Source of the DNA: a virus
Virus record (IMG/VR): IMGVR_UViG_3300017963_000327
Coordinates: 1-52,785 of that record
Direction: 5' to 3' (one strand)
Length of the DNA: 52,785 nt
The first letter of the stretch is position 1. Each line of letters opens with the position of its first letter. Positions 1-52,785 of the stretch are shown here, one piece after another. The notes under the pieces were generated by a model that was given only the letters and a program-made list of their open reading frames with translations, searched no databases and was not told the DNA's origin. The translations under genes and the position numbers were made by a program.

Positions 1-434
1 AACCCCATACCCACGCCCACCGAGCGGCTGCTACCGGCAACCACAGAATAAACAGTGCCGCCGATAACGACAAAACCGCCTGCGTAATCGCCAGTCGATG
101 TAAAATACATTCCAAAAGCGTAGCCGAAGGGACTATATTCATATCTCCAGATATAGTAGTATGACGACCCACCAGAAGACGTGATCTTGTCACATCTCAC
201 CAATGCCCGCATGGTGAAGTTGAGACCCAGAGGGTCAAACTCCGAAGGGGCTGACGCGAGACTGGCACCTGATGTACCGTTGGCGGCCGACTTACCATCG
301 GCGAAGATCCCAGGCTCGTTGTCCAGCGTTCCGTAAGAGGTGAGAGCTGGTTTGGATTGTGATGTGCCCAGGTCAGCAAAAGGACTGGAACCGTCAAAGG
401 CCCACTCGTGAACCGGTGGCGTTAGTTTGGCCAT
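1..434 (-). CDS. LamG-like tail appendage protein, C-terminus cut by window edge
   Basis: The gene starts with ATG at 434, overlapping the TAA stop of the upstream gene in a TAATG junction, and runs off the left edge after about 144 codons. It begins MAKLTPPVHEWAFDGSSP and continues with a beta-rich, Gly/Ser/Tyr-rich sequence containing FTMRALVRCDK and SYYYIWRYEY. These look like strands of a concanavalin A/LamG jelly roll, as in the two genes before it. By position after the tape measure gene it is probably a distal tail or fibre component that contacts the host surface. The fold is inferred from sequence style and neighbours; no catalytic residues are visible. Confidence 0.7.
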   Translation of the reverse strand, partial: MAKLTPPVHEWAFDGSSPFADLGTSQSKPALTSYGTLDNEPGIFADGKSAANGTSGASLASAPSEFDPLGLNFTMRALVRCDKITSSGGSSYYYIWRYEYSPFGYAFGMYFTSTGDYAGGFVVIGGTVYSVVAGSSRSVGVGMG

Positions 435-1684
435 TACGCACGCACCTTCAGGTTCGCGGCCCTATAAAGGTTGAACACTTCGACGGGTTCTAACACTCTC
501 GGGTACCAGGCCCATGCCAACATGTCGGCATCGAGTGGATAAAGAGGTGTGTCGTAGGCAACGCCCTGCTGTACGGCTTTAGTATTATCGCCACCGGTAT
601 ATGATCCGGTTTCTGATTCCGTGGTCACTACAGCCGGGTGGTCATCGAAAAAGAGCCGGATTTTTCCATCGGCCTGCGAAAACGTGACCGTGATCATGTA
701 CAGCCTATCGGCCACAACCAGCTCGTTTGTAAGCGGTTTGCCGACGACAAGTAGGTAGTTGGAGCTGTCGGTACTGATTTTCATGGCCACGTCGCTTGAG
801 CTTTGCAGCTGTAACGAGGCTGTCGGGCCCGTTGTCAGATCCCCTTTCGAAATCAACGTTTGCAGAGTGCTGACGTCGTTGAACTGCACCCAGCTCACCC
901 ATGAAAAGTCCTGATCGACACTGAAGTCGGCGTGATGGGAGATGGTGATGTAGTTTGACGTGCTGCCGTCGTGTGCTCGTCCCTTGTCCGAGATCGCAAC
1001 GTTGACCAGGTCCACGGTACCTGTCACCGCACCGTCATGATTGCCGACGCTGTCCTTGACCACCGACGCCGTTTCTCCGGTCTCGTTGTAGTTGTAGACG
1101 GCAACCGGATTGCCGAGCGTGGCCGTGGTCAACAATCCGGCAGCCGGGTTTTTGAAAGCCGTCCACAGCGACCACTGCTCCCAGCACGGTATGGGTTCGT
1201 CGGCGAGAAGAAAATCGGCAACCGCACCGTCGAAGAATTCGGCCGATGATCTCGCCGCACGACCAAGAGTTACAGGCGTATCTGTTTGGTCGTAGTCCAC
1301 CACCAGGGGAGTAGAATTCACGTCCCGCGCATCTGCCAAATGACCGTTTACGAATAGGCTGACTTTGTAGTCATTGCACGTAGCCATGATCAAAAATGGA
1401 CCATGCTCCAACTCACCGGCAGCCGTGCCACCGCCGAGTAGATCGCATTCGCAGACAAGTTCCTGGTCCGTGTCCTCGACCACGACCCAATAGAGCGTGT
1501 TGTTCTCGATGTAGAGCTTGTAACCTTCGTTGGGGGAGTCGTCGTAGCGACTGACCAAGACCTGGTCGGTTGCACCAATGTCGTCGTCGTCAACAATCCA
1601 CCATCCAATGACTGTAGGTCGCTGGATGTTTGCGCCCGTCGTCCCGTAGGAGACGTAGCTGCTGGAACCGTTGAACTCGCGCAT
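434..1684 (-). CDS. LamG/concanavalin A-like tail appendage protein (probably the 3' part of a frameshifted gene)
   Basis: This frame encodes 416 residues from the first ATG. It contains one jelly-roll domain starting at once (MREFNGSSSYVSYG) and a second from about residue 195, opening with KDSVGNHDGAVTG and GRAHDGSTSNYITI, a typical LamG opening. Such domains bind sugars or surface polymers, so a receptor-binding or virion-decorating role is likely. The ATG at 1684 has no Shine-Dalgarno sequence and falls inside the first strand of the domain. The same frame stays open upstream and reads NLAFAVGNLHDHACGPSNIPGSY, which looks like real protein. The upstream gene's frame loses sense at the same place, so the two are probably one coding unit joined by a -1 shift near 1750-1760. 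The stop overlaps the next gene's start. Confidence 0.8.
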   Translation of the reverse strand: MREFNGSSSYVSYGTTGANIQRPTVIGWWIVDDDDIGATDQVLVSRYDDSPNEGYKLYIENNTLYWVVVEDTDQELVCECDLLGGGTAAGELEHGPFLIMATCNDYKVSLFVNGHLADARDVNSTPLVVDYDQTDTPVTLGRAARSSAEFFDGAVADFLLADEPIPCWEQWSLWTAFKNPAAGLLTTATLGNPVAVYNYNETGETASVVKDSVGNHDGAVTGTVDLVNVAISDKGRAHDGSTSNYITISHHADFSVDQDFSWVSWVQFNDVSTLQTLISKGDLTTGPTASLQLQSSSDVAMKISTDSSNYLLVVGKPLTNELVVADRLYMITVTFSQADGKIRLFFDDHPAVVTTESETGSYTGGDNTKAVQQGVAYDTPLYPLDADMLAWAWYPRVLEPVEVFNLYRAANLKVRA

Positions 1685-2565
1685 GTAGGAGCCCGGAATA
1701 TTTGATGGGCCGCACGCGTGGTCATGGAGGTTGCCGACGGCGAACGCGAGGTTCTGTCGGGAGCGACATTTGTAATCGCGGTCCCATCCCCATCCATCCG
1801 CGATAGTATCAGCGCACCTCGGCCCGGAACCGCCTGCCTGTGTTGGTACTCATCCAGCTCCTTTGCGCGATCGGCCAGCTCCTGGACCTCGGCGGCGTCA
1901 AGAGGCTCGTCCCAGACCTCAAGCATCTCCAGCGCGCCGTAGGTCATGGCGTCGGTTGACGACCCGTCGCTGAAAATGTAGAAACTACCGCCCGAACCTA
2001 GCAGAGTGGCTGGTCCAGTAGACGTGTTGCCGGCAGAAACCCCGTCAATAAACCAGGTATAGTACGTAGTGGACCTACGCAGAACAAAGTAGTGCCACTC
2101 AAATCGATCAGTATCAATCCAATCTGAGTCAATGACTGTAGTGGTGGTCGATCCGTTCCAGTATGCAAATCTAAGTTTGTATCGATTTGTCTCGCTGATT
2201 TTTTGTATTTTGTAGTGCCGCGCGGAAGACGTACTGGGATGCCACATCGCCATCACGTCTTCCGTAGCCGGTGCGCCATCTGTCATCGTTACGCGTAGAT
2301 AAAAGCCGTAGGAAAAACTTTCGGTCGTAAAGCCCTGTAGAGAGCCACTACAACTCAACCAGACGCTCGCTCCATTTTTCGGACGCATGCCCTGGACCAG
2401 GGCACCAGGGCAGGCTCTGAGCATGGTTCCGGAACCAGTAGCCGGAGTCCCTTCATCCTGAGCGTCGGTAATGGTTTCGCGTGCGTAGTCGAACGTGCTG
2501 TCGCCGCCGCTACGCCAAGTGCCATCATCAAGAGGCCAACGAAGTATTGGGGTTGGGATCGTCAT
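1390..2565 (-). CDS. LamG-like tail appendage protein (probable 5' part of a frameshifted gene)
   Basis: The ATG at 2565 overlaps the tape measure stop (ATGA), so the two are translationally coupled. About the first 270 residues look like a genuine jelly-roll protein (PTPILRWPLDDGTWRSGG, then EWHYFVLRRSTTYYTWFIDG and ALEMLEVWDEPLDAAEVQ, the usual end of a LamG domain). A second domain then begins (GALILSRMDGDG). After about position 1755 this frame turns into Ser/Thr/Arg-rich sequence that is just the shadow of the overlapping 434-1684 frame. Its nominal stop at 1390 is therefore probably not used. A -1 slip near 1750-1760 would give one protein of about 700 residues with three LamG domains. 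A true frameshift mutation or an assembly indel is equally possible. Confidence 0.75.
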   Translation of the reverse strand: MTIPTPILRWPLDDGTWRSGGDSTFDYARETITDAQDEGTPATGSGTMLRACPGALVQGMRPKNGASVWLSCSGSLQGFTTESFSYGFYLRVTMTDGAPATEDVMAMWHPSTSSARHYKIQKISETNRYKLRFAYWNGSTTTTVIDSDWIDTDRFEWHYFVLRRSTTYYTWFIDGVSAGNTSTGPATLLGSGGSFYIFSDGSSTDAMTYGALEMLEVWDEPLDAAEVQELADRAKELDEYQHRQAVPGRGALILSRMDGDGTAITNVAPDRTSRSPSATSMTTRAAHQIFRAPTCASSTVPAATSPTGRRAQTSSDLQSLDGGLLTTTTLVQPTRSWSVATTTPPTKVTSSTSRTTRSIGSWSRTRTRNLSANAIYSAVARLPVSWSMVHF

Positions 2566-5500
2566 TTGCGTCTTATACCTGGGATATCCCCGTTCTTACC
2601 TTTTTTGGTTATCTCGTTGTAGAAGTCACCGTCTTTGTCTCTCAGCTTCGTGACGATGTTCTCTTCCACTACCTCGGCAACGTCTTCACCATTGAAGCTA
2701 CAGTTTTCGAACTTCACTTCAATGTCAAAGTTCTCTTCGTTGGTTATGTTCTGATTGCCGACTTGCGTCACACCAGAAGAACCATAGTTGCCACCAGCCT
2801 CACCTTGCGGTGCGCCGAACAGATTGGCTCCTGAGTTCAGAGCGGCTATACCTGCCGGTCCGCCAGCTGCTGCAACGCCTTGCGCAGTCAGAACACCCTC
2901 GCCGTGCTGCAGTACGGCGATGCCTTCGTTGGCTCGCAGGTTCTGTATGCGACTCAGGTCATCGCTCTTCCCAAAGATGCCGCCATCGTGGAGGACGCCG
3001 CCGAATCCCAGAAGGCCGCTACCCTGACCACCGATGTTGGCAACGGTCGGAACATTGCCACCAGCTGCGTCTCCAGCTGCTTGGTTGACATTCTGAGCAG
3101 TCTCGACCGCGGCCTCACCGAAGCTGGACGTGGCTTCTGATACTTGTTCCAAGCCTGGGATGCTGTTCAGGAAGTCAGAGATGAGCTGGAACACGGCGGA
3201 CAGAGCCGTGACGAGTCCGGTCTGGAGAGTTGCGGCCAGCTCGTTCACGAAGCCAGTGACGGTTTCGATGACGGACCACAGGGCCTCGAGGGCTGGAATG
3301 AGGCTACCGCCCCACAGAGCGTGTTCGATCGCCTTGAGTACGATTTCCAAGTACCTCAATGGCAGAAGGAACTTTTCAACCGCATGCGTTGCAGTACTGA
3401 GAGCATCCTCGATTATGCGGGCGCCCTCATGTATTTCTTGGCTGGCAAGATCCAACCATCTTGTCCACACCAACATGGCATCATTGATCACACCAAGGAA
3501 CAGAGCCGCTTGTCCGATGATGTAGTTCACCGCTTCAAATATAACCACAAGTAAGAGTAGAGGTGCGAGCAACAATAGAATCACGCCGATCAGAGGAAGC
3601 AACCCGATAGTGATCAGAATCTCTATGACCGGTGTAAGAGCCTCTAGTACTGGCAACATCAGGAGCAAAACGTCTGCAACGATTTGCAGGACTGGGACAA
3701 GAGCTTTCGCGATAACGTCTATCACGCCTCCGAACACTCTGAAGAACGTAGACGCGAGCTTGGAAAACGACTTCACCACTAAGTTGATGATGGTAACCAG
3801 AATAGTGATGATTCTGACGAACGGCTTCAACACTGCTTCGATGAGGACTGTGAAGAACGGTATTAGCTGCACCAGTATATTTATTATTGAGGTGAATACC
3901 GATATCAACGAAACAGCAACCGTAGCAACGCCGCCGATAACGGTTATGGCAGCGCTGAGGATTTCAAAGACTACCCCTACAACTTCACTCAAGCTTCCGA
4001 AGATGGCGCTAGCCAGCACACTGACGAGTGGTGTCAGTTGTTTTATGGCGTTGACGAAAACACCCAGCACATCTTGTGCTGAACCACTGAACATGGACAA
4101 GACATCAACTAGCTCCGATATGAGGTCGAAGATGCCACCTTGCACGAGCGCGATGAACTCGGCAAACGGACCAGAGAACGCGTTCAGGAGACCACCGACC
4201 GCAGTAGCAACTTGACCCAACACTGCAACCATCGGCGTGAAAAGCGTCAGCAACTGGACGAAGGTATCGAACAGTGGCAACACGCTGTTCAACATCGGTA
4301 TGAAAGCTACTGTCACGACCTCATCGAAGACGGTTATGAGAGAGCCTGATATTGACGCCATGCTGGTCATTAGGCCAACGACTACCGGCAGCACGCTGGA
4401 AATCGATTCCAGGGCACCGAACAGGACGCCGAACAAGTTCTCGATCCCTGGCACTTCAAGGTCGCCTCCGGCGAAGCCGCCGATGAAGTTCTTGAAGCTG
4501 TCCATGATGGCCGTACCGATTTCCTGCAGTACGGCTGGATCTGCCAGGGTTGAGGCCACGATGCTGATGATCTCGAAGCCGGCAGTAGCCAGCTCCGGGG
4601 CTGCCGCCAGGATGGCCCCTACGAGGGCCGTGACGACGCCTGGAGCGGCTTCGGCGAATGCTGTGGCGAGCGGGATACCCACGTTGTTGAAGACGCTCAG
4701 AAGGGCGTCCAGGAGGCTGCTCACGATCGGCCCGATCTGGTCGATGAGGCCTGTCTGGAGGAGCGCCTGGAGGGTAGCCCCTATGGACTCGCCGATATCG
4801 TCAAAAAGTGCCGGTAACGTAGCTGCTGCTGCGACGATGAACTTGGCGAATTGCTCGACGAAGACCGGCCCCAGCGTGATGAGGGCATCTCCGATCGCTG
4901 GTACCGCCTCCTCGAATGCTCTGATGAAATCATCAACAATTCCAGGTAGTTCCTGTACCAGGAGAGCGGTCACGGTCTCGAGGTTGGAGGCGAAATTGTC
5001 GATGAAGCGCTGGATGGCAACCGGCAGCTCTTCCTGGATCGCAGTAGCCAGGGCCTCGATCTCATCCTGGCCCATCAGACCCAGCTGCACGATGACCGGG
5101 ATGATGCTCAGTGCGGCCTGAATGATGGTGTTGACCACGGTGTTGAAGGCCTCGAAGATGGCCCCGGCGATTGGCACCAGGCTCTTCAGAGCCTCACCAA
5201 CGACACCACCGATGATGGCACCAGCGGCCACACCCACGACTGCACCGGCCGGTCCGCCGGCCACTCCACCTGCAGCTCCAGCGCCGAATGCACCAGCGGC
5301 TGCGCCGCCAACGGCACCCCCACCGCCGACGAGGCCTCCGATGAGCTGGCCTGCAGCCCCACCGAGCTGTCCGAACAAGTCGAAGAAATTCAGAGCGAGC
5401 CCCTGCATGGACTGCCCGACTTCACTCGTGAACTCGAAGAACTTATTCGTCAAGTCGCCCAGGACGTCAGTGAAACGCCCGAAGAAATCTTGGATGAAAT

Positions 5501-8500
5501 CGCCGAGAACCTTGTCCATTTCTTCGGCGACGTTCTCTGTGCCTTCTGCAAGGCTGGCGTTCGTGTCAGCGTTGAGATCTTCCAGACGGTTGAAGTAGTC
5601 GAAGTAGGAGATCTCATTTCTCTTGAGCTGCTCTACCAGGTCTCCTCTGCTCTTCAGATACGAATCGACTATCTTGTCTACGGCCTCATCGTTCTTCGAG
5701 ACTATCTCACCAAGAGAAGTCAAGAAGTCGCCAACGAAGAAATCGAAGGCTGCTGGGATCGCAGATATGAAGGTCTCAGAGATGATGTCGCTGATCTTTT
5801 GGATCGCCCTAACTAACCTGGCGCCGAACGCATTCAGGAGGTCCGAGGCAAACTTGTTCGTAGTAGAATTTGCCTGGCTCACGTGACGCTTGAAAGCGTT
5901 CATAGCCGCGCTCACATCACTGAGTGCGCTCTGTCCAGTGAGGCCAAACTTCTTCTGCAGTTCGATGGCCTTCTTCTGGTTTCTCTCTGCAGTCTCTTGC
6001 GCCTTCGCTCGCTCTTCTGAAGCTTTCGCTACTATGCTCTGTCCCTTGGACGTCTCTGCATTGAGCTGCTTCACGGAATCTGAAGTGGCTTCCGTGTTCT
6101 TGTCGGCCTCTACCATAACGCTGGCAAAGTCTGCGCCGGTATCTGCTACGTCTACGAATGTATCAACCGTTTCAGGCTTGATTTCGATTTCAGCACTAGC
6201 TGGCCGCACATCGAGTATCTTGGTACCGATCTCGATGAGCTTCTCAAGGTTCCTGATTACACCGCTACGCAGTTCGAAGATGAGATCGTTTCTGAAGATG
6301 TCGATGGCTCTAATCAAGTCGACTGCAGAACCAGAAGCGGCACCTCCGAATTGGTACCTGGCAACACCGCCAGAGCGATAGCCAACAGGTCCGCCGTGCT
6401 TGAAGCCACGTACATTGGCTCTCACGTCGTCTGTCGCGTTGATGAAGTCGAAGAAGCCAAGTTCTCCGCGGTCGCGCTTCCTGTTCAACGAAGCCAGTTC
6501 TTGGATGAACTCTGGCTGCAAGAACTGATTGAAGAAGCCAGTGCCCAGCGCACCAACAACACCTCGAGGGATGACGAACTCACCGGGCTCGAGAAGCGCT
6601 GGGATGATGTCGCCAAGGCCTGACCCTGGGACTGTACCGCCAGCCTGGAAACCAGCAGCAGCGCCGGTTCCTCCAAGACCAACAAGTGCAGTTGATTCGA
6701 TCTTGCTTATTTTGTCTATGAAAGCTGCAACAGAATCTTCATCTGCTTCTATCTCGACCTTTGTAGGAGACAGATTAGCCAGATCAGAACGAAGTTTTTC
6801 GTAGCCTTCCTCGTATGAGAACGTGATTCGGATGGTATCTTGCTGCAGAATTTCTTTAGATTCTTCAGCAATCTCTATTTTAGAAAGTTCTTTGAATGTC
6901 GCAGCAACATCCTCAAGTCTTTCAATTGACAGGCCGAGTAACTCTTCCCTTCTACCTGGTCCGATGTCTTCTTTCGGAATGGCTGCTACAATTTCTTCTT
7001 TTCTCTCTTTTTCAAATCCCTTTGCAATTCCTTCCAACAAATCAGTACTGAATTTCTCATATTGCTCACTAGTGGGACCACCTGCGGCAACGATTCTATC
7101 AACAAGAGCTTCTCTTTTCGATTCGTCTGCTTTTGTATGCGCAACTAGTTCTTCCATCGCTGTATTAAACTTAATAAGCTCATCGATTGACAGCTTAGAA
7201 AGTTCTTGTCGCTTTTCATCTGCTAAATCAACTTTGGATGCTATGGAAGCTAGTAGAGTATCTCTCTTTTTGTCCTCTTCAAATTGTTCTTTGGTGCGCG
7301 GATCTTGAGTCTCAATATAAGAACTTTCCTTCGCGAAGAATTCCAGCTGTTCAAATGCTTTAGCGACCTCGCTATTTTTTGTTATCAAGTCATCAAGACG
7401 TGCTTTGTCTTCTTGACTAAGTTTGAAATCTGGAGGTATTTCATTGCCACTCCAGACACGTAGTAATTCAGCCATTGCTTGCTCAATAAGACCAAGCTTT
7501 TCTACGTTAAGATAGGTACCATTTTTCAAATCATCAAGAAGCGACGGTACCAACGACTCTCTCAATATGGCTTCACTAGTACCTGAAATTGCCAATCCAC
7601 CAGTCTGGTAGCCAACAGGACCACCGTGCTTGTACCCAAGAATACCCTTGATGGCTTGTGCACGATGAATGGCGTCAGGGTTCCTGAAGTTCTCAAAGAA
7701 CGAGACGCCGAATGCTTCAACGGCAGAGCGCGGTATGACGAACTCGCCTGGCTCGAGAAGCGCTGGAATGATGTCGCCCTCGCCAACGCCAGGAACCATA
7801 CCACCTGTCTGGTACTTCTTGATGACGGCAGGAACGATGCCGAGACCCTCAACCACTACTCTGATCTCAGTACCGTCAAGACCGTCCAGCTTGTTGGCGA
7901 TGTCACGCAGCTCAGATGCTACGTCGCGCATTGGGTCTATGACCTCAAGCAGCGATTCGGACATACGCTCAATCTGGTCGTTGGTAGCAAGCGTGACCTT
8001 TTCAAGGTCAGCCATCTTCTCAACGGGTATGGCGGCTGCAGCTGTTTTCAAAGCAGTAGCGTAGTCGGTTTCTAGACCAACTATCCGCGACAACTTGTTC
8101 ACGCTGTCTGTCAACTGATTGGCAAATTCGTCAGTGAACTGACCCTCAGCTAGAGCCCTACTGAACTCGTTGGTCTGTCGATTCAGTGAATTGATGATCT
8201 CCTGTACTTTGCTGAGCCGTTCGACACTTCTTGTGATCTCGTCTTTCGATGCACCGAAGTTCTCTTTGATGCCTTCTGCGATGACCTTGAGAGCTGCCAG
8301 TCGCCCGGACACAACGCCCGGGTCAAGCGTCTGCTCGATCGGGTCAAGCTGCTCGACATTGTCTGCCATCTGCTTGTACAGCGTGTTGGCAAGTCCAAGA
8401 TTTCCGGTGTCGATTGCTGTAGAGATCAACTCCAGAGCATTGTCGAATCTAGCCGTCTTGATGTCGTTCTGAAGTTCGATCAAAGCCTTCTGCTGGTCGT

Positions 8501-11500
8501 TGTACTCCTTCAGCAAGCGAAGCGCATCGCCGAACGCACCACCTATGTTGTCGACATCTACTTCGCCTCTGCGGAGTTGAGCGAACAACTCTTTGGCGAC
8601 ACCTTGCGGACCAATGCGAGAGATCTCTGTCCAGGTCAGCTTCAGCTCATCGGAGAAGTAGAGCAGCGAACTGAACGGTCCAGTGTCGAACTGTTGTGTG
8701 ACGAAACCAGACAGTATGTCGTTCACCTCGCTAGCGTTTGTAGCGATGGCCTGGTACTGACGCTCGTAGATATCGAGTAGCTGCTGGTTGAGCTTGACTT
8801 CTTTTGTCAAGTTGTCTTTGAGATTCTTCTTCTCAACTTCGAAGATTGCAACTGCTAAACCATACTGGTCCTTTGCAGCAGCGGTCAGACGCAATTGCTG
8901 TTCGGTTGACAGCGCTTCTGAGTCCCTGCGCTGCGAATCTATCTCACGCTGAAGCGCCAGGAATCTCGTCAGGCCGGCGATGAACTTGAGTTGGACTCCA
9001 AGACGTCTGTTCTCTATTCCTTGTGTCGTCTTCTCAATGCCAAGGATCTTCAGCGCCTTGTCAGTGATGCCGGAGAAAGCAGCGGCTTCTGTAGCTATGG
9101 TGCGCAGGATACCGAACCTGACATTCGACTCCTGGATGCTGAGTTCAAGCAGTTCTCTACGGTCATCGAGAAGTTCTGCTTCTGCGGCTGCTGCTTTGGC
9201 ACGAACAGTGAAACTTTGTGAATCAAGCCTGACGCCTTTTTCTTTGTCTTTTGCAATTCTCTGTTCGCGACTGCCGATTTCTTCGATGAGCCTTCTCTGC
9301 TTTTGCAGGTTTGCCGTGAGTTTGCTGTTGCCAGACTGAAGCAATTCAGTCTTGTCTATTGCGTCTCTGATGGCATTCGAACGACTGCGTGATGCCGCGA
9401 TCAACTTCTCAGTAGCTTTGAGTATCGCTTCGTTGTTCTGAGCTTCCCTCAGAGAGAGGATTTCGATGTCTTCCAGGACAACGTGTAGTTCTGCAGCTCT
9501 ACGCTTTCTTTCTTCAAAAGCGTTCACTGTGTCAACGGCGACACCAAGCTGAGCCCTTGCAGTGTTGAGACTCTTGTCACCAAGCTGACTCGAACGACGA
9601 TTTATTCCCAGCGTCTGAATGGTTGCCTTGATGAGTTCTTGCTCTGCATTCAGATGGTCAATGCGTTGTTTGGCACCAGCCTTCAGTACGTTGTTTACCT
9701 GTTCCTGCTGGGTAACTGCTACCGCACGAGCCTTTTCGCTTGTGTCGCTAGAAGCGCTGATGTTCTTGAGGCTTTCCTTTTGGATATCAAGTTCATCTTT
9801 GATCAAATTCTTGCGTTGACTGGTGAGACTGATCTCTCTCTTGACGTTGCCCAAGCGACTGAGGCTAGCAACAGACGCAATTCTCTCGGACTTGTTCAGG
9901 GCACCAAGGAATTTCGTGATGTCAAACAAAGCCTGCACACTTGCCAACTGTGTGAACAGCAATGTGTGGTTGAGTTCGTTGATATTACCGAACAGTTGCT
10001 CTACGCGTCCAAGCGCTGCCGCGTTTTCTCTCGTGATCTCATTGAGCCTTACCTGGTCAGTGATACCATTCGCACGTAGCTTCAGCTGTTGTCTGAGACG
10101 CTCAATGATCGTACTTTGCAGCGTCGCGAGACCTGCAACGGCCTGGGCTCTTTGTTCTTCAGTGGCAGCAGTCTTTTCGACCAAACCAAGATCGTATTGC
10201 CTAATGAACGACACCCTGCGCGACAGTTCTATGGCTTCCTTCTGGTTGATGAATGATGAGCGCAAAATGTTGCGGTTCTTGTTGACGGCGGTCTGGATGT
10301 TGCTGACCAATGTGTTGGCGAAGATTGTGCCGGCTCTCTCGACTTCTTGCGGATTAACGATGAGGCTTGGCAAATCTTCTGCGAAAGTAGCTGTAGCTCC
10401 TGTGACTTTGTCGAGTGTGTCTTCAAAGTCGCCTTCGAGTCTGGCTATAGAATCACGAAGTGCTTGTAACTCAGTGTCATCGATGATGACGTCGAATTTG
10501 AATAGACTGAAAATCTGCAGACTCTTAGCGGCGTCTGCCAACGATTGCATCGTGACTGTAATACCTGAAATCTCTTGCCCGAACCGTAGAGCCTTTACCT
10601 TCTCCATGGCATTTACGGTTGTACTGAATGCATCTGCAGTTGTAAGAGCCTCTTCTTTGACAAGACCCAATGATGTGAATAACGATCTGGCTTGATTTGA
10701 AGCTTCAGAGAATTTGATTGCAAGTCGTGGCGACTCTTTTATGAGCAGCTTCCACTGTTTAAATACTTCAGAAGATTCTTCTTTTGCATCTTTTAGAGCT
10801 GCTCTGGCTTCATAACTTGCGGATCTAAGCGCCCTCAATTGCTGTACGTCTGTAGTAGCGCTGATCGATTTGTTGAATCTAGCAACCTCAGGACCAAATT
10901 TACGTATGTCCTTGTTTGCTTGCTGAATTGTAGACAAGACATCGTCAAGAGATTTCTTGAACTCGCTTTCTCTCTCTTGTTCGTCTTGTTTCTGAAGTTG
11001 TTCTAAGATACGAAGCTGCACACCAACTTTGTCATTAAAGACAGCCAGATCACCACCGGCTGCTATTGCTGCCTCAGCTAGATCTCCATACTTGCCAGCA
11101 ACGTTTCCGATTGCGATAGCAGCTTCGTCAGTACTCAACGCACCGTTGTCAACTTGTTGTTGAAGAAGTTCAAGTTCTCTGCGTGTGTTTTTGATTGAGT
11201 CGATCTGTTTCTGCCGCTCGTTTATCTCAGTAGTCATCTCCTTGATGGCTTCGCGACTCGCTTCAACACTTTCAGCAACTGTTTTGCTGAAGATTAAGTA
11301 CGCTGCAGTAGCTGCAGCAATAGCAGCAATAATAAGCCCTATGACCAGAAGATAAGGGTTCGTCAACCACAGAGCGTGCATCTGCAACTGCACTGCTACC
11401 AAAGCCAAACGCAAGCCGCCGAGTGCACCAGTCAACGTCAACGTGGTGCCGGTCATAGCAGTAATGCCGAGCGCTGCACCAGCAGTAGTGCCGGCGAGTA

Positions 11501-13430
11501 GACCGGTCACCAAGTTCACCGCCAGCATGACGACTTTCAAAGCCAAAAGTGCTGTCGCCAGTTTCAGCACGATGGCAAGAAAATCACCAATTGCATTATC
11601 CCTGAGTGCCTCCCGCATGGCTTGCATGATCTTGATGATGGCGCCAAGAAAGAGAGCAATCGGCTGAAGGGCTTCGCGAGCAACCTCTAGGAGGATGTTC
11701 TTGAAAATTGAGAACTGACGTGACAGCTCATCGACGCGCGTGTCTGCCATTGCTTCGGCAGCACCCTGCGACTCCTCTTGCAACTTCCTGATGGTCTCGT
11801 TCAAGTCGCCCGTCTTTTGCGTGAGGATCAAGAATGAGTTCGCACCACGCAGACCCAAGCGCTCGAACACTGTACCGACCTGGTTAGCCGTGAGCTGACC
11901 ATTGCCGAGACGTATGTTGATTTGTCGGATCAGATCCAAGAAGTCGAGCGGCTTCTCAGGGTCGAAAGCGATACCAAAAGCACGCTGGAACTCGGCCTGC
12001 TGCGAAGTAATGCGAGCGAAGATGGAACGCATTGAACGGCCGGCTTCACCAGCACGGATGAAGTTGTTCTGCAGCGTAGCCAGGATACCGGTCGTCTCTT
12101 CCAGAGACAGGCCCAGCTGTTTAGCGACAGGGAGCGCGAACTTGAGACCTTGGTTCAGTTCGTTCAGCTCGACCTGATTGTTGCGATAGGTGGCCGCGAG
12201 GACGTCATTGATCCTTGCGAATGCTTCCAGCTTTGTGCCGGTGCCAGCGACACTGCCGCCGAGGAGCCTGTACGTGGCTGCTACGGTCTTGGTCGTAGAC
12301 GTGACGTCAGCATCGGTTGCAATGATCAAGTTCAGCGTTGACTCGAGAGCGGCCAGTGACTCCTCTGCTTGGAGACCGGCGCTACCGAACTGGAACAGGA
12401 TCTCACTGACGTCTTTGACGCTCTGGCCAGTCTGCGACGAGAAGTCTACGATGGCTTCTCGGAGACTATTGAAACGCTCTTCGAGGAGGATGACTTCGGA
12501 ACGCGAGACCGCGAAGGCCTTAGCAGTCCGGTCCTGCAACTCGAGGAGTGATTCGAAGGCTCGCCTGATGTTGGTGATTGCACCGAAGACCAGGATAGAC
12601 GAAGCAAAGAAACGCAACTGCTGCTTGACGATGTTGTCGAAGCCAGCCGATAGAGATTTCGTGGCCACGGCGGCACGCTGCTGCTCTTGGGCCTGTTTCT
12701 TCTGGGCTGCGGCGTTCTTCTCAATAGCAGCCGCAGCAGTCCTTGCGCTCTGAGCTTCCTTGTCCAGACCGGCCGCTGCCTGATTGAACAGGCCGGCAGT
12801 CTTGGTGACGTTGACCCCAAGCTTCTCGTGCTCTTGGCTCAGCCGCTCAAGCTCTTTGACCGCAGCCACACCCTTGGCGCGGGCGCGTTCCAGCTCCGTA
12901 GCGTGTGCACGGAGCGCTTTTGCAGACGCTACGTCGGCTGACTCCGACCCCCTCGACGCCCGCGAACGAGCCAGCTCCGCTTGTACTAGCTCTCGTGCCT
13001 CATTGATCTTGAGGCGCATGGCATCGGCCGTCCTCTTGACGCGGCGTGCCTCGTTCTCTTCTTCAGTCGCTGCCCGGCCAGCTCCTACACGGCTCTTGAT
13101 GGCGTTGACCTCATCGATCAACTGCTTCATGAGCTGCATCTGCGCGTTCGTATCGCCTACTGTGCGACGGATCATCTCGAACTGTTTGACGGCCGGAGTA
13201 ACGTCGATGTTCTTGACGTTGGCGATTGCGGTGAGGGTACCTTCAACGGCCTTCGTCAGGTTGTCAAAAGCTGCTTTCGACGCGTTGACGTTTTGTAGGC
13301 GATTGATCGATGAAGCAAAGCGACCAGCCGCATTCGCGAACTGGCGCATCTCGCCAACCAACTTCTGGAAGGTCGCGCCACCGACGCGCCTGATCTCGAC
13401 ATTGAACCGAATCGTCCGCTCAGCAGGCAT
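2562..13430 (-). CDS. tail tape measure protein, 3,622 residues
   Basis: This is the tail-length ruler, which fills the tube and is ejected on infection. Residues 1-330 are coiled-coil. Residues about 330-600 match the TP901-type tape measure core (LQDRTAKAFAVSRSEV, SSQTGQSVKDVSEIL, GLSLEETTGILATL, AGRSMRSIFARI). Residues about 600-715 hold a dense hydrophobic cluster that could insert into the host membrane, and about 715-1850 are coiled-coil. Two copies of a GG-VPG-GDIIPALLEPGEFVIPR module lie near residues 1,870-1,940 and 2,260-2,360, with a related GG-GEGVL module near 3,480-3,515. The C-terminal third (about 2,680-3,440) is long amphipathic and hydrophobic repeats. It follows the chaperone frameshift pair, the standard order. 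The length predicts a tail of roughly 0.5 micrometre at about 0.15 nm per residue. Two blocks inside the gene are visibly AT-richer than the rest. Confidence 0.97.
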   Translation of the reverse strand: MPAERTIRFNVEIRRVGGATFQKLVGEMRQFANAAGRFASSINRLQNVNASKAAFDNLTKAVEGTLTAIANVKNIDVTPAVKQFEMIRRTVGDTNAQMQLMKQLIDEVNAIKSRVGAGRAATEEENEARRVKRTADAMRLKINEARELVQAELARSRASRGSESADVASAKALRAHATELERARAKGVAAVKELERLSQEHEKLGVNVTKTAGLFNQAAAGLDKEAQSARTAAAAIEKNAAAQKKQAQEQQRAAVATKSLSAGFDNIVKQQLRFFASSILVFGAITNIRRAFESLLELQDRTAKAFAVSRSEVILLEERFNSLREAIVDFSSQTGQSVKDVSEILFQFGSAGLQAEESLAALESTLNLIIATDADVTSTTKTVAATYRLLGGSVAGTGTKLEAFARINDVLAATYRNNQVELNELNQGLKFALPVAKQLGLSLEETTGILATLQNNFIRAGEAGRSMRSIFARITSQQAEFQRAFGIAFDPEKPLDFLDLIRQINIRLGNGQLTANQVGTVFERLGLRGANSFLILTQKTGDLNETIRKLQEESQGAAEAMADTRVDELSRQFSIFKNILLEVAREALQPIALFLGAIIKIMQAMREALRDNAIGDFLAIVLKLATALLALKVVMLAVNLVTGLLAGTTAGAALGITAMTGTTLTLTGALGGLRLALVAVQLQMHALWLTNPYLLVIGLIIAAIAAATAAYLIFSKTVAESVEASREAIKEMTTEINERQKQIDSIKNTRRELELLQQQVDNGALSTDEAAIAIGNVAGKYGDLAEAAIAAGGDLAVFNDKVGVQLRILEQLQKQDEQERESEFKKSLDDVLSTIQQANKDIRKFGPEVARFNKSISATTDVQQLRALRSASYEARAALKDAKEESSEVFKQWKLLIKESPRLAIKFSEASNQARSLFTSLGLVKEEALTTADAFSTTVNAMEKVKALRFGQEISGITVTMQSLADAAKSLQIFSLFKFDVIIDDTELQALRDSIARLEGDFEDTLDKVTGATATFAEDLPSLIVNPQEVERAGTIFANTLVSNIQTAVNKNRNILRSSFINQKEAIELSRRVSFIRQYDLGLVEKTAATEEQRAQAVAGLATLQSTIIERLRQQLKLRANGITDQVRLNEITRENAAALGRVEQLFGNINELNHTLLFTQLASVQALFDITKFLGALNKSERIASVASLSRLGNVKREISLTSQRKNLIKDELDIQKESLKNISASSDTSEKARAVAVTQQEQVNNVLKAGAKQRIDHLNAEQELIKATIQTLGINRRSSQLGDKSLNTARAQLGVAVDTVNAFEERKRRAAELHVVLEDIEILSLREAQNNEAILKATEKLIAASRSRSNAIRDAIDKTELLQSGNSKLTANLQKQRRLIEEIGSREQRIAKDKEKGVRLDSQSFTVRAKAAAAEAELLDDRRELLELSIQESNVRFGILRTIATEAAAFSGITDKALKILGIEKTTQGIENRRLGVQLKFIAGLTRFLALQREIDSQRRDSEALSTEQQLRLTAAAKDQYGLAVAIFEVEKKNLKDNLTKEVKLNQQLLDIYERQYQAIATNASEVNDILSGFVTQQFDTGPFSSLLYFSDELKLTWTEISRIGPQGVAKELFAQLRRGEVDVDNIGGAFGDALRLLKEYNDQQKALIELQNDIKTARFDNALELISTAIDTGNLGLANTLYKQMADNVEQLDPIEQTLDPGVVSGRLAALKVIAEGIKENFGASKDEITRSVERLSKVQEIINSLNRQTNEFSRALAEGQFTDEFANQLTDSVNKLSRIVGLETDYATALKTAAAAIPVEKMADLEKVTLATNDQIERMSESLLEVIDPMRDVASELRDIANKLDGLDGTEIRVVVEGLGIVPAVIKKYQTGGMVPGVGEGDIIPALLEPGEFVIPRSAVEAFGVSFFENFRNPDAIHRAQAIKGILGYKHGGPVGYQTGGLAISGTSEAILRESLVPSLLDDLKNGTYLNVEKLGLIEQAMAELLRVWSGNEIPPDFKLSQEDKARLDDLITKNSEVAKAFEQLEFFAKESSYIETQDPRTKEQFEEDKKRDTLLASIASKVDLADEKRQELSKLSIDELIKFNTAMEELVAHTKADESKREALVDRIVAAGGPTSEQYEKFSTDLLEGIAKGFEKERKEEIVAAIPKEDIGPGRREELLGLSIERLEDVAATFKELSKIEIAEESKEILQQDTIRITFSYEEGYEKLRSDLANLSPTKVEIEADEDSVAAFIDKISKIESTALVGLGGTGAAAGFQAGGTVPGSGLGDIIPALLEPGEFVIPRGVVGALGTGFFNQFLQPEFIQELASLNRKRDRGELGFFDFINATDDVRANVRGFKHGGPVGYRSGGVARYQFGGAASGSAVDLIRAIDIFRNDLIFELRSGVIRNLEKLIEIGTKILDVRPASAEIEIKPETVDTFVDVADTGADFASVMVEADKNTEATSDSVKQLNAETSKGQSIVAKASEERAKAQETAERNQKKAIELQKKFGLTGQSALSDVSAAMNAFKRHVSQANSTTNKFASDLLNAFGARLVRAIQKISDIISETFISAIPAAFDFFVGDFLTSLGEIVSKNDEAVDKIVDSYLKSRGDLVEQLKRNEISYFDYFNRLEDLNADTNASLAEGTENVAEEMDKVLGDFIQDFFGRFTDVLGDLTNKFFEFTSEVGQSMQGLALNFFDLFGQLGGAAGQLIGGLVGGGGAVGGAAAGAFGAGAAGGVAGGPAGAVVGVAAGAIIGGVVGEALKSLVPIAGAIFEAFNTVVNTIIQAALSIIPVIVQLGLMGQDEIEALATAIQEELPVAIQRFIDNFASNLETVTALLVQELPGIVDDFIRAFEEAVPAIGDALITLGPVFVEQFAKFIVAAAATLPALFDDIGESIGATLQALLQTGLIDQIGPIVSSLLDALLSVFNNVGIPLATAFAEAAPGVVTALVGAILAAAPELATAGFEIISIVASTLADPAVLQEIGTAIMDSFKNFIGGFAGGDLEVPGIENLFGVLFGALESISSVLPVVVGLMTSMASISGSLITVFDEVVTVAFIPMLNSVLPLFDTFVQLLTLFTPMVAVLGQVATAVGGLLNAFSGPFAEFIALVQGGIFDLISELVDVLSMFSGSAQDVLGVFVNAIKQLTPLVSVLASAIFGSLSEVVGVVFEILSAAITVIGGVATVAVSLISVFTSIINILVQLIPFFTVLIEAVLKPFVRIITILVTIINLVVKSFSKLASTFFRVFGGVIDVIAKALVPVLQIVADVLLLMLPVLEALTPVIEILITIGLLPLIGVILLLLAPLLLLVVIFEAVNYIIGQAALFLGVINDAMLVWTRWLDLASQEIHEGARIIEDALSTATHAVEKFLLPLRYLEIVLKAIEHALWGGSLIPALEALWSVIETVTGFVNELAATLQTGLVTALSAVFQLISDFLNSIPGLEQVSEATSSFGEAAVETAQNVNQAAGDAAGGNVPTVANIGGQGSGLLGFGGVLHDGGIFGKSDDLSRIQNLRANEGIAVLQHGEGVLTAQGVAAAGGPAGIAALNSGANLFGAPQGEAGGNYGSSGVTQVGNQNITNEENFDIEVKFENCSFNGEDVAEVVEENIVTKLRDKDGDFYNEITKKGKNGDIPGIRRK
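6345..7850 (-). repeat. duplicated GEFVIPR module within the tape measure gene
   Basis: Copies at about 7,600-7,850 and 6,345-6,660 encode the same pattern (GG, VPG, GDIIPALLEPGEFVIPR, then KHGGPVGY and GG) with high nucleotide similarity, for example CTCGAGAAGCGCTGG in both. The stretch between them (about 6,690-7,590) is visibly AT-richer. It looks like a module bounded by a duplication. Confidence 0.7.
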
Positions 13431-13436
13431 CTACTG

Positions 13437-13925
13437 TCACCTTCTGCGGCGGGGCGTTCGTTTTGGTGCGCGGGCGGGCTTGGAACCGGTTTTTATATTG
13501 CTGTTTTTATCTGTTTTCTGCTTGGCCCGTTCGTGCTCCTCCTTTTCGATCGAACGTTGTTCCCCTACAACGGCTTGCCTCAACTGGAAGTAGAACTTCG
13601 TGTGGTTGAGGAGCCCTCCGTCAATCAATGGTGCGCTCATGTCTTCTGACCACTGGATCAGGTCGACGAGCGTTACGAGTCCGCGTTCACTCAAGAATAG
13701 CGCAGTCGGACAGCTATAGAAAGAGTGCTTCCCGTCAACGAGGATCGGCTTTTCTTTCTCTTCCTCAACCGGCTCTTCTTTCTTAGGAGCTACCTTCTTA
13801 TTTTTACTAAACTGAATCTTGTATTTATTTGTACTGGATTTCTTGACCGACTCTTCGACATCGGTCAGCTCCTCAGGAGGCAAGAAGGGACACCTCCGCT
13901 CCAGCTGGAGCTTCGGCTGCTCCAT
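13437..13925 (-). CDS. tail assembly chaperone, downstream frameshift ORF (gpT-like)
   Basis: This frame lies just before the tape measure gene, where siphophages and myophages carry the second, frameshift-expressed part of the tail assembly chaperone. The ATG at 13925 is probably not a real start: the frame is open upstream to 14023 and reads ARDIVRFRHFLASGNDPEH then RQKSWSCEHC, clearly protein-like. The product would extend the 14018-14401 chaperone to about 320 residues. It carries a possible metal site (CEHC followed by RRCPFL), a Lys/Glu-rich middle and an Arg-rich C-terminus ending PRRRR. The long form usually recruits the tape measure protein to the tube protein. Function is inferred from position and frameshift architecture rather than strong family motifs. 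Confidence 0.8.
   Translation of the reverse strand: MEQPKLQLERRCPFLPPEELTDVEESVKKSSTNKYKIQFSKNKKVAPKKEEPVEEEKEKPILVDGKHSFYSCPTALFLSERGLVTLVDLIQWSEDMSAPLIDGGLLNHTKFYFQLRQAVVGEQRSIEKEEHERAKQKTDKNSNIKTGSKPARAPKRTPRRRR
13489..13511 (-). promoter_or_regulatory. paired TATAAAAAC/GATAAAAAC elements upstream of the tape measure gene
   Basis: On the minus strand GATAAAAAC (13503-13511) and TATAAAAAC (13489-13497) lie 60-80 bases before the tape measure ATG, inside the end of the chaperone extension. They match the putative late promoter motif seen elsewhere but sit farther from the start codon. Confidence 0.4.
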
Positions 13926-14017
13926 GCAGTGCTCACACGACCAGCTCTTCTGGCGGTGCTCTGGGTCGTTACCGGACGCGAGGAAGTGGCGGAACCTTAC
14001 AATGTCCCGCGCCCTCG

Positions 14018-14030
14018 TTATTCCCCCTCT
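14018..14030 (-). other. probable programmed -1 frameshift site in the tail chaperone gene
   Basis: Read on the minus strand the end of the short chaperone frame is GAA GAG GGG GAA TAA. Slipping back one base on GGG re-pairs GGG exactly and continues GGA ATA ACG AGG GCG CGG. That frame stays open through 13925 to the stop at 13437. Conserved -1 frameshifting at this point in the gene order is well known in tailed phages. The G-run is not a perfect two-tRNA slippery heptamer, so slippage would rest mainly on one tRNA. The site is inferred, not measured. Confidence 0.7.
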
Positions 14031-14401
14031 TCGGCCTCAGACTCGCCCTTGATGTGCTGGGCGATCTCCTTGCGGACGGCAGGCGGGATCTTGTTGATGT
14101 TGGACATCTTGTCCTCATCCTTTTCGCCTGCGTTGAACTCGACGGGCTCGCTGTCCTCGCCCACAAAGTTCTCCCACCCCTTGAGGCATCGCTTGAGCAC
14201 CTCGTTCTGCTGCGTGCCGCTCTTGATCGTCTCCTTGCGGCCGGTGCCCATGCCCTTGACCTGGTAGACGTCGTCGGAGAGCTTCGCCTCGAAGTAGGCG
14301 TCGATGTAGGTGACCATGAACTTGGTCTGCTCCTCAGGCGGCAGCCCTTGGTCGCACTTTGGCACGAATGTGTGAGGTGTCTTGGTGTCGATTGCCTTCA
14401 T
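14018..14401 (-). CDS. tail assembly chaperone, short form (gpG-like)
   Basis: The chosen start is ATG at 14401 (MKAIDTKTPHTFVPK), preceded by AGGAG seven bases upstream. The protein has about 127 residues, and the segment CDQGLPPEEQTKF is typical of phage tail assembly chaperones. It ends in an acidic tail (ESEAEEGE, stop at 14018). The last codons lie on a run of five G (14023-14027) where a -1 slip leads into the 13437-13925 frame. The reading frame is open up to 14665 and would add a hydrophobic N-terminal extension, but no ribosome site supports that start. It lies between the tail tube gene and the tape measure gene, the standard order. Confidence 0.8.
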   Translation of the reverse strand: MKAIDTKTPHTFVPKCDQGLPPEEQTKFMVTYIDAYFEAKLSDDVYQVKGMGTGRKETIKSGTQQNEVLKRCLKGWENFVGEDSEPVEFNAGEKDEDKMSNINKIPPAVRKEIAQHIKGESEAEEGE

Positions 14402-14726
14402 GATGATCTCCTGTTCTGTTTTGTTAGATGCGTACCGGAGGCCCTCCACCAGTACGTTGCGGCCGATTATATGAGCGTGTTTGCGGAGTTTCAACCCCAG
14501 CTTGTATATGTATCCGCCCCCATGGCCCTGTAGGCGGCGGACAAGCCAAAAACAGCCTACCCACAACCTATCGTATACCCACATCCACGCCAAACTTGGC
14601 AAGAAAAATACGAAGGCCCCCAGGAGCTTGATGCCTGAGACTTCAATTCGGTCACGCTGGTGCATGTAGAAGGAGCAGCCCGACCCCGCCCCGAAAGACG
14701 GGGCCGGACCAACTCAGGGGTGGGTT
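14402..14726 (-). other. leader region between tail tube and chaperone genes, open frame with hydrophobic stretch
   Basis: These 325 bases hold no gene I can support firmly. The chaperone frame stays open to an ATG at 14665 and would encode about 88 extra residues including IKLLGAFVFFLPSLAWMWVY, which resembles a membrane segment. No Shine-Dalgarno sequence precedes that ATG. A short GC hairpin (14688-14704, six base pairs) follows the tail tube stop and may weaken transcription, but it lacks a T-run. Confidence 0.4.
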
Positions 14727-16667
14727 CTAGATGGTGGCAACCGTGTTCACGAGGATCACGACCACCTCGTTCATCGAATTCTCCTGATCGACAAGAGCCG
14801 TGAAGTTCATGTCGTGAGTGATCTGGTCCGGGCCGCCGATCTGAGGCGTGGTGCCCGTGAACTCGATGTTGGGGAAGAGGACGTGCTTCTGACGGTAGAC
14901 GTCGTTGCCGGCGCCGTTGATCACCTCACCTTCGTCCACCGAACGGAACTCGAGGTAGGCCGAGGTCGCGTTGATGTACTTGTGGTACAGGATCTCATCG
15001 TCGAACTCGACGTTCAGGACGCCTTCGACAGTCCTCAACTGCTCGGGGAGGCCGGCGCGGAACCGGTCACCCAACTGGAACTTGTCCGCGAACAGGTTGT
15101 TGTTCAGGGTCCAGCTGCCAGACAGCACTTCCTGGGCCACGCCATCGAGGTAGACGGCTGCCTGGAAGGAGCTGAGCGGGTCGGTGGTCGGCGGGTCAGC
15201 TGGGTCGTCCCAGTGGCCCTGCACCGCGACGGGCTCACCGGCCGCATGGTCGGAGTCGCTCGCCCAGTTGGTGATGTTCTTGAGCTTGGCCGTACCAGCG
15301 GTGATCGAGACCTCAGTGCCGTCGTAGGCGATCTCGTTCTCACTGCCGACCTGCACTTCACCGACCTTGTTGAAGCCGATGATGCCGGGGCCGAGATACA
15401 GACGCTGGCCGATGGGGCCTGTACCTGCCGTGTAGGCCGAGACACGTGCGCGGACCCAATAGGCAGCCTGCGCATTGACCGTGGTCGATGCCCAATCGCT
15501 CGGAAGGTCGAAACTGTTGACGTAGGTGCCAGCAGCCTCGTCCAGGTCAACAGTCTCCTGGTTGTTGAACAGGAGAGTCGACCAGGCCGTACCATCCCAG
15601 TACTCCCAGGTGATCGTCCAGTTGGCCGTCACCGCGGCAGTGCTGATGATGATCTCAATGGCCGGGAACACATCGTCTGCACCGAAGTAGTAGGCGTCAT
15701 CGACCGCCGGGGTAACCGGAAGCAGTGTGACGTCGTCTGCGGTGTTGTTGTTGGCGGCGGTGGTCTCGTCTGTGAAGACGGCACCGTCGTCCGCGAACGC
15801 GTAGCCGATGTTCTGGCTCGCGCTGTAGTAGTCCAGGGTGTAGTTGGTGAGGTCCAACTCGGTCGTGGCCGACGTGGCCGCGCTGAGAAGGTCCGCACCG
15901 CTGTACTCCCCGCGACCGATCCAGCTGAAGGTCGCCTGGAGGATCTCCTGCGCGGTGTAGGTCTCCTCGAGGGTGTTGCACTTGCATCCGCCGTAGATGA
16001 AGTACGCCAGGTCGCGGCCGACCTCGAAGGTCATGCCGGTCGGCAGCGTGGGGCCGGACTCGATGTAGTGCGAGTAGACGCCGGTCCAGTCAGTCGCGTT
16101 CGACTGGATGATCCAGGCGCCCTGGTTGATGGAGACTCCGGGGTCGCCACCGGTGAGGGTGAAGGTGGTTTCGCCAGCGGCGAAGGCTGCCGTGTAGGCC
16201 AGACCCGTCACTGCCTGCAGGTCATCGCTGGAGTCCTTGTAGACGACAGCGATGGTGTAGTTGGCGCCGCCGGTCTCGAAGACGCCCGTGACGTCCCCTG
16301 TGACCACCAGCTCGTGGGGACCAGCGCCTCCTGTCGTGTAGGCCGTGTTCACCTGAGCCCGGATACCACCGTCGGCCGCCGTGAGCGTCACATAGTCACC
16401 CAGGGCGTGCTTGTACCACGTCCCGTAGCCCTCTGTGTTTTGCTCGATGGCGACATCGCCGGTGATGTTCGAGGTGCCGGGCACGCGCTTGGACGTACCG
16501 CGGCTTGGGTTCAGGGCCTCGGACAGCAGGTTGCCGATCTCGTTGTTGAACGACTCCGTCTTGAAGTCGACACGAAAATTCGGGGGGATTGGCTGACCCC
16601 AGTCGCGTTCCTCGCCATAGGCGAAGACACCGCGGGCGCCAATCGCAATCTGTCCCGTGGTACCCAT
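14727..16667 (-). CDS. major tail tube protein with large internal insertion
   Basis: The protein has 646 residues, and the start at 16667 is supported by GGAGA upstream. The N-terminal part (NEIGNLLSEALNPSRGTSKRVPG, then GDVAIEQNTEGYGTWYKHALGDY) and the C-terminal part (FADKFQLGDRFRAGLPEQLRTVEG, HDMNFTALVDQENSMNEVVVILV) fit tail tube subunits, which stack as rings around the tape measure. Tube proteins are commonly 150-350 residues. Here the middle (about 110-430) is extra beta-rich sequence that probably projects outside the tube as decoration. It is followed by the chaperone pair and tape measure and preceded by neck genes, which supports the call. Confidence 0.8.
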   Translation of the reverse strand: MGTTGQIAIGARGVFAYGEERDWGQPIPPNFRVDFKTESFNNEIGNLLSEALNPSRGTSKRVPGTSNITGDVAIEQNTEGYGTWYKHALGDYVTLTAADGGIRAQVNTAYTTGGAGPHELVVTGDVTGVFETGGANYTIAVVYKDSSDDLQAVTGLAYTAAFAAGETTFTLTGGDPGVSINQGAWIIQSNATDWTGVYSHYIESGPTLPTGMTFEVGRDLAYFIYGGCKCNTLEETYTAQEILQATFSWIGRGEYSGADLLSAATSATTELDLTNYTLDYYSASQNIGYAFADDGAVFTDETTAANNNTADDVTLLPVTPAVDDAYYFGADDVFPAIEIIISTAAVTANWTITWEYWDGTAWSTLLFNNQETVDLDEAAGTYVNSFDLPSDWASTTVNAQAAYWVRARVSAYTAGTGPIGQRLYLGPGIIGFNKVGEVQVGSENEIAYDGTEVSITAGTAKLKNITNWASDSDHAAGEPVAVQGHWDDPADPPTTDPLSSFQAAVYLDGVAQEVLSGSWTLNNNLFADKFQLGDRFRAGLPEQLRTVEGVLNVEFDDEILYHKYINATSAYLEFRSVDEGEVINGAGNDVYRQKHVLFPNIEFTGTTPQIGGPDQITHDMNFTALVDQENSMNEVVVILVNTVATI

Positions 16668-16694
16668 GTATGCGTCTCCTCTGCTCGGGGGCGG

Positions 16695-17207
16695 TTAGTC
16701 GCCCCGTTGCTCTTGGATCAGAACGGGGACGTTGTAACGAACACGTCCCCCTGCGTAGACACCGTTCAATCGAGTGCGGTTAAGCACCTCACTCGACACG
16801 ATCCTGGCGCCTTTCGAACTGAGCCCGTTCACGAACGAATTGCGCCGAAGAATCCTGCCAAGCTCCCAGAGAGCGCTTCTTATCTCTTTTTCTCGTAGCT
16901 CTTCATTGATTTGCTGGTGATAGTAGTAGATCTCAATGCCTATTTGCAACTCGTAGGTAACATTTTTCTTGCCTATCGTGTGGATCTCCTCTTCGTGGTC
17001 TACGAAGTCCACACAGATGCACGGAGTCTCAGGAACTATAAGCAAATCAGCAGGATAGACCTCGTGTACCCTCTTGATCCAGGTCAGATACTGACCAGGG
17101 TCGGTCACCTGCATGCGCTTGATGATCTCGACGATGTTGGCGACAGCGTCATCGAAGTAGTCGCCCGTCTTGATTAGGTATTGTGTCGGTCTGTCCTGGA
17201 TTGGCAT
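16695..17207 (-). CDS. tail terminator/tail completion-like protein
   Basis: The protein has 170 residues with helix-strand patterning (DAVANIVEIIKRMQVTDPGQYL, YELQIGIEIYYYHQQI, RYNVPVLIQEQRGD). Small proteins of this size just before the tube gene usually cap the growing tail and join it to the neck. It sits four bases after the 17211-17843 gene stop. The assignment rests on gene order and secondary-structure pattern, not on a recognised motif. Confidence 0.55.
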   Translation of the reverse strand: MPIQDRPTQYLIKTGDYFDDAVANIVEIIKRMQVTDPGQYLTWIKRVHEVYPADLLIVPETPCICVDFVDHEEEIHTIGKKNVTYELQIGIEIYYYHQQINEELREKEIRSALWELGRILRRNSFVNGLSSKGARIVSSEVLNRTRLNGVYAGGRVRYNVPVLIQEQRGD

Positions 17208-17210
17208 CGT

Positions 17211-17843
17211 CTACTTGCCTTTGCTCTGCACCTTGGCAGCCGCTAGCACAAACAGCTCGTCAGCGATGTTCTCGAGCTTACCGAAAAGTGCCTTTTGTTG
17301 CCAAACGAATATCCTCATGACGCCTATCGAACCGCCACTGCGCTCCATGAGCTTCTCATCGACGATGTTCGGATAGAGGTCGCGAAGCCCAGAAACGTCT
17401 GCATTGATGGACAGGTCGGCATAGTCTTTGCCGCGTACGATGGTGTCGCTCTGGCCGCCATGGATGGCATCGAACAGGACCGATTCCATGGTCCCGGTTG
17501 CATACCAGTTGCTGTCGTTCACCACGCTGAACATCTGCTCTGAACCAGTGAGTCGAAACATCCATTCTCTACTGAAGCCGTTGGCCACGAGGATGTGTTC
17601 CATCTCTGCTTGGTCTGTGACGCCAAGAAGCTCAGACTTGACTCGAGACCAGTGTTCAGCGACCGGCACCTTCTCGAAGAAGCCCATCATGTGCTCGAGA
17701 TAATCAGCAATCAGATTTCGATTCCTGGCCCAGAACAGCTTTGACAGGTCACCAACGACGTTGTTGCCGAATACCTCCAGCGTGTCAGCCATCTGGCTGA
17801 CCTTGCGTACGAATTCATTGAAGTTGGTGTCAACTTGGTACAT
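17211..17843 (-). CDS. neck or minor tail protein, family not recognised
   Basis: The product has 210 residues, mostly helical at the N-terminus (FNEFVRKVSQMADTLEVFGNN), with a mixed C-terminal part. The start overlaps the preceding stop in a TGATG junction, so it is coupled to the connector-like gene. Its place between the adaptor and the tail terminator fits an HK97-gp10-like neck protein, but I see no diagnostic motif. Confidence 0.5.
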   Translation of the reverse strand: MYQVDTNFNEFVRKVSQMADTLEVFGNNVVGDLSKLFWARNRNLIADYLEHMMGFFEKVPVAEHWSRVKSELLGVTDQAEMEHILVANGFSREWMFRLTGSEQMFSVVNDSNWYATGTMESVLFDAIHGGQSDTIVRGKDYADLSINADVSGLRDLYPNIVDEKLMERSGGSIGVMRIFVWQQKALFGKLENIADELFVLAAAKVQSKGK

Positions 17844-19033
17844 CAGGTGTCGTAGCTGTAGGCGCCTTCATTGAAGCGCAGCCAGTCGTAGTCCAGGAGA
17901 CCATCGTAGTTCATCTGGCTGCGGTCGTAGAACTGGTTGACGTCCGGGAGCCGGAGCCCAACACCAACACCGTAGACGCCAGCGGCATCGAAGATCGGTT
18001 TGACGCCACTCCAACGCGGTCCCCTCGAGAGGGCCTGTCCAGTCTCGGTGTCGTAGAACTCGTTCTGCTTCTTGATCCAGGCGTTCAGGTACCTGATGGC
18101 CTGCTTCGGCCACGTGGAGAGGTCGTTGTCGCGCTTGAGGCCTGTGGTGATGTCGTTGATGTTGTTCGGCAGCCCTGGGATGGTCTGCTCATTGTGCACT
18201 GTCGTGTAGATGAAGAACGCCGCGAATCGTGCACACGCCTGCCGGACTGCCTTCGGCACCGTGTCCCGGTCGAACCTCAGCTCAGTGTCCTTCTGCTCGA
18301 GGTACCCGATGTTCTCCTCGATGATGATGTCGACCAGGACTTCAGCATCCTGAATGAACGCGATGGCGTCATCAGTCGACATGTGGCTCTCTGTCTGAAA
18401 TCCAATCTTGTCGCCTGCAGCAGCCGTCCCGGACCAATCGTCACTGTTGATGTAGATACTGCTGTCAATGGCAGCGAAATCAGAAGAAACGGTTCCCGTT
18501 CCAACGGTTCTGTTCTCCTGGCTGTCCTTCTCCTGGACGGTGACTTCGAAGTCGGTGTCGCTGCTGAACTCGATGATGAAGCGCTCGATGCCGGCGTAGC
18601 TTGGACCGATTGAGACAGCAGCTAGAGCTGCATCGCCGGTGTTCGTCTGACCTCTAGGGACGCCCAGGTTCTTGTAGGAATCCGAGAAGCGGATCCTCTT
18701 GCTCTTGTCGCCGCGTCCGATGATGCGCTGAACGTGGTCGAGGGTGCAGTAGGTGGCGTTCGGCGTGTAGCCCTGGACAGGTGCAAAGAACTCGCTGAAC
18801 AGAGTCTCTGCACTGTTCGAGTAGCGCCACTTGTACCAATAGTGAACGGCTCCGCTGTTGTCGTCGAAGTCGTAGTTGTAGGTCGCCGTGACCAGAAGAG
18901 GCCTTGTCGCTCTCGTGCTGATCTTGGTGTAGGTGCCCCACTTTGTCTCTGCCCGCCACACTTCGATGTAGCAGAAGTCCTCCATGACCTCGTCTGGGTT
19001 CGAGACTGGAATGGTGATTCTGACGAGTGCCAT
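17843..19033 (-). CDS. head-tail adaptor (connector-like) protein with fibronectin-like N-terminus
   Basis: The product has 396 residues. Residues 1-90 resemble a fibronectin type III/Ig-like domain (ITIPVSNPD, CYIEVWRAETKWGTYTKIS, HYWYKWRYSNSAETLFSEF). Residues about 95-330 start CTLDHVQRIIGRGDKSKRIRF and include VDIIIEENIGYLEQKDTEL and VPKAVRQACARFAAFFIYTT, the helical pattern of gp6/DUF1320-like head-tail connectors that sit under the portal. A beta-rich insertion (about 130-215) splits the connector core. The gene overlaps the next and follows the patatin gene by two bases. Confidence 0.65.
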   Translation of the reverse strand: MALVRITIPVSNPDEVMEDFCYIEVWRAETKWGTYTKISTRATRPLLVTATYNYDFDDNSGAVHYWYKWRYSNSAETLFSEFFAPVQGYTPNATYCTLDHVQRIIGRGDKSKRIRFSDSYKNLGVPRGQTNTGDAALAAVSIGPSYAGIERFIIEFSSDTDFEVTVQEKDSQENRTVGTGTVSSDFAAIDSSIYINSDDWSGTAAAGDKIGFQTESHMSTDDAIAFIQDAEVLVDIIIEENIGYLEQKDTELRFDRDTVPKAVRQACARFAAFFIYTTVHNEQTIPGLPNNINDITTGLKRDNDLSTWPKQAIRYLNAWIKKQNEFYDTETGQALSRGPRWSGVKPIFDAAGVYGVGVGLRLPDVNQFYDRSQMNYDGLLDYDWLRFNEGAYSYDT

Positions 19034-19035
19034 GG

Positions 19036-19860
19036 CTACCTCCGCTCTCCGTTGCCAGGCTCAGGCGGCTCCCACGTCCAGCCGTTCTTGAGCTTCTTCT
19101 CGACTGCCTCGTACCCGACCGTGTAGAGCCGGTTGACCATGCTCTTGTCAAGTTTCAGAAAGTCGAGGCCAGAGATCGGTGACTCGATGACGACGATCTT
19201 GGCCTTCTGCCAGATGGCCCTGCTGACGTGCGAGCGCTCACCGGCCCTCATCATGGCATCGACATGGTTCAAGGAGTACGAGCCCCACCACTTCCATGGC
19301 TTCGGGTCGTGCTTCTGTCCAAGGACACGGACACCAACTGCGTGAGACTTTGGCAGATCCACTGGGAAGTTGTGGACGATTCCGCCATCTGTCAGGCGTC
19401 TGCCGTCAATCTCCACATGGTGAAACATCCATGGAATTGACGTTGATGCCTGTGTGGCCGGTGCCAATTTGACGTCTGGGGTCTTCTGAGAGGAGAACTG
19501 GATTTCCTCCTCGGTGTCGGAATCTGTTGCGATGATGGTCAGTGGGGTCTCCGTATCGCCGAAGGTGAGTGCCACATTTGGCTGGAGAGCTTCCTGCATC
19601 TTGTCGAGGGTGAAGAGACCGGGGACGACAGGCCATACGAGGCTTGGCCTGATGATGTCGATCGGTAGGGTCTCCTTGGCGATCTTGAGCGCTTCCTTCG
19701 GCTCCCACCCACTGGCGAGCATGGACATGTCCATGGCACTGCCAGACACGCCAGTCCAGCTGTCAAATACGGCACCTTCATCCATCATGCATTGGAACGC
19801 GCCTAGAATGATAGGGTAATTGGCACCTGTCCCGCTGCCAACTCCGTTCAAGTTTTTCAT
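19036..19860 (-). CDS. patatin-like phospholipase
   Basis: This is a predicted lipid acyl hydrolase. I place the start at ATG 19860 (MKNLNGVGSGTGANYP), just after the previous stop, giving 274 residues; an upstream extension to 19926 only overlaps the neighbour. It has the Gly-rich oxyanion loop near residues 6-12, the nucleophile elbow G37-V-S39-G-S41 and the DGG catalytic Asp (D158, in LTDGGIVHNFP). The last elbow position is Ser where patatins usually have Gly, so activity may be altered. It is embedded among neck and virion protein genes, suggesting either a virion-associated enzyme acting on host membranes during entry, or a cytoplasmic lytic or effector enzyme. Confidence 0.85.
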   Translation of the reverse strand: MKNLNGVGSGTGANYPIILGAFQCMMDEGAVFDSWTGVSGSAMDMSMLASGWEPKEALKIAKETLPIDIIRPSLVWPVVPGLFTLDKMQEALQPNVALTFGDTETPLTIIATDSDTEEEIQFSSQKTPDVKLAPATQASTSIPWMFHHVEIDGRRLTDGGIVHNFPVDLPKSHAVGVRVLGQKHDPKPWKWWGSYSLNHVDAMMRAGERSHVSRAIWQKAKIVVIESPISGLDFLKLDKSMVNRLYTVGYEAVEKKLKNGWTWEPPEPGNGERR

Positions 19861-19864
19861 CGTC

Positions 19865-20116
19865 CTAGTCTCCGTTGAGTTCCTCGCGCAGCCCGCGCAA
19901 GGTCTCAACACTCTCCTCCAATTCATCGTAGATACGCTTGTCCTGCATGTCCCTGCTGCGTATCTCCTGGACAGTCTCGTAGGGGAACAGCTTGGCGAAC
20001 CTCTCGTTGTGGTCGTGTCTCAGCCACTCTGTTTCGCCGTTGCCATCACTCTCCCTGCGAAGACGGTCGATCTTCTTCCTACTTCTGAGGCCAAAAATGC
20101 TGGAGAGCAGACCCAT
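19865..20116 (-). CDS. small charged protein, unknown
   Basis: The product has 83 residues and starts MGLLSSIFGLRSRKKID, a short hydrophobic-basic N-terminus, followed by charged helix (KRIYDELEESVETLRGLREEL) likely to form a coiled coil. It directly abuts the upstream gene (stop at 20117, start at 20116) and the patatin gene. No family is recognised. Confidence 0.65.
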   Translation of the reverse strand: MGLLSSIFGLRSRKKIDRLRRESDGNGETEWLRHDHNERFAKLFPYETVQEIRSRDMQDKRIYDELEESVETLRGLREELNGD

Positions 20117-20374
20117 CTAACCATCTCCCGATTTGCGCTCATCCCGCGCATACAGTTTCTTGGTTAGGTCTTCGGCAAGAGTTTTCAACTCCATTGACAG
20201 TTCAACGTACTTACTGATCTGCCTTTCTGATTTCAGTCTGTCCCTTTCGATGTATGTCATGAGTTGTTTGTACAACCGATGTATCACGAACAGGGAGAGC
20301 ACGAAGAGTGCTGCTAACACAGCACATCCCGACGTCGATCCCTGTTTGAGTATCTCGATGAACAATCCTTCCAT
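20117..20374 (-). CDS. small single-span membrane protein with coiled coil
   Basis: The product has 85 residues with one transmembrane helix near residues 15-33 (CAVLAALFVLSLFVIHRLY) and a charged cytoplasmic or periplasmic helix after it. It belongs to a tightly packed run of small genes. A role in lysis (spanin-like) or in virion-membrane contact is possible but unproven. Confidence 0.65.
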   Translation of the reverse strand: MEGLFIEILKQGSTSGCAVLAALFVLSLFVIHRLYKQLMTYIERDRLKSERQISKYVELSMELKTLAEDLTKKLYARDERKSGDG

Positions 20375-20407
20375 CTCTCTTACCTACTCTCAGGAGTGGG
20401 GGCATAG

Positions 20408-20986
20408 TCATTTCGACGGCTGCTCCGCTGGCTTCACGTTGAACTTCGTCAGGAGTCTGGTCATGTTCTCATTTTGGATCTTCTGGTCCTCTTGAATCTC
20501 CTTGACGCTGTCCTTGATTTCTCCGACGTCCTCCTTGATGTGCTTCTCTTCCTTCTCCACTGCTTCTATTTTTGAACCCAGTTCCTGAGAGACCATCTGG
20601 GTCTTAGCTTCTGATTCGGCCTTCACTTCGACGATCTTGTTCTTCAGCTCAAGCTGCTTTAGAATCAGCTCGTCGTCGACTGACTTCTGTTCGAGTTGTG
20701 TCCTCTCGAAGTCATCTTCGTCAACGTACTTGAGCGAGAGGATGTACAGTGCTGCACCGAATAGAATGGCCAACACACTGAGGATTGCGCCAACACCCTT
20801 CCAGGTGTTGAAAAAGCTCTGCATACCATTTGGTGTGCGCGGCTCTGCAGCTGCAGGAGACTGGACCTCAGCTATCACTTCCTTCAGAGTCTGCGCGAAC
20901 ATCTCCTGAGTGATGTGCTGCTGTTGCTGACGAGACCGATTGTTGCCTCTGCGTCTGCGTCTACGCCTATTTGAAGTCTGGCTCAT
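20408..20986 (-). CDS. membrane-anchored coiled-coil protein with Arg-rich N-terminus
   Basis: The product has 192 residues. Residues 1-25 are extremely Arg/Gln-rich (RRRRRRRGNNRSRQQQQ), residues about 68-90 form a transmembrane helix (GAILSVLAILFGAALYILSL), and the rest is long coiled coil rich in Glu/Lys. The basic tail before the helix predicts the N-terminus stays in the cytoplasm. Its start overlaps the previous stop (ATGA). The topology resembles inner-membrane spanins, but the position in the structural operon leaves the role open. Confidence 0.65.
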   Translation of the reverse strand: MSQTSNRRRRRRRGNNRSRQQQQHITQEMFAQTLKEVIAEVQSPAAAEPRTPNGMQSFFNTWKGVGAILSVLAILFGAALYILSLKYVDEDDFERTQLEQKSVDDELILKQLELKNKIVEVKAESEAKTQMVSQELGSKIEAVEKEEKHIKEDVGEIKDSVKEIQEDQKIQNENMTRLLTKFNVKPAEQPSK

Positions 20987-21153
20987 TTTCTTTTCAGCTT
21001 GCCTCTATGTTCTTCTGGAATATTCGCCGATTTACCACGACGAATTCTATCCCTGGAAGCCTCCATCATCTTGTTGATCTCGCCGACGTGAGCGTCGAGG
21101 TCCACCACGTTCTCATTCTTCTGCTTGCCGTTGACGTAGACTTTGCGCGGCAT
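20983..21153 (-). CDS. very small basic protein, unknown
   Basis: The 56-residue product starts MPRKVYVNGKQKNENVVDL at ATG 21153, right after the previous stop (TGACATG). Its last codons overlap the next start. The frame is open further upstream, but that part is only the shadow of the 21155-21625 gene. The product is basic and probably helical. Confidence 0.6.
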   Translation of the reverse strand: MPRKVYVNGKQKNENVVDLDAHVGEINKMMEASRDRIRRGKSANIPEEHRGKLKRK

Positions 21154-21154
21154 G

Positions 21155-21625
21155 TCAGTCCCTGTACAGCTTGTAGGCCGGATAGATGGTTGGCGCCTCT
21201 GTCGCGTGCGTCGACTCCCAGACCATGCGCAGGTACAAACCAGCAGGGATCTGGAAAGCACTATCGAAGAAGTAGCCAATGTCGCTGCGGCCCGTGGGAA
21301 CGTAGACGGTCTCTCCGAACTTCTGGATCCGCAGGACATCGACACCCACGGTCAGACCGTAGAGCGCGAACAGGCCCAGGACGTCGTCCTTATCCACGAC
21401 CGAGAACTCGCCGTAGTCACCGTCCTGGTTGTCGACGATGATGGCGTGTACTCCTTGCAGGGCCACGCTGAATGGCAAAAGCCAATCGAAGACGTTGGTC
21501 GAGTCGGCCACGCACTCGAAGCGATGGCCCTTGATCAGACCGCTCTGGTCGACGTACACGAAGCTGGGAGCGATGATCTCTTTGCCGTCTGGTGTCTTTG
21601 GGTGCTGCCTCAGATCAACGGTCAT
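21155..21625 (-). CDS. virion-associated protein, unknown
   Basis: The product has 156 residues of beta-rich sequence (IIAPSFVYVDQSGLIKGHRFEC, SVALQGVHAIIVDNQDGDYGEF, GLYLRMVWESTHATEAPTIYP). The start overlaps the previous gene's stop. It is one of a run of similar-looking jelly-roll-like proteins (21.1-24.7 kb) that probably decorate the head or tail. No family is recognised. Confidence 0.6.
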   Translation of the reverse strand: MTVDLRQHPKTPDGKEIIAPSFVYVDQSGLIKGHRFECVADSTNVFDWLLPFSVALQGVHAIIVDNQDGDYGEFSVVDKDDVLGLFALYGLTVGVDVLRIQKFGETVYVPTGRSDIGYFFDSAFQIPAGLYLRMVWESTHATEAPTIYPAYKLYRD

Positions 21626-22632
21626 GCCTCAACCTCCTCGACGCCGTAGTGGACGTAGGCCCTCATGTTCGAGAGGCTGGACAGGTCGTCGCGGACGATG
21701 AACTGCAGCACGTGGCGGTCGGTGACCTTGATGCTGGTGAGTCCGGGCTTGACCATGAAGCCCACGACCATGACGTCGTCGGCGAAAATGACGTCATCTT
21801 GGGGATGGAAGTAGCCGAAGAGGCCCATGTTGTCCTTGACCACGAACCTCCAGAGCATGTCCTCAGCGTCCTTGTCCCGGTGCCTGAGCACGAGTCCCTG
21901 GCCCAGGCCTCCGGAGATGCCGCCGAAGGCGTCCGAGGCCCAGCCGTCGGACGGGGCGCCGACGAGCAGGACGATCATGGACACGTGGTAGACGGTGTTG
22001 GCGTCGGGGGCCTCGAACTCGAAGCGGTAGGGACCACTACCGTCGGCGGCCACCAGTTCGATGTCGTCGAGCCAGTAGCGCTGGCCGGCGGTGTTGCGCG
22101 ACTCCAGCCTCAGCTTCTGCACGTCGGCGTCGAGGTTGAAGTCGTCGATGGGGATGTTGATCTGCTGCCACTCATCCAGGTCCATGTTCTCGGCGTAGTC
22201 GTCCAGGCGCAGGGCGTCGCCGACGGCGTTGTTTCCCGAATCGAACCACTTGAGCTTGGGCCGCGAGCCGTTGGGGAAGGCCTTGGGTTGGACCCAGAAC
22301 CTGATCTCGCTGTAGCCACCGGCGACGTCGACCTCGGAACCGTGGTCCCAGAACACGTCGTCGTTCTCGGCCATGACACCCGTGTCCCAGCCGTTGGTGC
22401 CCGAGTGCATCGAGCCGGCGGTCTCCGAGCCCGTGCCCGAAACCGTCCAGTCGCCGCCGCTGTCACCGGCACCCGTGCCGTTCCAGAACACCTCGGTGGT
22501 ACCACTGGCGCGACCGTCGATGTTCATCTGCTCGCTGGCGTTGTCATGGCGCTTGAAGGCGTCGCGGCCCAGGGTCCAGTCGCTGCCGCCGACGTAGGTG
22601 GTCCTGTCGTCACTGAGTTTGGGCAGAGGCAT
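21622..22632 (-). CDS. beta-sandwich virion surface protein (carbohydrate-binding-like)
   Basis: The product has 336 residues. It has Gly/Ser/Asp-rich loops and a central jelly-roll pattern ending DEWQQINIPIDDF, VQKLRLESR and RYWLDDIELV, a layout common in carbohydrate-binding modules. The C-terminal part repeats the style of the neighbouring genes (VVGFMVKPGLTSIKVTDRHVL). It may bind surface polysaccharide or decorate the virion. The domain identity is inferred from pattern only. Confidence 0.6.
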   Translation of the reverse strand: MPLPKLSDDRTTYVGGSDWTLGRDAFKRHDNASEQMNIDGRASGTTEVFWNGTGAGDSGGDWTVSGTGSETAGSMHSGTNGWDTGVMAENDDVFWDHGSEVDVAGGYSEIRFWVQPKAFPNGSRPKLKWFDSGNNAVGDALRLDDYAENMDLDEWQQINIPIDDFNLDADVQKLRLESRNTAGQRYWLDDIELVAADGSGPYRFEFEAPDANTVYHVSMIVLLVGAPSDGWASDAFGGISGGLGQGLVLRHRDKDAEDMLWRFVVKDNMGLFGYFHPQDDVIFADDVMVVGFMVKPGLTSIKVTDRHVLQFIVRDDLSSLSNMRAYVHYGVEEVEA

Positions 22633-22635
22633 CGG

Positions 22636-23574
22636 TCACGCTCCCAGCAAGTTGCCCTTGACGAAGCACTTGAAGTAGACGCCGGCGGCGTCGATGTCGT
22701 CGCGCACGGTCACGACGACCTTGTCGCCTGACTCCGCGTGCAACCTCAAGCCGCCGCCGATGACGTAGTTGGAGGCCAGCAGGTCCTTGGAGCTGACGAT
22801 CCACTCGAAGCCGCCGGGGCTGGCGTAGTTGACGAAGCCCTCATTCGTTAGCACGTTGTAGACCTCGATGGTCACGCCGTTGGAGATCACCTCAACATAC
22901 AGCCCATTGGTCAGGCCGCCGACGAGGGAGCCGAAGTATCCACTGCCAAAGGTGATCGAGTTGGCGACGAGCGTGAACTTGATCTCCTGCAACGAGATGT
23001 CGTAGGTCGCGTCGGCCAGGTACTCGAAGACGACGGGCGTGACGCCGCCGTCGACGAGCAGGTCGTCGTTGCCACCGCTCTTGACGAAGTCGTTCTTGAT
23101 CGACGACGAGACGCTGGGGAACGAGACCGGGTCGCCGTCGGGGCTGTAGAGGGTGGTCTGCAACCGTCCCGTGCTCGGCACCGTTTCCAGGGCCTCGACG
23201 TTCGTGCCGTCCCAACCACCACACCAGACGGGATTTCCGACGGGCGGACTGCCGTCTGGCGCCAGACCTTCGACCTGCTGGCTGTCGTTGGTACCAGTGC
23301 CGTAGTTGCGTGTGTCGATACCCTGGCGGTTGTCGTCGATGTGGCTGCTGGTGATGTCGGCGGCCGGTGTCGTGCCCTTGGCCCCGCCCCTGATGATGGC
23401 CTTCTGCGTGCCGTCGGTCTGCTGTGCTGCTGTGGCGCGCGTGGAAAGCGCCACATTCATGTTCGGCTGATTCTGGATCGCCACCTGTCCAGAAGCATTC
23501 GAACTTATTGGCTCGCCATTGGCCCCATAGAGAAGTACGTTCTTCCTCGGTTCTGTGTCTGCGAGTGCCATCAT
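22636..23574 (-). CDS. virion surface protein, unknown
   Basis: The product has 312 residues and could start at either of two adjacent ATGs (23574 or 23571), overlapping the upstream stop. The N-terminus is low-complexity and polar (LLYGANGEPISSNASGQVAI). The C-terminal half is beta-rich (SLQEIKFTLVANSITFGSGYF, GLRLHAESGDKVVVTVRDDID) and resembles the ends of neighbouring proteins. Likely a fibre or head-surface protein. Confidence 0.6.
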   Translation of the reverse strand: MMALADTEPRKNVLLYGANGEPISSNASGQVAIQNQPNMNVALSTRATAAQQTDGTQKAIIRGGAKGTTPAADITSSHIDDNRQGIDTRNYGTGTNDSQQVEGLAPDGSPPVGNPVWCGGWDGTNVEALETVPSTGRLQTTLYSPDGDPVSFPSVSSSIKNDFVKSGGNDDLLVDGGVTPVVFEYLADATYDISLQEIKFTLVANSITFGSGYFGSLVGGLTNGLYVEVISNGVTIEVYNVLTNEGFVNYASPGGFEWIVSSKDLLASNYVIGGGLRLHAESGDKVVVTVRDDIDAAGVYFKCFVKGNLLGA

Positions 23575-24146
23575 GCCACCGTGTAATACCAGGCCGTGTA
23601 GTTGATGTCCGCGTTTCCGATGCCCGAAGACCTCTCGGCCCGCAGAATCACATCGCCCACAGCCGGTGTGACGTCGGCGTCTGCCACGTTCTTTAGCGTA
23701 CCGGATGTGTTCACGTCAGAGGTCGTCTCCTTGTCGTTGCTAGCCACGTACTTCAGGTCACCAGACTCGACGTCGAAGGGGAAGACGACTGGAAATGCGT
23801 CGCCTCCGTTGAAGTCGATGAACTCATCATTGCGCAGCGTAGTCACACCCCCACCGGGAATCCAGGCGATGGTGGCCTCGGTGCCATCGATGGACAGAAT
23901 CACACCCATCTGCACCAGCCACCTGGCGCTCGCGTTCTCCTTATTGATGAAGGCAGCGAAGCGCGCGGCGCGTATGGTACCGGTGAGCGTGTGCTTGTAG
24001 GCCGAGCCGGCGTTGTCCAAGTCGATGAGCAGAAAATACTCCTTGGCAGTGGTCACCGTCTGCTTCATGACCACAGCCACGTAGCCGACATCGGAGACGC
24101 CCTCTTCCAAAGAGTCTATCTGGACCGCTGCCGGTGACTCACTCAT
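23571..24146 (-). CDS. virion-associated protein, unknown
   Basis: The product has 191 residues and is mostly beta (YVAVVMKQTVTTAKEYFLLIDL, WLVQMGVILSIDGTEATIAW). Start and stop overlap both neighbours by four bases, which ties it into the same translational unit. No family is recognised. Confidence 0.6.
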   Translation of the reverse strand: MSESPAAVQIDSLEEGVSDVGYVAVVMKQTVTTAKEYFLLIDLDNAGSAYKHTLTGTIRAARFAAFINKENASARWLVQMGVILSIDGTEATIAWIPGGGVTTLRNDEFIDFNGGDAFPVVFPFDVESGDLKYVASNDKETTSDVNTSGTLKNVADADVTPAVGDVILRAERSSGIGNADINYTAWYYTVA

Positions 24147-24748
24147 GAAATCGTCCTCGTACGACCTGCCTCGTGGATGCCATCGTAGGTGACGGCGTCG
24201 CTCACCGTCTCAAGGACCGTGGTGCCGTCGGTGTCATAGAGCTTCCACACGATGGGCGTAGGCTTCAAGTTTGTTGCTCCACCGGCGCTGCGCTCGATAG
24301 TCTTTTCGATCAGCAACGTATCGTCTTGTCGCTTCCACTCCACCTTGGTCGGGAACAGGCCACCAGTCACCGTCTTCGTGGCCCCGGACACGTAACCAAA
24401 AGCCGGACCCTCATCGATGAAGTGGATGAGCTGCGGTAGCACCCGATGCTGGGGGGCGGTGATGCCGCTGCTGCTAGCTAGAAGATCCGTGAGCGTGTAG
24501 CCTTCACTGTTCGTGCCAGGATTAGCTACGTCTCTGAACTTCAGGTCTCCGTTGTGAGTCCAAATTGCAACGATCTTGTTGCGGCGTCCACTTTCGACGA
24601 TGAAAAGAGCCGGAACCTCAGGAGCATCCTCGAAAGCGGAGAGAGGCGTGTTCGGACTTGGATAGTCCGACCCCTCCCCGCCCCCGAGGCTCGACCACTC
24701 TTGTTTTATGACCTGAACGATGTCGAGGTCATCTGGTTTGGTCGGCAC
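24143..24748 (-). CDS. virion-associated protein, unknown
   Basis: The product has 201 residues, with a polar N-terminus (DDLDIVQVIKQEWSSLGGGEG) followed by a beta-rich domain (VPALFIVESGRRNKIVAIW, PTPIVWKLYDTDGTTVLETVS). It overlaps the next gene by four bases. No family is recognised; the context suggests a fibre-associated or head-surface role. Confidence 0.6.
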   Translation of the reverse strand: MPTKPDDLDIVQVIKQEWSSLGGGEGSDYPSPNTPLSAFEDAPEVPALFIVESGRRNKIVAIWTHNGDLKFRDVANPGTNSEGYTLTDLLASSSGITAPQHRVLPQLIHFIDEGPAFGYVSGATKTVTGGLFPTKVEWKRQDDTLLIEKTIERSAGGATNLKPTPIVWKLYDTDGTTVLETVSDAVTYDGIHEAGRTRTIS

Positions 24749-24770
24749 GATACTCCTCTACCGCAGTAGC

Positions 24771-26354
24771 CTACGCGCCGCTACGACCGTAGTCGAAGAT
24801 GCTGACGAACAGATCGGTCGTGTTCATCGCCCACCCAAGACGGATGAGTGCGTTGTTCGCAGTTGGCATCGTGGTCGTGAGACCACCACCGACTGCGAGC
24901 CAGTACACGTCACCAGGGGTTGCGCCAGTGAGGCACGAGCACGGGCCAAGAGACGTGATTGTCGCTTCCTGACCAACGGTACCCTGAGCAGTCTCAGCGA
25001 CACCGAAGATCTGAGCCTTGGTTGGCCAGTCCGCCTTGGCGGCATCGCCCTTGAGCAGGCGGTCAGCAGTCGTCGACCAGTAGACCGGATCTGCGATGGC
25101 AATGGCCTCGCCAACCTCGTAGTCATCCTCGACGATACCTGCCTGAGCAGCCGAAGCCACCAGCTGACCGGAGGCGTTGATGGTGACGGTTGTGCCGTCG
25201 ACCTTGACCTTCAGACCAGTGGCGTCTTGGTCGAGACCTCCAGCGGTCGTGCTGTACTTGACTCCCAGTTCGTTGGAGACGATGTCCAGGGTCGGGTTGG
25301 TTGCCTCGAGGTTGATCTCGAGACCTCCATTGGCCCCGTCGAACTCGATGGCGCCGTCTGTCTCGAGTTTGACTTCCACACCGGAGGAGGTGACCGTGAC
25401 ACCGGCGGCGGTATTCGGAAGGACAGACACCAACTGGTTCGGGGTCGTCCCCGTGAGCTGCAGACCAGGTGTGGTCGCATGCAGCGCCAGTGTCACTGCA
25501 TCGGCGTCGATCTTGACACCGTCCTTGACGTTGACGTCGAGCACGTTGAAGGTCTTGGTAAGACCGTCACCAGCAACGACCTGTCCAGGACCGTTGAACA
25601 TGACCCACTCGCCAGGAGTGGAGTCCCAGACGTACCCCAGGTTCTCGTAGATGCTGTTGTCACCAGCAACGGTGCGACCTTCTCCGTTCGTGGGAACGGT
25701 GAACGTCCACGTGTTGGTGGTAGCGTTGTAGACCGCGACGTTGTCTTCCTTGGTCGCGAACGAACCGGCTGCGCTGGTGTCAGTGACGATGACGTACGTG
25801 CCATCTGGCGGCTCAGCACCAGAGTTGGCCAGGATCAGGTTCCACGCAGTCCCGCTCCACTCCACGATGTCGCCGATTGCGAACGTCGACCAGGCACCCC
25901 CAACGCCTGCGACGACGTAGGCGTTGCCAGCGTCACCAGCGGTGAGAGTTGGAGCCGTGGTCAGCGCATCGTTCACCATCTTGAGGACTTGAACTGCGTG
26001 CTTCCACGCGACACCGGCCGCCACGCTGTCGAGCTGGTTCTTGTTGACGGCGTCTGTACCCGCGGAACCTGGCCCCAACCCCGTAATGGAATTGGTGTTC
26101 ATCACCAGGTCGCTGGTCAGGTTCAAGCCGTCGAGGTCAGCACCGGTCTGACCATAAGCGAGGGCATCCTCGTCCGCGGTAGCGGACGCCAAACCGGTGA
26201 TCTTGTACGGCGTACCGCCGCCGGTACCGTCCATGGCAACGGTACCGTTCATGGTGAGACCAGCAAGGGTGATGGCGTCGGCTGTTGGGTCTACGCCGCT
26301 GTAGCCACCGAGCTGCCCATCCTTGTCGAAGAAAACTGGAATACGTTCGGCCAC
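24771..26354 (-). CDS. fibre-like virion protein
   Basis: The product has 527 residues, rich in Gly, Ala, Thr, Val and Asp, with the fibre-style segment MNTNSITGLGPGSAGTDAVNK then NQLDSVAAGVAWKHAVQ. This resembles the repeats before a coiled or collagen-like shaft in tail and head fibres. Long stretches of alternating hydrophobic residues suggest a trimeric beta-helix (about 270-410). The C-terminal part (PCSCLTGATPGDVYWLAVGGG, LIRLGWAMNTTDLFVSIFDY) resembles head-fibre tips. It lies closer to the capsid genes than to the tape measure, so a head fibre is as likely as a tail fibre. Confidence 0.65.
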   Translation of the reverse strand: MAERIPVFFDKDGQLGGYSGVDPTADAITLAGLTMNGTVAMDGTGGGTPYKITGLASATADEDALAYGQTGADLDGLNLTSDLVMNTNSITGLGPGSAGTDAVNKNQLDSVAAGVAWKHAVQVLKMVNDALTTAPTLTAGDAGNAYVVAGVGGAWSTFAIGDIVEWSGTAWNLILANSGAEPPDGTYVIVTDTSAAGSFATKEDNVAVYNATTNTWTFTVPTNGEGRTVAGDNSIYENLGYVWDSTPGEWVMFNGPGQVVAGDGLTKTFNVLDVNVKDGVKIDADAVTLALHATTPGLQLTGTTPNQLVSVLPNTAAGVTVTSSGVEVKLETDGAIEFDGANGGLEINLEATNPTLDIVSNELGVKYSTTAGGLDQDATGLKVKVDGTTVTINASGQLVASAAQAGIVEDDYEVGEAIAIADPVYWSTTADRLLKGDAAKADWPTKAQIFGVAETAQGTVGQEATITSLGPCSCLTGATPGDVYWLAVGGGLTTTMPTANNALIRLGWAMNTTDLFVSIFDYGRSGA

Positions 26355-26357
26355 GGC

Positions 26358-26741
26358 TTATCCTCCTGGTGGTATGGGAACCGGGACCTCCCGGATGGTT
26401 CCCTTTTCTTCATCAATTGCGACGCGGTTTGGGTCATCGAACCCGTACTTCGCGGCGATCTCTTTCTTCACGGTGTTGTACTTCTGGTTGAGCTTTTCGA
26501 CCTGATCTCTCTCGGCGAGCAGTTGGTCATCGAGGACACGTATATTGATCGAAGTCTGCAGGTCGAATACTTTGCGCTTCAGGATCTCGTTCTCCTTCTT
26601 GACGTTGAGACACTCCATGGCCTGCAACCTGAATTTCATGTCTGAATCCGAAGCTGCGAACTTGTACGCATCGAGTTCATCAATTGGTGTCGTCGGTGAA
26701 GGAATTTGTTGTTTTCCGTTGTCTTTCTTGTTTTTAGTCAT
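26358..26741 (-). CDS. small coiled-coil protein, unknown
   Basis: The product has 127 residues with a polar N-terminus, a predicted coiled coil (about 35-100, NEILKRKVFDLQTSI, LLAERDQVEKLNQKY) and a Pro-rich end (VPVPIPPGG). It starts with a good GGAG site and ends three bases before the fibre gene. It could be a fibre assembly or attachment protein, but that is inference from adjacency. Confidence 0.6.
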   Translation of the reverse strand: MTKNKKDNGKQQIPSPTTPIDELDAYKFAASDSDMKFRLQAMECLNVKKENEILKRKVFDLQTSINIRVLDDQLLAERDQVEKLNQKYNTVKKEIAAKYGFDDPNRVAIDEEKGTIREVPVPIPPGG

Positions 26742-26762
26742 TTCTGCTCCGTTTTTTATCTG

Positions 26763-27509
26763 TTAATACGGTAGCCAGCATGGCACCGGGTTGATGTGCA
26801 GGACTACATCAGTTGACGAGATGGCTTGGCCCATGGCCTGGAACCAATACGGCGTCACGAACTCGTCTGGTAACTGTGATGGGTGTGTCAGTACTCCGTT
26901 CAGGCCGATGACCATCTGCGCGCCTGGTGTCAGCCCTGTGAAGACGCTCTGGATGAGCCCGAACATCTGAATCTTGCAGGTAGTGATGCTGGTCTTCTCA
27001 ATGATGACACCAAGCGCCTCCATCTTCGACCTGTCAGTGATGTCGACGGTGGTAACGTTGTAGTAGCTGCCTGTCTTATCTGACGTGCAGTAGACAGCAT
27101 TCCCGACGTTGTCACTGGCCAAACAGTTGGCAAGCTCGATGATGTTCGGGACCGTACCAGGAGTGAACGACTGCTCCAGCTGCAGCTTAATGAGACGCTC
27201 TTCTGTACTGAGGTCAACCTGCGGTTGTTCCGTCGACAACCCAACCAGGGTTTCTTCAGTGACGACGCGCGGACTGTAGTCGAGCGGTCTGATTTCGACC
27301 GCGTGTTGGCCGGCGGACGCCTCGATGGTGACTTCGGTCTCGTCGTTTGGGACCTGTTGCGCGGAGACTTGATGCTCAGCTGCAGTGATCTCGACGACGT
27401 TGGTGTCGGGACGGATCTGGACAGTGGTAGTCTGCTTCGGAACAGTCGCGGACACCCCTCCAGACGTGATCTGGACAATGGGAGCATTCTTCTGGATCAA
27501 GGTGCTCAA
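26763..27509 (-). CDS. virion protein, unknown (TTG start)
   Basis: I place the start at TTG 27509: AAGGAG lies eight bases upstream and the TTG overlaps the previous TGA (TTGA). An ATG frame open to 27596 only gives shadow sequence of the upstream gene. The product has 248 residues. The N-terminal half has repeated short beta stretches (PKQTTTVQIRPDTNVVEIT, GQHAVEIRPLDYSPRVV). The C-terminal half includes YNVTTVDITDRSKMEALGVI and LTPGAQMVIGLNG and resembles a compact virion-surface domain. No family is recognised. Confidence 0.6.
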   Translation of the reverse strand: MSTLIQKNAPIVQITSGGVSATVPKQTTTVQIRPDTNVVEITAAEHQVSAQQVPNDETEVTIEASAGQHAVEIRPLDYSPRVVTEETLVGLSTEQPQVDLSTEERLIKLQLEQSFTPGTVPNIIELANCLASDNVGNAVYCTSDKTGSYYNVTTVDITDRSKMEALGVIIEKTSITTCKIQMFGLIQSVFTGLTPGAQMVIGLNGVLTHPSQLPDEFVTPYWFQAMGQAISSTDVVLHINPVPCWLPY

Positions 27510-27826
27510 GCAATCTGCTCCTTGATTTTGATACCCATGTCCTGGATCGTCAGCTTCTGACCAGCCACATTGGTGATCTGCACTTCGATGTTCCACTTCC
27601 CGACTTCATCGAGGTCGGTGTCGCTGAAGATGAAGCGGAAGTAGCCGTTGGTCGGGTCGTAGAGGTCGCCGTTTACGGTCTTCGGCGTGTCGTACCCGAT
27701 GTGCAGGTCGATCGAGAACCCGGTGATGTCGATGGGATCGCCATCGGCGTCCAGGTACTGGAATACCAAAGCCGGAAGGTTGTCACCTTCGACATAGTCG
27801 AAGACTGTAGTTGCATCGCAGCTCAT
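27506..27826 (-). CDS. Ig-like (baseplate-upper-protein-type) domain protein
   Basis: The 106-residue product has the pattern DYVEGDNLPALVFQYLDADG, DPIDITGFSIDLHIGY and GKWNIEVQITNVAGQKLTI. This is the short Ig-like domain often found at the N-terminus of BppU-type phage proteins and in stand-alone virion proteins. GGAGGGG precedes the start. It overlaps the next gene's TTG start by four bases. Confidence 0.6.
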   Translation of the reverse strand: MSCDATTVFDYVEGDNLPALVFQYLDADGDPIDITGFSIDLHIGYDTPKTVNGDLYDPTNGYFRFIFSDTDLDEVGKWNIEVQITNVAGQKLTIQDMGIKIKEQIA

Positions 27827-27840
27827 GGCCCCTCCGGTCC

Positions 27841-28266
27841 CTAGTCGGCGACGAGGACACGCACTCCGACGTTGTCAGTCTTCGGCGAAACGGCAGCGAA
27901 GATGGCGCTGAAGGACAGTTTCATGTACTGACCTCCCATCGGCACCTCGAACAGCCAGGTGTCGTCGCCAGTGACTGCCTTCTTGAAGATCTGGTCGCTG
28001 AGTGTGACGTCGGGTGGGGAAGAGCCATCCTGCGCCTGCACCGGATAGACTTCCGTCGATGAGGGACCGAACGAAACCACGCACTGGATCTCTGTGGCAT
28101 CGGAGTACGTGAAGTCGACTGCGATCCAGGCCTTTCCGTAGAAAGACCATCCTTTGCCGTCTTGTGTGCCGCCGATTTGGACGGTGGCTTCTGCTGGACC
28201 TGGGTCGAGGTGGCCGCTCACTGCAGCGATGACCTCGCCCTTGTCCTTGAAGCTGTTGTACGCCAT
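27841..28266 (-). CDS. beta-rich virion-associated protein, unknown
   Basis: The product has 141 residues with a strong AGGAGG site before the ATG. The sequence (EVIAAVSGHLDPGPAEATVQI, GGQYMKLSFSAIFAAV) looks like a small beta-sandwich. The function is not recognised; neighbours suggest virion decoration. Confidence 0.6.
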   Translation of the reverse strand: MAYNSFKDKGEVIAAVSGHLDPGPAEATVQIGGTQDGKGWSFYGKAWIAVDFTYSDATEIQCVVSFGPSSTEVYPVQAQDGSSPPDVTLSDQIFKKAVTGDDTWLFEVPMGGQYMKLSFSAIFAAVSPKTDNVGVRVLVAD

Positions 28267-28276
28267 GGCCTGCCTC

Positions 28277-28690
28277 CTATCTGAGATTGTTGAGCAAAGC
28301 CGATGACCCGTACATTATACATGCACCGACGATCGTACCGCCAAGGAACACCCCGACGGTGATGTACAAAGCGAGGTCATCGTCCTCGTCACGCTCTGCA
28401 AGTTGTTTCGAGGCAGACTCATACGCGACGCGCCATTTCTCGGCGATCTCGACGTCTACCTTGGATTTTTTCTCGGAGATCTCGATGAGGTCAGCTTGCA
28501 GCTCGACCTTCTTCTCGAGGTTTTCGATTTTGTGAAGCGCGGTCGGGTGGTCTACTTCAACAAGCTTCAGCAGCTTTTTCGCTTTGTCAGCCTCGAAAAA
28601 AGTGCCTTCCTTGCCTTCATGAACAATGTCTTCGGCAGCAAGGACAGGACTAGAAGCCGAGATCAGTAAAACGAGCAGCCACTTCTTCAT
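28277..28690 (-). CDS. exported coiled-coil protein with C-terminal membrane helix (possible lysis/spanin-like)
   Basis: The product has 137 residues. The N-terminus is a good signal peptide (MKKWLLVLLISASSPVLAAED, probable cleavage after VLA), followed by a Lys/Glu coiled coil (about 40-100) and a second hydrophobic helix (LALYITVGVFLGGTIVGACIM). There is no lipobox Cys. It overlaps the upstream membrane coiled-coil gene by 41 bases, an arrangement reminiscent of overlapping spanin genes, but the topology is not the classical outer-membrane lipoprotein form. Confidence 0.6.
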   Translation of the reverse strand: MKKWLLVLLISASSPVLAAEDIVHEGKEGTFFEADKAKKLLKLVEVDHPTALHKIENLEKKVELQADLIEISEKKSKVDVEIAEKWRVAYESASKQLAERDEDDDLALYITVGVFLGGTIVGACIMYGSSALLNNLR

Positions 28691-29009
28691 TGCTGAGACC
28701 CTCGATGGCTGCCTTGGCTTTCACGGCCCGCTTCTCTTGCTCGCGGATCTCAGCATCAATTACCTTGATCTGTTCGCGCTTGCCCTCACCCTTCGCTTCG
28801 AGAACGGTCTTCTTGGCCTGTAGGTGCGCGACCTCATTCTTTGTCTGCGCGACCTGCAGTAGCGAGATCAGATGCGTGATCTTGTGCCCCCTGACCTTGA
28901 GCCAGAAGAACAGGATCGTGGCAATCAAAGCGATGATCAGCGCAAGCAGAAGTGCCAGCGACACCGCGTTCTTTTTCAGCCAGCTAGCTGCCAGAGTCAG
29001 AGTTGTCAC
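28650..29009 (-). CDS. inner-membrane coiled-coil protein, possible i-spanin
   Basis: The start is GTG 29009, overlapping the holin-like gene's TGA (GTGA). The frame is open to 29177, but that part is shadow sequence. The product has 119 residues: a transmembrane helix at about residues 15-37 (VSLALLLALIIALIATILFFW) and then a long charged coiled coil. An N-terminal helix plus periplasmic coiled coil is the i-spanin (Rz) topology. Its neighbours, a holin-like gene upstream and an exported coiled-coil gene overlapping downstream, fit a lysis cassette. The assignment is by topology only. Confidence 0.55.
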   Translation of the reverse strand: MTTLTLAASWLKKNAVSLALLLALIIALIATILFFWLKVRGHKITHLISLLQVAQTKNEVAHLQAKKTVLEAKGEGKREQIKVIDAEIREQEKRAVKAKAAIEGLSNEEVAARFTDLGF

Positions 29010-29332
29010 ACGGCACCCTGCAGAACTTCGAACTTGCTCTTGAAGGCTTTCCAGACCTGGCCGACGAAGCCACCGAGGAGGATACCGACCACGATCTTGA
29101 GACCGATGGTCGGCTCCGGTGTGCCCTCTGGGACCTGTGCCAATATCACGCCAGGGATCCATGCAGCGACAGCGCACAGGACCATTGGCAGATACGGCAG
29201 CAGAATGTGCACGGGCTTGGATGTCTTCTTGACGCCAACGGCGTCGAGCGTCTTCTTGATGATCTGCAAGAGAACCGCCACTGCGCCCATGAGGGCGAAG
29301 TGCTGCCAGATCAGCAGGGCGTCAAAGGACAT
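29006..29332 (-). CDS. holin-like membrane protein
   Basis: The product has 108 residues with three hydrophobic segments (HFALMGAVAVLLQII, HILLPYLPMVLCAVAAWIPGV, GLKIVVGILLGGFVGQVW) and a basic C-terminus (KAFKSKFEV). Size and topology match phage holins, which form holes in the inner membrane at lysis. The endolysin candidate lies 10 kb away on the other strand, which is unusual if both belong to one lysis system. Other small membrane roles cannot be excluded. Confidence 0.55.
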   Translation of the reverse strand: MSFDALLIWQHFALMGAVAVLLQIIKKTLDAVGVKKTSKPVHILLPYLPMVLCAVAAWIPGVILAQVPEGTPEPTIGLKIVVGILLGGFVGQVWKAFKSKFEVLQGAV

Positions 29333-29341
29333 GTCAGCCTC

Positions 29342-29683
29342 CTAGAAGTTGGCGATCAGGGAGTTGATGTTCCTGTACTCCTCGAGCACCATCTTCGCGT
29401 TGACGGTCCAGTTCTCTCTGTCGACGTTGTTGTAGTACTCGAAGATCGTGCGCCTGGTGACGTTCTCCCCGTCGAAGCAGAAAGCGACCACGGTCTTCCT
29501 CGAGTTGGCGAGCTGAACTCGCTCGAGGCCACGGAATCTGAATCCGCGCGCCTTGAGGAAGGCTGCGATGTGCTTGTCCTTGGTGCGGAAGAAGCCGGCG
29601 ATTGCGGCTTCCTGATCGGCGGGTTCGATGTCTTCCAGGTGATACTCTCTATCGAGCACCTTTTCTGTTCTTATATGCTCCAT
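29342..29683 (-). CDS. small protein, unknown
   Basis: The product has 113 residues. The visible pattern is REYHLEDIEPADQEAAIAGFF then AFLKARGFRFRGLERV, a mixed alpha/beta domain ending in a helix (MVLEEYRNINSLIANF). It follows the Pro-rich gene by 12 bases. I do not recognise the family. Confidence 0.6.
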   Translation of the reverse strand: MEHIRTEKVLDREYHLEDIEPADQEAAIAGFFRTKDKHIAAFLKARGFRFRGLERVQLANSRKTVVAFCFDGENVTRRTIFEYYNNVDRENWTVNAKMVLEEYRNINSLIANF

Positions 29684-29695
29684 GTCGCATCCCGA

Positions 29696-30094
29696 TCAGT
29701 CTTGCGGACGCGGCTTGGGCTTGCGGGACGGCTTGCGGGACGGCTTGGGCTCGTCCTGCTCAACCGGTGGCTCGACAACTGGTGGCTTGGGCTTGTCCTG
29801 CTCAACCGGCGGCTCGACGGTCGGCGCCGAGGGCTTGGGTGCTGGTGCCGAAGCCGGCTCATCGCCAGCCTCCATAACCGCTTTGAGTTCCGCGAGCGAA
29901 CCGCCCTTCAGGATGCAGACTGGAGTCTTCGCGCCGTTGAGCACGAAGTCGTCACCGTCCTCGAGTGCCTGGACCATCCGTGGATGGATCCTGTCGCCCT
30001 CGAACTCCTGCCCCTGCGTACAGGTGACGTAGCCCTTGATGTACCAGCCGTGGAGATTCACCTTGACGGTGAAATCTGAAAGCTTCTTCGCCAT
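29696..30094 (-). CDS. small protein with Pro-rich repeat tail
   Basis: The product has 132 residues. Residues 1-75 form a small domain (KVNLHGWYIKGYVTCTQGQEF, RIHPRMVQALEDGDDFVL). The remainder is a disordered linker with a tandem repeat of EPPVEQD-KPKP and a basic end (SRKPSRKPKPRPQD). It is the first gene after the capsid terminator, with its own TATAAAAC-type promoter 19-26 bases upstream and a GAGGAGAG ribosome site. It could be a head-tail joining or decoration-linker protein; no family is recognised. Confidence 0.65.
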   Translation of the reverse strand: MAKKLSDFTVKVNLHGWYIKGYVTCTQGQEFEGDRIHPRMVQALEDGDDFVLNGAKTPVCILKGGSLAELKAVMEAGDEPASAPAPKPSAPTVEPPVEQDKPKPPVVEPPVEQDEPKPSRKPSRKPKPRPQD

Positions 30095-30112
30095 GACTCT
30101 CTCTCCTCTCGG

Positions 30113-30120
30113 GTTTTATA
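30113..30120 (-). promoter_or_regulatory. TATAAAAC promoter element after the capsid terminator
   Basis: Read on the minus strand, CTATAAAACC lies 19-26 bases before the ATG at 30094 and directly after the capsid gene terminator. GAGGAGAG sits between them. Position and sequence match the element before Ro60 and the 44663 gene. Confidence 0.55.
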
Positions 30121-30135
30121 GTTTGATGAAGGAAA

Positions 30136-30161
30136 GCCCTGGGGGCCGAAGCCCCCAGGGC
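30136..30161 (-). terminator. rho-independent terminator after the major capsid gene
   Basis: An 11-pair perfect stem (GCCCTGGGGGC with GCCCCCAGGGC) closes a UUCG tetraloop on the minus strand and is followed by TTTCCTTC. It lies 27 bases after the capsid stop and would separate high capsid expression from the downstream genes. Confidence 0.85.
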
Positions 30162-30187
30162 ACCCTTACATCACTGCCAGACGGCCG

Positions 30188-31444
30188 CTAGGTGATGGGC
30201 GTCGCCACCACGTTGGTCGTCGTGTGGTACAGAACCGGCAGACCCGAGACGCCAGCGATGATCGCGACGTGCGGCGGATCGTCGTCTTCCTTGTTGAGCA
30301 CCTTGCTGAACAGACCCGGACGCGGAGCCATGATGCCACCCGGCCCGTAGACGTGCTGGGTGCTGATGAACTCTGCGAACTCGGGGCCACCGGTGGTGCC
30401 CTGAGGGATGCTCCCGCGGATGATGAACTTGTTGTCCGGCAGGAACTGCTTCTTGACCCGCACCTCGGAGCCGACCGGGAAGGTCGCGGTGCTGGTCAGG
30501 GCGGTCACCGTCAGCACGTTGCCGACGATGTTGGTGATGTCGGTGCGGTCGCGTCCGCTGAACTCACCGTTCTTGTGCACGAGCGTGATGAAGTCGCCGA
30601 TCTCCATGCCGGAGGCGTCGTCGACCGTGATCGACGTGGCACCAGCAGTGACCTGGTTGAGCGTGCCAGCCACGAGCCAGTAGCCCTTGTCGTAGACGCG
30701 GGGTTCGAGGCCGGTGTAGGCGTTGAAGATCATGCGGATGTTGTCGCGGCTCAGCATGGCCGGGGTGCTCTGCCCGACGAACAGCGAGTCCCTGAGGTCC
30801 CGCATGGTGTCGTTCAGGAGGAGCACCTTCTCCATGTGACCGTTGTAGATCATGTAGGCCGGGTCCGGGCCCTCGTCACGGTACATCTCGAGCCAGTCGA
30901 GGATGTCGCTCAGGGGGTCGGTCGAGGCCTGGTCCCACCGGTTGACGCCGGTGAGGGTCGGCGTGAAGCGCGCCGGGATGTGGTAGTCGATGGTGTACTG
31001 GATGTCCTTCTGGTTGATCGCCAGAGAACCCATGACCATCTGCCACTTCGACCACTCCAGCCGGTTCTCAATGCGCATGCGGAGCTGACCGACGATGTCG
31101 TTCACGATCCGCTGTGCGTTCTCGAACTCGCCGATGGTGCCGATGCGGCGCAGCGCGACAGTGTCCTTCTCGCTGAGAAGAACCTTCTCACGCCAGTGCG
31201 CCGGCTCGAACACCCACTGGTGCAGTCCGCGCTTCTCGATGATGGGCGACTCGGCGCCCTCTGCGGCGGCCATGGTCATGCCGCCCATGCGTTGACGGAC
31301 GTCCACCCTGACCTCGCGACCTTCCTGTGTCCTGAAAGGCACTTCGCTGGTCAGGTAAAAGGACTCCTGATCCGGGGTGATGTTGTCCAGAACCTTGCTG
31401 ATGTACTTGGCCTGGAGCAACGGGTGGTTCGAAAGACCGTCCAT
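30188..31444 (-). CDS. major capsid protein, gpE family
   Basis: The 418-residue product matches the lambda gpE-like major capsid group: LSNHPLLQAKYISKVLDNI, GLHQWVFEPAHWREKVLLSEKD, then the helical spine (ENAQRIVNDIVGQLRMRIENRLEW) and the C-terminal AEFISTQHVYGPGG with APRPGLFSKV. Residues about 256-331 (LVAGTLNQVTAGATSITVDD to VGSEVRVKK) look like an inserted surface domain. AAGGAG lies upstream of the ATG. A strong hairpin terminator follows the gene, consistent with very high separate expression. The order portal, protease-scaffold, decoration, capsid is standard. Confidence 0.93.
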   Translation of the reverse strand: MDGLSNHPLLQAKYISKVLDNITPDQESFYLTSEVPFRTQEGREVRVDVRQRMGGMTMAAAEGAESPIIEKRGLHQWVFEPAHWREKVLLSEKDTVALRRIGTIGEFENAQRIVNDIVGQLRMRIENRLEWSKWQMVMGSLAINQKDIQYTIDYHIPARFTPTLTGVNRWDQASTDPLSDILDWLEMYRDEGPDPAYMIYNGHMEKVLLLNDTMRDLRDSLFVGQSTPAMLSRDNIRMIFNAYTGLEPRVYDKGYWLVAGTLNQVTAGATSITVDDASGMEIGDFITLVHKNGEFSGRDRTDITNIVGNVLTVTALTSTATFPVGSEVRVKKQFLPDNKFIIRGSIPQGTTGGPEFAEFISTQHVYGPGGIMAPRPGLFSKVLNKEDDDPPHVAIIAGVSGLPVLYHTTTNVVATPIT

Positions 31445-31515
31445 TTCTTGACTCCTTCTTGATGGTGACTACGGAGCCACCAACTCGTTCATCGCGCGCC
31501 TTTTGCTCCAGGCTA

Positions 31516-31917
31516 CTATGGCGCGTTCTCCAGGATGCGAATGCGCTGGCAGTTCGCCGCCGTGAAGTGCGTCAGCGTCGTGCCGCTGTCATCGAACAGC
31601 ACACCTTCCTTGAAGGTGCCCACGAAGTAGGCCTTGGCGACCTGGTTGCCGTCGTCGATGCCGAAGATGTTCTCGGCGAGGACCACGACTTCTGCGGAAC
31701 CGGCCGCACCTGCGTCCAGCTCCGTGTAGCGTCCGCCGACACCGGCATCGGGAACCAGCATGAGGCCCCGGCGCAGGTCGGTCGTGGCGCCTGTGTGGGT
31801 TGTGTCAACGCACGACGAATCGATGGTGATTGCGTGCTCTTCGAACTGATCGGATGCGAGGATCTCGTGGACGAAGCCAGTGCCTTCCTCGTCGACCTTG
31901 TAACCGTACAGAGCCAT
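31516..31917 (-). CDS. head decoration protein
   Basis: The 133-residue product lies directly before the capsid gene, where gpD-like decoration proteins are found. The sequence (RGLMLVPDAGVGGRYTELDAG, VVVLAENIFGIDDGNQVAKAY) fits the small beta-tulip fold that binds capsid three-fold axes and stabilises the expanded head. GAGGAGG precedes the start. The assignment is by sequence style plus conserved gene order. Confidence 0.8.
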   Translation of the reverse strand: MALYGYKVDEEGTGFVHEILASDQFEEHAITIDSSCVDTTHTGATTDLRRGLMLVPDAGVGGRYTELDAGAAGSAEVVVLAENIFGIDDGNQVAKAYFVGTFKEGVLFDDSGTTLTHFTAANCQRIRILENAP

Positions 31918-31986
31918 CCTTGTCCTCCTCTCGGTCGTTCTTTCAGCTCAGGCCCGGAGGCCCACTCTGTCTGTCGACCGTGGCTC

Positions 31987-32649
31987 CTACTGCTTGGTGT
32001 TGTAGCCGGCGCGCTTGGTGGCGTCGTTCACGGCCTCGTCCGACATGAAGTCGACCTCGGTACCGTCGTCCAGCTTCACCTTGCCGTTGTCGCCGTCCTT
32101 CTTGTCGTTGTCCGGCGGTGTGTCGTTACCCTCGCCGATCAGCTCCTCGCTGAGGTTGACGCGGGCGTCCTCGGGCATGCTGTCGAAGATGCGCTTGACA
32201 GCGTCCATCAGGCTGATGGAGACGTCCTTGTCATCCTCGGACAGGGTGATGGTGGTCCCGGTCTCGACGTCGGCCAGGAGGATCTTCTTCGCCTCCTCGA
32301 CCACGGCCGGGTAGTGCTTATCGGCGACCAGCTTGTCGCAGAAGATCTGGACGTCCTGCACCTTCTTCTGGGTGCGGATCTCGGCCAGCTCCTTGGTCGC
32401 GGCCTCGGCCTGCTCGGCCAGGTTCTTGGCCCGCTCCTCGTTCTCCTGCGCCTTCTGCTCCTGCGCAGCGATGCGGTCCTCGAACTTCTTCTCGATCTCG
32501 CTGGTGCGCTCGTCGATGGCGGCCTGCATGGCCTCCTGCGCCTTCTCCAGCGTCGAAAGCTGCTCGCTGAGCATCTTCGACTGCTCGGAGTCGGCACCGA
32601 TCTCGCTCAGCTGCTTGCGCAGATCTGCGATCTGGGCTTCGATGTCCAT
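31987..32649 (-). CDS. nested scaffolding protein start within the protease gene
   Basis: An in-frame ATG at 32649 (MDIEAQIADLRKQLSEIG) is preceded by AAGGAG eight bases upstream, inside the protease-scaffold gene. Translation from it would give a 220-residue coiled-coil protein, the expected core scaffold. Lambda (Nu3 in C) and Mu (Z in I) use the same nested layout. A TATAAAAAC element lies about 330 bases upstream within the gene (32978-32986). Confidence 0.7.
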   Translation of the reverse strand: MDIEAQIADLRKQLSEIGADSEQSKMLSEQLSTLEKAQEAMQAAIDERTSEIEKKFEDRIAAQEQKAQENEERAKNLAEQAEAATKELAEIRTQKKVQDVQIFCDKLVADKHYPAVVEEAKKILLADVETGTTITLSEDDKDVSISLMDAVKRIFDSMPEDARVNLSEELIGEGNDTPPDNDKKDGDNGKVKLDDGTEVDFMSDEAVNDATKRAGYNTKQ

Positions 32650-33933
32650 GTTGTTGACTCCTTGTTCGTCAGCGGCCACACGGTCACGCCGGCTCTCCAA
32701 TAGAGCACGCGCGTGGGCCTCGAGATGTCGTCTTGCCCCCGCCAGTTCCTCTTGAGAGAAGCCCTCCACTTGATCCGCACGCGCCAGGGCGTTCCGAAGG
32801 CGACCCAGATCTATTGAGTCGTTCTCGGTGGCACTTTTCACTTGCGGGCCATGGTGAGGCAACGACCGCTTGGCGGCGTCACCATCTGCGTTCTTCTTCA
32901 CGAGAGCGAACGCGGCGTCGGGCAACTGGCTGTCGGGTGGTCTCTTCTGCTCCGCTTGGGCGAAGCTTTTATCTTCTGTTTTTATAACGTCAAGCTCCCT
33001 GATCAGCTCTGACAACTCTGAGTCCTGAGTGTGTTCCTCCTCCGTTGCTGGTGTTTCTGGTTCGTCAACGTCGGCTTCGATGGCGGGCTTTCCATCTTGG
33101 TCGGCGTTTGCAACTTCATCCTCGCTCATCAGAATGCTCTGCATCCCTGGGATGAACGGACGATTCGTCATGCCACCACCCATCACGGTGGGGCCGTAGG
33201 GCTGGTTGGTCTCTTTGTCGCGGAAGTTGTCCCGCACCTCGACGGAAAAGTACTTGAAGCGCTTGCCTTCCACCAGCTTGCGCCCCCAGTCTGTCAGCTC
33301 GACATCGCCGGTGAGAACAGGACGTCTCTTGCCGTCACGGAACTTGCGACTCGCCAGTCCCAGACGCTTCACCCAGGCAGTGGCACCCTCCTGAGGGGCA
33401 TGCACTGAGTCGAAGGACAGCTCGCGCTCGATGACGTTGTTGATGAAGTTCTCGATGGCCTGTGTGAAGTACTTGCGGTCGAACTTGATGTCGCCGTACC
33501 GCGGATGCCTGAAGTTGCCAGCACGCAGCATCTCGATCGGAACCAGCTGCTCGGTGTACTCCTCGTCTTCTTCCTTCTTGTTGTGATGGGCCAGCTTGAT
33601 CTTGCAGGGGCGGCTGAAGGAACCGTCTTCCGCTTCCTCGTCCTTGAAAAAGAGGCTGTAGGCGGCGTCTTCGTCCAGCTCGACAACATCGTCGTCGAAC
33701 TGCATGCCGTCGACTTCCTGCAGCCTGATGAAGCCGGCATCGTCCAGGAAGGTGTCAATGTCATCGGGAAGCGAGGTGATGGTACCGAGGAAGTCGACCT
33801 CGCTATCGCCCATCTTCTGCGCTGCCTGGCAGATGGCGTAGGCAGAACTCTTGCGCTCCTTGGGATCTTGCCCTGGCCTGAAGGACTTCCTGGCCAACAA
33901 GGCCTCAACGCATCTCTCGACTTTCGGTGGCAT
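31987..33933 (-). CDS. prohead protease-scaffold fusion (Mu gpI-like)
   Basis: The product has 648 residues. The start (RCVEALLARKSFRPGQDPKER, SSAYAICQAA) is a motif common at the head of phage protease genes. Residues about 125-280 match the Mu gpI protease style (LVPIEMLRAGNFRHPRYGDI, WVKRLGLASRKFRDG, WGRKLVEGKRFKYFSVEV). Residues 285-430 are an acidic linker, and residues 430-648 are a long coiled coil typical of scaffolding proteins. In Mu and related phages the protease-scaffold guides capsid assembly and then degrades the scaffold. An in-frame ATG at residue 429 with its own AAGGAG site would produce scaffold alone. Confidence 0.88.
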   Translation of the reverse strand: MPPKVERCVEALLARKSFRPGQDPKERKSSAYAICQAAQKMGDSEVDFLGTITSLPDDIDTFLDDAGFIRLQEVDGMQFDDDVVELDEDAAYSLFFKDEEAEDGSFSRPCKIKLAHHNKKEEDEEYTEQLVPIEMLRAGNFRHPRYGDIKFDRKYFTQAIENFINNVIERELSFDSVHAPQEGATAWVKRLGLASRKFRDGKRRPVLTGDVELTDWGRKLVEGKRFKYFSVEVRDNFRDKETNQPYGPTVMGGGMTNRPFIPGMQSILMSEDEVANADQDGKPAIEADVDEPETPATEEEHTQDSELSELIRELDVIKTEDKSFAQAEQKRPPDSQLPDAAFALVKKNADGDAAKRSLPHHGPQVKSATENDSIDLGRLRNALARADQVEGFSQEELAGARRHLEAHARALLESRRDRVAADEQGVNNMDIEAQIADLRKQLSEIGADSEQSKMLSEQLSTLEKAQEAMQAAIDERTSEIEKKFEDRIAAQEQKAQENEERAKNLAEQAEAATKELAEIRTQKKVQDVQIFCDKLVADKHYPAVVEEAKKILLADVETGTTITLSEDDKDVSISLMDAVKRIFDSMPEDARVNLSEELIGEGNDTPPDNDKKDGDNGKVKLDDGTEVDFMSDEAVNDATKRAGYNTKQ

Positions 33934-33941
33934 TTCTGCTC

Positions 33942-35588
33942 CTAGCGCTGGCGCTGACGACGGTCGCGCCTGGTCTCTTCTTTCCTGCGCGGTGAGTCTG
34001 CGTTGCGGTCTGTAACCTTGTCTTCACGCTCGTCATCGGTGTCGTCCGTTGCCTCATTGTCATCAGTAGGCGACGAATTTCCACCGTCGTTCCCGTCGTT
34101 TGTACCAGAATTAGCCGCGTTGGTCAAAATAGGCAAGAAGATTTTCTCGTACTCATCTCCAGGGATCTCGAGCAGCTCGGCCAGGTGCTTGATGGACGGC
34201 ACCCAGTTGGGCGGCTGGCCCTCACGGACGTTCGTGCTCGAGAACATGAGCATCCTGATGAAGACGTCCTTCAACAGCGTGCGCTTGCTGAAGTTGAGGC
34301 GCTCGATTTTGATCCGACAGGGAACCTGCTGGCTTTTCGGGAAGTTGAAGGTGACCAGATCCTTGATCAGACTCTCGTTCAGGTTGTCTTCAATCATCTG
34401 AATGAGTGCTTCCTCATTCAGAAGGTGAACGTCGAAGTGCGACTCCGCGGTCGCGTTGGTGGTGGAACCCTCGGCGATGCCGGTCTTGTCCGGCAGGTAG
34501 AGGGCCCTGGCCTTCATAGTGTTCAGGAACTGCAGCACGGACACGAACATTTCACCGCGCTGGCTGTCCTCGAGGATGTTGATATCCCACAGCTCTTTGC
34601 CTGAGGCCTTGTCGTACTGGCTGGGGATGACGACGTTGGAGTTGGACAGCAGCTGCTCCGTGCAGGAGAGCATGTAGTCCATGTTGTCGATCTTGGTCTC
34701 ACCATCCGTCTTGACGGCCTGACCGAACGGGGCCTTCCCGACAGTGGCCGGCGCGCCCTTGCGCTCGAGGTAGCGTAGCAGGAACTGGATGATGATCTGG
34801 CTCCAGTACCACGGCTGATAGGCCGCTTTGTACCTGGAATTGCCGAAGAAATTGCCGAACTCTGCCTCTGGTGCGAACCAGATGCACTTCTTGAATCTGA
34901 CCGGGCGCCTGGGCGTACGAGTGGTGTTGATGTACTCGTCCGTCTGCTTGACGAACTTGATCAGCTCGCTCTTCGGGTCGCGAACGATCACGATGGAGGA
35001 TGGGTGAGGGAACTTGACCCTCGACACCACGTAGGCCTCACGATCGAAGACGACTCGACGCTTGCCACCTTCCTCGGTCTTGTCGATGCGCAGGTGCTGC
35101 AGCTCGTAGACCTTCTCGCCGACGGAGAAGCCATACTGGATCGCGCGCAGCATGCCCTTCACAGTGGGCCGGTAGATCTTGTTGATGGCCTCTTGGACGA
35201 AGGCGCCGATGGTCTCATCGGAGCAATCGATCCTGTAGTTCTGGGCCAGGATCTCCAGCTCGATGAAGGCAGTCGCCAGGGCGATCTGCGGATCAAGACG
35301 CATCTTCTCGTAGATGTGGAACGGAATGTGGTCCGGGTTGTACTCTTCTAGACCAGCTAAGCTCTGGGAAATCTGCATCAAATTCGGGTTGTCATACCCG
35401 AGCGATGCCTTTCCGAGCTTGCGAGGACCGACCATGGCATCGACGAAGACGCGGGCGGCCATCTTGTACTCAGAGCGCGGCATCCCACGCTCGAACATGT
35501 CCAGGACGCCTCTTGCCACCGGGGGAAGCTCGGCTAGCTCCTCAGACCTCGGCATTGGAATCCGATGCACCGCAGCTTGCTGTTGCAT
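33942..35588 (-). CDS. portal protein, Mu gp29/DUF935-like
   Basis: The portal is the twelve-fold ring through which DNA enters and leaves the head. I start it at ATG 35588 because GGGAG lies upstream; a GTG at 35615 overlapping the terminase end is the alternative. The product has about 548 residues. Matching segments include RLDPQIALATAFIELEILAQ, GMLRAIQYGFSVGEKVYEL, FPHPSSIVIVRDPKSELIKF and YWSQIIIQFLLRYLERKGAP. The last 70 residues are acidic then basic and disordered. It follows the large terminase and precedes the protease, the standard order. Confidence 0.9.
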   Translation of the reverse strand: MQQQAAVHRIPMPRSEELAELPPVARGVLDMFERGMPRSEYKMAARVFVDAMVGPRKLGKASLGYDNPNLMQISQSLAGLEEYNPDHIPFHIYEKMRLDPQIALATAFIELEILAQNYRIDCSDETIGAFVQEAINKIYRPTVKGMLRAIQYGFSVGEKVYELQHLRIDKTEEGGKRRVVFDREAYVVSRVKFPHPSSIVIVRDPKSELIKFVKQTDEYINTTRTPRRPVRFKKCIWFAPEAEFGNFFGNSRYKAAYQPWYWSQIIIQFLLRYLERKGAPATVGKAPFGQAVKTDGETKIDNMDYMLSCTEQLLSNSNVVIPSQYDKASGKELWDINILEDSQRGEMFVSVLQFLNTMKARALYLPDKTGIAEGSTTNATAESHFDVHLLNEEALIQMIEDNLNESLIKDLVTFNFPKSQQVPCRIKIERLNFSKRTLLKDVFIRMLMFSSTNVREGQPPNWVPSIKHLAELLEIPGDEYEKIFLPILTNAANSGTNDGNDGGNSSPTDDNEATDDTDDEREDKVTDRNADSPRRKEETRRDRRQRQR

Positions 35589-35602
35589 CCTGTTCTCCCG
35601 GG

Positions 35603-37573
35603 CTAGCCGTACCACTTGCTGTCGAAGAATACGTTACTCATCGCATTTTTGGCAACTTTGTTGGCAAATAACTTGCCTACTTTGCGTGGCGTGGCGATTG
35701 TAGGCACATACGGCGTGGACTTGACTGCCTTCTGGGCGTCGATCACACGACGTATATCTTTGGAATCAGTGAAAATTCTTTGGCCAGCAGCTCGCACGAT
35801 CGATGCAGCAAGCGCCGTGCGATCGTACTGATCTCCGCAGCTCACGGCGAGGGCCTTTGCCCAGAACTTGTCGCCGTGGTGCTTCTTGGTACCTATCGAC
35901 TGGAACCTGACCTGCGAGCCCTCGGTCACAGAGCGCTGAATGCTGTGGATCTGCTTGACCGATTCGGCGTCGTTCAGGATGGCGACGGTCCTGTCCTCGA
36001 GCCTCATCCTGAAGGTCTGTGCCAGCTCTTTCTTGTTCTCGATGTTGAAGTCGATCTCTTCAACGATGCTCGGGTCGTAGGCCTTCAAGTTCTCGGCGAT
36101 GTTCATGCCGATACCGGTCGAGTCGACCCTGATCTTCTTGGGATGCAGTCTGTCGATCAAGTACTTGAGAACGGCTTCCTGCGTCTTGAACTTGATCGCA
36201 TGCAGCTCAATCGACAGACGCTCAACAAGCAAGTTGATGCCGCGGATCTCAATCTGCTCGAAGATGGAGATCTCTGTGGAGTCACGAACACGGCCGATAT
36301 CGACACCGACCACCAGTTGACGACCGAAACCGCCGGCAGCCATGGCCACGTAGAGACCATCGATCATGTCGATGGCTGCAGCGTGAGCCTCATCATCACT
36401 GTGGCTCTCACTCGAGATCCTTTTCGGCCTGCAGTACCAGACGATCTTTTCTGACTCGTAGAACCTCATGATCGTTTCTGAACGAACCATGTGGCCGCTG
36501 TCGTCTTCGACGTCCTCCCAGGATGGAACGATCTCTTCTGGATCGATGTTGTCCTCGAGGAGGTGCATCGACTCGTCTTCGAAGACACAGCTGCGGATGA
36601 GGCTCAACGGGTAGTAGGAAACGCTCTCGTCTGCGTAGTAAAGTTCGTACTCCTGGCGGAACAGGTCGAAGTCCATGGCACCGAAGATCAATTCCAGCTT
36701 GTCGGTGCCGAACTTCTTGATCCGCTCCTCTGTCTCCATTTCTGGAGCCAACTTCCTCGCAAGCTCGATGTTGTTGCAGAGGGCAGGGCAGTCCCACCAG
36801 AAGATCTGCATGCGGGAGAACATCCAGTACTTGGTGCGGTTGACACCAATGTCGTAGTGCATGCTCCCCTTGCCAAGGGGCGTTGACGCGACCGTCAGGA
36901 CACCACTGCCTCGAGTCAGGACAGGAACCGCGGCCGTGTAGATGGCCTCGGGCCACGTCATGTGGGCGAACTCGTCGAGGTAGATGTCGGTGTTGTAGCC
37001 CTTACCACGAGGCTGTCTCTGCGCGAAGCTCAGGATACGAGAGAGCTTACCGTTGTGCTCGAACTCGAGTGACTGCTTGTTGTCAACGATGAGCTTCTTC
37101 TGGAACTCGGTCGGCATCGAGTCATAGAGAGCCCGCGCGAAGCGGATCTTCTCCATGGCCTCTTCGTGATTGTACGAGATGAAGATGGATGTCTGGACCG
37201 GTTTCAGATGTGTCTTGCTCAGGGACTCCAAGGCGAAGGTGTAGCTGATTCCGATCTGCCGTGCCTTGTCCCTGTGGCGCATCATGGCGTGATCGAGCAT
37301 GTGCGCGATCTGGTAGTCGTAGATGATGGTGGGCTTGCCGTCGATGTCGTTGGTGACACCCTGGATGAAACCAGGGATCGTCGATGCCCACTTCTTCATG
37401 TCCTCGAGGTCAGGCTCCCTCTTGACGATGATGCGCGTGTTGGGCGGACGCGTCCCAAGAGGCTTGGGGTACCTCTTCATCGGCTCGTTATTGGGAGCCC
37501 CTTCGTAGGGCCCCTTCTCACTGACAGCCGTTTCGGCCTGGGCGACCTCCCCGGCGGCTGTCGATATGAACAT
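35603..37573 (-). CDS. terL: terminase large subunit
   Basis: This is the DNA-packaging motor ATPase and nuclease, 656 residues. The ATPase has a divergent Walker A (KARQIGIS, about 103-110), Walker B (DIYLDEFAHM with D200-E201) and coupling motif (VASTPLGKGS, about 228-237). The RNase H-like nuclease has acidic residues at VVGVDIG (D425), IRVDSTGIG (D484) and HGDKFWA (D568). All key residues are present. It lies directly before the portal gene and after two small genes, one of them the probable small subunit. Confidence 0.95.
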   Translation of the reverse strand: MFISTAAGEVAQAETAVSEKGPYEGAPNNEPMKRYPKPLGTRPPNTRIIVKREPDLEDMKKWASTIPGFIQGVTNDIDGKPTIIYDYQIAHMLDHAMMRHRDKARQIGISYTFALESLSKTHLKPVQTSIFISYNHEEAMEKIRFARALYDSMPTEFQKKLIVDNKQSLEFEHNGKLSRILSFAQRQPRGKGYNTDIYLDEFAHMTWPEAIYTAAVPVLTRGSGVLTVASTPLGKGSMHYDIGVNRTKYWMFSRMQIFWWDCPALCNNIELARKLAPEMETEERIKKFGTDKLELIFGAMDFDLFRQEYELYYADESVSYYPLSLIRSCVFEDESMHLLEDNIDPEEIVPSWEDVEDDSGHMVRSETIMRFYESEKIVWYCRPKRISSESHSDDEAHAAAIDMIDGLYVAMAAGGFGRQLVVGVDIGRVRDSTEISIFEQIEIRGINLLVERLSIELHAIKFKTQEAVLKYLIDRLHPKKIRVDSTGIGMNIAENLKAYDPSIVEEIDFNIENKKELAQTFRMRLEDRTVAILNDAESVKQIHSIQRSVTEGSQVRFQSIGTKKHHGDKFWAKALAVSCGDQYDRTALAASIVRAAGQRIFTDSKDIRRVIDAQKAVKSTPYVPTIATPRKVGKLFANKVAKNAMSNVFFDSKWYG

Positions 37574-37588
37574 GGTGGGTAGGGCCCG

Positions 37589-37909
37589 TTAGCGGGAGGT
37601 GAAGTACTTGCGCGCCCCCGGTTTCTTCTGACCCACGATGCTCTGGTGCTTTCGGTTCATGACCGGATTGCGCCGCAGTTCGGAGCCAGCCGACACACCC
37701 TTGGACACCGTGGGCTCGGCTGCCTTCTTGGCCGGTGCCGATTCCACGACCGGATCTGGTCGGGATTCCTCGAGAGGTGTCGACTCCTCCTCCATGGTCA
37801 TGGCCTCGTCCTCGTCCTTCTCCGGCTTGTCGCGAGAGAGGAGCTTTGAGAACGCGCTCCGAGACTTCTCTTTCTTGGGGGCCGCTTCCTTGCTGGTCTC
37901 GTCAGGCAT
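37589..37909 (-). CDS. small disordered charged protein between terminase genes, unknown
   Basis: The product has 106 residues, rich in Lys, Glu, Pro and Ser, with almost no hydrophobic core (KEAAPKKEKSRSAFSKLL, EEESTPLEESRPDPVVES). It overlaps the small terminase gene by eight bases and ends 15 bases before the large terminase. A packaging accessory role is possible but only by position. Confidence 0.6.
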   Translation of the reverse strand: MPDETSKEAAPKKEKSRSAFSKLLSRDKPEKDEDEAMTMEEESTPLEESRPDPVVESAPAKKAAEPTVSKGVSAGSELRRNPVMNRKHQSIVGQKKPGARKYFTSR

Positions 37910-38408
37910 TTGCCTTCTCCTTCTTGATGGGTGCCTCGATGAGCTTCAGTTCTGGTCTGCCTTCGACTTCTTCTTTGGCTGGACCTGCTTCCTGCAACTG
38001 CGCGAAGCGTCCCATGAGGTCGTCTAGGACGTGCTTGTGTTCGGTCCTGTCAGTGGCTTGGCCATCATCCAGGCGGTTCTCGAAGTTCACATCGCGGACT
38101 GTACGTAGTAGGGCACCCAAGGACATATTCTCAACGTCCTTGCCGGCCACGAGACGCTTGAAGATCTCGTCGTACATGGTCTTGGCGATGAGCTTGTTGG
38201 CAAACTGTCGGTGCTTTTTGGCATCTTGGTCCTCGAGTCGCTCGTAGACCTCCTCGACCAATGCCCGGAATTTCGGGTGCTTCAACCACCGTTTGATGGT
38301 TCGCACACTGACGCCTACATGCTTCGCAACGACAGCTTCATCCATCTGGCACGCAACCAGTAGGTAGATTGCTTTCCGCTGCTGCAGTTTTAGGTCTGTC
38401 TTATGCAT
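37902..38408 (-). CDS. terS: terminase small subunit-like HTH protein
   Basis: The product has 168 residues. The N-terminal helix-turn-helix (residues about 20-50, DEAVVAKHVGVSVRTIKRWLKH) resembles the DNA-binding domain of terminase small subunits that recognise packaging sites. A helical middle and a charged C-terminus follow. It is the first gene of the morphogenesis operon. It starts beside the divergent gap at 38409-38490, so a pac site could lie near it. Confidence 0.75.
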   Translation of the reverse strand: MHKTDLKLQQRKAIYLLVACQMDEAVVAKHVGVSVRTIKRWLKHPKFRALVEEVYERLEDQDAKKHRQFANKLIAKTMYDEIFKRLVAGKDVENMSLGALLRTVRDVNFENRLDDGQATDRTEHKHVLDDLMGRFAQLQEAGPAKEEVEGRPELKLIEAPIKKEKANA

Positions 38409-38490
38409 AGCTTGCTAAGATTAGTCTAATTGAAGCACCTAGACAAGGCAAGTTCTCGCAGTGGTACATATGGTTGACAGGGAAACGACC
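38409..38490. promoter_or_regulatory. divergent intergenic region with CTAA/CTAG repeats
   Basis: This gap separates the leftward morphogenesis operon from the rightward exonuclease operon, so it should hold promoters for both. CTAA at 415 and 426 and CTAG at 439 (38 kb coordinates) are spaced 11 and 13 bases, similar to the CTAG repeats in other gaps of this phage. No clear -35/-10 pair is visible. Confidence 0.4.
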
Positions 38491-39372
38491 ATGCCGACTG
38501 AACTGTTGATCGATGCCAACTCTGCCGCGTACCGGATGCTGTTCGCGGGCGACATCATTGCCGTGCAGCACCGCGGCAACAAGATCCTCACCGGGATACC
38601 ACATGGGGTCCTGGCGGCCGTCGCTTCGATGCGCAGCAGAAATAGGTTCGACCGCATCAGCATCTTTTGGGATGGTGGTATCTCAGAGAAGAAGAAGATC
38701 TATCCAGAGTACAAAAAGAATAGGAAAAACGAGCACAAGGACTTCACGCGCGAGGACATCGTCAACTCCACGGGGATGACGATACGGATGGCCAGGTTCG
38801 CCGGCATCCCACAGTACAGGGTGAAAGGGCAGGAAGCAGACGACATCATCGCCTCGTATGCAGCCGCTTGCGAATTGGACGTCATGATCCTGAGCAGCGA
38901 TCACGACTTCTTTCAGCTCCTAGGGCCCGGCGTCAAAATGCTCAGACCAACCAGGAAAGGCCCTGAACTGTGGACGGCAGAGCGTTTCCAGAGCAAGTAC
39001 GGCTACCACCCGCGCTACTATGCACACTATTTGGCATTGGTAGGCGACCCAGGCGATGGCATTCCAGGAGTCAAGGGAATCGGCAAGGTCACGGCCGACG
39101 CCATATTCTCCAAGCTGAAGAAACCAACTCTGAAAAAGATCTACAGCCAGATAGACCGACTCGGTTTGAAACCGAGAGCCGCCAGTAGTCTGCGTAATGG
39201 CAGGCCAGACGCAGCTACCTTCCTGAAGATCACGAAGTTGAGGAAAGACATAGAACTGCAACCTCTTTTTACGGATGTGAAAGACGAAAAGAAGTTGCTA
39301 GCTCTATTCAAGATGTTGAAGATGAGGTCGTTTCAGAGCGACATAGCAATGGGTTACTTGTGCAACGGATAG
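38491..39372 (+). CDS. 5'-3' exonuclease (FEN/T5 exonuclease-like)
   Basis: This is a metal-dependent 5' nuclease that trims flaps or RNA primers during phage replication. I start it at ATG 38491 (MPTELLIDANSAAYRML); GTG 38461 and ATG 38470 are also in frame. The product has about 293 residues. The active-site acidic residues are visible in LLIDANS, SIFWDGGIS, KGQEADDIIA and ILSSDHDFFQLL. The helix-3-turn-helix DNA-binding motif follows (LALVGDPGDGIPGVKGIGKV). It heads the short rightward operon. Confidence 0.9.
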   Translation: MPTELLIDANSAAYRMLFAGDIIAVQHRGNKILTGIPHGVLAAVASMRSRNRFDRISIFWDGGISEKKKIYPEYKKNRKNEHKDFTREDIVNSTGMTIRMARFAGIPQYRVKGQEADDIIASYAAACELDVMILSSDHDFFQLLGPGVKMLRPTRKGPELWTAERFQSKYGYHPRYYAHYLALVGDPGDGIPGVKGIGKVTADAIFSKLKKPTLKKIYSQIDRLGLKPRAASSLRNGRPDAATFLKITKLRKDIELQPLFTDVKDEKKLLALFKMLKMRSFQSDIAMGYLCNG

Positions 39373-39671
39373 CTGTGGCTGCAGTGTTGATCGTTCTATT
39401 CGTGTGGAACGTGAAGCAATGCAACAGAATAGAAGCACTCGAAAACAAGAGCGCCATAGTATGTGCTGACCGTCAGGAAGAAATGCTGACGATGTCAATT
39501 CAGATACACAAATTGACCAACAACCAAGAACGCTTTGTGAACAAAATAGAGTACATGATCGATATGTACTACTCCGTGCAAACGATGCGCGAAGAAATGC
39601 TCAAGCTGCACGGGGCCATCATGGAAGCGCAGTACATGTGTGTTGACCACACCAAGAGGAGTACACCGTGA
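39360..39671 (+). CDS. small membrane coiled-coil protein (possible i-spanin)
   Basis: It probably starts at GTG 39360, overlapping the exonuclease end by 13 bases; the start is uncertain. The product has about 103 residues, with an N-terminal transmembrane helix (IAVAAVLIVLFVWNV) then a polar helix (IEALENKSAIVCADRQEEML). The topology matches an inner-membrane spanin, and the next gene, coupled by a GTGA overlap, encodes a cell-wall-peptidase-like protein. No partner lipoprotein gene is adjacent. Confidence 0.55.
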   Translation: MQRIAVAAVLIVLFVWNVKQCNRIEALENKSAIVCADRQEEMLTMSIQIHKLTNNQERFVNKIEYMIDMYYSVQTMREEMLKLHGAIMEAQYMCVDHTKRSTP

Positions 39672-40147
39672 AGCTGTCGAAGAATTTCTCTCTCCACGAG
39701 ATGGAGAAGTCAAGCACCGCGCTCAGACTCGGCATCGTCAACGATGTTCCGAACAAGAAGACCATTGAGAAGCTCAGGTTCCTGTGCATGAACGTGCTGC
39801 AGTTGGTACGTGAGCGTTTCAAGAAGCCGGTCAAGGTCAACAGCGGTTACAGGTGTCACGCCCTGAACAAAGCCATCGGTGGTAGCCGCACAAGCCAGCA
39901 CCGAAAAGGCGAGGCCGCCGACATTGAGATCGCTGGCGTCTCCAATCTGAAGGTGGCTCAGTGGATCCGAAACAACCTGGTGTTCGACCAGCTCATTCTT
40001 GAGTATCACATCGACGGCGTACCAGAGAGCGGGTGGGTACATGTGAGCTACAAGCACGGCAAGAACCGCATGCAAGTGCTCTCCAAGATCAAGGGCGAGA
40101 AGGGGTACCGCAAGGGTCTGTGCATGGTTCAGAACGCCGGAGGGTAA
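39668..40147 (+). CDS. M15-family peptidase (putative endolysin)
   Basis: The 159-residue protein matches the compact M15A (DD-carboxypeptidase/endopeptidase) fold used by many phage endolysins to cut peptidoglycan cross-links. Zinc ligands are H78 and D85 in [12 protein letters not shown] and H125 in [21 protein letters not shown] just before is also typical. It begins with GTG overlapping the previous TGA. There is no signal peptide, so it would need a holin for release. The holin-like gene is 10 kb away in the opposite operon. Confidence 0.88.
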
Positions 40148-40148
40148 A

Positions 40149-40697
40149 ATGAACCCTACTCATATGTTTCTGACAAAAGGGAAGGGAGTCGCCAAAGAGA
40201 AGCTCACCAGCTTTGAGATGGCCCTCAGGAACGCAGGCATTGCACAACTCAACCTTGTGCGTGTCTCTAGCATCTTCCCGCCTCATTGCGAGATCGTGAA
40301 ACGCGAGGACGGCCTCAAGTTCTTGCTGCCAGGTGACATCACGTTCGCTGTCATGTCTGACAATGCAACAGACGAGCCGAACCGTCTCGTTGCTGCATCA
40401 ATCGGTCTAGCACGCCCTGCAGATGCCGCCATGTGGGGCTACTTGTCTGAGCACCATGCGTACGGGCAAACCGCTAAGAAGGCAGGAGAGTACGCAGAAG
40501 ACCTCGCGGCCACAATGCTAGCCACCACCCTGGGCGTCGAGTTTGACTCCGACAAGGACTACGACGAGAGGAAAGAGATCTACAGGATGGACGGCCGCAT
40601 CGTTCACAGCCGTGAGATCACACAGAGTGCTGAGGGCAATAAGGACGGTCTTTGGACTACAGTGGTGGCGGCAGCGATTCTGCTCACAAGACGTTGA
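40149..40697 (+). CDS. pyruvoyl-dependent arginine decarboxylase
   Basis: The enzyme decarboxylates arginine to agmatine using a pyruvoyl group made by self-cleavage. The product has 182 residues, the normal size. The cleavage site is clear in [11 protein letters not shown] (S40-S41), where the proenzyme splits and S41 becomes the pyruvoyl residue. The conserved segments [21 protein letters not shown] and [20 protein letters not shown] follow. It starts one base after the peptidase stop, so it is co-expressed. Its stop overlaps the end of the convergent transglutaminase-like gene by 14 bases. In a phage it may raise agmatine or polyamines to balance packaged DNA charge, counter acid stress or drain arginine. 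Confidence 0.88.
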
Positions 40698-41307
40698 TCG
40701 GTTCTTCTGGTAGGTCACTGCTCTTCAGAATCTTCTCCATCACGCAGTTGTAAACTACATCGCTATGATCTTTCGAATGTAGTTTCGCAACCTTCACTGC
40801 AGCTTCTCTGGCAGCTTTCTTCGAATCCGTGCTCTCAAGGTCGGCGCTGCCGTAATTGAAATGCTGGAATGAAGTGTCGTCCTCCATCCTGTAGATGCAG
40901 GTCGCGTGGGCGCCCCCACGGTACATCGTGGAGATCAAGTAGACCTCAGCTACTCCCTCCAATTCGCAGACCAGCTTGCCGAACATGAAGCCGTAGTCAT
41001 CGCAGTCTCCGAGGAACGGCCCCTTCGGGTAACTGTCATAGTCGAACGTGTTGATCCTGTACTGCATCCACTCAGGGCTGTTGATGTAGTCCCACTTGCC
41101 CTTGAACGGGTCACGTTTGTAGCGGCACTTGAGGATGACCTTCTCGACTTCGCCTGGAAGCTGGTAGTTCTCGAGCGGCATCTTCTCGGAGTCGTTCTCA
41201 TGGACGGCGCGGCTCGCACGAACAGCGTTTCTCCTGAGGTCAAGCAGGAAGAACAGCCTAAACCAGACCTTGATCCAGATTGAGTAGAGTCGTTCCCAGA
41301 GTTTCAT
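40684..41307 (-). CDS. transglutaminase-like cysteine protease-fold protein
   Basis: The product has 207 residues. A candidate Cys-His-Asn/Asp triad is visible: C102 in [15 protein letters not shown]134 in [12 protein letters not shown] and N151 in HFNYGS, the layout of transglutaminase-like proteins. The N-terminus ([20 protein letters not shown]) is amphipathic or membrane-associated. GAGGG lies before the start. It may modify or cleave host protein or peptidoglycan; the substrate cannot be told. It ends the leftward early operon. Confidence 0.65.
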
Positions 41308-41390
41308 GGTGCCCTCTAAAAAGGCCGCCGCCGCCCTGGAAGGGGAGACAACCAGAACGACGACGGCCGACCGCAGACAATGATAGTACC
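41308..41390. other. short gap, no gene seen
   Basis: These 83 bases contain a GC-rich stretch with repeated GCCGCCGCC but no convincing gene or terminator. Confidence 0.4.
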
Positions 41391-41675
41391 CTACGGCTTT
41401 TCTTTGCTCAAGTTCTCAACGGCGCCTGCCAACCGGTTCATGATTCTCTCTCTGATGAGGTAGCTCTTCTCAGGTGCGATGATACTCAGCTCATGCTCCA
41501 GGACGAGCCTGACGTCCCTGTAGAACTGTTTCTTCAGCCAAGCCGGTGGTTCACCGTCGCCTCTCGTAGCGTGGACTGGGTAGGCCTTCCAGAGCTTCCT
41601 GTACCACTTCTGCCACAGATGCTCGATCGTACCTACAGGGAAGCCGATGTGGCCGATGTCTTTCTTGGGTATCAA
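41391..41675 (-). CDS. small protein, unknown
   Basis: I place the start at TTG 41675, overlapping the kinase stop (TTGA); the frame is open to 41738 but that part is a shadow of the kinase end. The product has 94 residues (IPKKDIGHIGFPVGTIEHLW, WLKKQFYRDVRLVLEHELSI, IRERIMNRLAGAVENL) and is largely helical. The style resembles the small helical proteins common in phage early operons. Confidence 0.55.
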   Translation of the reverse strand: MIPKKDIGHIGFPVGTIEHLWQKWYRKLWKAYPVHATRGDGEPPAWLKKQFYRDVRLVLEHELSIIAPEKSYLIRERIMNRLAGAVENLSKEKP

Positions 41676-42316
41676 AGCCGGAACCTGTGCTGGATCATGT
41701 CGATGATGCCGTCCGGGCTTTGGTGATCCACATTCCACGGGACGCGCATCACTTCCATGCCACGGCTCCAGTGGTGCGTGCCAGACTCGATCTCAACCAA
41801 CAGGTCGAGGTAGCCGCGACGCAGCCTGGTCAGGTACTCTATATCGACACCGACCTCTGCGTCGCGCGCCCTGGTCTTCACGCGCTCGAGAGAGACTTCA
41901 GGGTCAACGTCTAGGTACACCAGAAGGCTCGGAGGCGTGAGAGAGCACATCATGACGCTGAAGAGGTCATCGTAGGTGTGCCACTCGCGCTCGCTGATGT
42001 TGCCGTACTCGACGTGCAGCCGACAGAAGACCCGGTCGCCTGGGAGGCCTCGGTCCAGGACTGAGCCCTTAAAGCCGCCAACGTGGCTGGCCTCGAAGGC
42101 AGCGATCTTCTGCATGGCGTAGCGGCTCTTGAGCAGCTCGATCTGCATGGGGAACGCCCACCTCTTCGGATCCTTGTAGAAGTCCTTGAGGTAGACGTTG
42201 GTGTCCACTGGCTCGAACAGCCCGCGCAGCTCGAGTCCCTTGCAGATTGCCGTGGTGAGAGTGGTCTTACCGGCCCCTATGGGGCCCTCGATCCAGAGGA
42301 CGGGTCCGAATGGCAT
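41672..42316 (-). CDS. deoxynucleoside kinase
   Basis: The enzyme phosphorylates deoxynucleosides to feed phage DNA synthesis. The 214-residue product has a P-loop (GPIGAGKT, residues 11-18), the DRG-type motif (SVLDRGLPGDRVFC) that binds substrate and magnesium, and LLVYLDVDPEVSLERVKTRA with the lid arginines. Length and order match the thymidine kinase 2-like dNK family. AAGG precedes the ATG. Confidence 0.9.
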   Translation of the reverse strand: MPFGPVLWIEGPIGAGKTTLTTAICKGLELRGLFEPVDTNVYLKDFYKDPKRWAFPMQIELLKSRYAMQKIAAFEASHVGGFKGSVLDRGLPGDRVFCRLHVEYGNISEREWHTYDDLFSVMMCSLTPPSLLVYLDVDPEVSLERVKTRARDAEVGVDIEYLTRLRRGYLDLLVEIESGTHHWSRGMEVMRVPWNVDHQSPDGIIDMIQHRFRL

Positions 42317-42348
42317 GGCACCTTCCCATCTTGCGGTATTGCCTATAT

Positions 42349-42744
42349 CTACGCCGCACGACGGGTGATTTTGCCACTCTTCTTGGTCTTTTTACCAGCG
42401 CGTTTCTGACGGTACTTTTCGTAGTGCTCGTCGAACTTTTTTATGCCGATCAGCTCTAGGTCAAACTTCTCGGCATAGTCGGCAAGCATCCACGGGTGCC
42501 AGCTGCCGCCCTCGATCTTCCAGAGCCAGGATGGGTGGACACGCTTGGGACCGGTCCAGGCCTCGATGTCGGCGCCCTTCATGATCCACCGCAGCTGGTC
42601 GCGCCCCTTGGAGACGAAGAGAAAGACCTCGCCCTTCTTCAGCTCGCCTGGAAAGTTCTTGCTCCTCCTGAACTCGTCCATGTTGGTGACGGCATTCTTA
42701 CGGAAGTCGACGTCGAACAGGACCATTTTGAGACGAACACGCAT
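42349..42744 (-). CDS. small protein, unknown
   Basis: The start is ATG 42744, overlapping the previous TGA (TGATG) with GGAGG upstream. The product has 131 residues with notable segments LKKGEVFLFVSKGRDQLRWIM and SWLWKIEGGSWHPWMLADYA and a basic end (RAGKKTKKSGKITRRAA). I do not recognise the family; the basic tail suggests nucleic-acid contact. Confidence 0.6.
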   Translation of the reverse strand: MRVRLKMVLFDVDFRKNAVTNMDEFRRSKNFPGELKKGEVFLFVSKGRDQLRWIMKGADIEAWTGPKRVHPSWLWKIEGGSWHPWMLADYAEKFDLELIGIKKFDEHYEKYRQKRAGKKTKKSGKITRRAA

Positions 42745-43337
42745 CACAACCGCACCTCCGTTGACAGCAAGTACTTGTAGGTAGCTGTGCGGTTCCTGAC
42801 GTCGATTGTCACTTCGACGATGTCCTTCTTGTCCAGGATCTTACACAGCGTACTGAGGATTTTACTATCCCCCTTGGTGATCTTGACGTCATCGTGACGT
42901 TTGGACACGGCACGGGCAAACTGCAGATTGGAGTCGTTCAGATCGAATGGCTTACCGCCATCAGCAGAAGCAGCAGGAATCTTGACGTTGGGCTTCCCCT
43001 GTGTCTTCCTGATCTTCCTGATCACGGCAGTCTCCATGCCGGAACCGTATTTCTCCGACATGTGGTCTTTGATCTCCTTGTTGGTCAGTCCGCGTTCGAC
43101 CAAGACAGCGGCCTCGGCGCGCTTCTTCTTGGCGATCTCACGCGTGCTTGGGATACCGGCTCCCTTCCTGATGGCACAGATGGACTCTGGTAAGATCTTG
43201 ACGTCATACTTCTTTTTCACGGCCGAAATAATCTCATCGTGGATCCAACCATCATTGATCATCTTGATGACGAACTTTTCGACCGTGGTGTTGATGGCGC
43301 TCGGAAGGTTCTTCTTCGACTTCTTCTTCTTGGCCAT
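42744..43337 (-). CDS. basic HTH-like protein, unknown
   Basis: The product has 197 residues. It begins MAKKKKSKKNLPSAINTTV and contains two repeats of a helical pattern with hallmarks of helix-turn-helix DNA binding (GWIHDEIISAVKKKYDVKIL, RGLTNKEIKDHMSEKYGSG). The C-terminal part (SKILSTLCKILDKKDIVEV) resembles a small regulatory domain. It is preceded by the structured gap at 43338-43525, so it may be the first gene of a transcription unit and a regulator. The role is inferred. Confidence 0.65.
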   Translation of the reverse strand: MAKKKKSKKNLPSAINTTVEKFVIKMINDGWIHDEIISAVKKKYDVKILPESICAIRKGAGIPSTREIAKKKRAEAAVLVERGLTNKEIKDHMSEKYGSGMETAVIRKIRKTQGKPNVKIPAASADGGKPFDLNDSNLQFARAVSKRHDDVKITKGDSKILSTLCKILDKKDIVEVTIDVRNRTATYKYLLSTEVRL

Positions 43338-43525
43338 GATTCTCCCCTTGGCTGTAGGTACAGCTACATCCTACATCGATGAATCGCTATTTTTTCTAGG
43401 AAATTACTAGAATGCCGCCCCACTCCATCCAGACCCGGTTGGGGGGGAGAACCAAATACTGGAGTGGAGTGGTAGCGGCAATCGTGATGTTACCACGGCT
43501 GCACCGCTCGACTACTAGAAAATCT
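43338..43525. promoter_or_regulatory. structured intergenic region with long hairpin and paired CTAG repeats
   Basis: No gene is visible. A long imperfect hairpin spans 43413-43480: TGCCGC pairs with GCGGCA, then CCACTCCA with TGGAGTGG, then TCCAG with CTGGA, with one bulged G. The loop holds a GGTT/AACC inner stem and a run of seven G. Beside it, CTAG at 43396 and 43407 are spaced 11 bases, and a single CTAGAAAAT lies at 43515. On the minus strand the hairpin could end the upstream unit and the repeats could control the 43337 gene. Confidence 0.6.
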
Positions 43526-43783
43526 CTACTTGATACTCTGCAGCAGACCCTTGAAATGGTCTACCAGAATGTCGCGCTCGCCCGTCCATTCCGCAGCTGA
43601 GTTGAGGTCAGAGTCTTCGACCCATAGGCAAGGATTGGCACTCTCTAGGTGAGCGACGATATCGTCAGCAGCCTCTTTCACCTCAGTCAGTTTGCGCCCG
43701 CACTTGTCAAGCTTCTGCTTGCCCTCGGAGCACATTCTTCTGAGGCTCGAGACCTCATCGTACAGTTCTTCAGGACCAGTCAT
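43526..43783 (-). CDS. small coiled-coil protein, unknown
   Basis: The product has 85 residues and is helical, with EELYDEVSSLRRMCSEGKQ and RKLTEVKEAADDIVAHLES likely to form a coiled coil. It overlaps the upstream gene by four bases. No family is recognised. Confidence 0.6.
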   Translation of the reverse strand: MTGPEELYDEVSSLRRMCSEGKQKLDKCGRKLTEVKEAADDIVAHLESANPCLWVEDSDLNSAAEWTGERDILVDHFKGLLQSIK

Positions 43784-44040
43784 ATCGTCAACGCTATCCC
43801 ACAGCTTGTACAGATGTCAGCGGGTACGGCGTTCTTGCGGTACGGGAATGGCACGAAGTCTTCCCAGTCAATGATGGCTTCAATGGTACCGCCTTCGACA
43901 CTGGCCTGCATCAGTTCAACCGCACTCCGATCTTCCCAGACCATGGCAGGCTGCCAGCTGTTGCAACCGCACGCCGGACACGGACCCTTGCTCTCTATGC
44001 CGCAGTCACACATCGAGAGCTGCCAGACCGGCATCGACAA
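43780..44040 (-). CDS. zinc-ribbon small protein
   Basis: The 86-residue product has clustered Cys pairs (CDCGIESKGPCPACGC near the start and CTSCG near the end), suggesting one or two zinc sites. It overlaps the nuclease gene's end by 35 bases. It may bind nucleic acid or protein; the function is not known. Confidence 0.6.
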   Translation of the reverse strand: MSMPVWQLSMCDCGIESKGPCPACGCNSWQPAMVWEDRSAVELMQASVEGGTIEAIIDWEDFVPFPYRKNAVPADICTSCGIALTI

Positions 44041-44401
44041 GTGCTTGACCGAGATCGAAGTAGCTGCCGTCAGGGCCCTCTTCCTTCACCCAGACAGTGG
44101 CCAGGTAGCGTCCGTACTTGCCGGTCTTGTCCTTGACCGTGTTGATCCAGACTTCCTTGCCTTCGATCAAGTTCTTGGCGAACTCCGTTGCCTTCTTGCC
44201 GAGGGCGTATTCCTCCGAGTCCTTGCGAACACCGTAGGTCTCAGGAGCATTGATGCCATGGATGCGAATGCGCTCATGGACATGAACGTGCAGACCACAG
44301 TCAATGTCAAAATCCGCCGTATCACCGTCCACTACCCTCGTGCACGTCGCCTTGTACCAGAACAGTTTGTCTTCCACCGGTGCCTCACTGAAGGCCGACA
44401 A
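44006..44401 (-). CDS. staphylococcal nuclease-like (thermonuclease) protein
   Basis: The 131-residue product matches the SNase OB-fold. VVDGDT (23-28) gives the calcium-binding Asp, R46 and E54 lie in RIHGINAPE, and R98 lies in GKYGRYLA. All catalytic positions are present. There is no signal peptide, so it acts inside the cell, probably degrading host DNA or RNA or recycling nucleotides alongside the kinase. Confidence 0.9.
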   Translation of the reverse strand: MSAFSEAPVEDKLFWYKATCTRVVDGDTADFDIDCGLHVHVHERIRIHGINAPETYGVRKDSEEYALGKKATEFAKNLIEGKEVWINTVKDKTGKYGRYLATVWVKEEGPDGSYFDLGQALVDAGLAALDV

Positions 44402-44663
44402 CGATGTCCGCTGCGCGCACGAAGTCAGCCAGAACGCGGTCGGTGCACCAGCTCTTCTCGAGTAGATGGGCCAACCAGTCGCAGAATTCCTTCGGGTTTT
44501 TCAGGTGCTCAATCGGAACTTCGTACCTGCCGGCACCCCGCGCCATGCACGCGATGACGGTGCCCTGAACGCTCCAGACGTTACCCTCGCGCTCCAACTT
44601 CTGGGCTGGCGTCGCGCTGTAATGGGCCCTCATCGCCTCGATGATCTCTTGAGTGTCCGACAT
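44385..44663 (-). CDS. small protein, unknown, behind a TATAAAAAC promoter element
   Basis: The product has 92 residues (QEIIEAMRAHYSATPAQKLE, FCDWLAHLLEKSWCTDRV) and is mostly helical. It overlaps the nuclease gene by 17 bases. A TATAAAAAC element lies 18 bases upstream of the ATG with GAGGT between them. Confidence 0.6.
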   Translation of the reverse strand: MSDTQEIIEAMRAHYSATPAQKLEREGNVWSVQGTVIACMARGAGRYEVPIEHLKNPKEFCDWLAHLLEKSWCTDRVLADFVRAADIVVGLQ

Positions 44664-44811
44664 CTACCTCACCTGTACCTGTTTTTATAACTGTTTCTAT
44701 CTCGATGTTCAACGTCTTGACGTTGCACACTTCTTCGTGAGCGTTTGCAACATCTGGTTTTTCGAATTCAGCGCCACAGTTGCTGCAATGCCATATAAGA
44801 ATACCGTACAT
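44581..44811 (-). CDS. small C2HC zinc-finger protein
   Basis: The start is ATG 44811 with GAGGGG upstream. The visible finger is CSNCGAEFEKPDVANAHEEVC, a CxxC then H and C pattern. The frame continues to 44581, deep inside the next gene, where the sequence looks like shadow; the functional part is the first 50 residues. Likely a real small gene with a long overlap. Confidence 0.5.
   Translation of the reverse strand: MYGILIWHCSNCGAEFEKPDVANAHEEVCNVKTLNIEIETVIKTGTGEVDVGHSRDHRGDEGPLQRDASPEVGARG
44681..44689 (-). promoter_or_regulatory. TATAAAAAC promoter element
   Basis: On the minus strand TATAAAAAC lies 18 bases before the ATG at 44663, within the end of the overlapping zinc-finger gene. 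Spacing is nearly the same as for the elements at 30113 and 48259. Confidence 0.5.
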
Positions 44812-44822
44812 CTTGACCCCTC

Positions 44823-45182
44823 CTAATTGGAGGAAGCCAGACACTTCGACGCCAGCCTCTTGAGATCTGCATCCGTCAGCTGGGCAAATTGCTCGAAGGC
44901 CCAGATATCCGCTGGAAGCGTTGAGAATGCAAATTCGATCTCATTTTTTCTGAGGTCTATATTCACACACGTGGTACTGCTCTCCAACTGACGGAGACCC
45001 ACGTGCAAACTTGGGTTTGTTTGGTAGAGACGTATACACAACTTGCTGACTGCGTCGATCGGGTCCGGGCAGTTCCTCACGTCGTCTAGCACGGCACGCA
45101 CATCCTTCAACACGAGCCTGAAATTGGGCTCTGGAAGGTTGATGTTCATGCCTTCAGTACCAATCTTGAACGTGATATTCAT
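44823..45182 (-). CDS. small protein, unknown
   Basis: The product has 119 residues, with PEPNFRLVLKDVRAVLDDVR and PADIWAFEQFAQLTDADLKRL. It starts just after the CTAG-repeat gap and probably heads a transcription unit. No family is recognised. Confidence 0.6.
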   Translation of the reverse strand: MNITFKIGTEGMNINLPEPNFRLVLKDVRAVLDDVRNCPDPIDAVSKLCIRLYQTNPSLHVGLRQLESSTTCVNIDLRKNEIEFAFSTLPADIWAFEQFAQLTDADLKRLASKCLASSN

Positions 45183-45240
45183 TGCCAGACTATATCACCT
45201 ACAGGTGCTAGATTGGCTAGAGATTGGCTAGATAAAACGA
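45183..45240. promoter_or_regulatory. CTAG repeat cluster (three copies)
   Basis: On the plus strand CTAG occurs at 45208, 45217 and 45228 within repeats of the form GCTAGATTG, spaced 9 and 11 bases, just upstream of the leftward gene starting at 45182. Similar pairs occur in two other gaps. Likely an operator or promoter element set. The left end reaches the coding end of the adjacent zinc-site gene. Confidence 0.5.
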
Positions 45241-45482
45241 GGCGGCGTCTCGTTCCACTCTATACAGCCGTCAGTATTACACTTTGCCGATACGTGGCTA
45301 GTCCTGCCAACATGCCACCGAATAGTGCCTTGGCAAATCGGACAAGGTAGTGTGCCGCCAGTGCTCCTGGCTTTTGAACCTACCATCCTGATGATGGACT
45401 TCCTGATCTGAGTCTTGGCCTTGATCTCTTCTTCTGAATAGTACTTGGTCACTTCTAGGCCTAGTCCGTGCCGCCGGAACAA
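45228..45482 (-). CDS. small zinc-binding protein
   Basis: The product has up to 84 residues, probably from TTG 45482 with GAGG just upstream; a later start is possible. It has a split zinc site (LPCPICQGTIRWHV and CNTDGC) like the zinc ribbons in small phage proteins. It overlaps the upstream gene by 22 bases. Confidence 0.55.
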   Translation of the reverse strand: MFRRHGLGLEVTKYYSEEEIKAKTQIRKSIIRMVGSKARSTGGTLPCPICQGTIRWHVGRTSHVSAKCNTDGCIEWNETPPRFI

Positions 45483-45961
45483 GGTTCCTCACTGTAGAAG
45501 GGATTGAGCCCGCGGCAGCATGAGATCTTCGCGCCACAGCCAAGACACACGTCAAAAGCTGTGAGTGGTGCAGTGGCACCACAGATGATCTTCTGTTGCT
45601 CTTCGTTCATGTCGACTTGGTTCAGTTGAGTTGTAGTCTGTGAGATGTTGATCTTCTGTTGCTTCAGAGTACTGATGCTGAACTCAGGCGACACCACGAA
45701 GAACGGATGCTCTCCGATGACTCGTAGCCACCTGCGCCCATTACAGAAATTGCAGGTGTTCTTCGACAGACAGCTCATGATATCGGCAAGAGCGTCAGCT
45801 TGCTCAACCCACCGAGCATACTCGCTGTGCGTAAGCCCGAGGTACTCGTGGAGCGGTCTAGTTTCATCGTCACCACTGTCGTGCCACTCCTCGACGTAGT
45901 TGTCGATCGCATCCAGCGTGACGGCGCCGTGGGCATAGAGTTCAGCGAAGCTCTTAGGCAT
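45461..45961 (-). CDS. zinc-ribbon protein with phage LHEYLGL module
   Basis: The start is ATG 45961, with GGAGG seven bases upstream. The product has 166 residues. The N-terminal part (AIDNYVEEWHDSGDDETRPL then HEYLGLTHSEYARWVEQ) is a module seen in many small phage proteins of unknown function. CNFCNG (middle) and CLGCGAKISCC (end) suggest zinc binding. Confidence 0.65.
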   Translation of the reverse strand: MPKSFAELYAHGAVTLDAIDNYVEEWHDSGDDETRPLHEYLGLTHSEYARWVEQADALADIMSCLSKNTCNFCNGRRWLRVIGEHPFFVVSPEFSISTLKQQKINISQTTTQLNQVDMNEEQQKIICGATAPLTAFDVCLGCGAKISCCRGLNPFYSEEPCSGGTD

Positions 45962-46139
45962 CGTAATCCTCCGAGCCAATCAGAAAGCTCATCTGGACGA
46001 AGCACTGAGTACGGAAGTCTTCGTCATCTGACCTCAACGCGAGTCGAACAATGGCCTCTATCTTGTCCGCCATCTTCAACGCGTCGGGCCAGTTTGGCGG
46101 TATCTTGTTCGGCGTCGTCAAGCCATGACCCCTGGCCAC
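45954..46139 (-). CDS. small protein, unknown
   Basis: The product has 55-61 residues. The start may be GTG 46139 or TTG 46121, the latter overlapping the previous TGA. The core sequence is PPNWPDALKMADKIEAIVRL. It overlaps both neighbours slightly, in keeping with a compact early operon. Confidence 0.5.
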   Translation of the reverse strand: MARGHGLTTPNKIPPNWPDALKMADKIEAIVRLALRSDDEDFRTQCFVQMSFLIGSEDYDA

Positions 46140-46432
46140 ATGGCCCTGTCAAGCCGTTCCTTGAGATGGTTACGCTCGCCGGAGAGCGCCTGGTTCTGTA
46201 ACCTCAGACGCTTCACTTCGGCAATGAGCTTCGGCATGTTGGTGAGTGCCTGTACGATGTTGTCGGCATCGAAGTCGCGTGTCGGATCAACAACGCAGAC
46301 AGGCCCACAGGTGTCAGACTCGACCACAAGCATCTCGCTCTCGCTTGGCCACGGCATGACCCGATACGGACCCTCAGTGGCTCTGGCGATTTTGACTTCC
46401 ATGTCGAGCAACTCTTTGTCGCTGAAGCACAT
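46118..46432 (-). CDS. small protein, unknown
   Basis: The start is ATG 46432 with GAGG upstream; the frame upstream of it is only shadow. The product has 104 residues with the pattern MCFSDKELLDMEVKIARATEG, MLVVESDTCGPVCVVDPTRD and a C-terminal coiled coil. The middle resembles small phage proteins that track amino acid or nucleotide data, but no family is recognised. Confidence 0.6.
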   Translation of the reverse strand: MCFSDKELLDMEVKIARATEGPYRVMPWPSESEMLVVESDTCGPVCVVDPTRDFDADNIVQALTNMPKLIAEVKRLRLQNQALSGERNHLKERLDRAMWPGVMA

Positions 46433-46440
46433 AGCGTCCT

Positions 46441-46617
46441 CTACTCGCAGTAGTCCATGCAGATCATGAAGGCCTGGTCGCAATAAATATAGTCATGGTC
46501 TTCCAGGCAATCATGCTCTTCTTCTCTGCACGTCCTCTCGCAATAATCGGTTTGTTGATGCACTGGTACTGTTGCGCAACCGATGAACAACAGCACACTA
46601 GCGAGACTTAATCTCAT
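46441..46617 (-). CDS. small Cys-rich lipoprotein
   Basis: The start is ATG 46617 (MRLSLASVLLFIGCATV). The hydrophobic stretch ends in the lipobox LFIGC, so the protein should be lipidated at that Cys and anchored in the envelope. The mature part is about 45 residues with six or more Cys (DYCERTCREEEHDC, IYCDQAFMICMDYC), probably disulphide-bonded. Possible roles are an outer-membrane spanin partner or a superinfection-exclusion lipoprotein. Confidence 0.65.
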   Translation of the reverse strand: MRLSLASVLLFIGCATVPVHQQTDYCERTCREEEHDCLEDHDYIYCDQAFMICMDYCE

Positions 46618-47677
46618 TTTTCTCGAGGTCATAACGGGTCGAACACCTTGGACATTTATGGCCACCGCCCCAATGGTCTCGGACCAGCAGCTCGATGCAG
46701 TAGACACAACGCGACTTGCTCCAGTGGCACTGAGGACAGTCATGCGTGCCGGCTTCGATCCTCTCTACCAGTTTCTTCGGTAGTCTTGCCTTGCATTGAG
46801 GGCATTCTCGTGCTGGCTTCCACATTTCTTCGTAGGCATTCTGCTCTGCACCGTAAGATAGTGCAAATTCCTTGGATGCTTTGTCAGCAAATACGTTGAA
46901 TGCCTTGACAAGAGCCGTGAAGATCGGTTGCAGAGTCTTGTTCATCTGATCGGCCAAGTTGTTCAGAGACTTTGCCAAAGCATTGAGTGCACTCTGCGCT
47001 TCCTGGACGCCCTTGGAGAACTTTTCACTGTCGGCCGCGATGACGACCTCCAACGGCTCTTTGTTCTTTTTGTAGAGTTCGATCCTGACCTTCTTGGCGT
47101 CCTCCGCTGTGGGTACCATTGTTTTGTGTACCCTGCAGGCTGGGCAATCATCGTCACCAGTGCACTCGACGGTGAAGGAATTGGGGCCATTATTTGATGT
47201 GCTCTCATACGTCACGGGAATGAACCCGTGATCCTCTGCCCAGATGGACTCCAACGTGACAGCGATGTTGGCCGGCGTCAGAAGCGGTGTCATCGTCAAT
47301 CCATCAAGCTTGTGCTCTACTTCCGTCAGCAAGCTGGCATCAGCCTTCCTCTTCACTTCGTCAATGAAGTTGCCCGCAGCGAGAAATGTCTGGTACGCAA
47401 GATCAGCTGTGCTGATGCTGCCATTGGTCTCTTCGAGAAGTGGGTGAATTCCACGACCACAAGTATCAGATAGACGGCGCATCAACGTCTCAGCACTGTA
47501 GTCGACACACTTGAACAGGAAGTCGGTGAAGGCTTTTTCGATGCACTGGGTCTCACCGTCGAGATTCATGTGGACGTCCCACCAAAAGTCTGGACGCGGT
47601 TTCAGCTCGATGATGAAGATCATGCTGTCTTTGAACCGATGGTTGATCCGTGTCTTCAACGCGATGCGGTCGCCCAT
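46598..47677 (-). CDS. double zinc-ribbon protein, unknown
   Basis: The start is ATG 47677 with AGGAGG upstream; the frame is open to 47716 without a ribosome site. The product has 359 residues. Residues 1-170 form a mixed domain of unknown type, about 215-300 are helical and coiled-coil (GVQEAQSALNALAKSLNNLA), and the last 75 hold two zinc ribbons (CPQC, CPQC, CVYC, CPRC). A CxxxCPAC cluster lies near the middle (DDDCPACRVH). It may bind nucleic acid or host protein. It heads the leftward early operon opposite the CTAG repeats at 47723-47744. Confidence 0.65.
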   Translation of the reverse strand: MGDRIALKTRINHRFKDSMIFIIELKPRPDFWWDVHMNLDGETQCIEKAFTDFLFKCVDYSAETLMRRLSDTCGRGIHPLLEETNGSISTADLAYQTFLAAGNFIDEVKRKADASLLTEVEHKLDGLTMTPLLTPANIAVTLESIWAEDHGFIPVTYESTSNNGPNSFTVECTGDDDCPACRVHKTMVPTAEDAKKVRIELYKKNKEPLEVVIAADSEKFSKGVQEAQSALNALAKSLNNLADQMNKTLQPIFTALVKAFNVFADKASKEFALSYGAEQNAYEEMWKPARECPQCKARLPKKLVERIEAGTHDCPQCHWSKSRCVYCIELLVRDHWGGGHKCPRCSTRYDLEKNEIKSR

Positions 47678-47716
47678 GGATGCCTCCTTACTATTTGATA
47701 CAGCATGTGCGCCCAA

Positions 47717-47767
47717 ATCAGACTAGAAAATGGCTAGAATGTGGTAGACACGATCAGGAGGTGTTCC
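47717..47767. promoter_or_regulatory. divergent promoter region with tandem 11-bp CTAG repeats
   Basis: Two tandem 11-mers, CTAGAAAATGG and CTAGAATGTGG, lie head to tail at 47723-47744, between the leftward zinc-ribbon gene and the rightward gene at 47768. Eleven bases is about one helical turn, so both copies face the same side of the DNA. An operator for a phage regulator is the simplest reading. Confidence 0.6.
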
Positions 47768-48190
47768 ATGAGCGACAGCAAACCATCGAAGACCAGCACG
47801 CATGTCCTTGGAAATCCACCGAACTTCGGTGAAGTGAGCGTCTCAGCCTATGCGATCGGGGACGAGAATCTCTCCACCCCCGTCTACATGGCGCCGTCTC
47901 TACCTTATAGGACGACACCCCCGAACACCGATTTCCCCATCCCAGAGGGTCTTGAGTTCCGAGGGCCCAGAGGAGCCCTCACCAGGGAAGGGTTCGAGGC
48001 CATGGTCGACCTGATCACCGAAGAAAAAGTGAAGGTGATGCACAGGGACGCAGAGATCACCCAGTTGAAGAAGCTGATCCAGGAGATCTACAGCCTGGTC
48101 TGCCCTGGATGGGCCGGCGACTTCGGGAACCCGGATCAGCTCAAGGGTGCTATCTCACGCCGTCTGGCGGACCTCACCGAAAAAAAGTGA
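47768..48190 (+). CDS. small protein, unknown
   Basis: The start is ATG 47768 with AGGAGG upstream. The product has 140 residues: a disordered N-terminal third (PSKTSTHVLGNPPNFGEVSV), then FRGPRGALTREGFEAMVDL and a C-terminal helical part with CPGWAGDF. It is the first gene of the rightward operon, but the gap of 97 bases and the promoter at 48259 suggest Ro60 is also transcribed separately. Confidence 0.6.
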   Translation: MSDSKPSKTSTHVLGNPPNFGEVSVSAYAIGDENLSTPVYMAPSLPYRTTPPNTDFPIPEGLEFRGPRGALTREGFEAMVDLITEEKVKVMHRDAEITQLKKLIQEIYSLVCPGWAGDFGNPDQLKGAISRRLADLTEKK

Positions 48191-48210
48191 TCCGCCCCTG
48201 ATTTTTCTGA

Positions 48211-48256
48211 TTGACAAGTACCCCACAAGTACCCTACTTCTGTACCCTACAAGTAC
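48211..48256 (+). promoter_or_regulatory. GTACCC repeats upstream of Ro60
   Basis: GTACCC occurs at 48218, 48229 and 48242 and GTACGT at 48253, spaced 11, 13 and 11 bases, within a sequence of the form AAGTACCCTAC. TTGACA sits at the left edge (48211-48216). The repeats end two bases before the TATAAAAC element. They look like binding sites for a regulator of the Ro60-Y RNA unit. Confidence 0.5.
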
Positions 48257-48258
48257 GT

Positions 48259-48266
48259 TATAAAAC
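48259..48266 (+). promoter_or_regulatory. TATAAAAC promoter element for the Ro60-Y RNA unit
   Basis: TATAAAAC lies 22 bases before the Ro60 ATG, with GGAG seven bases before the ATG. The same element sits 18-22 bases ahead of two leftward genes. It resembles the TATAAATA late promoters of T4-like phages, so it may be read by a phage sigma factor encoded outside this window. Confidence 0.5.
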
Positions 48267-48287
48267 ATTCAGGTACGGAGCAGGATC

Positions 48288-50021
48288 ATGCAGACCTTCA
48301 CCGAGGCAACGCGCTGGCGGAAGCCGACCAAGCGCAAGGGCAACGGCCGCAACTACGCCCAGCAGCGCCAGGTCATCCCAGGCAAGAGCCGGCTCATGAC
48401 TTCGACCTCGAGCGGCACCAAGGCCTTCAAGGTGGACGACTGGGGTCGCCTCGCCCGCTTCCTGATCCTGGGAGCAGACAAGCCGACCTTCTACGCGACG
48501 AAGCGCCAGCTGGTGCGGGACAACGCGAGGGTGGTCGAGCGCTGCATCAAGGAAGACGGTATCCGTACCGTGGACCTGATCGCGGAAGTGTCGATTCAGG
48601 GCTCGGCGCCGAACAACGACCCGGCCCTGTTTGCGCTGGCAATGTGCGCGACCCTGGGTGGCCTCCACACCCGCCAGTACGCCCTCGGGCGCCTGTCGGA
48701 CGTGGCGCGGATCGGAACGCACCTGTTCCACTTCGTGGCCTACTGCGAGGGTCTCGGTCACGGCTGGGGCCGGAACATGCGACGTGCGATCCGTGGGTGG
48801 TACAACGAGAAGGCGCCGGACAAGCTGGCGTATCAGATCCTGAAGTACAAGCAGCGTGACGGCTGGTCGCACAAGGATCTGCTCGCTCTGGCTCACCCGC
48901 GCACTTCGAACAAGGAACGTGATGCCATCTACCGGTACATCGTGGCCGGCATCGATGGTCTGGGCAAGCGTACTGTCCTGAAGCACAACGGCCGCCGGAA
49001 GGTCCGCAAGACCTACCCGGACGTGTCACGTCACCTGCCGGCGCAGATCTTCGCCGCGCACGACGTGCACAAGGTCAGCAAGCGGAAGGCCAAGCAGCTC
49101 ATCGAAGAGCACCGCATGACCCATGAGATGGTGCCGAACGAGCTGAAGAACGACCCAGAGGTCTGGGAGATCATGCTCGAGACGATGCCCATCGGAGCGA
49201 TGGTGCGGAACCTCGGCAAGATGACCAGCATCGGCCTCCTGGACCGGATGTCCAGGGCCTCGAAGCTGGTGATCGACCGGCTGGGCGACATGGAGCGGAT
49301 CCGTCGGGCGCGTCTGCACCCGATCGAGTTCCTCAAGGCCAACCGTGTCTACGGTGCCGGCCGCGGGGACAAGGGATCGCTGTGCTGGGATCCGGTGCGC
49401 GGGATCGTCCGAGCACTGGACGACGGGTTCTACCTGGCCTTCGGCGCGATCGAGCCGAGCGGCGTGAACACTGGTCTGTTCATCGACGTCTCTGGTTCGA
49501 TGGCATGGGACACCTCACGCGTGAAGTCGATGGCGAACATGACCGCACGTGAGCTGTCAGGTGCCATGGCCCTGGTGACGGCGAACGTGGAGCCGTACTG
49601 GGAGATCATCGCCTTCTCCGGCGGCTACGACTCGCTCGAGGAGATCCCGATCGAGCCCGGCATGAAGCTGGACACGGTCGTGAACAGGATGGAGCGTATG
49701 CGAGCCGGCAGCACGAACCTGTCGCTACCGTTCGAGTACGCACGTGGACGCGGTGTCCCGATCGAGACGTTTATCGTCTACACAGACAACGAGACGAATC
49801 ACTTCGGCTCGCTGCATCCGTCGGAGGCACTGCGCAGGTACCGGAAAGAGACCGGCATCGACGCGAAGCTGATCGTGGTCGGCATGGTGGCGAACGACAT
49901 CTCGATCGCTGACCCGACCGATCACGGCATGTTGGATGTAGTTGGGTTCGACACGAACGCTCCGTCAGTGATGGCGGACTTCGCGAAGGGCGCCTACGAG
50001 ATCGACGTCGAGCAGGGCTGA
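48288..50021 (+). CDS. Ro60 (Rsr)-like TROVE/vWA RNA-binding protein
   Basis: The product has 577 residues. Residues about 40-340 form the ring-shaped TROVE domain of HEAT-like helices (ALFALAMCATLGGLHTRQYA, LAYQILKYKQRDGWSHKDLL, MVRNLGKMTSIGLL). Residues about 390-577 form a von Willebrand A domain with an intact metal site: D400, S402 and S404 in DVSGSM, T476 in GSTN and D500 in YTDNE. Ro60 binds the ends of misfolded RNAs in its central hole and Y RNAs on its outer edge; in Deinococcus the Y RNA tethers it to PNPase, while in other bacteria Ro joins RNA repair and rRNA maturation. Seven Y RNA-like genes start ten bases after the stop, so protein and RNA partners form one unit. Homologues are known in a few phages. 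Confidence 0.95.
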   Translation: MQTFTEATRWRKPTKRKGNGRNYAQQRQVIPGKSRLMTSTSSGTKAFKVDDWGRLARFLILGADKPTFYATKRQLVRDNARVVERCIKEDGIRTVDLIAEVSIQGSAPNNDPALFALAMCATLGGLHTRQYALGRLSDVARIGTHLFHFVAYCEGLGHGWGRNMRRAIRGWYNEKAPDKLAYQILKYKQRDGWSHKDLLALAHPRTSNKERDAIYRYIVAGIDGLGKRTVLKHNGRRKVRKTYPDVSRHLPAQIFAAHDVHKVSKRKAKQLIEEHRMTHEMVPNELKNDPEVWEIMLETMPIGAMVRNLGKMTSIGLLDRMSRASKLVIDRLGDMERIRRARLHPIEFLKANRVYGAGRGDKGSLCWDPVRGIVRALDDGFYLAFGAIEPSGVNTGLFIDVSGSMAWDTSRVKSMANMTARELSGAMALVTANVEPYWEIIAFSGGYDSLEEIPIEPGMKLDTVVNRMERMRAGSTNLSLPFEYARGRGVPIETFIVYTDNETNHFGSLHPSEALRRYRKETGIDAKLIVVGMVANDISIADPTDHGMLDVVGFDTNAPSVMADFAKGAYEIDVEQG

Positions 50022-50030
50022 CACGAGTTT

Positions 50031-50091
50031 GAGGGCCGGACGGCTTGGGTTATCTTGCAACGATACCCCCCAGGCCAAACACTTTGCCCTC
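50031..50091 (+). ncRNA. Y RNA-like 1 (short, 61 nt)
   Basis: GAGGGC at the 5' end pairs with GCCCTC at the 3' end. The inner stem GGCTTGGG (50042-50049) pairs with CCCAGGCC (50069-50076) with one G-U pair. Between the stems lie CGGA on the 5' side and AAACACTTT on the 3' side, followed by the GGGTTATC element. This matches the Ro-binding helix of Y RNAs (CCGA bulge, GUUAUC, CACUU). The apical loop is short and there is no tRNA-like module. It begins ten bases after the Ro60 stop. Confidence 0.85.
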
Positions 50092-50100
50092 TTCAAGTTT

Positions 50101-50219
50101 GGCTGACGTAGCGATGTGGAAGGACACATGAGAGACGGCAGTAGCCCAAGGCTAGGTGTGTGCCGCCCCGTTTAGAGGAATCCTTGGGGAGCTGGTATCA
50201 AGGCCAGTCTGCGTCAGTC
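50101..50219 (+). ncRNA. structured RNA of unknown family between Y RNA 1 and 2
   Basis: The ends pair (GGCTGACG 50101-50108 with CGTCAGTC 50212-50219). Inside are ATGTG/CACAT (50114-50129), CGGCA/TGCCG (50136-50165) enclosing TAGCC/GGCTA, and CCTTG/CAAGG (50182-50203) whose loop reads AGCTGGTA like a tRNA D-loop. It lacks a TTCGA T-loop and the Y RNA GAGGGC/GCCCTC ends. It could be a degenerate Y RNA module, a new small RNA, or a processing element. No function is assigned. Confidence 0.5.
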
Positions 50220-50236
50220 GTTCTATGGAAGGATTT

Positions 50237-50347
50237 GTGGGCCGAATGGATTGCAGGGTTATCGATGGTTCGAATCCACCTGGCGGGTCTAAACCACCCG
50301 CTATCGCCTAGCTGGTTAAGGCACCCCTGTACCAACAACTTGCCCAC
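50237..50347 (+). ncRNA. Y RNA-like 2 (long, 111 nt, with permuted tRNA-like module)
   Basis: The outer stem is GTGGGC/GCCCAC, the inner stem TTGCAGGG/CCCTGTA, with CCGA and GGGTTATC as in the other copies. The insert runs T-arm first (GATGG, loop TTCGAAT, CCACC with one mismatch), then a seven-pair acceptor-like stem (TGGCGGG/CCCGCTA) closed by the loop TCTAAACCA, then a D-arm (GCCT, AGCTGGTTA, AGGC). The anticodon arm is missing and the Y stem takes its place. This is the order expected of bacterial YrlA-type Y RNAs, which mimic tRNA. Confidence 0.88.
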
Positions 50348-50364
50348 TTTGAATTATGGGAGTT

Positions 50365-50492
50365 GCGGGCCGTAGACTGAACGTTATCTAAGCGCGCAAT
50401 TTTGCGCTTATAGCTCAGTTGGTAGAGCGCCGGGGGTAGCCTCGGAGGTCGAGGGTTCGAATCCCTAACGACGTTCTTTCAGCTTTGTCCGC
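50365..50492 (+). ncRNA. Y RNA-like 3 (long, 128 nt, different tRNA-like permutation)
   Basis: The outer stem is GCGGGC/GTCCGC with one G-U pair, followed by the Y RNA bulge and GTTATC. The insert starts with a closed acceptor hairpin (TAAGCGC, loop GCAATTTT, GCGCTTA, all seven pairs), then a D-arm (GCTC, AGTTGGTA, GAGC), an anticodon-like arm (CCGGG/CTCGG), AGGTC and a T-arm (loop TTCGAAT). The Y stem is therefore joined between the T-arm and the 3' acceptor strand, unlike copies 2, 6 and 7. The inner Y stem is weaker. Confidence 0.8.
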
Positions 50493-50514
50493 GCCCTACC
50501 TATTAGAGGAGTTT

Positions 50515-50577
50515 GAGGGCCGGAAGTCTTGGGTTATCACTTCGGATGATGCTTCCCAGGACACTAACTTTGCCCTC
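50515..50577 (+). ncRNA. Y RNA-like 4 (short, 63 nt)
   Basis: The outer stem is GAGGGC/GCCCTC. The inner stem GTCTTGGG (50526-50533) pairs with CCCAGGAC (50555-50562). CCGGA and GGGTTATC lie on the 5' side and ACTAACTTT on the 3' side. It ends in a small apical hairpin and has no tRNA-like module. It is very close in plan to copy 1. Confidence 0.87.
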
Positions 50578-50596
50578 GTTTCTATACACTGAGTTT

Positions 50597-50663
50597 GTGG
50601 GCCGGAGGCAACGGGTTACCTTTCATTTGGAGAAAACACACCCATCGCCAACAACTTGCCCAC
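50597..50663 (+). ncRNA. Y RNA-like 5 (short, 67 nt)
   Basis: The outer stem is GTGGGC/GCCCAC. The inner stem (GGCAACGGG with CCCATCGCC) has two mismatches, and the conserved element reads GGGTTACC rather than GGGTTATC. AACAACTT lies before the 3' strand, as in copy 2. There is no tRNA-like module. Confidence 0.82.
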
Positions 50664-50682
50664 TTCGTTTTGAGAGGAGTTT

Positions 50683-50813
50683 GCGGGCCGTACGAAATAG
50701 GTTACCAATGCAAACTGTAGGTCGCGGGTTCGAGTCCCGTCATCGGCACCATGCCGATGTAGATCAGCTGGTAGATCAACAGTGGTTACACGCCTACTTC
50801 ACTTTTTGCCCGC
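50683..50813 (+). ncRNA. Y RNA-like 6 (long, 131 nt, permuted tRNA-like module with ACCA)
   Basis: The outer stem is GCGGGC/GCCCGC and the inner stem GAAATAGG/CCTACTTC (one mismatch). The module is a near-canonical tRNA opened at the anticodon loop: anticodon-type stem ACTGT/ACAGT (50714-50718, 50779-50783), AGGTC variable loop, T-arm (GCGGG, TTCGAGT, CCCGT), perfect acceptor stem CATCGGC/GCCGATG, TA, and D-arm (GATC, AGCTGGTA, GATC). Between the acceptor strands lie only ACCA plus one T (50748-50752). The order is 3' half then 5' half, a circular permutation. Confidence 0.9.
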
Positions 50814-50835
50814 GTTTCAAAGGACACTATGGTTT

Positions 50836-50967
50836 GAGGGCCGGACGCACGTTGGGTTATCCACTCATAATGGAGAGGTCGCAGGTTCGAATCCTGTCGT
50901 GGCTTTAGCGAGTCACGTAGCTCAGTTGGTCAGAGCGCTAAACCCCCAATGTCAACTATTTGCCCTC
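50836..50967 (+). ncRNA. Y RNA-like 7 (long, 132 nt, with permuted tRNA-like module)
   Basis: The outer stem is GAGGGC/GCCCTC and the inner stem ACGTTGGG/CCCAATGT. The module has an AGGTC variable-type segment, T-arm (GCAGG, TTCGAAT, CCTGT), acceptor-like stem CGTGGCT/AGTCACG with loop TTAGCG, TA, and D-arm (GCTC, AGTTGGTCA, GAGC). The anticodon-type stem is poorly kept. Order and topology match copies 2 and 6. GTTATC and CAACTATTT flank the Y stem. Confidence 0.88.
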
Positions 50968-50984
50968 GTTTTGAAGTAGAAGAG

Positions 50985-51275
50985 ATGAACACGAGAGAGA
51001 CACGCATGTTGACAGAAGCAATCAGAGCAAACACGCGCGCCCTCCTCGAGAACACGAAGCTCTTGAAACGCTTCACGTCGAAGCAGGACCGCAAGAGCGA
51101 TCTCGATGAGAGACGCAACCGACTACTGGCGAACATCCCGTACCTGAAGTCAGAGCTGAAGCAGTTCCGGCGTCAGGAGCTGGTGATGCTCGCTGCAGCC
51201 CTGGGGGTCAGGAACACATCAGTACCGAACACACGCCTCGTGGAAGTGATCTTCAGAGAACAGAAGCGAGCGTGA
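50985..51275 (+). CDS. small SAP/Rho-N-like protein
   Basis: The start is ATG 50985; an earlier in-frame ATG lies inside Y RNA 7. The product has 96 residues: a basic coiled coil (TEAIRANTRALLENTKLLKRF), then RRQELVMLAAALGVRNTSVP followed by LVEVIFREQKR. The latter resembles the small SAP/Rho-N-terminal helix-extended-loop motif that binds nucleic acid. It is coupled to the next gene by a GTGA overlap. Confidence 0.65.
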   Translation: MNTRETRMLTEAIRANTRALLENTKLLKRFTSKQDRKSDLDERRNRLLANIPYLKSELKQFRRQELVMLAAALGVRNTSVPNTRLVEVIFREQKRA

Positions 51276-51472
51276 AGAAGCTGTACATCTGGTTCTGCGA
51301 CAAGTGCAACTCGTTCGTACCAGCGACGTGTTGTCTGGCAACGAGCAAGAAGGCAGCATGGGACGGCGGTCAAGAACACCTGGTGAAGACGCACGACTTG
51401 ACTCACCACGCTACCGACATGGAGTTGTTCAAGGGCCGCGTCGTCATCTTGGAAGAGAAGACGAAAAAATAG
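51272..51472 (+). CDS. small zinc-finger-like protein
   Basis: The GTG start at 51272 overlaps the previous stop. The product has 66 residues. CDKCNSF and CC near the start and HLVKTHDLTHH later could form a zinc site. It lies between the Y RNA array and the tRNA cluster. The function is unknown. Confidence 0.6.
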   Translation: MKKLYIWFCDKCNSFVPATCCLATSKKAAWDGGQEHLVKTHDLTHHATDMELFKGRVVILEEKTKK

Positions 51473-51525
51473 CTTGACAGATCGATAACCGATGCATCAC
51501 GATGAAAACTTCGTCGGAGGATGCT

Positions 51526-51639
51526 ATGCACCGCGCAATTCAGATCACCACCATTCCCATCAAGCGCGACGGACGATTGTCCTTCCTCTGTTCCCTTTCG
51601 TCCCTATTTCTCTATTCCAATTCCGGCTGGCGACTGTAG
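51526..51639 (+). CDS. possible 37-residue peptide gene
   Basis: ATG 51526 has GGAGG five bases upstream and the frame ends with TAG at 51639, just before the first tRNA. The peptide begins MHRAIQITTIPIKRDGRLSF and has a hydrophobic middle. A good ribosome site is the only positive evidence. The rest of 51473-51651 shows no other feature. Confidence 0.35.
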   Translation: MHRAIQITTIPIKRDGRLSFLCSLSSLFLYSNSGWRL

Positions 51640-51651
51640 ACGCATCTTTGC

Positions 51652-51735
51652 GGATCGGTAGCTGAGCTGGTTTAGCAGCGGGCTGTTAACCCGTGCCCTC
51701 GGGCTACGTGGGTTCGAGTCCCACCCGATCCGCCA
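51652..51735 (+). tRNA. tRNA-Asn (GTT) with enlarged variable arm
   Basis: Acceptor GGATCGG/CCGATCC, D-stem GCTG/TAGC, anticodon arm GCGGG-CTGTTAA-CCCGT, T-arm GTGGG/CCCAC. Discriminator G and encoded CCA at 51733-51735. The variable region is 13 bases (51695-51707) and forms a GCCC/GGGC hairpin, whereas Asn tRNAs normally have five bases. Confidence 0.92.
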
Positions 51736-51738
51736 TGT

Positions 51739-51807
51739 GGGCGCCAGGCTATGGCAGCCAAGCGGGCTCCAACCCCGCAGGACAGGGTTCGATTCCTTGG
51801 GCGCTCG
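51739..51807 (+). tRNA. tRNA-Trp (CCA) with short D-arm
   Basis: Acceptor GGGCGCC/GGCGCTC, anticodon arm GCGGG-CTCCAAC-CCCGC, T-arm CAGGG/CCTTG. The D-arm is only GGCT-ATGGC-AGCC, lacking the GG of normal D-loops, and the variable loop is four bases. CCA is not encoded. It may be a reduced or degraded tRNA. Confidence 0.8.
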
Positions 51808-51822
51808 TAGAAAGAAAAATGT

Positions 51823-51898
51823 GGACTCGTCGCTGAGTTGGTTCAGGCGCCTGGTTGAAGCCCAGGAGACGTTGGTTCGATTCCAACCGAGTCCACCA
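51823..51898 (+). tRNA. tRNA-Phe (GAA)
   Basis: Acceptor GGACTCG/CGAGTCC, anticodon arm CCTGG-TTGAAGC-CCAGG, T-arm GTTGG/CCAAC. Discriminator A and encoded CCA (51896-51898). Canonical. Confidence 0.95.
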
Positions 51899-51901
51899 AA
51901 C

Positions 51902-51977
51902 GCGGGCATAGCCCAACTGGTAGGAGGCGACGGTTTTAAGGTCCGTTCAGTGGTGGGTTCGAATCCCCCTGCCCGTA
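51902..51977 (+). tRNA. tRNA with Leu anticodon TAA, class I variable loop
   Basis: Acceptor GCGGGCA/TGCCCGT (G-T end pair). The anticodon arm has a T-T mismatch and loop TTTAAGG, giving anticodon TAA after U33. The variable region is only six bases, whereas bacterial Leu tRNAs have a long arm. Discriminator A; no encoded CCA. The T-stem has one mismatch. Confidence 0.75.
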
Positions 51978-52046
51978 TTCAAGGAAACGAACGAAAACTG
52001 AAATAAGGAGGTCGCCTCGAGCCCATGTTTCAAAAGATCAGCACAT

Positions 52047-52129
52047 GTCAGAGTGGCGGAATTGGTAGACGCGCAGGCCCGAGGAGCCTGTACTTCGGTG
52101 TGAGGGTTCGACTCCCTCCTCTGACACCA
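52047..52129 (+). tRNA. tRNA-Leu (GAG), C at position 33
   Basis: Acceptor GTCAGAG/CTCTGAC, D-arm with GGAATTGGTAGAC as in Leu tRNAs, anticodon arm CAGGC-CCGAGGA-GCCTG, T-arm GAGGG/CCCTC, encoded CCA. The variable arm is of the longer class II type (TACTTCGGTG). The base before the anticodon is C instead of the almost invariant U33. Confidence 0.88.
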
Positions 52130-52132
52130 TGT

Positions 52133-52223
52133 GTAGCGGTGGCTGAGCGGTTGAAAGCACCAGACTGTAGATCTGGAGATCCGAAAGGGTCCAACGGTGG
52201 TTCGAATCCATCCCGCTACACCA
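52133..52223 (+). tRNA. tRNA-Tyr (GTA)
   Basis: Acceptor GTAGCGG/CCGCTAC, anticodon arm CCAGA-CTGTAGA-TCTGG, long variable arm (GATCC..GGGTC) as expected for bacterial Tyr, T-loop TTCGAAT, discriminator A, encoded CCA. Confidence 0.95.
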
Positions 52224-52226
52224 TAT

Positions 52227-52302
52227 GCCCGTCTACCCCAATCTGGTACGAGGGGCTCGGCTCAGACCCGAGATGTTCCCGGTTCGAATCCGGGGGCGGG
52301 CA
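52227..52302 (+). tRNA. tRNA with Leu anticodon CAG, class I variable loop
   Basis: Acceptor GCCCGTC/GGCGGGC, D-stem CCCC/GGGG, anticodon arm CTCGG-CTCAGAC-CCGAG (anticodon CAG after U33), variable loop ATGTT (five bases), T-arm CCCGG/CCGGG, discriminator A, no encoded CCA. A five-base variable loop is not normal for bacterial Leu tRNA. Confidence 0.82.
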
Positions 52303-52311
52303 AAATGAAAA

Positions 52312-52336
52312 GCCCCTGGCCACAGTGACCAGGGGC
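52312..52336 (-). terminator. hairpin terminator facing the minus strand within the tRNA cluster
   Basis: GCCCCTGG pairs with CCAGGGGC (eight pairs, nine-base loop). On the minus strand it is followed by TTTTCATTTT. On the plus strand no T-run follows, so it should stop leftward antisense transcription. Confidence 0.65.
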
Positions 52337-52407
52337 ACCCTCGCTCCTCGGGGGAAGGACAACGAAGGTGAGCTGATCGTAGCAGGAGGCGAACATAGTT
52401 CAAGTGT

Positions 52408-52490
52408 GCCGGGGTGGCGGAATTGGAATACGCGCTGGCCTCAAGCACCAGTGCTTCGGCATGAGGGTTCGACTCCCTCTCCCGGCACCA
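52408..52490 (+). tRNA. tRNA-Leu (CAA)
   Basis: Acceptor GCCGGGG/TCCCGGC, D-arm GGCGGAATTGGAATACGC (Leu-like), anticodon loop CTCAAGC, class II variable arm TGCTTCGGCA, T-arm GAGGG/CCCTC, encoded ACCA. The anticodon stem has a C-A mismatch at its loop end. Confidence 0.92.
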
Positions 52491-52491
52491 T

Positions 52492-52583
52492 GGAAGGTTG
52501 GCCGATGTTGGGATGGCGCCTGCTTGGAAAGCAGAGACCGGCCCGAGAGGGTCGCAGAGGTTCGATTCCTCTACCTTCCGCCA
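52492..52583 (+). tRNA. tRNA-Ser (GGA)
   Basis: Acceptor GGAAGGT/ACCTTCC, anticodon loop TTGGAAA, long variable arm (GACCGGCCCGAGAGGGTC), T-arm AGAGG/CCTCT, discriminator G, encoded CCA. Canonical class II. Confidence 0.95.
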
Positions 52584-52584
52584 T

Positions 52585-52659
52585 GGGCAGTGGGTCTGTC
52601 GGGATGGATGCTGGATTGCAACCCCAGAGAAACTGGTTCGACTCCAGTACTGCCCTCCA
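52585..52659 (+). tRNA. tRNA-Cys (GCA)
   Basis: Acceptor GGGCAGT/ACTGCCC, anticodon arm CTGG..CCAG with loop TTGCAAC, discriminator T as expected for Cys, encoded CCA. It abuts the A-run of the terminator. Confidence 0.93.
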
Positions 52660-52690
52660 AAAAAAGAGGGGCCCTCGAGGGCCCCTCTTT
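52659..52690. terminator. strong terminator at the end of the tRNA cluster
   Basis: AGAGGGGCCC and GGGCCCCTCT pair perfectly around TCGA. Seven A lie on the left and three T on the right, so the stronger terminator faces the minus strand, ending the 52709 gene. It can also act, more weakly, on the plus-strand tRNA transcript. Confidence 0.85.
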
Positions 52691-52708
52691 AGCAGTCACC
52701 TCAGTTGA

Positions 52709-52785
52709 CTAGGCGGCTTCGAGCAGCACGAAGTAGATGTCGCCGCGGAACTCGACCCAGTCGCCGACGGAACCGGCCGTGTACG
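52709..52785 (-). CDS. C-terminus of an unknown protein, cut by window edge
   Basis: The last 24 codons are visible, ending GDWVEFRGDIYFVLLEAA before TAG. They look like the end of a compact beta-rich domain. The gene continues beyond the right edge. The strong terminator follows 19 bases downstream of its stop. Confidence 0.65.
   Translation of the reverse strand, partial: YTAGSVGDWVEFRGDIYFVLLEAA

What the first reader, a model, noticed from the sequence alone, without database searches (positions are those of the whole stretch)
48288..50967. Phage Ro60 gene with a tandem array of seven Y RNA-like genes
A complete TROVE/vWA Ro60 gene is followed ten bases later by seven RNAs that share GAGGGC/GCCCTC-type ends, the CCGA-type bulge, GGGTTATC and CACTTT-type loops, all features of the Ro-binding helix of Y RNAs. 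Bacteria usually have one or a few Y RNAs; Ro60 with a Y RNA-like partner has been noted in some mycobacteriophages, but I know of no seven-copy array with several architectures. Inference: one Ro60 may be programmed with different Y RNA adaptors to handle host RNAs, phage tRNAs or nucleases during infection.
Basis: partly seen in the sequence, partly recalled or inferred. Interest (0 to 1): 0.95.

Follow-up and report, generated by a model that had tools for sequence, protein, structure and literature searches.

The report
Phage Ro60 with seven Y RNAs
A bacterial virus carries a gene for the RNA-binding protein Ro60 followed by seven small RNA genes built like the Y RNAs that Ro60 binds, some with a tRNA look-alike inside; similar sets turn up beside many Ro60 genes of phages and bacteria, which suggests one protein working with several RNA partners.

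Summary
A complete Ro60 gene (48288-50021) is followed nine bases later by seven Y RNA-type units (50031-50967) on the same strand. Two covariance models trained without window sequence find six of the seven (best E per copy 4.7e-6 or lower); Y3 rests on inspection and partial matches. Three copies are short (Y1, Y4, Y5), three carry a circularly permuted tRNA-like module (Y2, Y6, Y7), and Y3 a tRNA-like module in canonical arm order.

The array is not exceptional in kind. In 74 viral and 80 bacterial Ro60 loci (from the best 80 of 445 and of 392), 32 and 58 carry two or more units; maxima 10 and 6. By the same rule the window counts six. All 421 model matches lie on the Ro60 strand. Rfam's curated cut-offs report no Y RNA in the window or 15 other loci, and three units coincide with annotated tRNAs in phage records.

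Best explanation: one phage Ro60 served by several Y RNAs, short ones gating it, tRNA-mimic ones tethering it to a host enzyme. Identity is well supported; function is inferred and untested. Novelty: new variant of a known kind.

The parts
48288..50021 (+). Ro60 (TROVE + vWA) gene, 577 aa
   Evidence: Pfam, PDB phmmer, PHROG 850; D400, S402, S404, T476, D500 invariant in 15 phage and viral Ro60
50031..50091 (+). Y1, short Y RNA, no tRNA-like module
   Evidence: R1 37.3 bits, E 4.7e-6; R2 25.9 bits, E 2.3e-5 in 12.8 kb, but not listed at E<=0.01 in the whole-window R2 run with default filters
50098..50226 (+). structured unit without the Y core, same AGTTTG leader; role unknown
   Evidence: fold -51.4 kcal/mol, z -2.8; only itself found among the held loci and window
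50237..50347 (+). Y2, long Y RNA with permuted tRNA-like module (T-arm, acceptor hairpin, D-arm); linker before the T-arm missing, T-stem with one mismatch
   Evidence: R2 42.7 bits, E 8.5e-10, 3.5e-9 over the whole window; R1 E 0.0075; RNAfold alone does not form the T-arm
50365..50492 (+). Y3, long Y RNA with tRNA-like module in canonical order: capped acceptor hairpin, D-arm, anticodon-like hairpin, T-arm
   Evidence: fold of the exact unit, but with 5-10 flanking bases the best fold differs and lacks the Y helix; R2 partial 22 bits over acceptor and D-arm (E 2.5e-4, 0.001), little above a real tRNA gene in the same run (19.1 bits); Rfam tRNA 27.6 bits, below 29; R1 8.8 bits, E 5.8
50515..50577 (+). 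Y4, short Y RNA
   Evidence: R1 39.7 bits, E 1.4e-6; Rfam RF01656 23.9 bits, E 0.027, below cut-off 38
50597..50663 (+). Y5, short Y RNA
   Evidence: R1 44.3 bits, E 1.5e-7; RF01656 31.1 bits, E 3.4e-4, below cut-off 38
50683..50813 (+). Y6, long Y RNA with permuted tRNA-like module; 7-bp acceptor-type stem closed by ACCAT
   Evidence: R2 83.3 bits, E 1.6e-20; Rfam YrlA 42.5 bits, E 7.3e-8, below cut-off 69; free fold lacks T- and D-arm, constrained fold with them is 1.1 kcal/mol weaker
50836..50967 (+). Y7, long Y RNA with permuted tRNA-like module
   Evidence: R2 101.2 bits, E 2.8e-25; Rfam YrlA 49.1 bits, E 9e-10, below cut-off 69; free fold shows all arms
51652..52659 (+). ten tRNA genes downstream (context)
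   Evidence: ARAGORN 10; Rfam tRNA 9

Best explanation
The locus encodes a phage Ro ribonucleoprotein with one protein and several RNA partners. Each of the seven RNAs is closed by the same kind of helix (paired ends, bulged C, CGN facing UUG, second helix, GUUAYC), which is the Ro60-binding helix of Y RNAs. The rest differs. Short Y RNAs (Y1, Y4, Y5) would occupy, stabilise and gate Ro60. Long ones (Y2, Y6, Y7, and Y3 in another arm order) show a tRNA-like face to a tRNA-binding host enzyme. The likeliest mechanism: Ro60 carrying a long Y RNA is tethered to a host 3' to 5' exonuclease such as PNPase and steers decay of structured or damaged RNA during infection, while short ones keep a gated reserve. 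Shown here: gene identity, helix conservation and covariation, module types, strand and linkage to Ro60. Inferred: expression, binding, tethering and role in infection.
For: Protein family and solved relatives. Models R1 (42 short units) and R2 (28 long permuted units), none from the window, find 6 of 7 copies. Of sites picked by the 5' motif alone near 28 Ro60 genes, 87 lie on the Ro60 strand and 16 on the other; their 5' arms fit their own downstream sequence (mean 31.7) better than foreign ones (24.0, sd 0.46, highest of 5000 permutations 25.7). The acceptor hairpin of the long class, not used in choosing those units, is 94.8% paired with two-sided changes at 7 of 7 pairs. All 421 matches at the thresholds are on the Ro60 strand (for 397, table for 24), and none of the 303 merged units lies inside the gene. 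Of 18 viral contigs found by a Y motif alone, 13 encode Ro60. The Deinococcus precedent (Y RNA tethers Ro60 to PNPase) was read in passages of PMC7790460 and PMC4726728.
Against: No expression or binding data. No RNase_PH-domain (PNPase type) or RtcB gene in 15 viral records, so the partner is assumed to be the host's. Y3 is weak in both models and its fold depends on the ends chosen; Y6 and Y2 modules do not form fully in free folding. In the pairing test Y3 and Y5 do not stand out (0.138 and 0.425 of foreign partners fit as well). No copy reaches the Rfam YrlA cut-off. 19 of 74 viral and 10 of 80 bacterial loci have no unit by the models. The 18 contigs are fewer lineages (L007 with L010, and L012 with L022, look alike), and chance matches of that motif were not calculated. 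Training units were chosen with a pairing-based descriptor whose geometry I set after looking at window copies among others, so outer-helix counts (helices 1-2) lean towards the structure. Not all Y-like RNAs bind Ro60: a passage of PMC4726728, cut at its start, reports other C. elegans stem-bulge RNAs as not found with the worm Ro60 (my reading).
Confidence: 0.55

Rival explanations
1. Decoys: the tRNA-like Y RNAs, stabilised by Ro60, titrate host tRNA-directed enzymes (defence nucleases or toxins acting on acceptor, D- or T-arm, or tRNA-modifying enzymes) and so protect the phage's own tRNAs.
For: Modules differ in acceptor sequence from unit to unit while keeping T- and D-arm signatures; the array ends 0.7 kb before ten phage tRNA genes; inhibition of an anticodon nuclease by YrlA was suggested, not shown, in a passage of PMC7790460.
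Against: The permuted modules lack an anticodon arm and a free CCA end, so enzymes that need these would not see their target; like modules occur in bacterial loci; three of seven copies have no module.
Confidence: 0.2
2. Dosage without division of labour: several Y RNAs simply raise Y RNA level to stabilise or gate Ro60, and the apical modules are exchangeable passengers.
For: Unit number varies (0-10 viral, 0-6 bacterial); loss of Ro60 lowers Y RNA levels in other systems (review passage), so the two depend on each other.
Against: Three architectures stand side by side in one array; in seven bacterial loci a short unit lies next to Ro60 with longer ones further off (L141, L146, L147, L151, L156, L163, L181); acceptor hairpins covary, so the modules are under selection.
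Confidence: 0.2
3. The repeats are decayed tRNA genes or chance hairpins in a tRNA-rich region rather than Y RNAs.
For: T- and D-arm sequences are tRNA-like; Rfam tRNA gives Y3 27.6 bits; R2 also matches parts of real tRNA genes weakly.
Against: ARAGORN calls no tRNA in the array; short copies have no tRNA sequence; terminal helix and CGN/UUG element in all seven; models trained elsewhere find six.
Confidence: 0.03

Closest known systems
YrlA bacterial Y RNAs (Rfam RF02553)
   Same: terminal helix plus permuted T-arm / acceptor hairpin / D-arm module; Y7 aligns over its whole length and Y6 over the tRNA-like part; YrlA's tRNA-like domain read in a passage of PMC8394870
   Different: below the Rfam cut-off; several per locus; Y2 lacks the linker and has a mismatched T-stem; Y3 has another arm order; three copies lack the module
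Deinococcus Ro60 (Rsr) with Y RNA and PNPase (RYPER)
   Same: Ro60 fold (2nvo_A, E 9.9e-89) and Y RNAs with a lower Ro-binding stem (passages of PMC4726728 and PMC7790460)
   Different: phage-encoded; more RNAs; no RNase_PH-domain gene in 15 viral records; tethering untested
Animal Y RNAs and nematode RNA family RF01656
   Same: Y5 and Y4 align with RF01656 through GGGUUA and AACUU; that this is a stem-bulge (Y-related) family is recalled
   Different: below that family's cut-off; arrayed phage genes; likeness to human Y4 is recalled, not tested
Phage Ro60 with Y RNA (mycobacteriophages; Listeria phage CKA15)
   Same: phage Ro60 with nearby Y RNA candidates; mycobacteriophage Y RNAs are cited, and in CKA15 three abundant RNA regions near an Rsr-like gene are proposed to include one or more Y RNAs (passages of PMC12282133); Flabslab has three units by descriptor
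   Different: CKA15 could be another multi-unit case but is a proposal there; no array anatomy or tRNA-module classes in the passages read

Membership tests
Ro60 / Rsr protein | TROVE domain plus C-terminal vWA domain | tested here: met
   PF05731 2.5e-41, PF25045 2.4e-50
Ro60 / Rsr protein | conserved RNA-binding and metal-site residues | tested here: met
   KYKQR.GWSHKDLL shared with solved chains 9nen and 1yvp; D400, S402, S404, T476, D500 invariant in 15; the role of these residues is recalled
Y RNA | Ro-binding helix: terminal stem, bulged C, CGN/UUG, second stem, GUUAYC | tested here: met
   7 of 7 by inspection; 6 of 7 by window-free models, Y3 not
Y RNA | linkage to a Ro60 gene on the same strand | tested here: met
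   9 nt after the stop codon; 421 of 421 matches in 154 other loci on the Ro60 strand
Y RNA | bound by Ro60 in cells | not testable with these tools
   needs pull-down
YrlA (Rfam RF02553) | score at or above the curated cut-off of 69 bits | tested here: not met
   best 49.1 bits; no YrlA at cut-off in 15 other Ro60 loci either
YrlA | permuted tRNA-like module (T-arm, acceptor, D-arm) | tested here: met
   Y6 and Y7; Y2 with missing linker and one T-stem mismatch. Not met by Y3 (other order) or by Y1, Y4, Y5 (no module), so membership is claimed for Y2, Y6, Y7 only
functional tRNA | cloverleaf with open acceptor and anticodon | tested here: not met
   ARAGORN: no tRNA before 51652 in the window, none in Y3 alone

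The most novel reading that the evidence does not exclude
Ro60 arrays in phages and bacteria are a general multi-adaptor system: one Ro60 ring is loaded with one of several Y RNAs, and the apical domain (none, permuted tRNA, canonical-order tRNA with capped acceptor, or a cloverleaf built on the Y helix) decides which tRNA-recognising enzyme is brought in or diverted. Phages carry up to ten units and include forms in which the Y helix enters the tRNA fold at another point than in YrlA.
Probability: 0.3. Interest if true: 0.85.

Novelty: new variant of a known kind. Interest (0 to 1): 0.6.

Why it matters
Ro60 and Y RNAs matter in autoimmunity and RNA quality control, yet how one Ro60 uses several Y RNAs is, as far as I know, open. 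A compact phage array with short and tRNA-mimic members, and models that mark 303 units at 154 further Ro60 loci (training units included), make the question testable in culturable phages such as Microbacterium phage FuzzBuster (three units) or Mycobacterium phage Flabslab (three units). It also shows that Rfam's curated cut-offs report no Y RNA at the 16 sources tested and that at least three units coincide with annotated tRNAs.

Tried and rejected
Rfam at curated cut-offs gave no Y RNA family in the window or in 15 other loci. Alignments of the seven copies mis-set the inner stems of Y3 and Y6, so no model was built from them. A first descriptor had 21 hits at 28 or more in 0.28 Mb of shuffled sequence. 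The stricter one still has 33 hits at 32 or more in 1.65 Mb shuffled, gives one hit in the window outside the array (32106-32203) and misses Y5; final counts therefore use the covariance models. Counted by descriptor instead, 47 of 80 viral and 64 of 80 bacterial loci have at least one unit and 30 and 49 at least two; the opposite strand gives 4 and 11 hits against 107 and 151. A relaxed motif with wrong spacing found nothing and was corrected. Sigma-70 promoter scan of 47700-51700: none; phage promoters are not covered by it. The 5' acceptor strands of the three permuted window modules against 840 ARAGORN tRNAs of the held loci: one exact match (Y6, a Thr tRNA of L116), no clear source. Set aside: intron or ribozyme (no such Rfam match up to E 10 over 49990-51000), decayed tRNA genes, chance hairpins. 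RtcB and RNase_PH in 15 viral records: none. Structure prediction was not run.

Rows dropped: R1 used 42 of 105 non-redundant short candidates (the top 45 less L180, L143 and L197, left out by hand). R2 used 28 of 35 long candidates (seven left out by hand: L012, L124:6176, L147, L155, L184, L201, L207), so the 94.8% is for those 28. Of 80 viral loci, 6 were left out (L057 own virus; L078, L082, L128, L135 contigs already held; L126 like L124). One search had 174 matches, 150 of them aligned, 131 of those full-length by my filter; I added 16 full-length rows by coordinates from its table, 12 beyond the 150 and 4 already among them. In one search, 78 of 83 were full-length. One search counts include the units the models were trained on. 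One search used 28 loci with Ro60 in the stretch (L010, L013, L022, L040 left out as near-duplicates, L012 because its Ro60 lay outside); at least six of its 87 sites are a second reading of the same unit a few bases away.
Full report
What is there. The window is a 52,785-base virus record from a tailed phage: terminase, portal, head maturation protease and major head protein families match. A 147.7-kb IMG/VR contig (L001) is identical over the 9,498 bases compared. Ro60 (48288-50021) has TROVE and vWA domains and matches solved Ro60 chain 9nen_A over residues 39-566, E 1.2e-99. Nine bases after its stop codon the first of seven RNA units begins; the last ends at 50967. Small open reading frames and ten tRNA genes follow.

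Common part of the seven units. Each has a terminal stem (5 of 5 pairs), then C-CGNA, an inner stem, GUUAYC, a variable interior, the inner stem's partner, and UUG before the terminal stem's partner. Pair 2 of the terminal stem is A-U in three, U-A in two and C-G in two copies; inner stems differ in sequence yet pair 5/5, 7/7, 7/8, 7/9 or 8/8. This is the layout of the Ro60-binding helix of Y RNAs; the comparison with human Y RNAs is recalled. Rfam, below its curated cut-offs, aligns YrlA with Y7 (E 9e-10) and Y6 (7e-8) and nematode family RF01656 with Y5 (3.4e-4) and Y4 (0.027).

Different part. Y1, Y4 and Y5 are 61-67 nt with a plain loop. Y6 and Y7 hold T-arm, then an acceptor-type hairpin, then D-arm, that is, a tRNA body opened at the anticodon side; Y2 has the same order without the linker before the T-arm and with one mismatch in the T-stem. 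Y3 holds a capped acceptor-type hairpin, D-arm, an anticodon-like hairpin and T-arm. Folding energy alone does not settle this: Y7 folds freely with all arms, Y6 only under constraint (-45.4 against -46.5 kcal/mol), the T-arm of Y2 did not form, and Y3 folds otherwise when 5-10 flanking bases are included. Units like Y3 occur in L007 and L124 and less clearly in L011, and in L136. The simple pattern test found none among 160 bacterial descriptor hits, but ARAGORN calls tRNAs inside bacterial units of L177 and L211, so I do not claim that canonical order is phage-only. L129 shows a fourth form, a cloverleaf (ARAGORN tRNA-Phe) whose acceptor stem is the Y inner helix.

Models without window sequence. 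R1 was built from 42 short units and R2 from 28 long permuted units. R1 over the whole window has Y5, Y4, Y1 and Y2 as its four best matches (E 1.5e-7, 1.4e-6, 4.7e-6, 0.0075); Y7 and Y3 are at E 1.8 and 5.8, among noise. R2 over 40000-52785 finds Y7 (101.2 bits), Y6 (83.3), Y2 (42.7), Y4 (31.3), Y5 (26.4) and Y1 (25.9); Y3 only through its acceptor and D-arm part (22.0), little above a match inside a real tRNA pair (19.1). Over the whole window with default filters R2 lists seven matches at E<=0.01: Y7, Y6, Y2, Y4, Y5, the Y3 part and that tRNA match; Y1 is absent. So six copies stand on independent models and Y3 on inspection plus partial matches. The descriptor that chose training units was tuned with window copies in view, which is a mild dependence.

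Is the pairing real? Two tests do not use pairing for selection. First, near 28 Ro60 genes, 87 sites matched the 5' motif on the Ro60 strand and 16 on the other. Own 3' sequence fits better than foreign (31.7 against 24.0, sd 0.46; highest of 5000 permutations 25.7); 55 of 87 beat 95% of foreign partners where 4.4 are expected. At least six of the 87 are second readings of a unit. In the window Y1, Y2, Y4, Y6 and Y7 stand out; Y3 (0.138) and Y5 (0.425) do not. Second, the acceptor hairpin in 28 long units pairs in 94.8% of cells with two-sided changes at 7 of 7 pairs.

How common. A 23-base motif found 19 stretches on 18 viral contigs; 13 of 18 encode Ro60, 5 do not. Starting from Ro60, 445 viral and 392 bacterial relatives were found and the best 80 of each fetched. 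With R2 at E<=0.001 and R1 at E<=0.01, 74 viral loci hold 123 units: 55 have at least one, 32 at least two, maximum 10 (L127, two of them 3.4 kb upstream of Ro60). Eighty bacterial loci hold 180: 70 at least one, 58 at least two, maximum 6 (L141). Five viral and four bacterial units lie more than 2.5 kb away; training units are included. By the same rule the window counts six. All 421 matches are on the Ro60 strand (397 by script; 24 read from the table). By descriptor, named phages carry sets too: Flabslab three, FuzzBuster three, Trina five, Mareelih six, Sixama five, or six at a lower threshold. The window is near the top of a continuum.

Known and not known. The primary papers on bacterial Y RNAs were not held. 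Passages read: PMC12282133 cites mycobacteriophage Y RNAs and proposes that one or more of three abundant RNA regions near an Rsr-like gene of a Listeria phage are Y RNAs; PMC8394870 describes YrlA's tRNA-like domain and RYPER; PMC9569102 and PMC8190616 report yrlA in mycobacteria and in one prophage; PMC7824862 and PMC7765460 mention Ro60-type proteins in jumbo phages; PMC7790460 gives the rsr-yrlBA operon; PMC4726728 and PMC11277228 are reviews; PMC11208441 reports a TROVE protein in Borgs. Eight full-text searches listed nothing whose title, abstract start or passages read describe multi-unit Y RNA arrays in phages; the library lacks most subscription papers, so this is weak evidence. The tRNA-mimic module and phage Ro60 with Y RNA are known; the arrays, their mixed architectures and the canonical-order form look unreported in what I could read.

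Mechanism. In Deinococcus, Y RNA tethers Ro60 to PNPase and gates substrates (passages). No RtcB or RNase_PH-domain gene was found in 15 viral records including the 147.7-kb one, while controls rang in 9 and 12 of 14 genomes; several of those records are fragments. I therefore favour host-enzyme tethering by long Y RNAs and gating or storage by short ones; decoy action and simple dosage remain open. Nothing here shows expression or binding.

Noticed in passing
window 50098-50226: Structured unit inside the array with the same AGTTTG leader, a long closing stem and several hairpins, but no Y core; only itself found in the held loci.
   Followed up: partly
L035 3988-4066, L033 3386-3462, L040 6667-6755: Annotated tRNA-Thr, tRNA-Arg and tRNA-Leu genes in phage records coincide or overlap with long Y RNA units.
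   Followed up: partly
L129 3577-3690: A tRNA cloverleaf called by ARAGORN whose acceptor stem is the Y RNA inner helix.
   Followed up: partly
L036 6413-6469: Pistol ribozyme match (56.8 bits) within the tRNA region of Gordonia phage GMA2.
   Followed up: no
window 40149-40697: Pyruvoyl-dependent arginine decarboxylase gene (Pfam 4.3e-59) in the phage.
   Followed up: no
window 19036-19926: Patatin-like phospholipase domain, Pfam 1.3e-19.
   Followed up: no
window 2562-13430: Open reading frame of 3622 aa on the minus strand.
   Followed up: no
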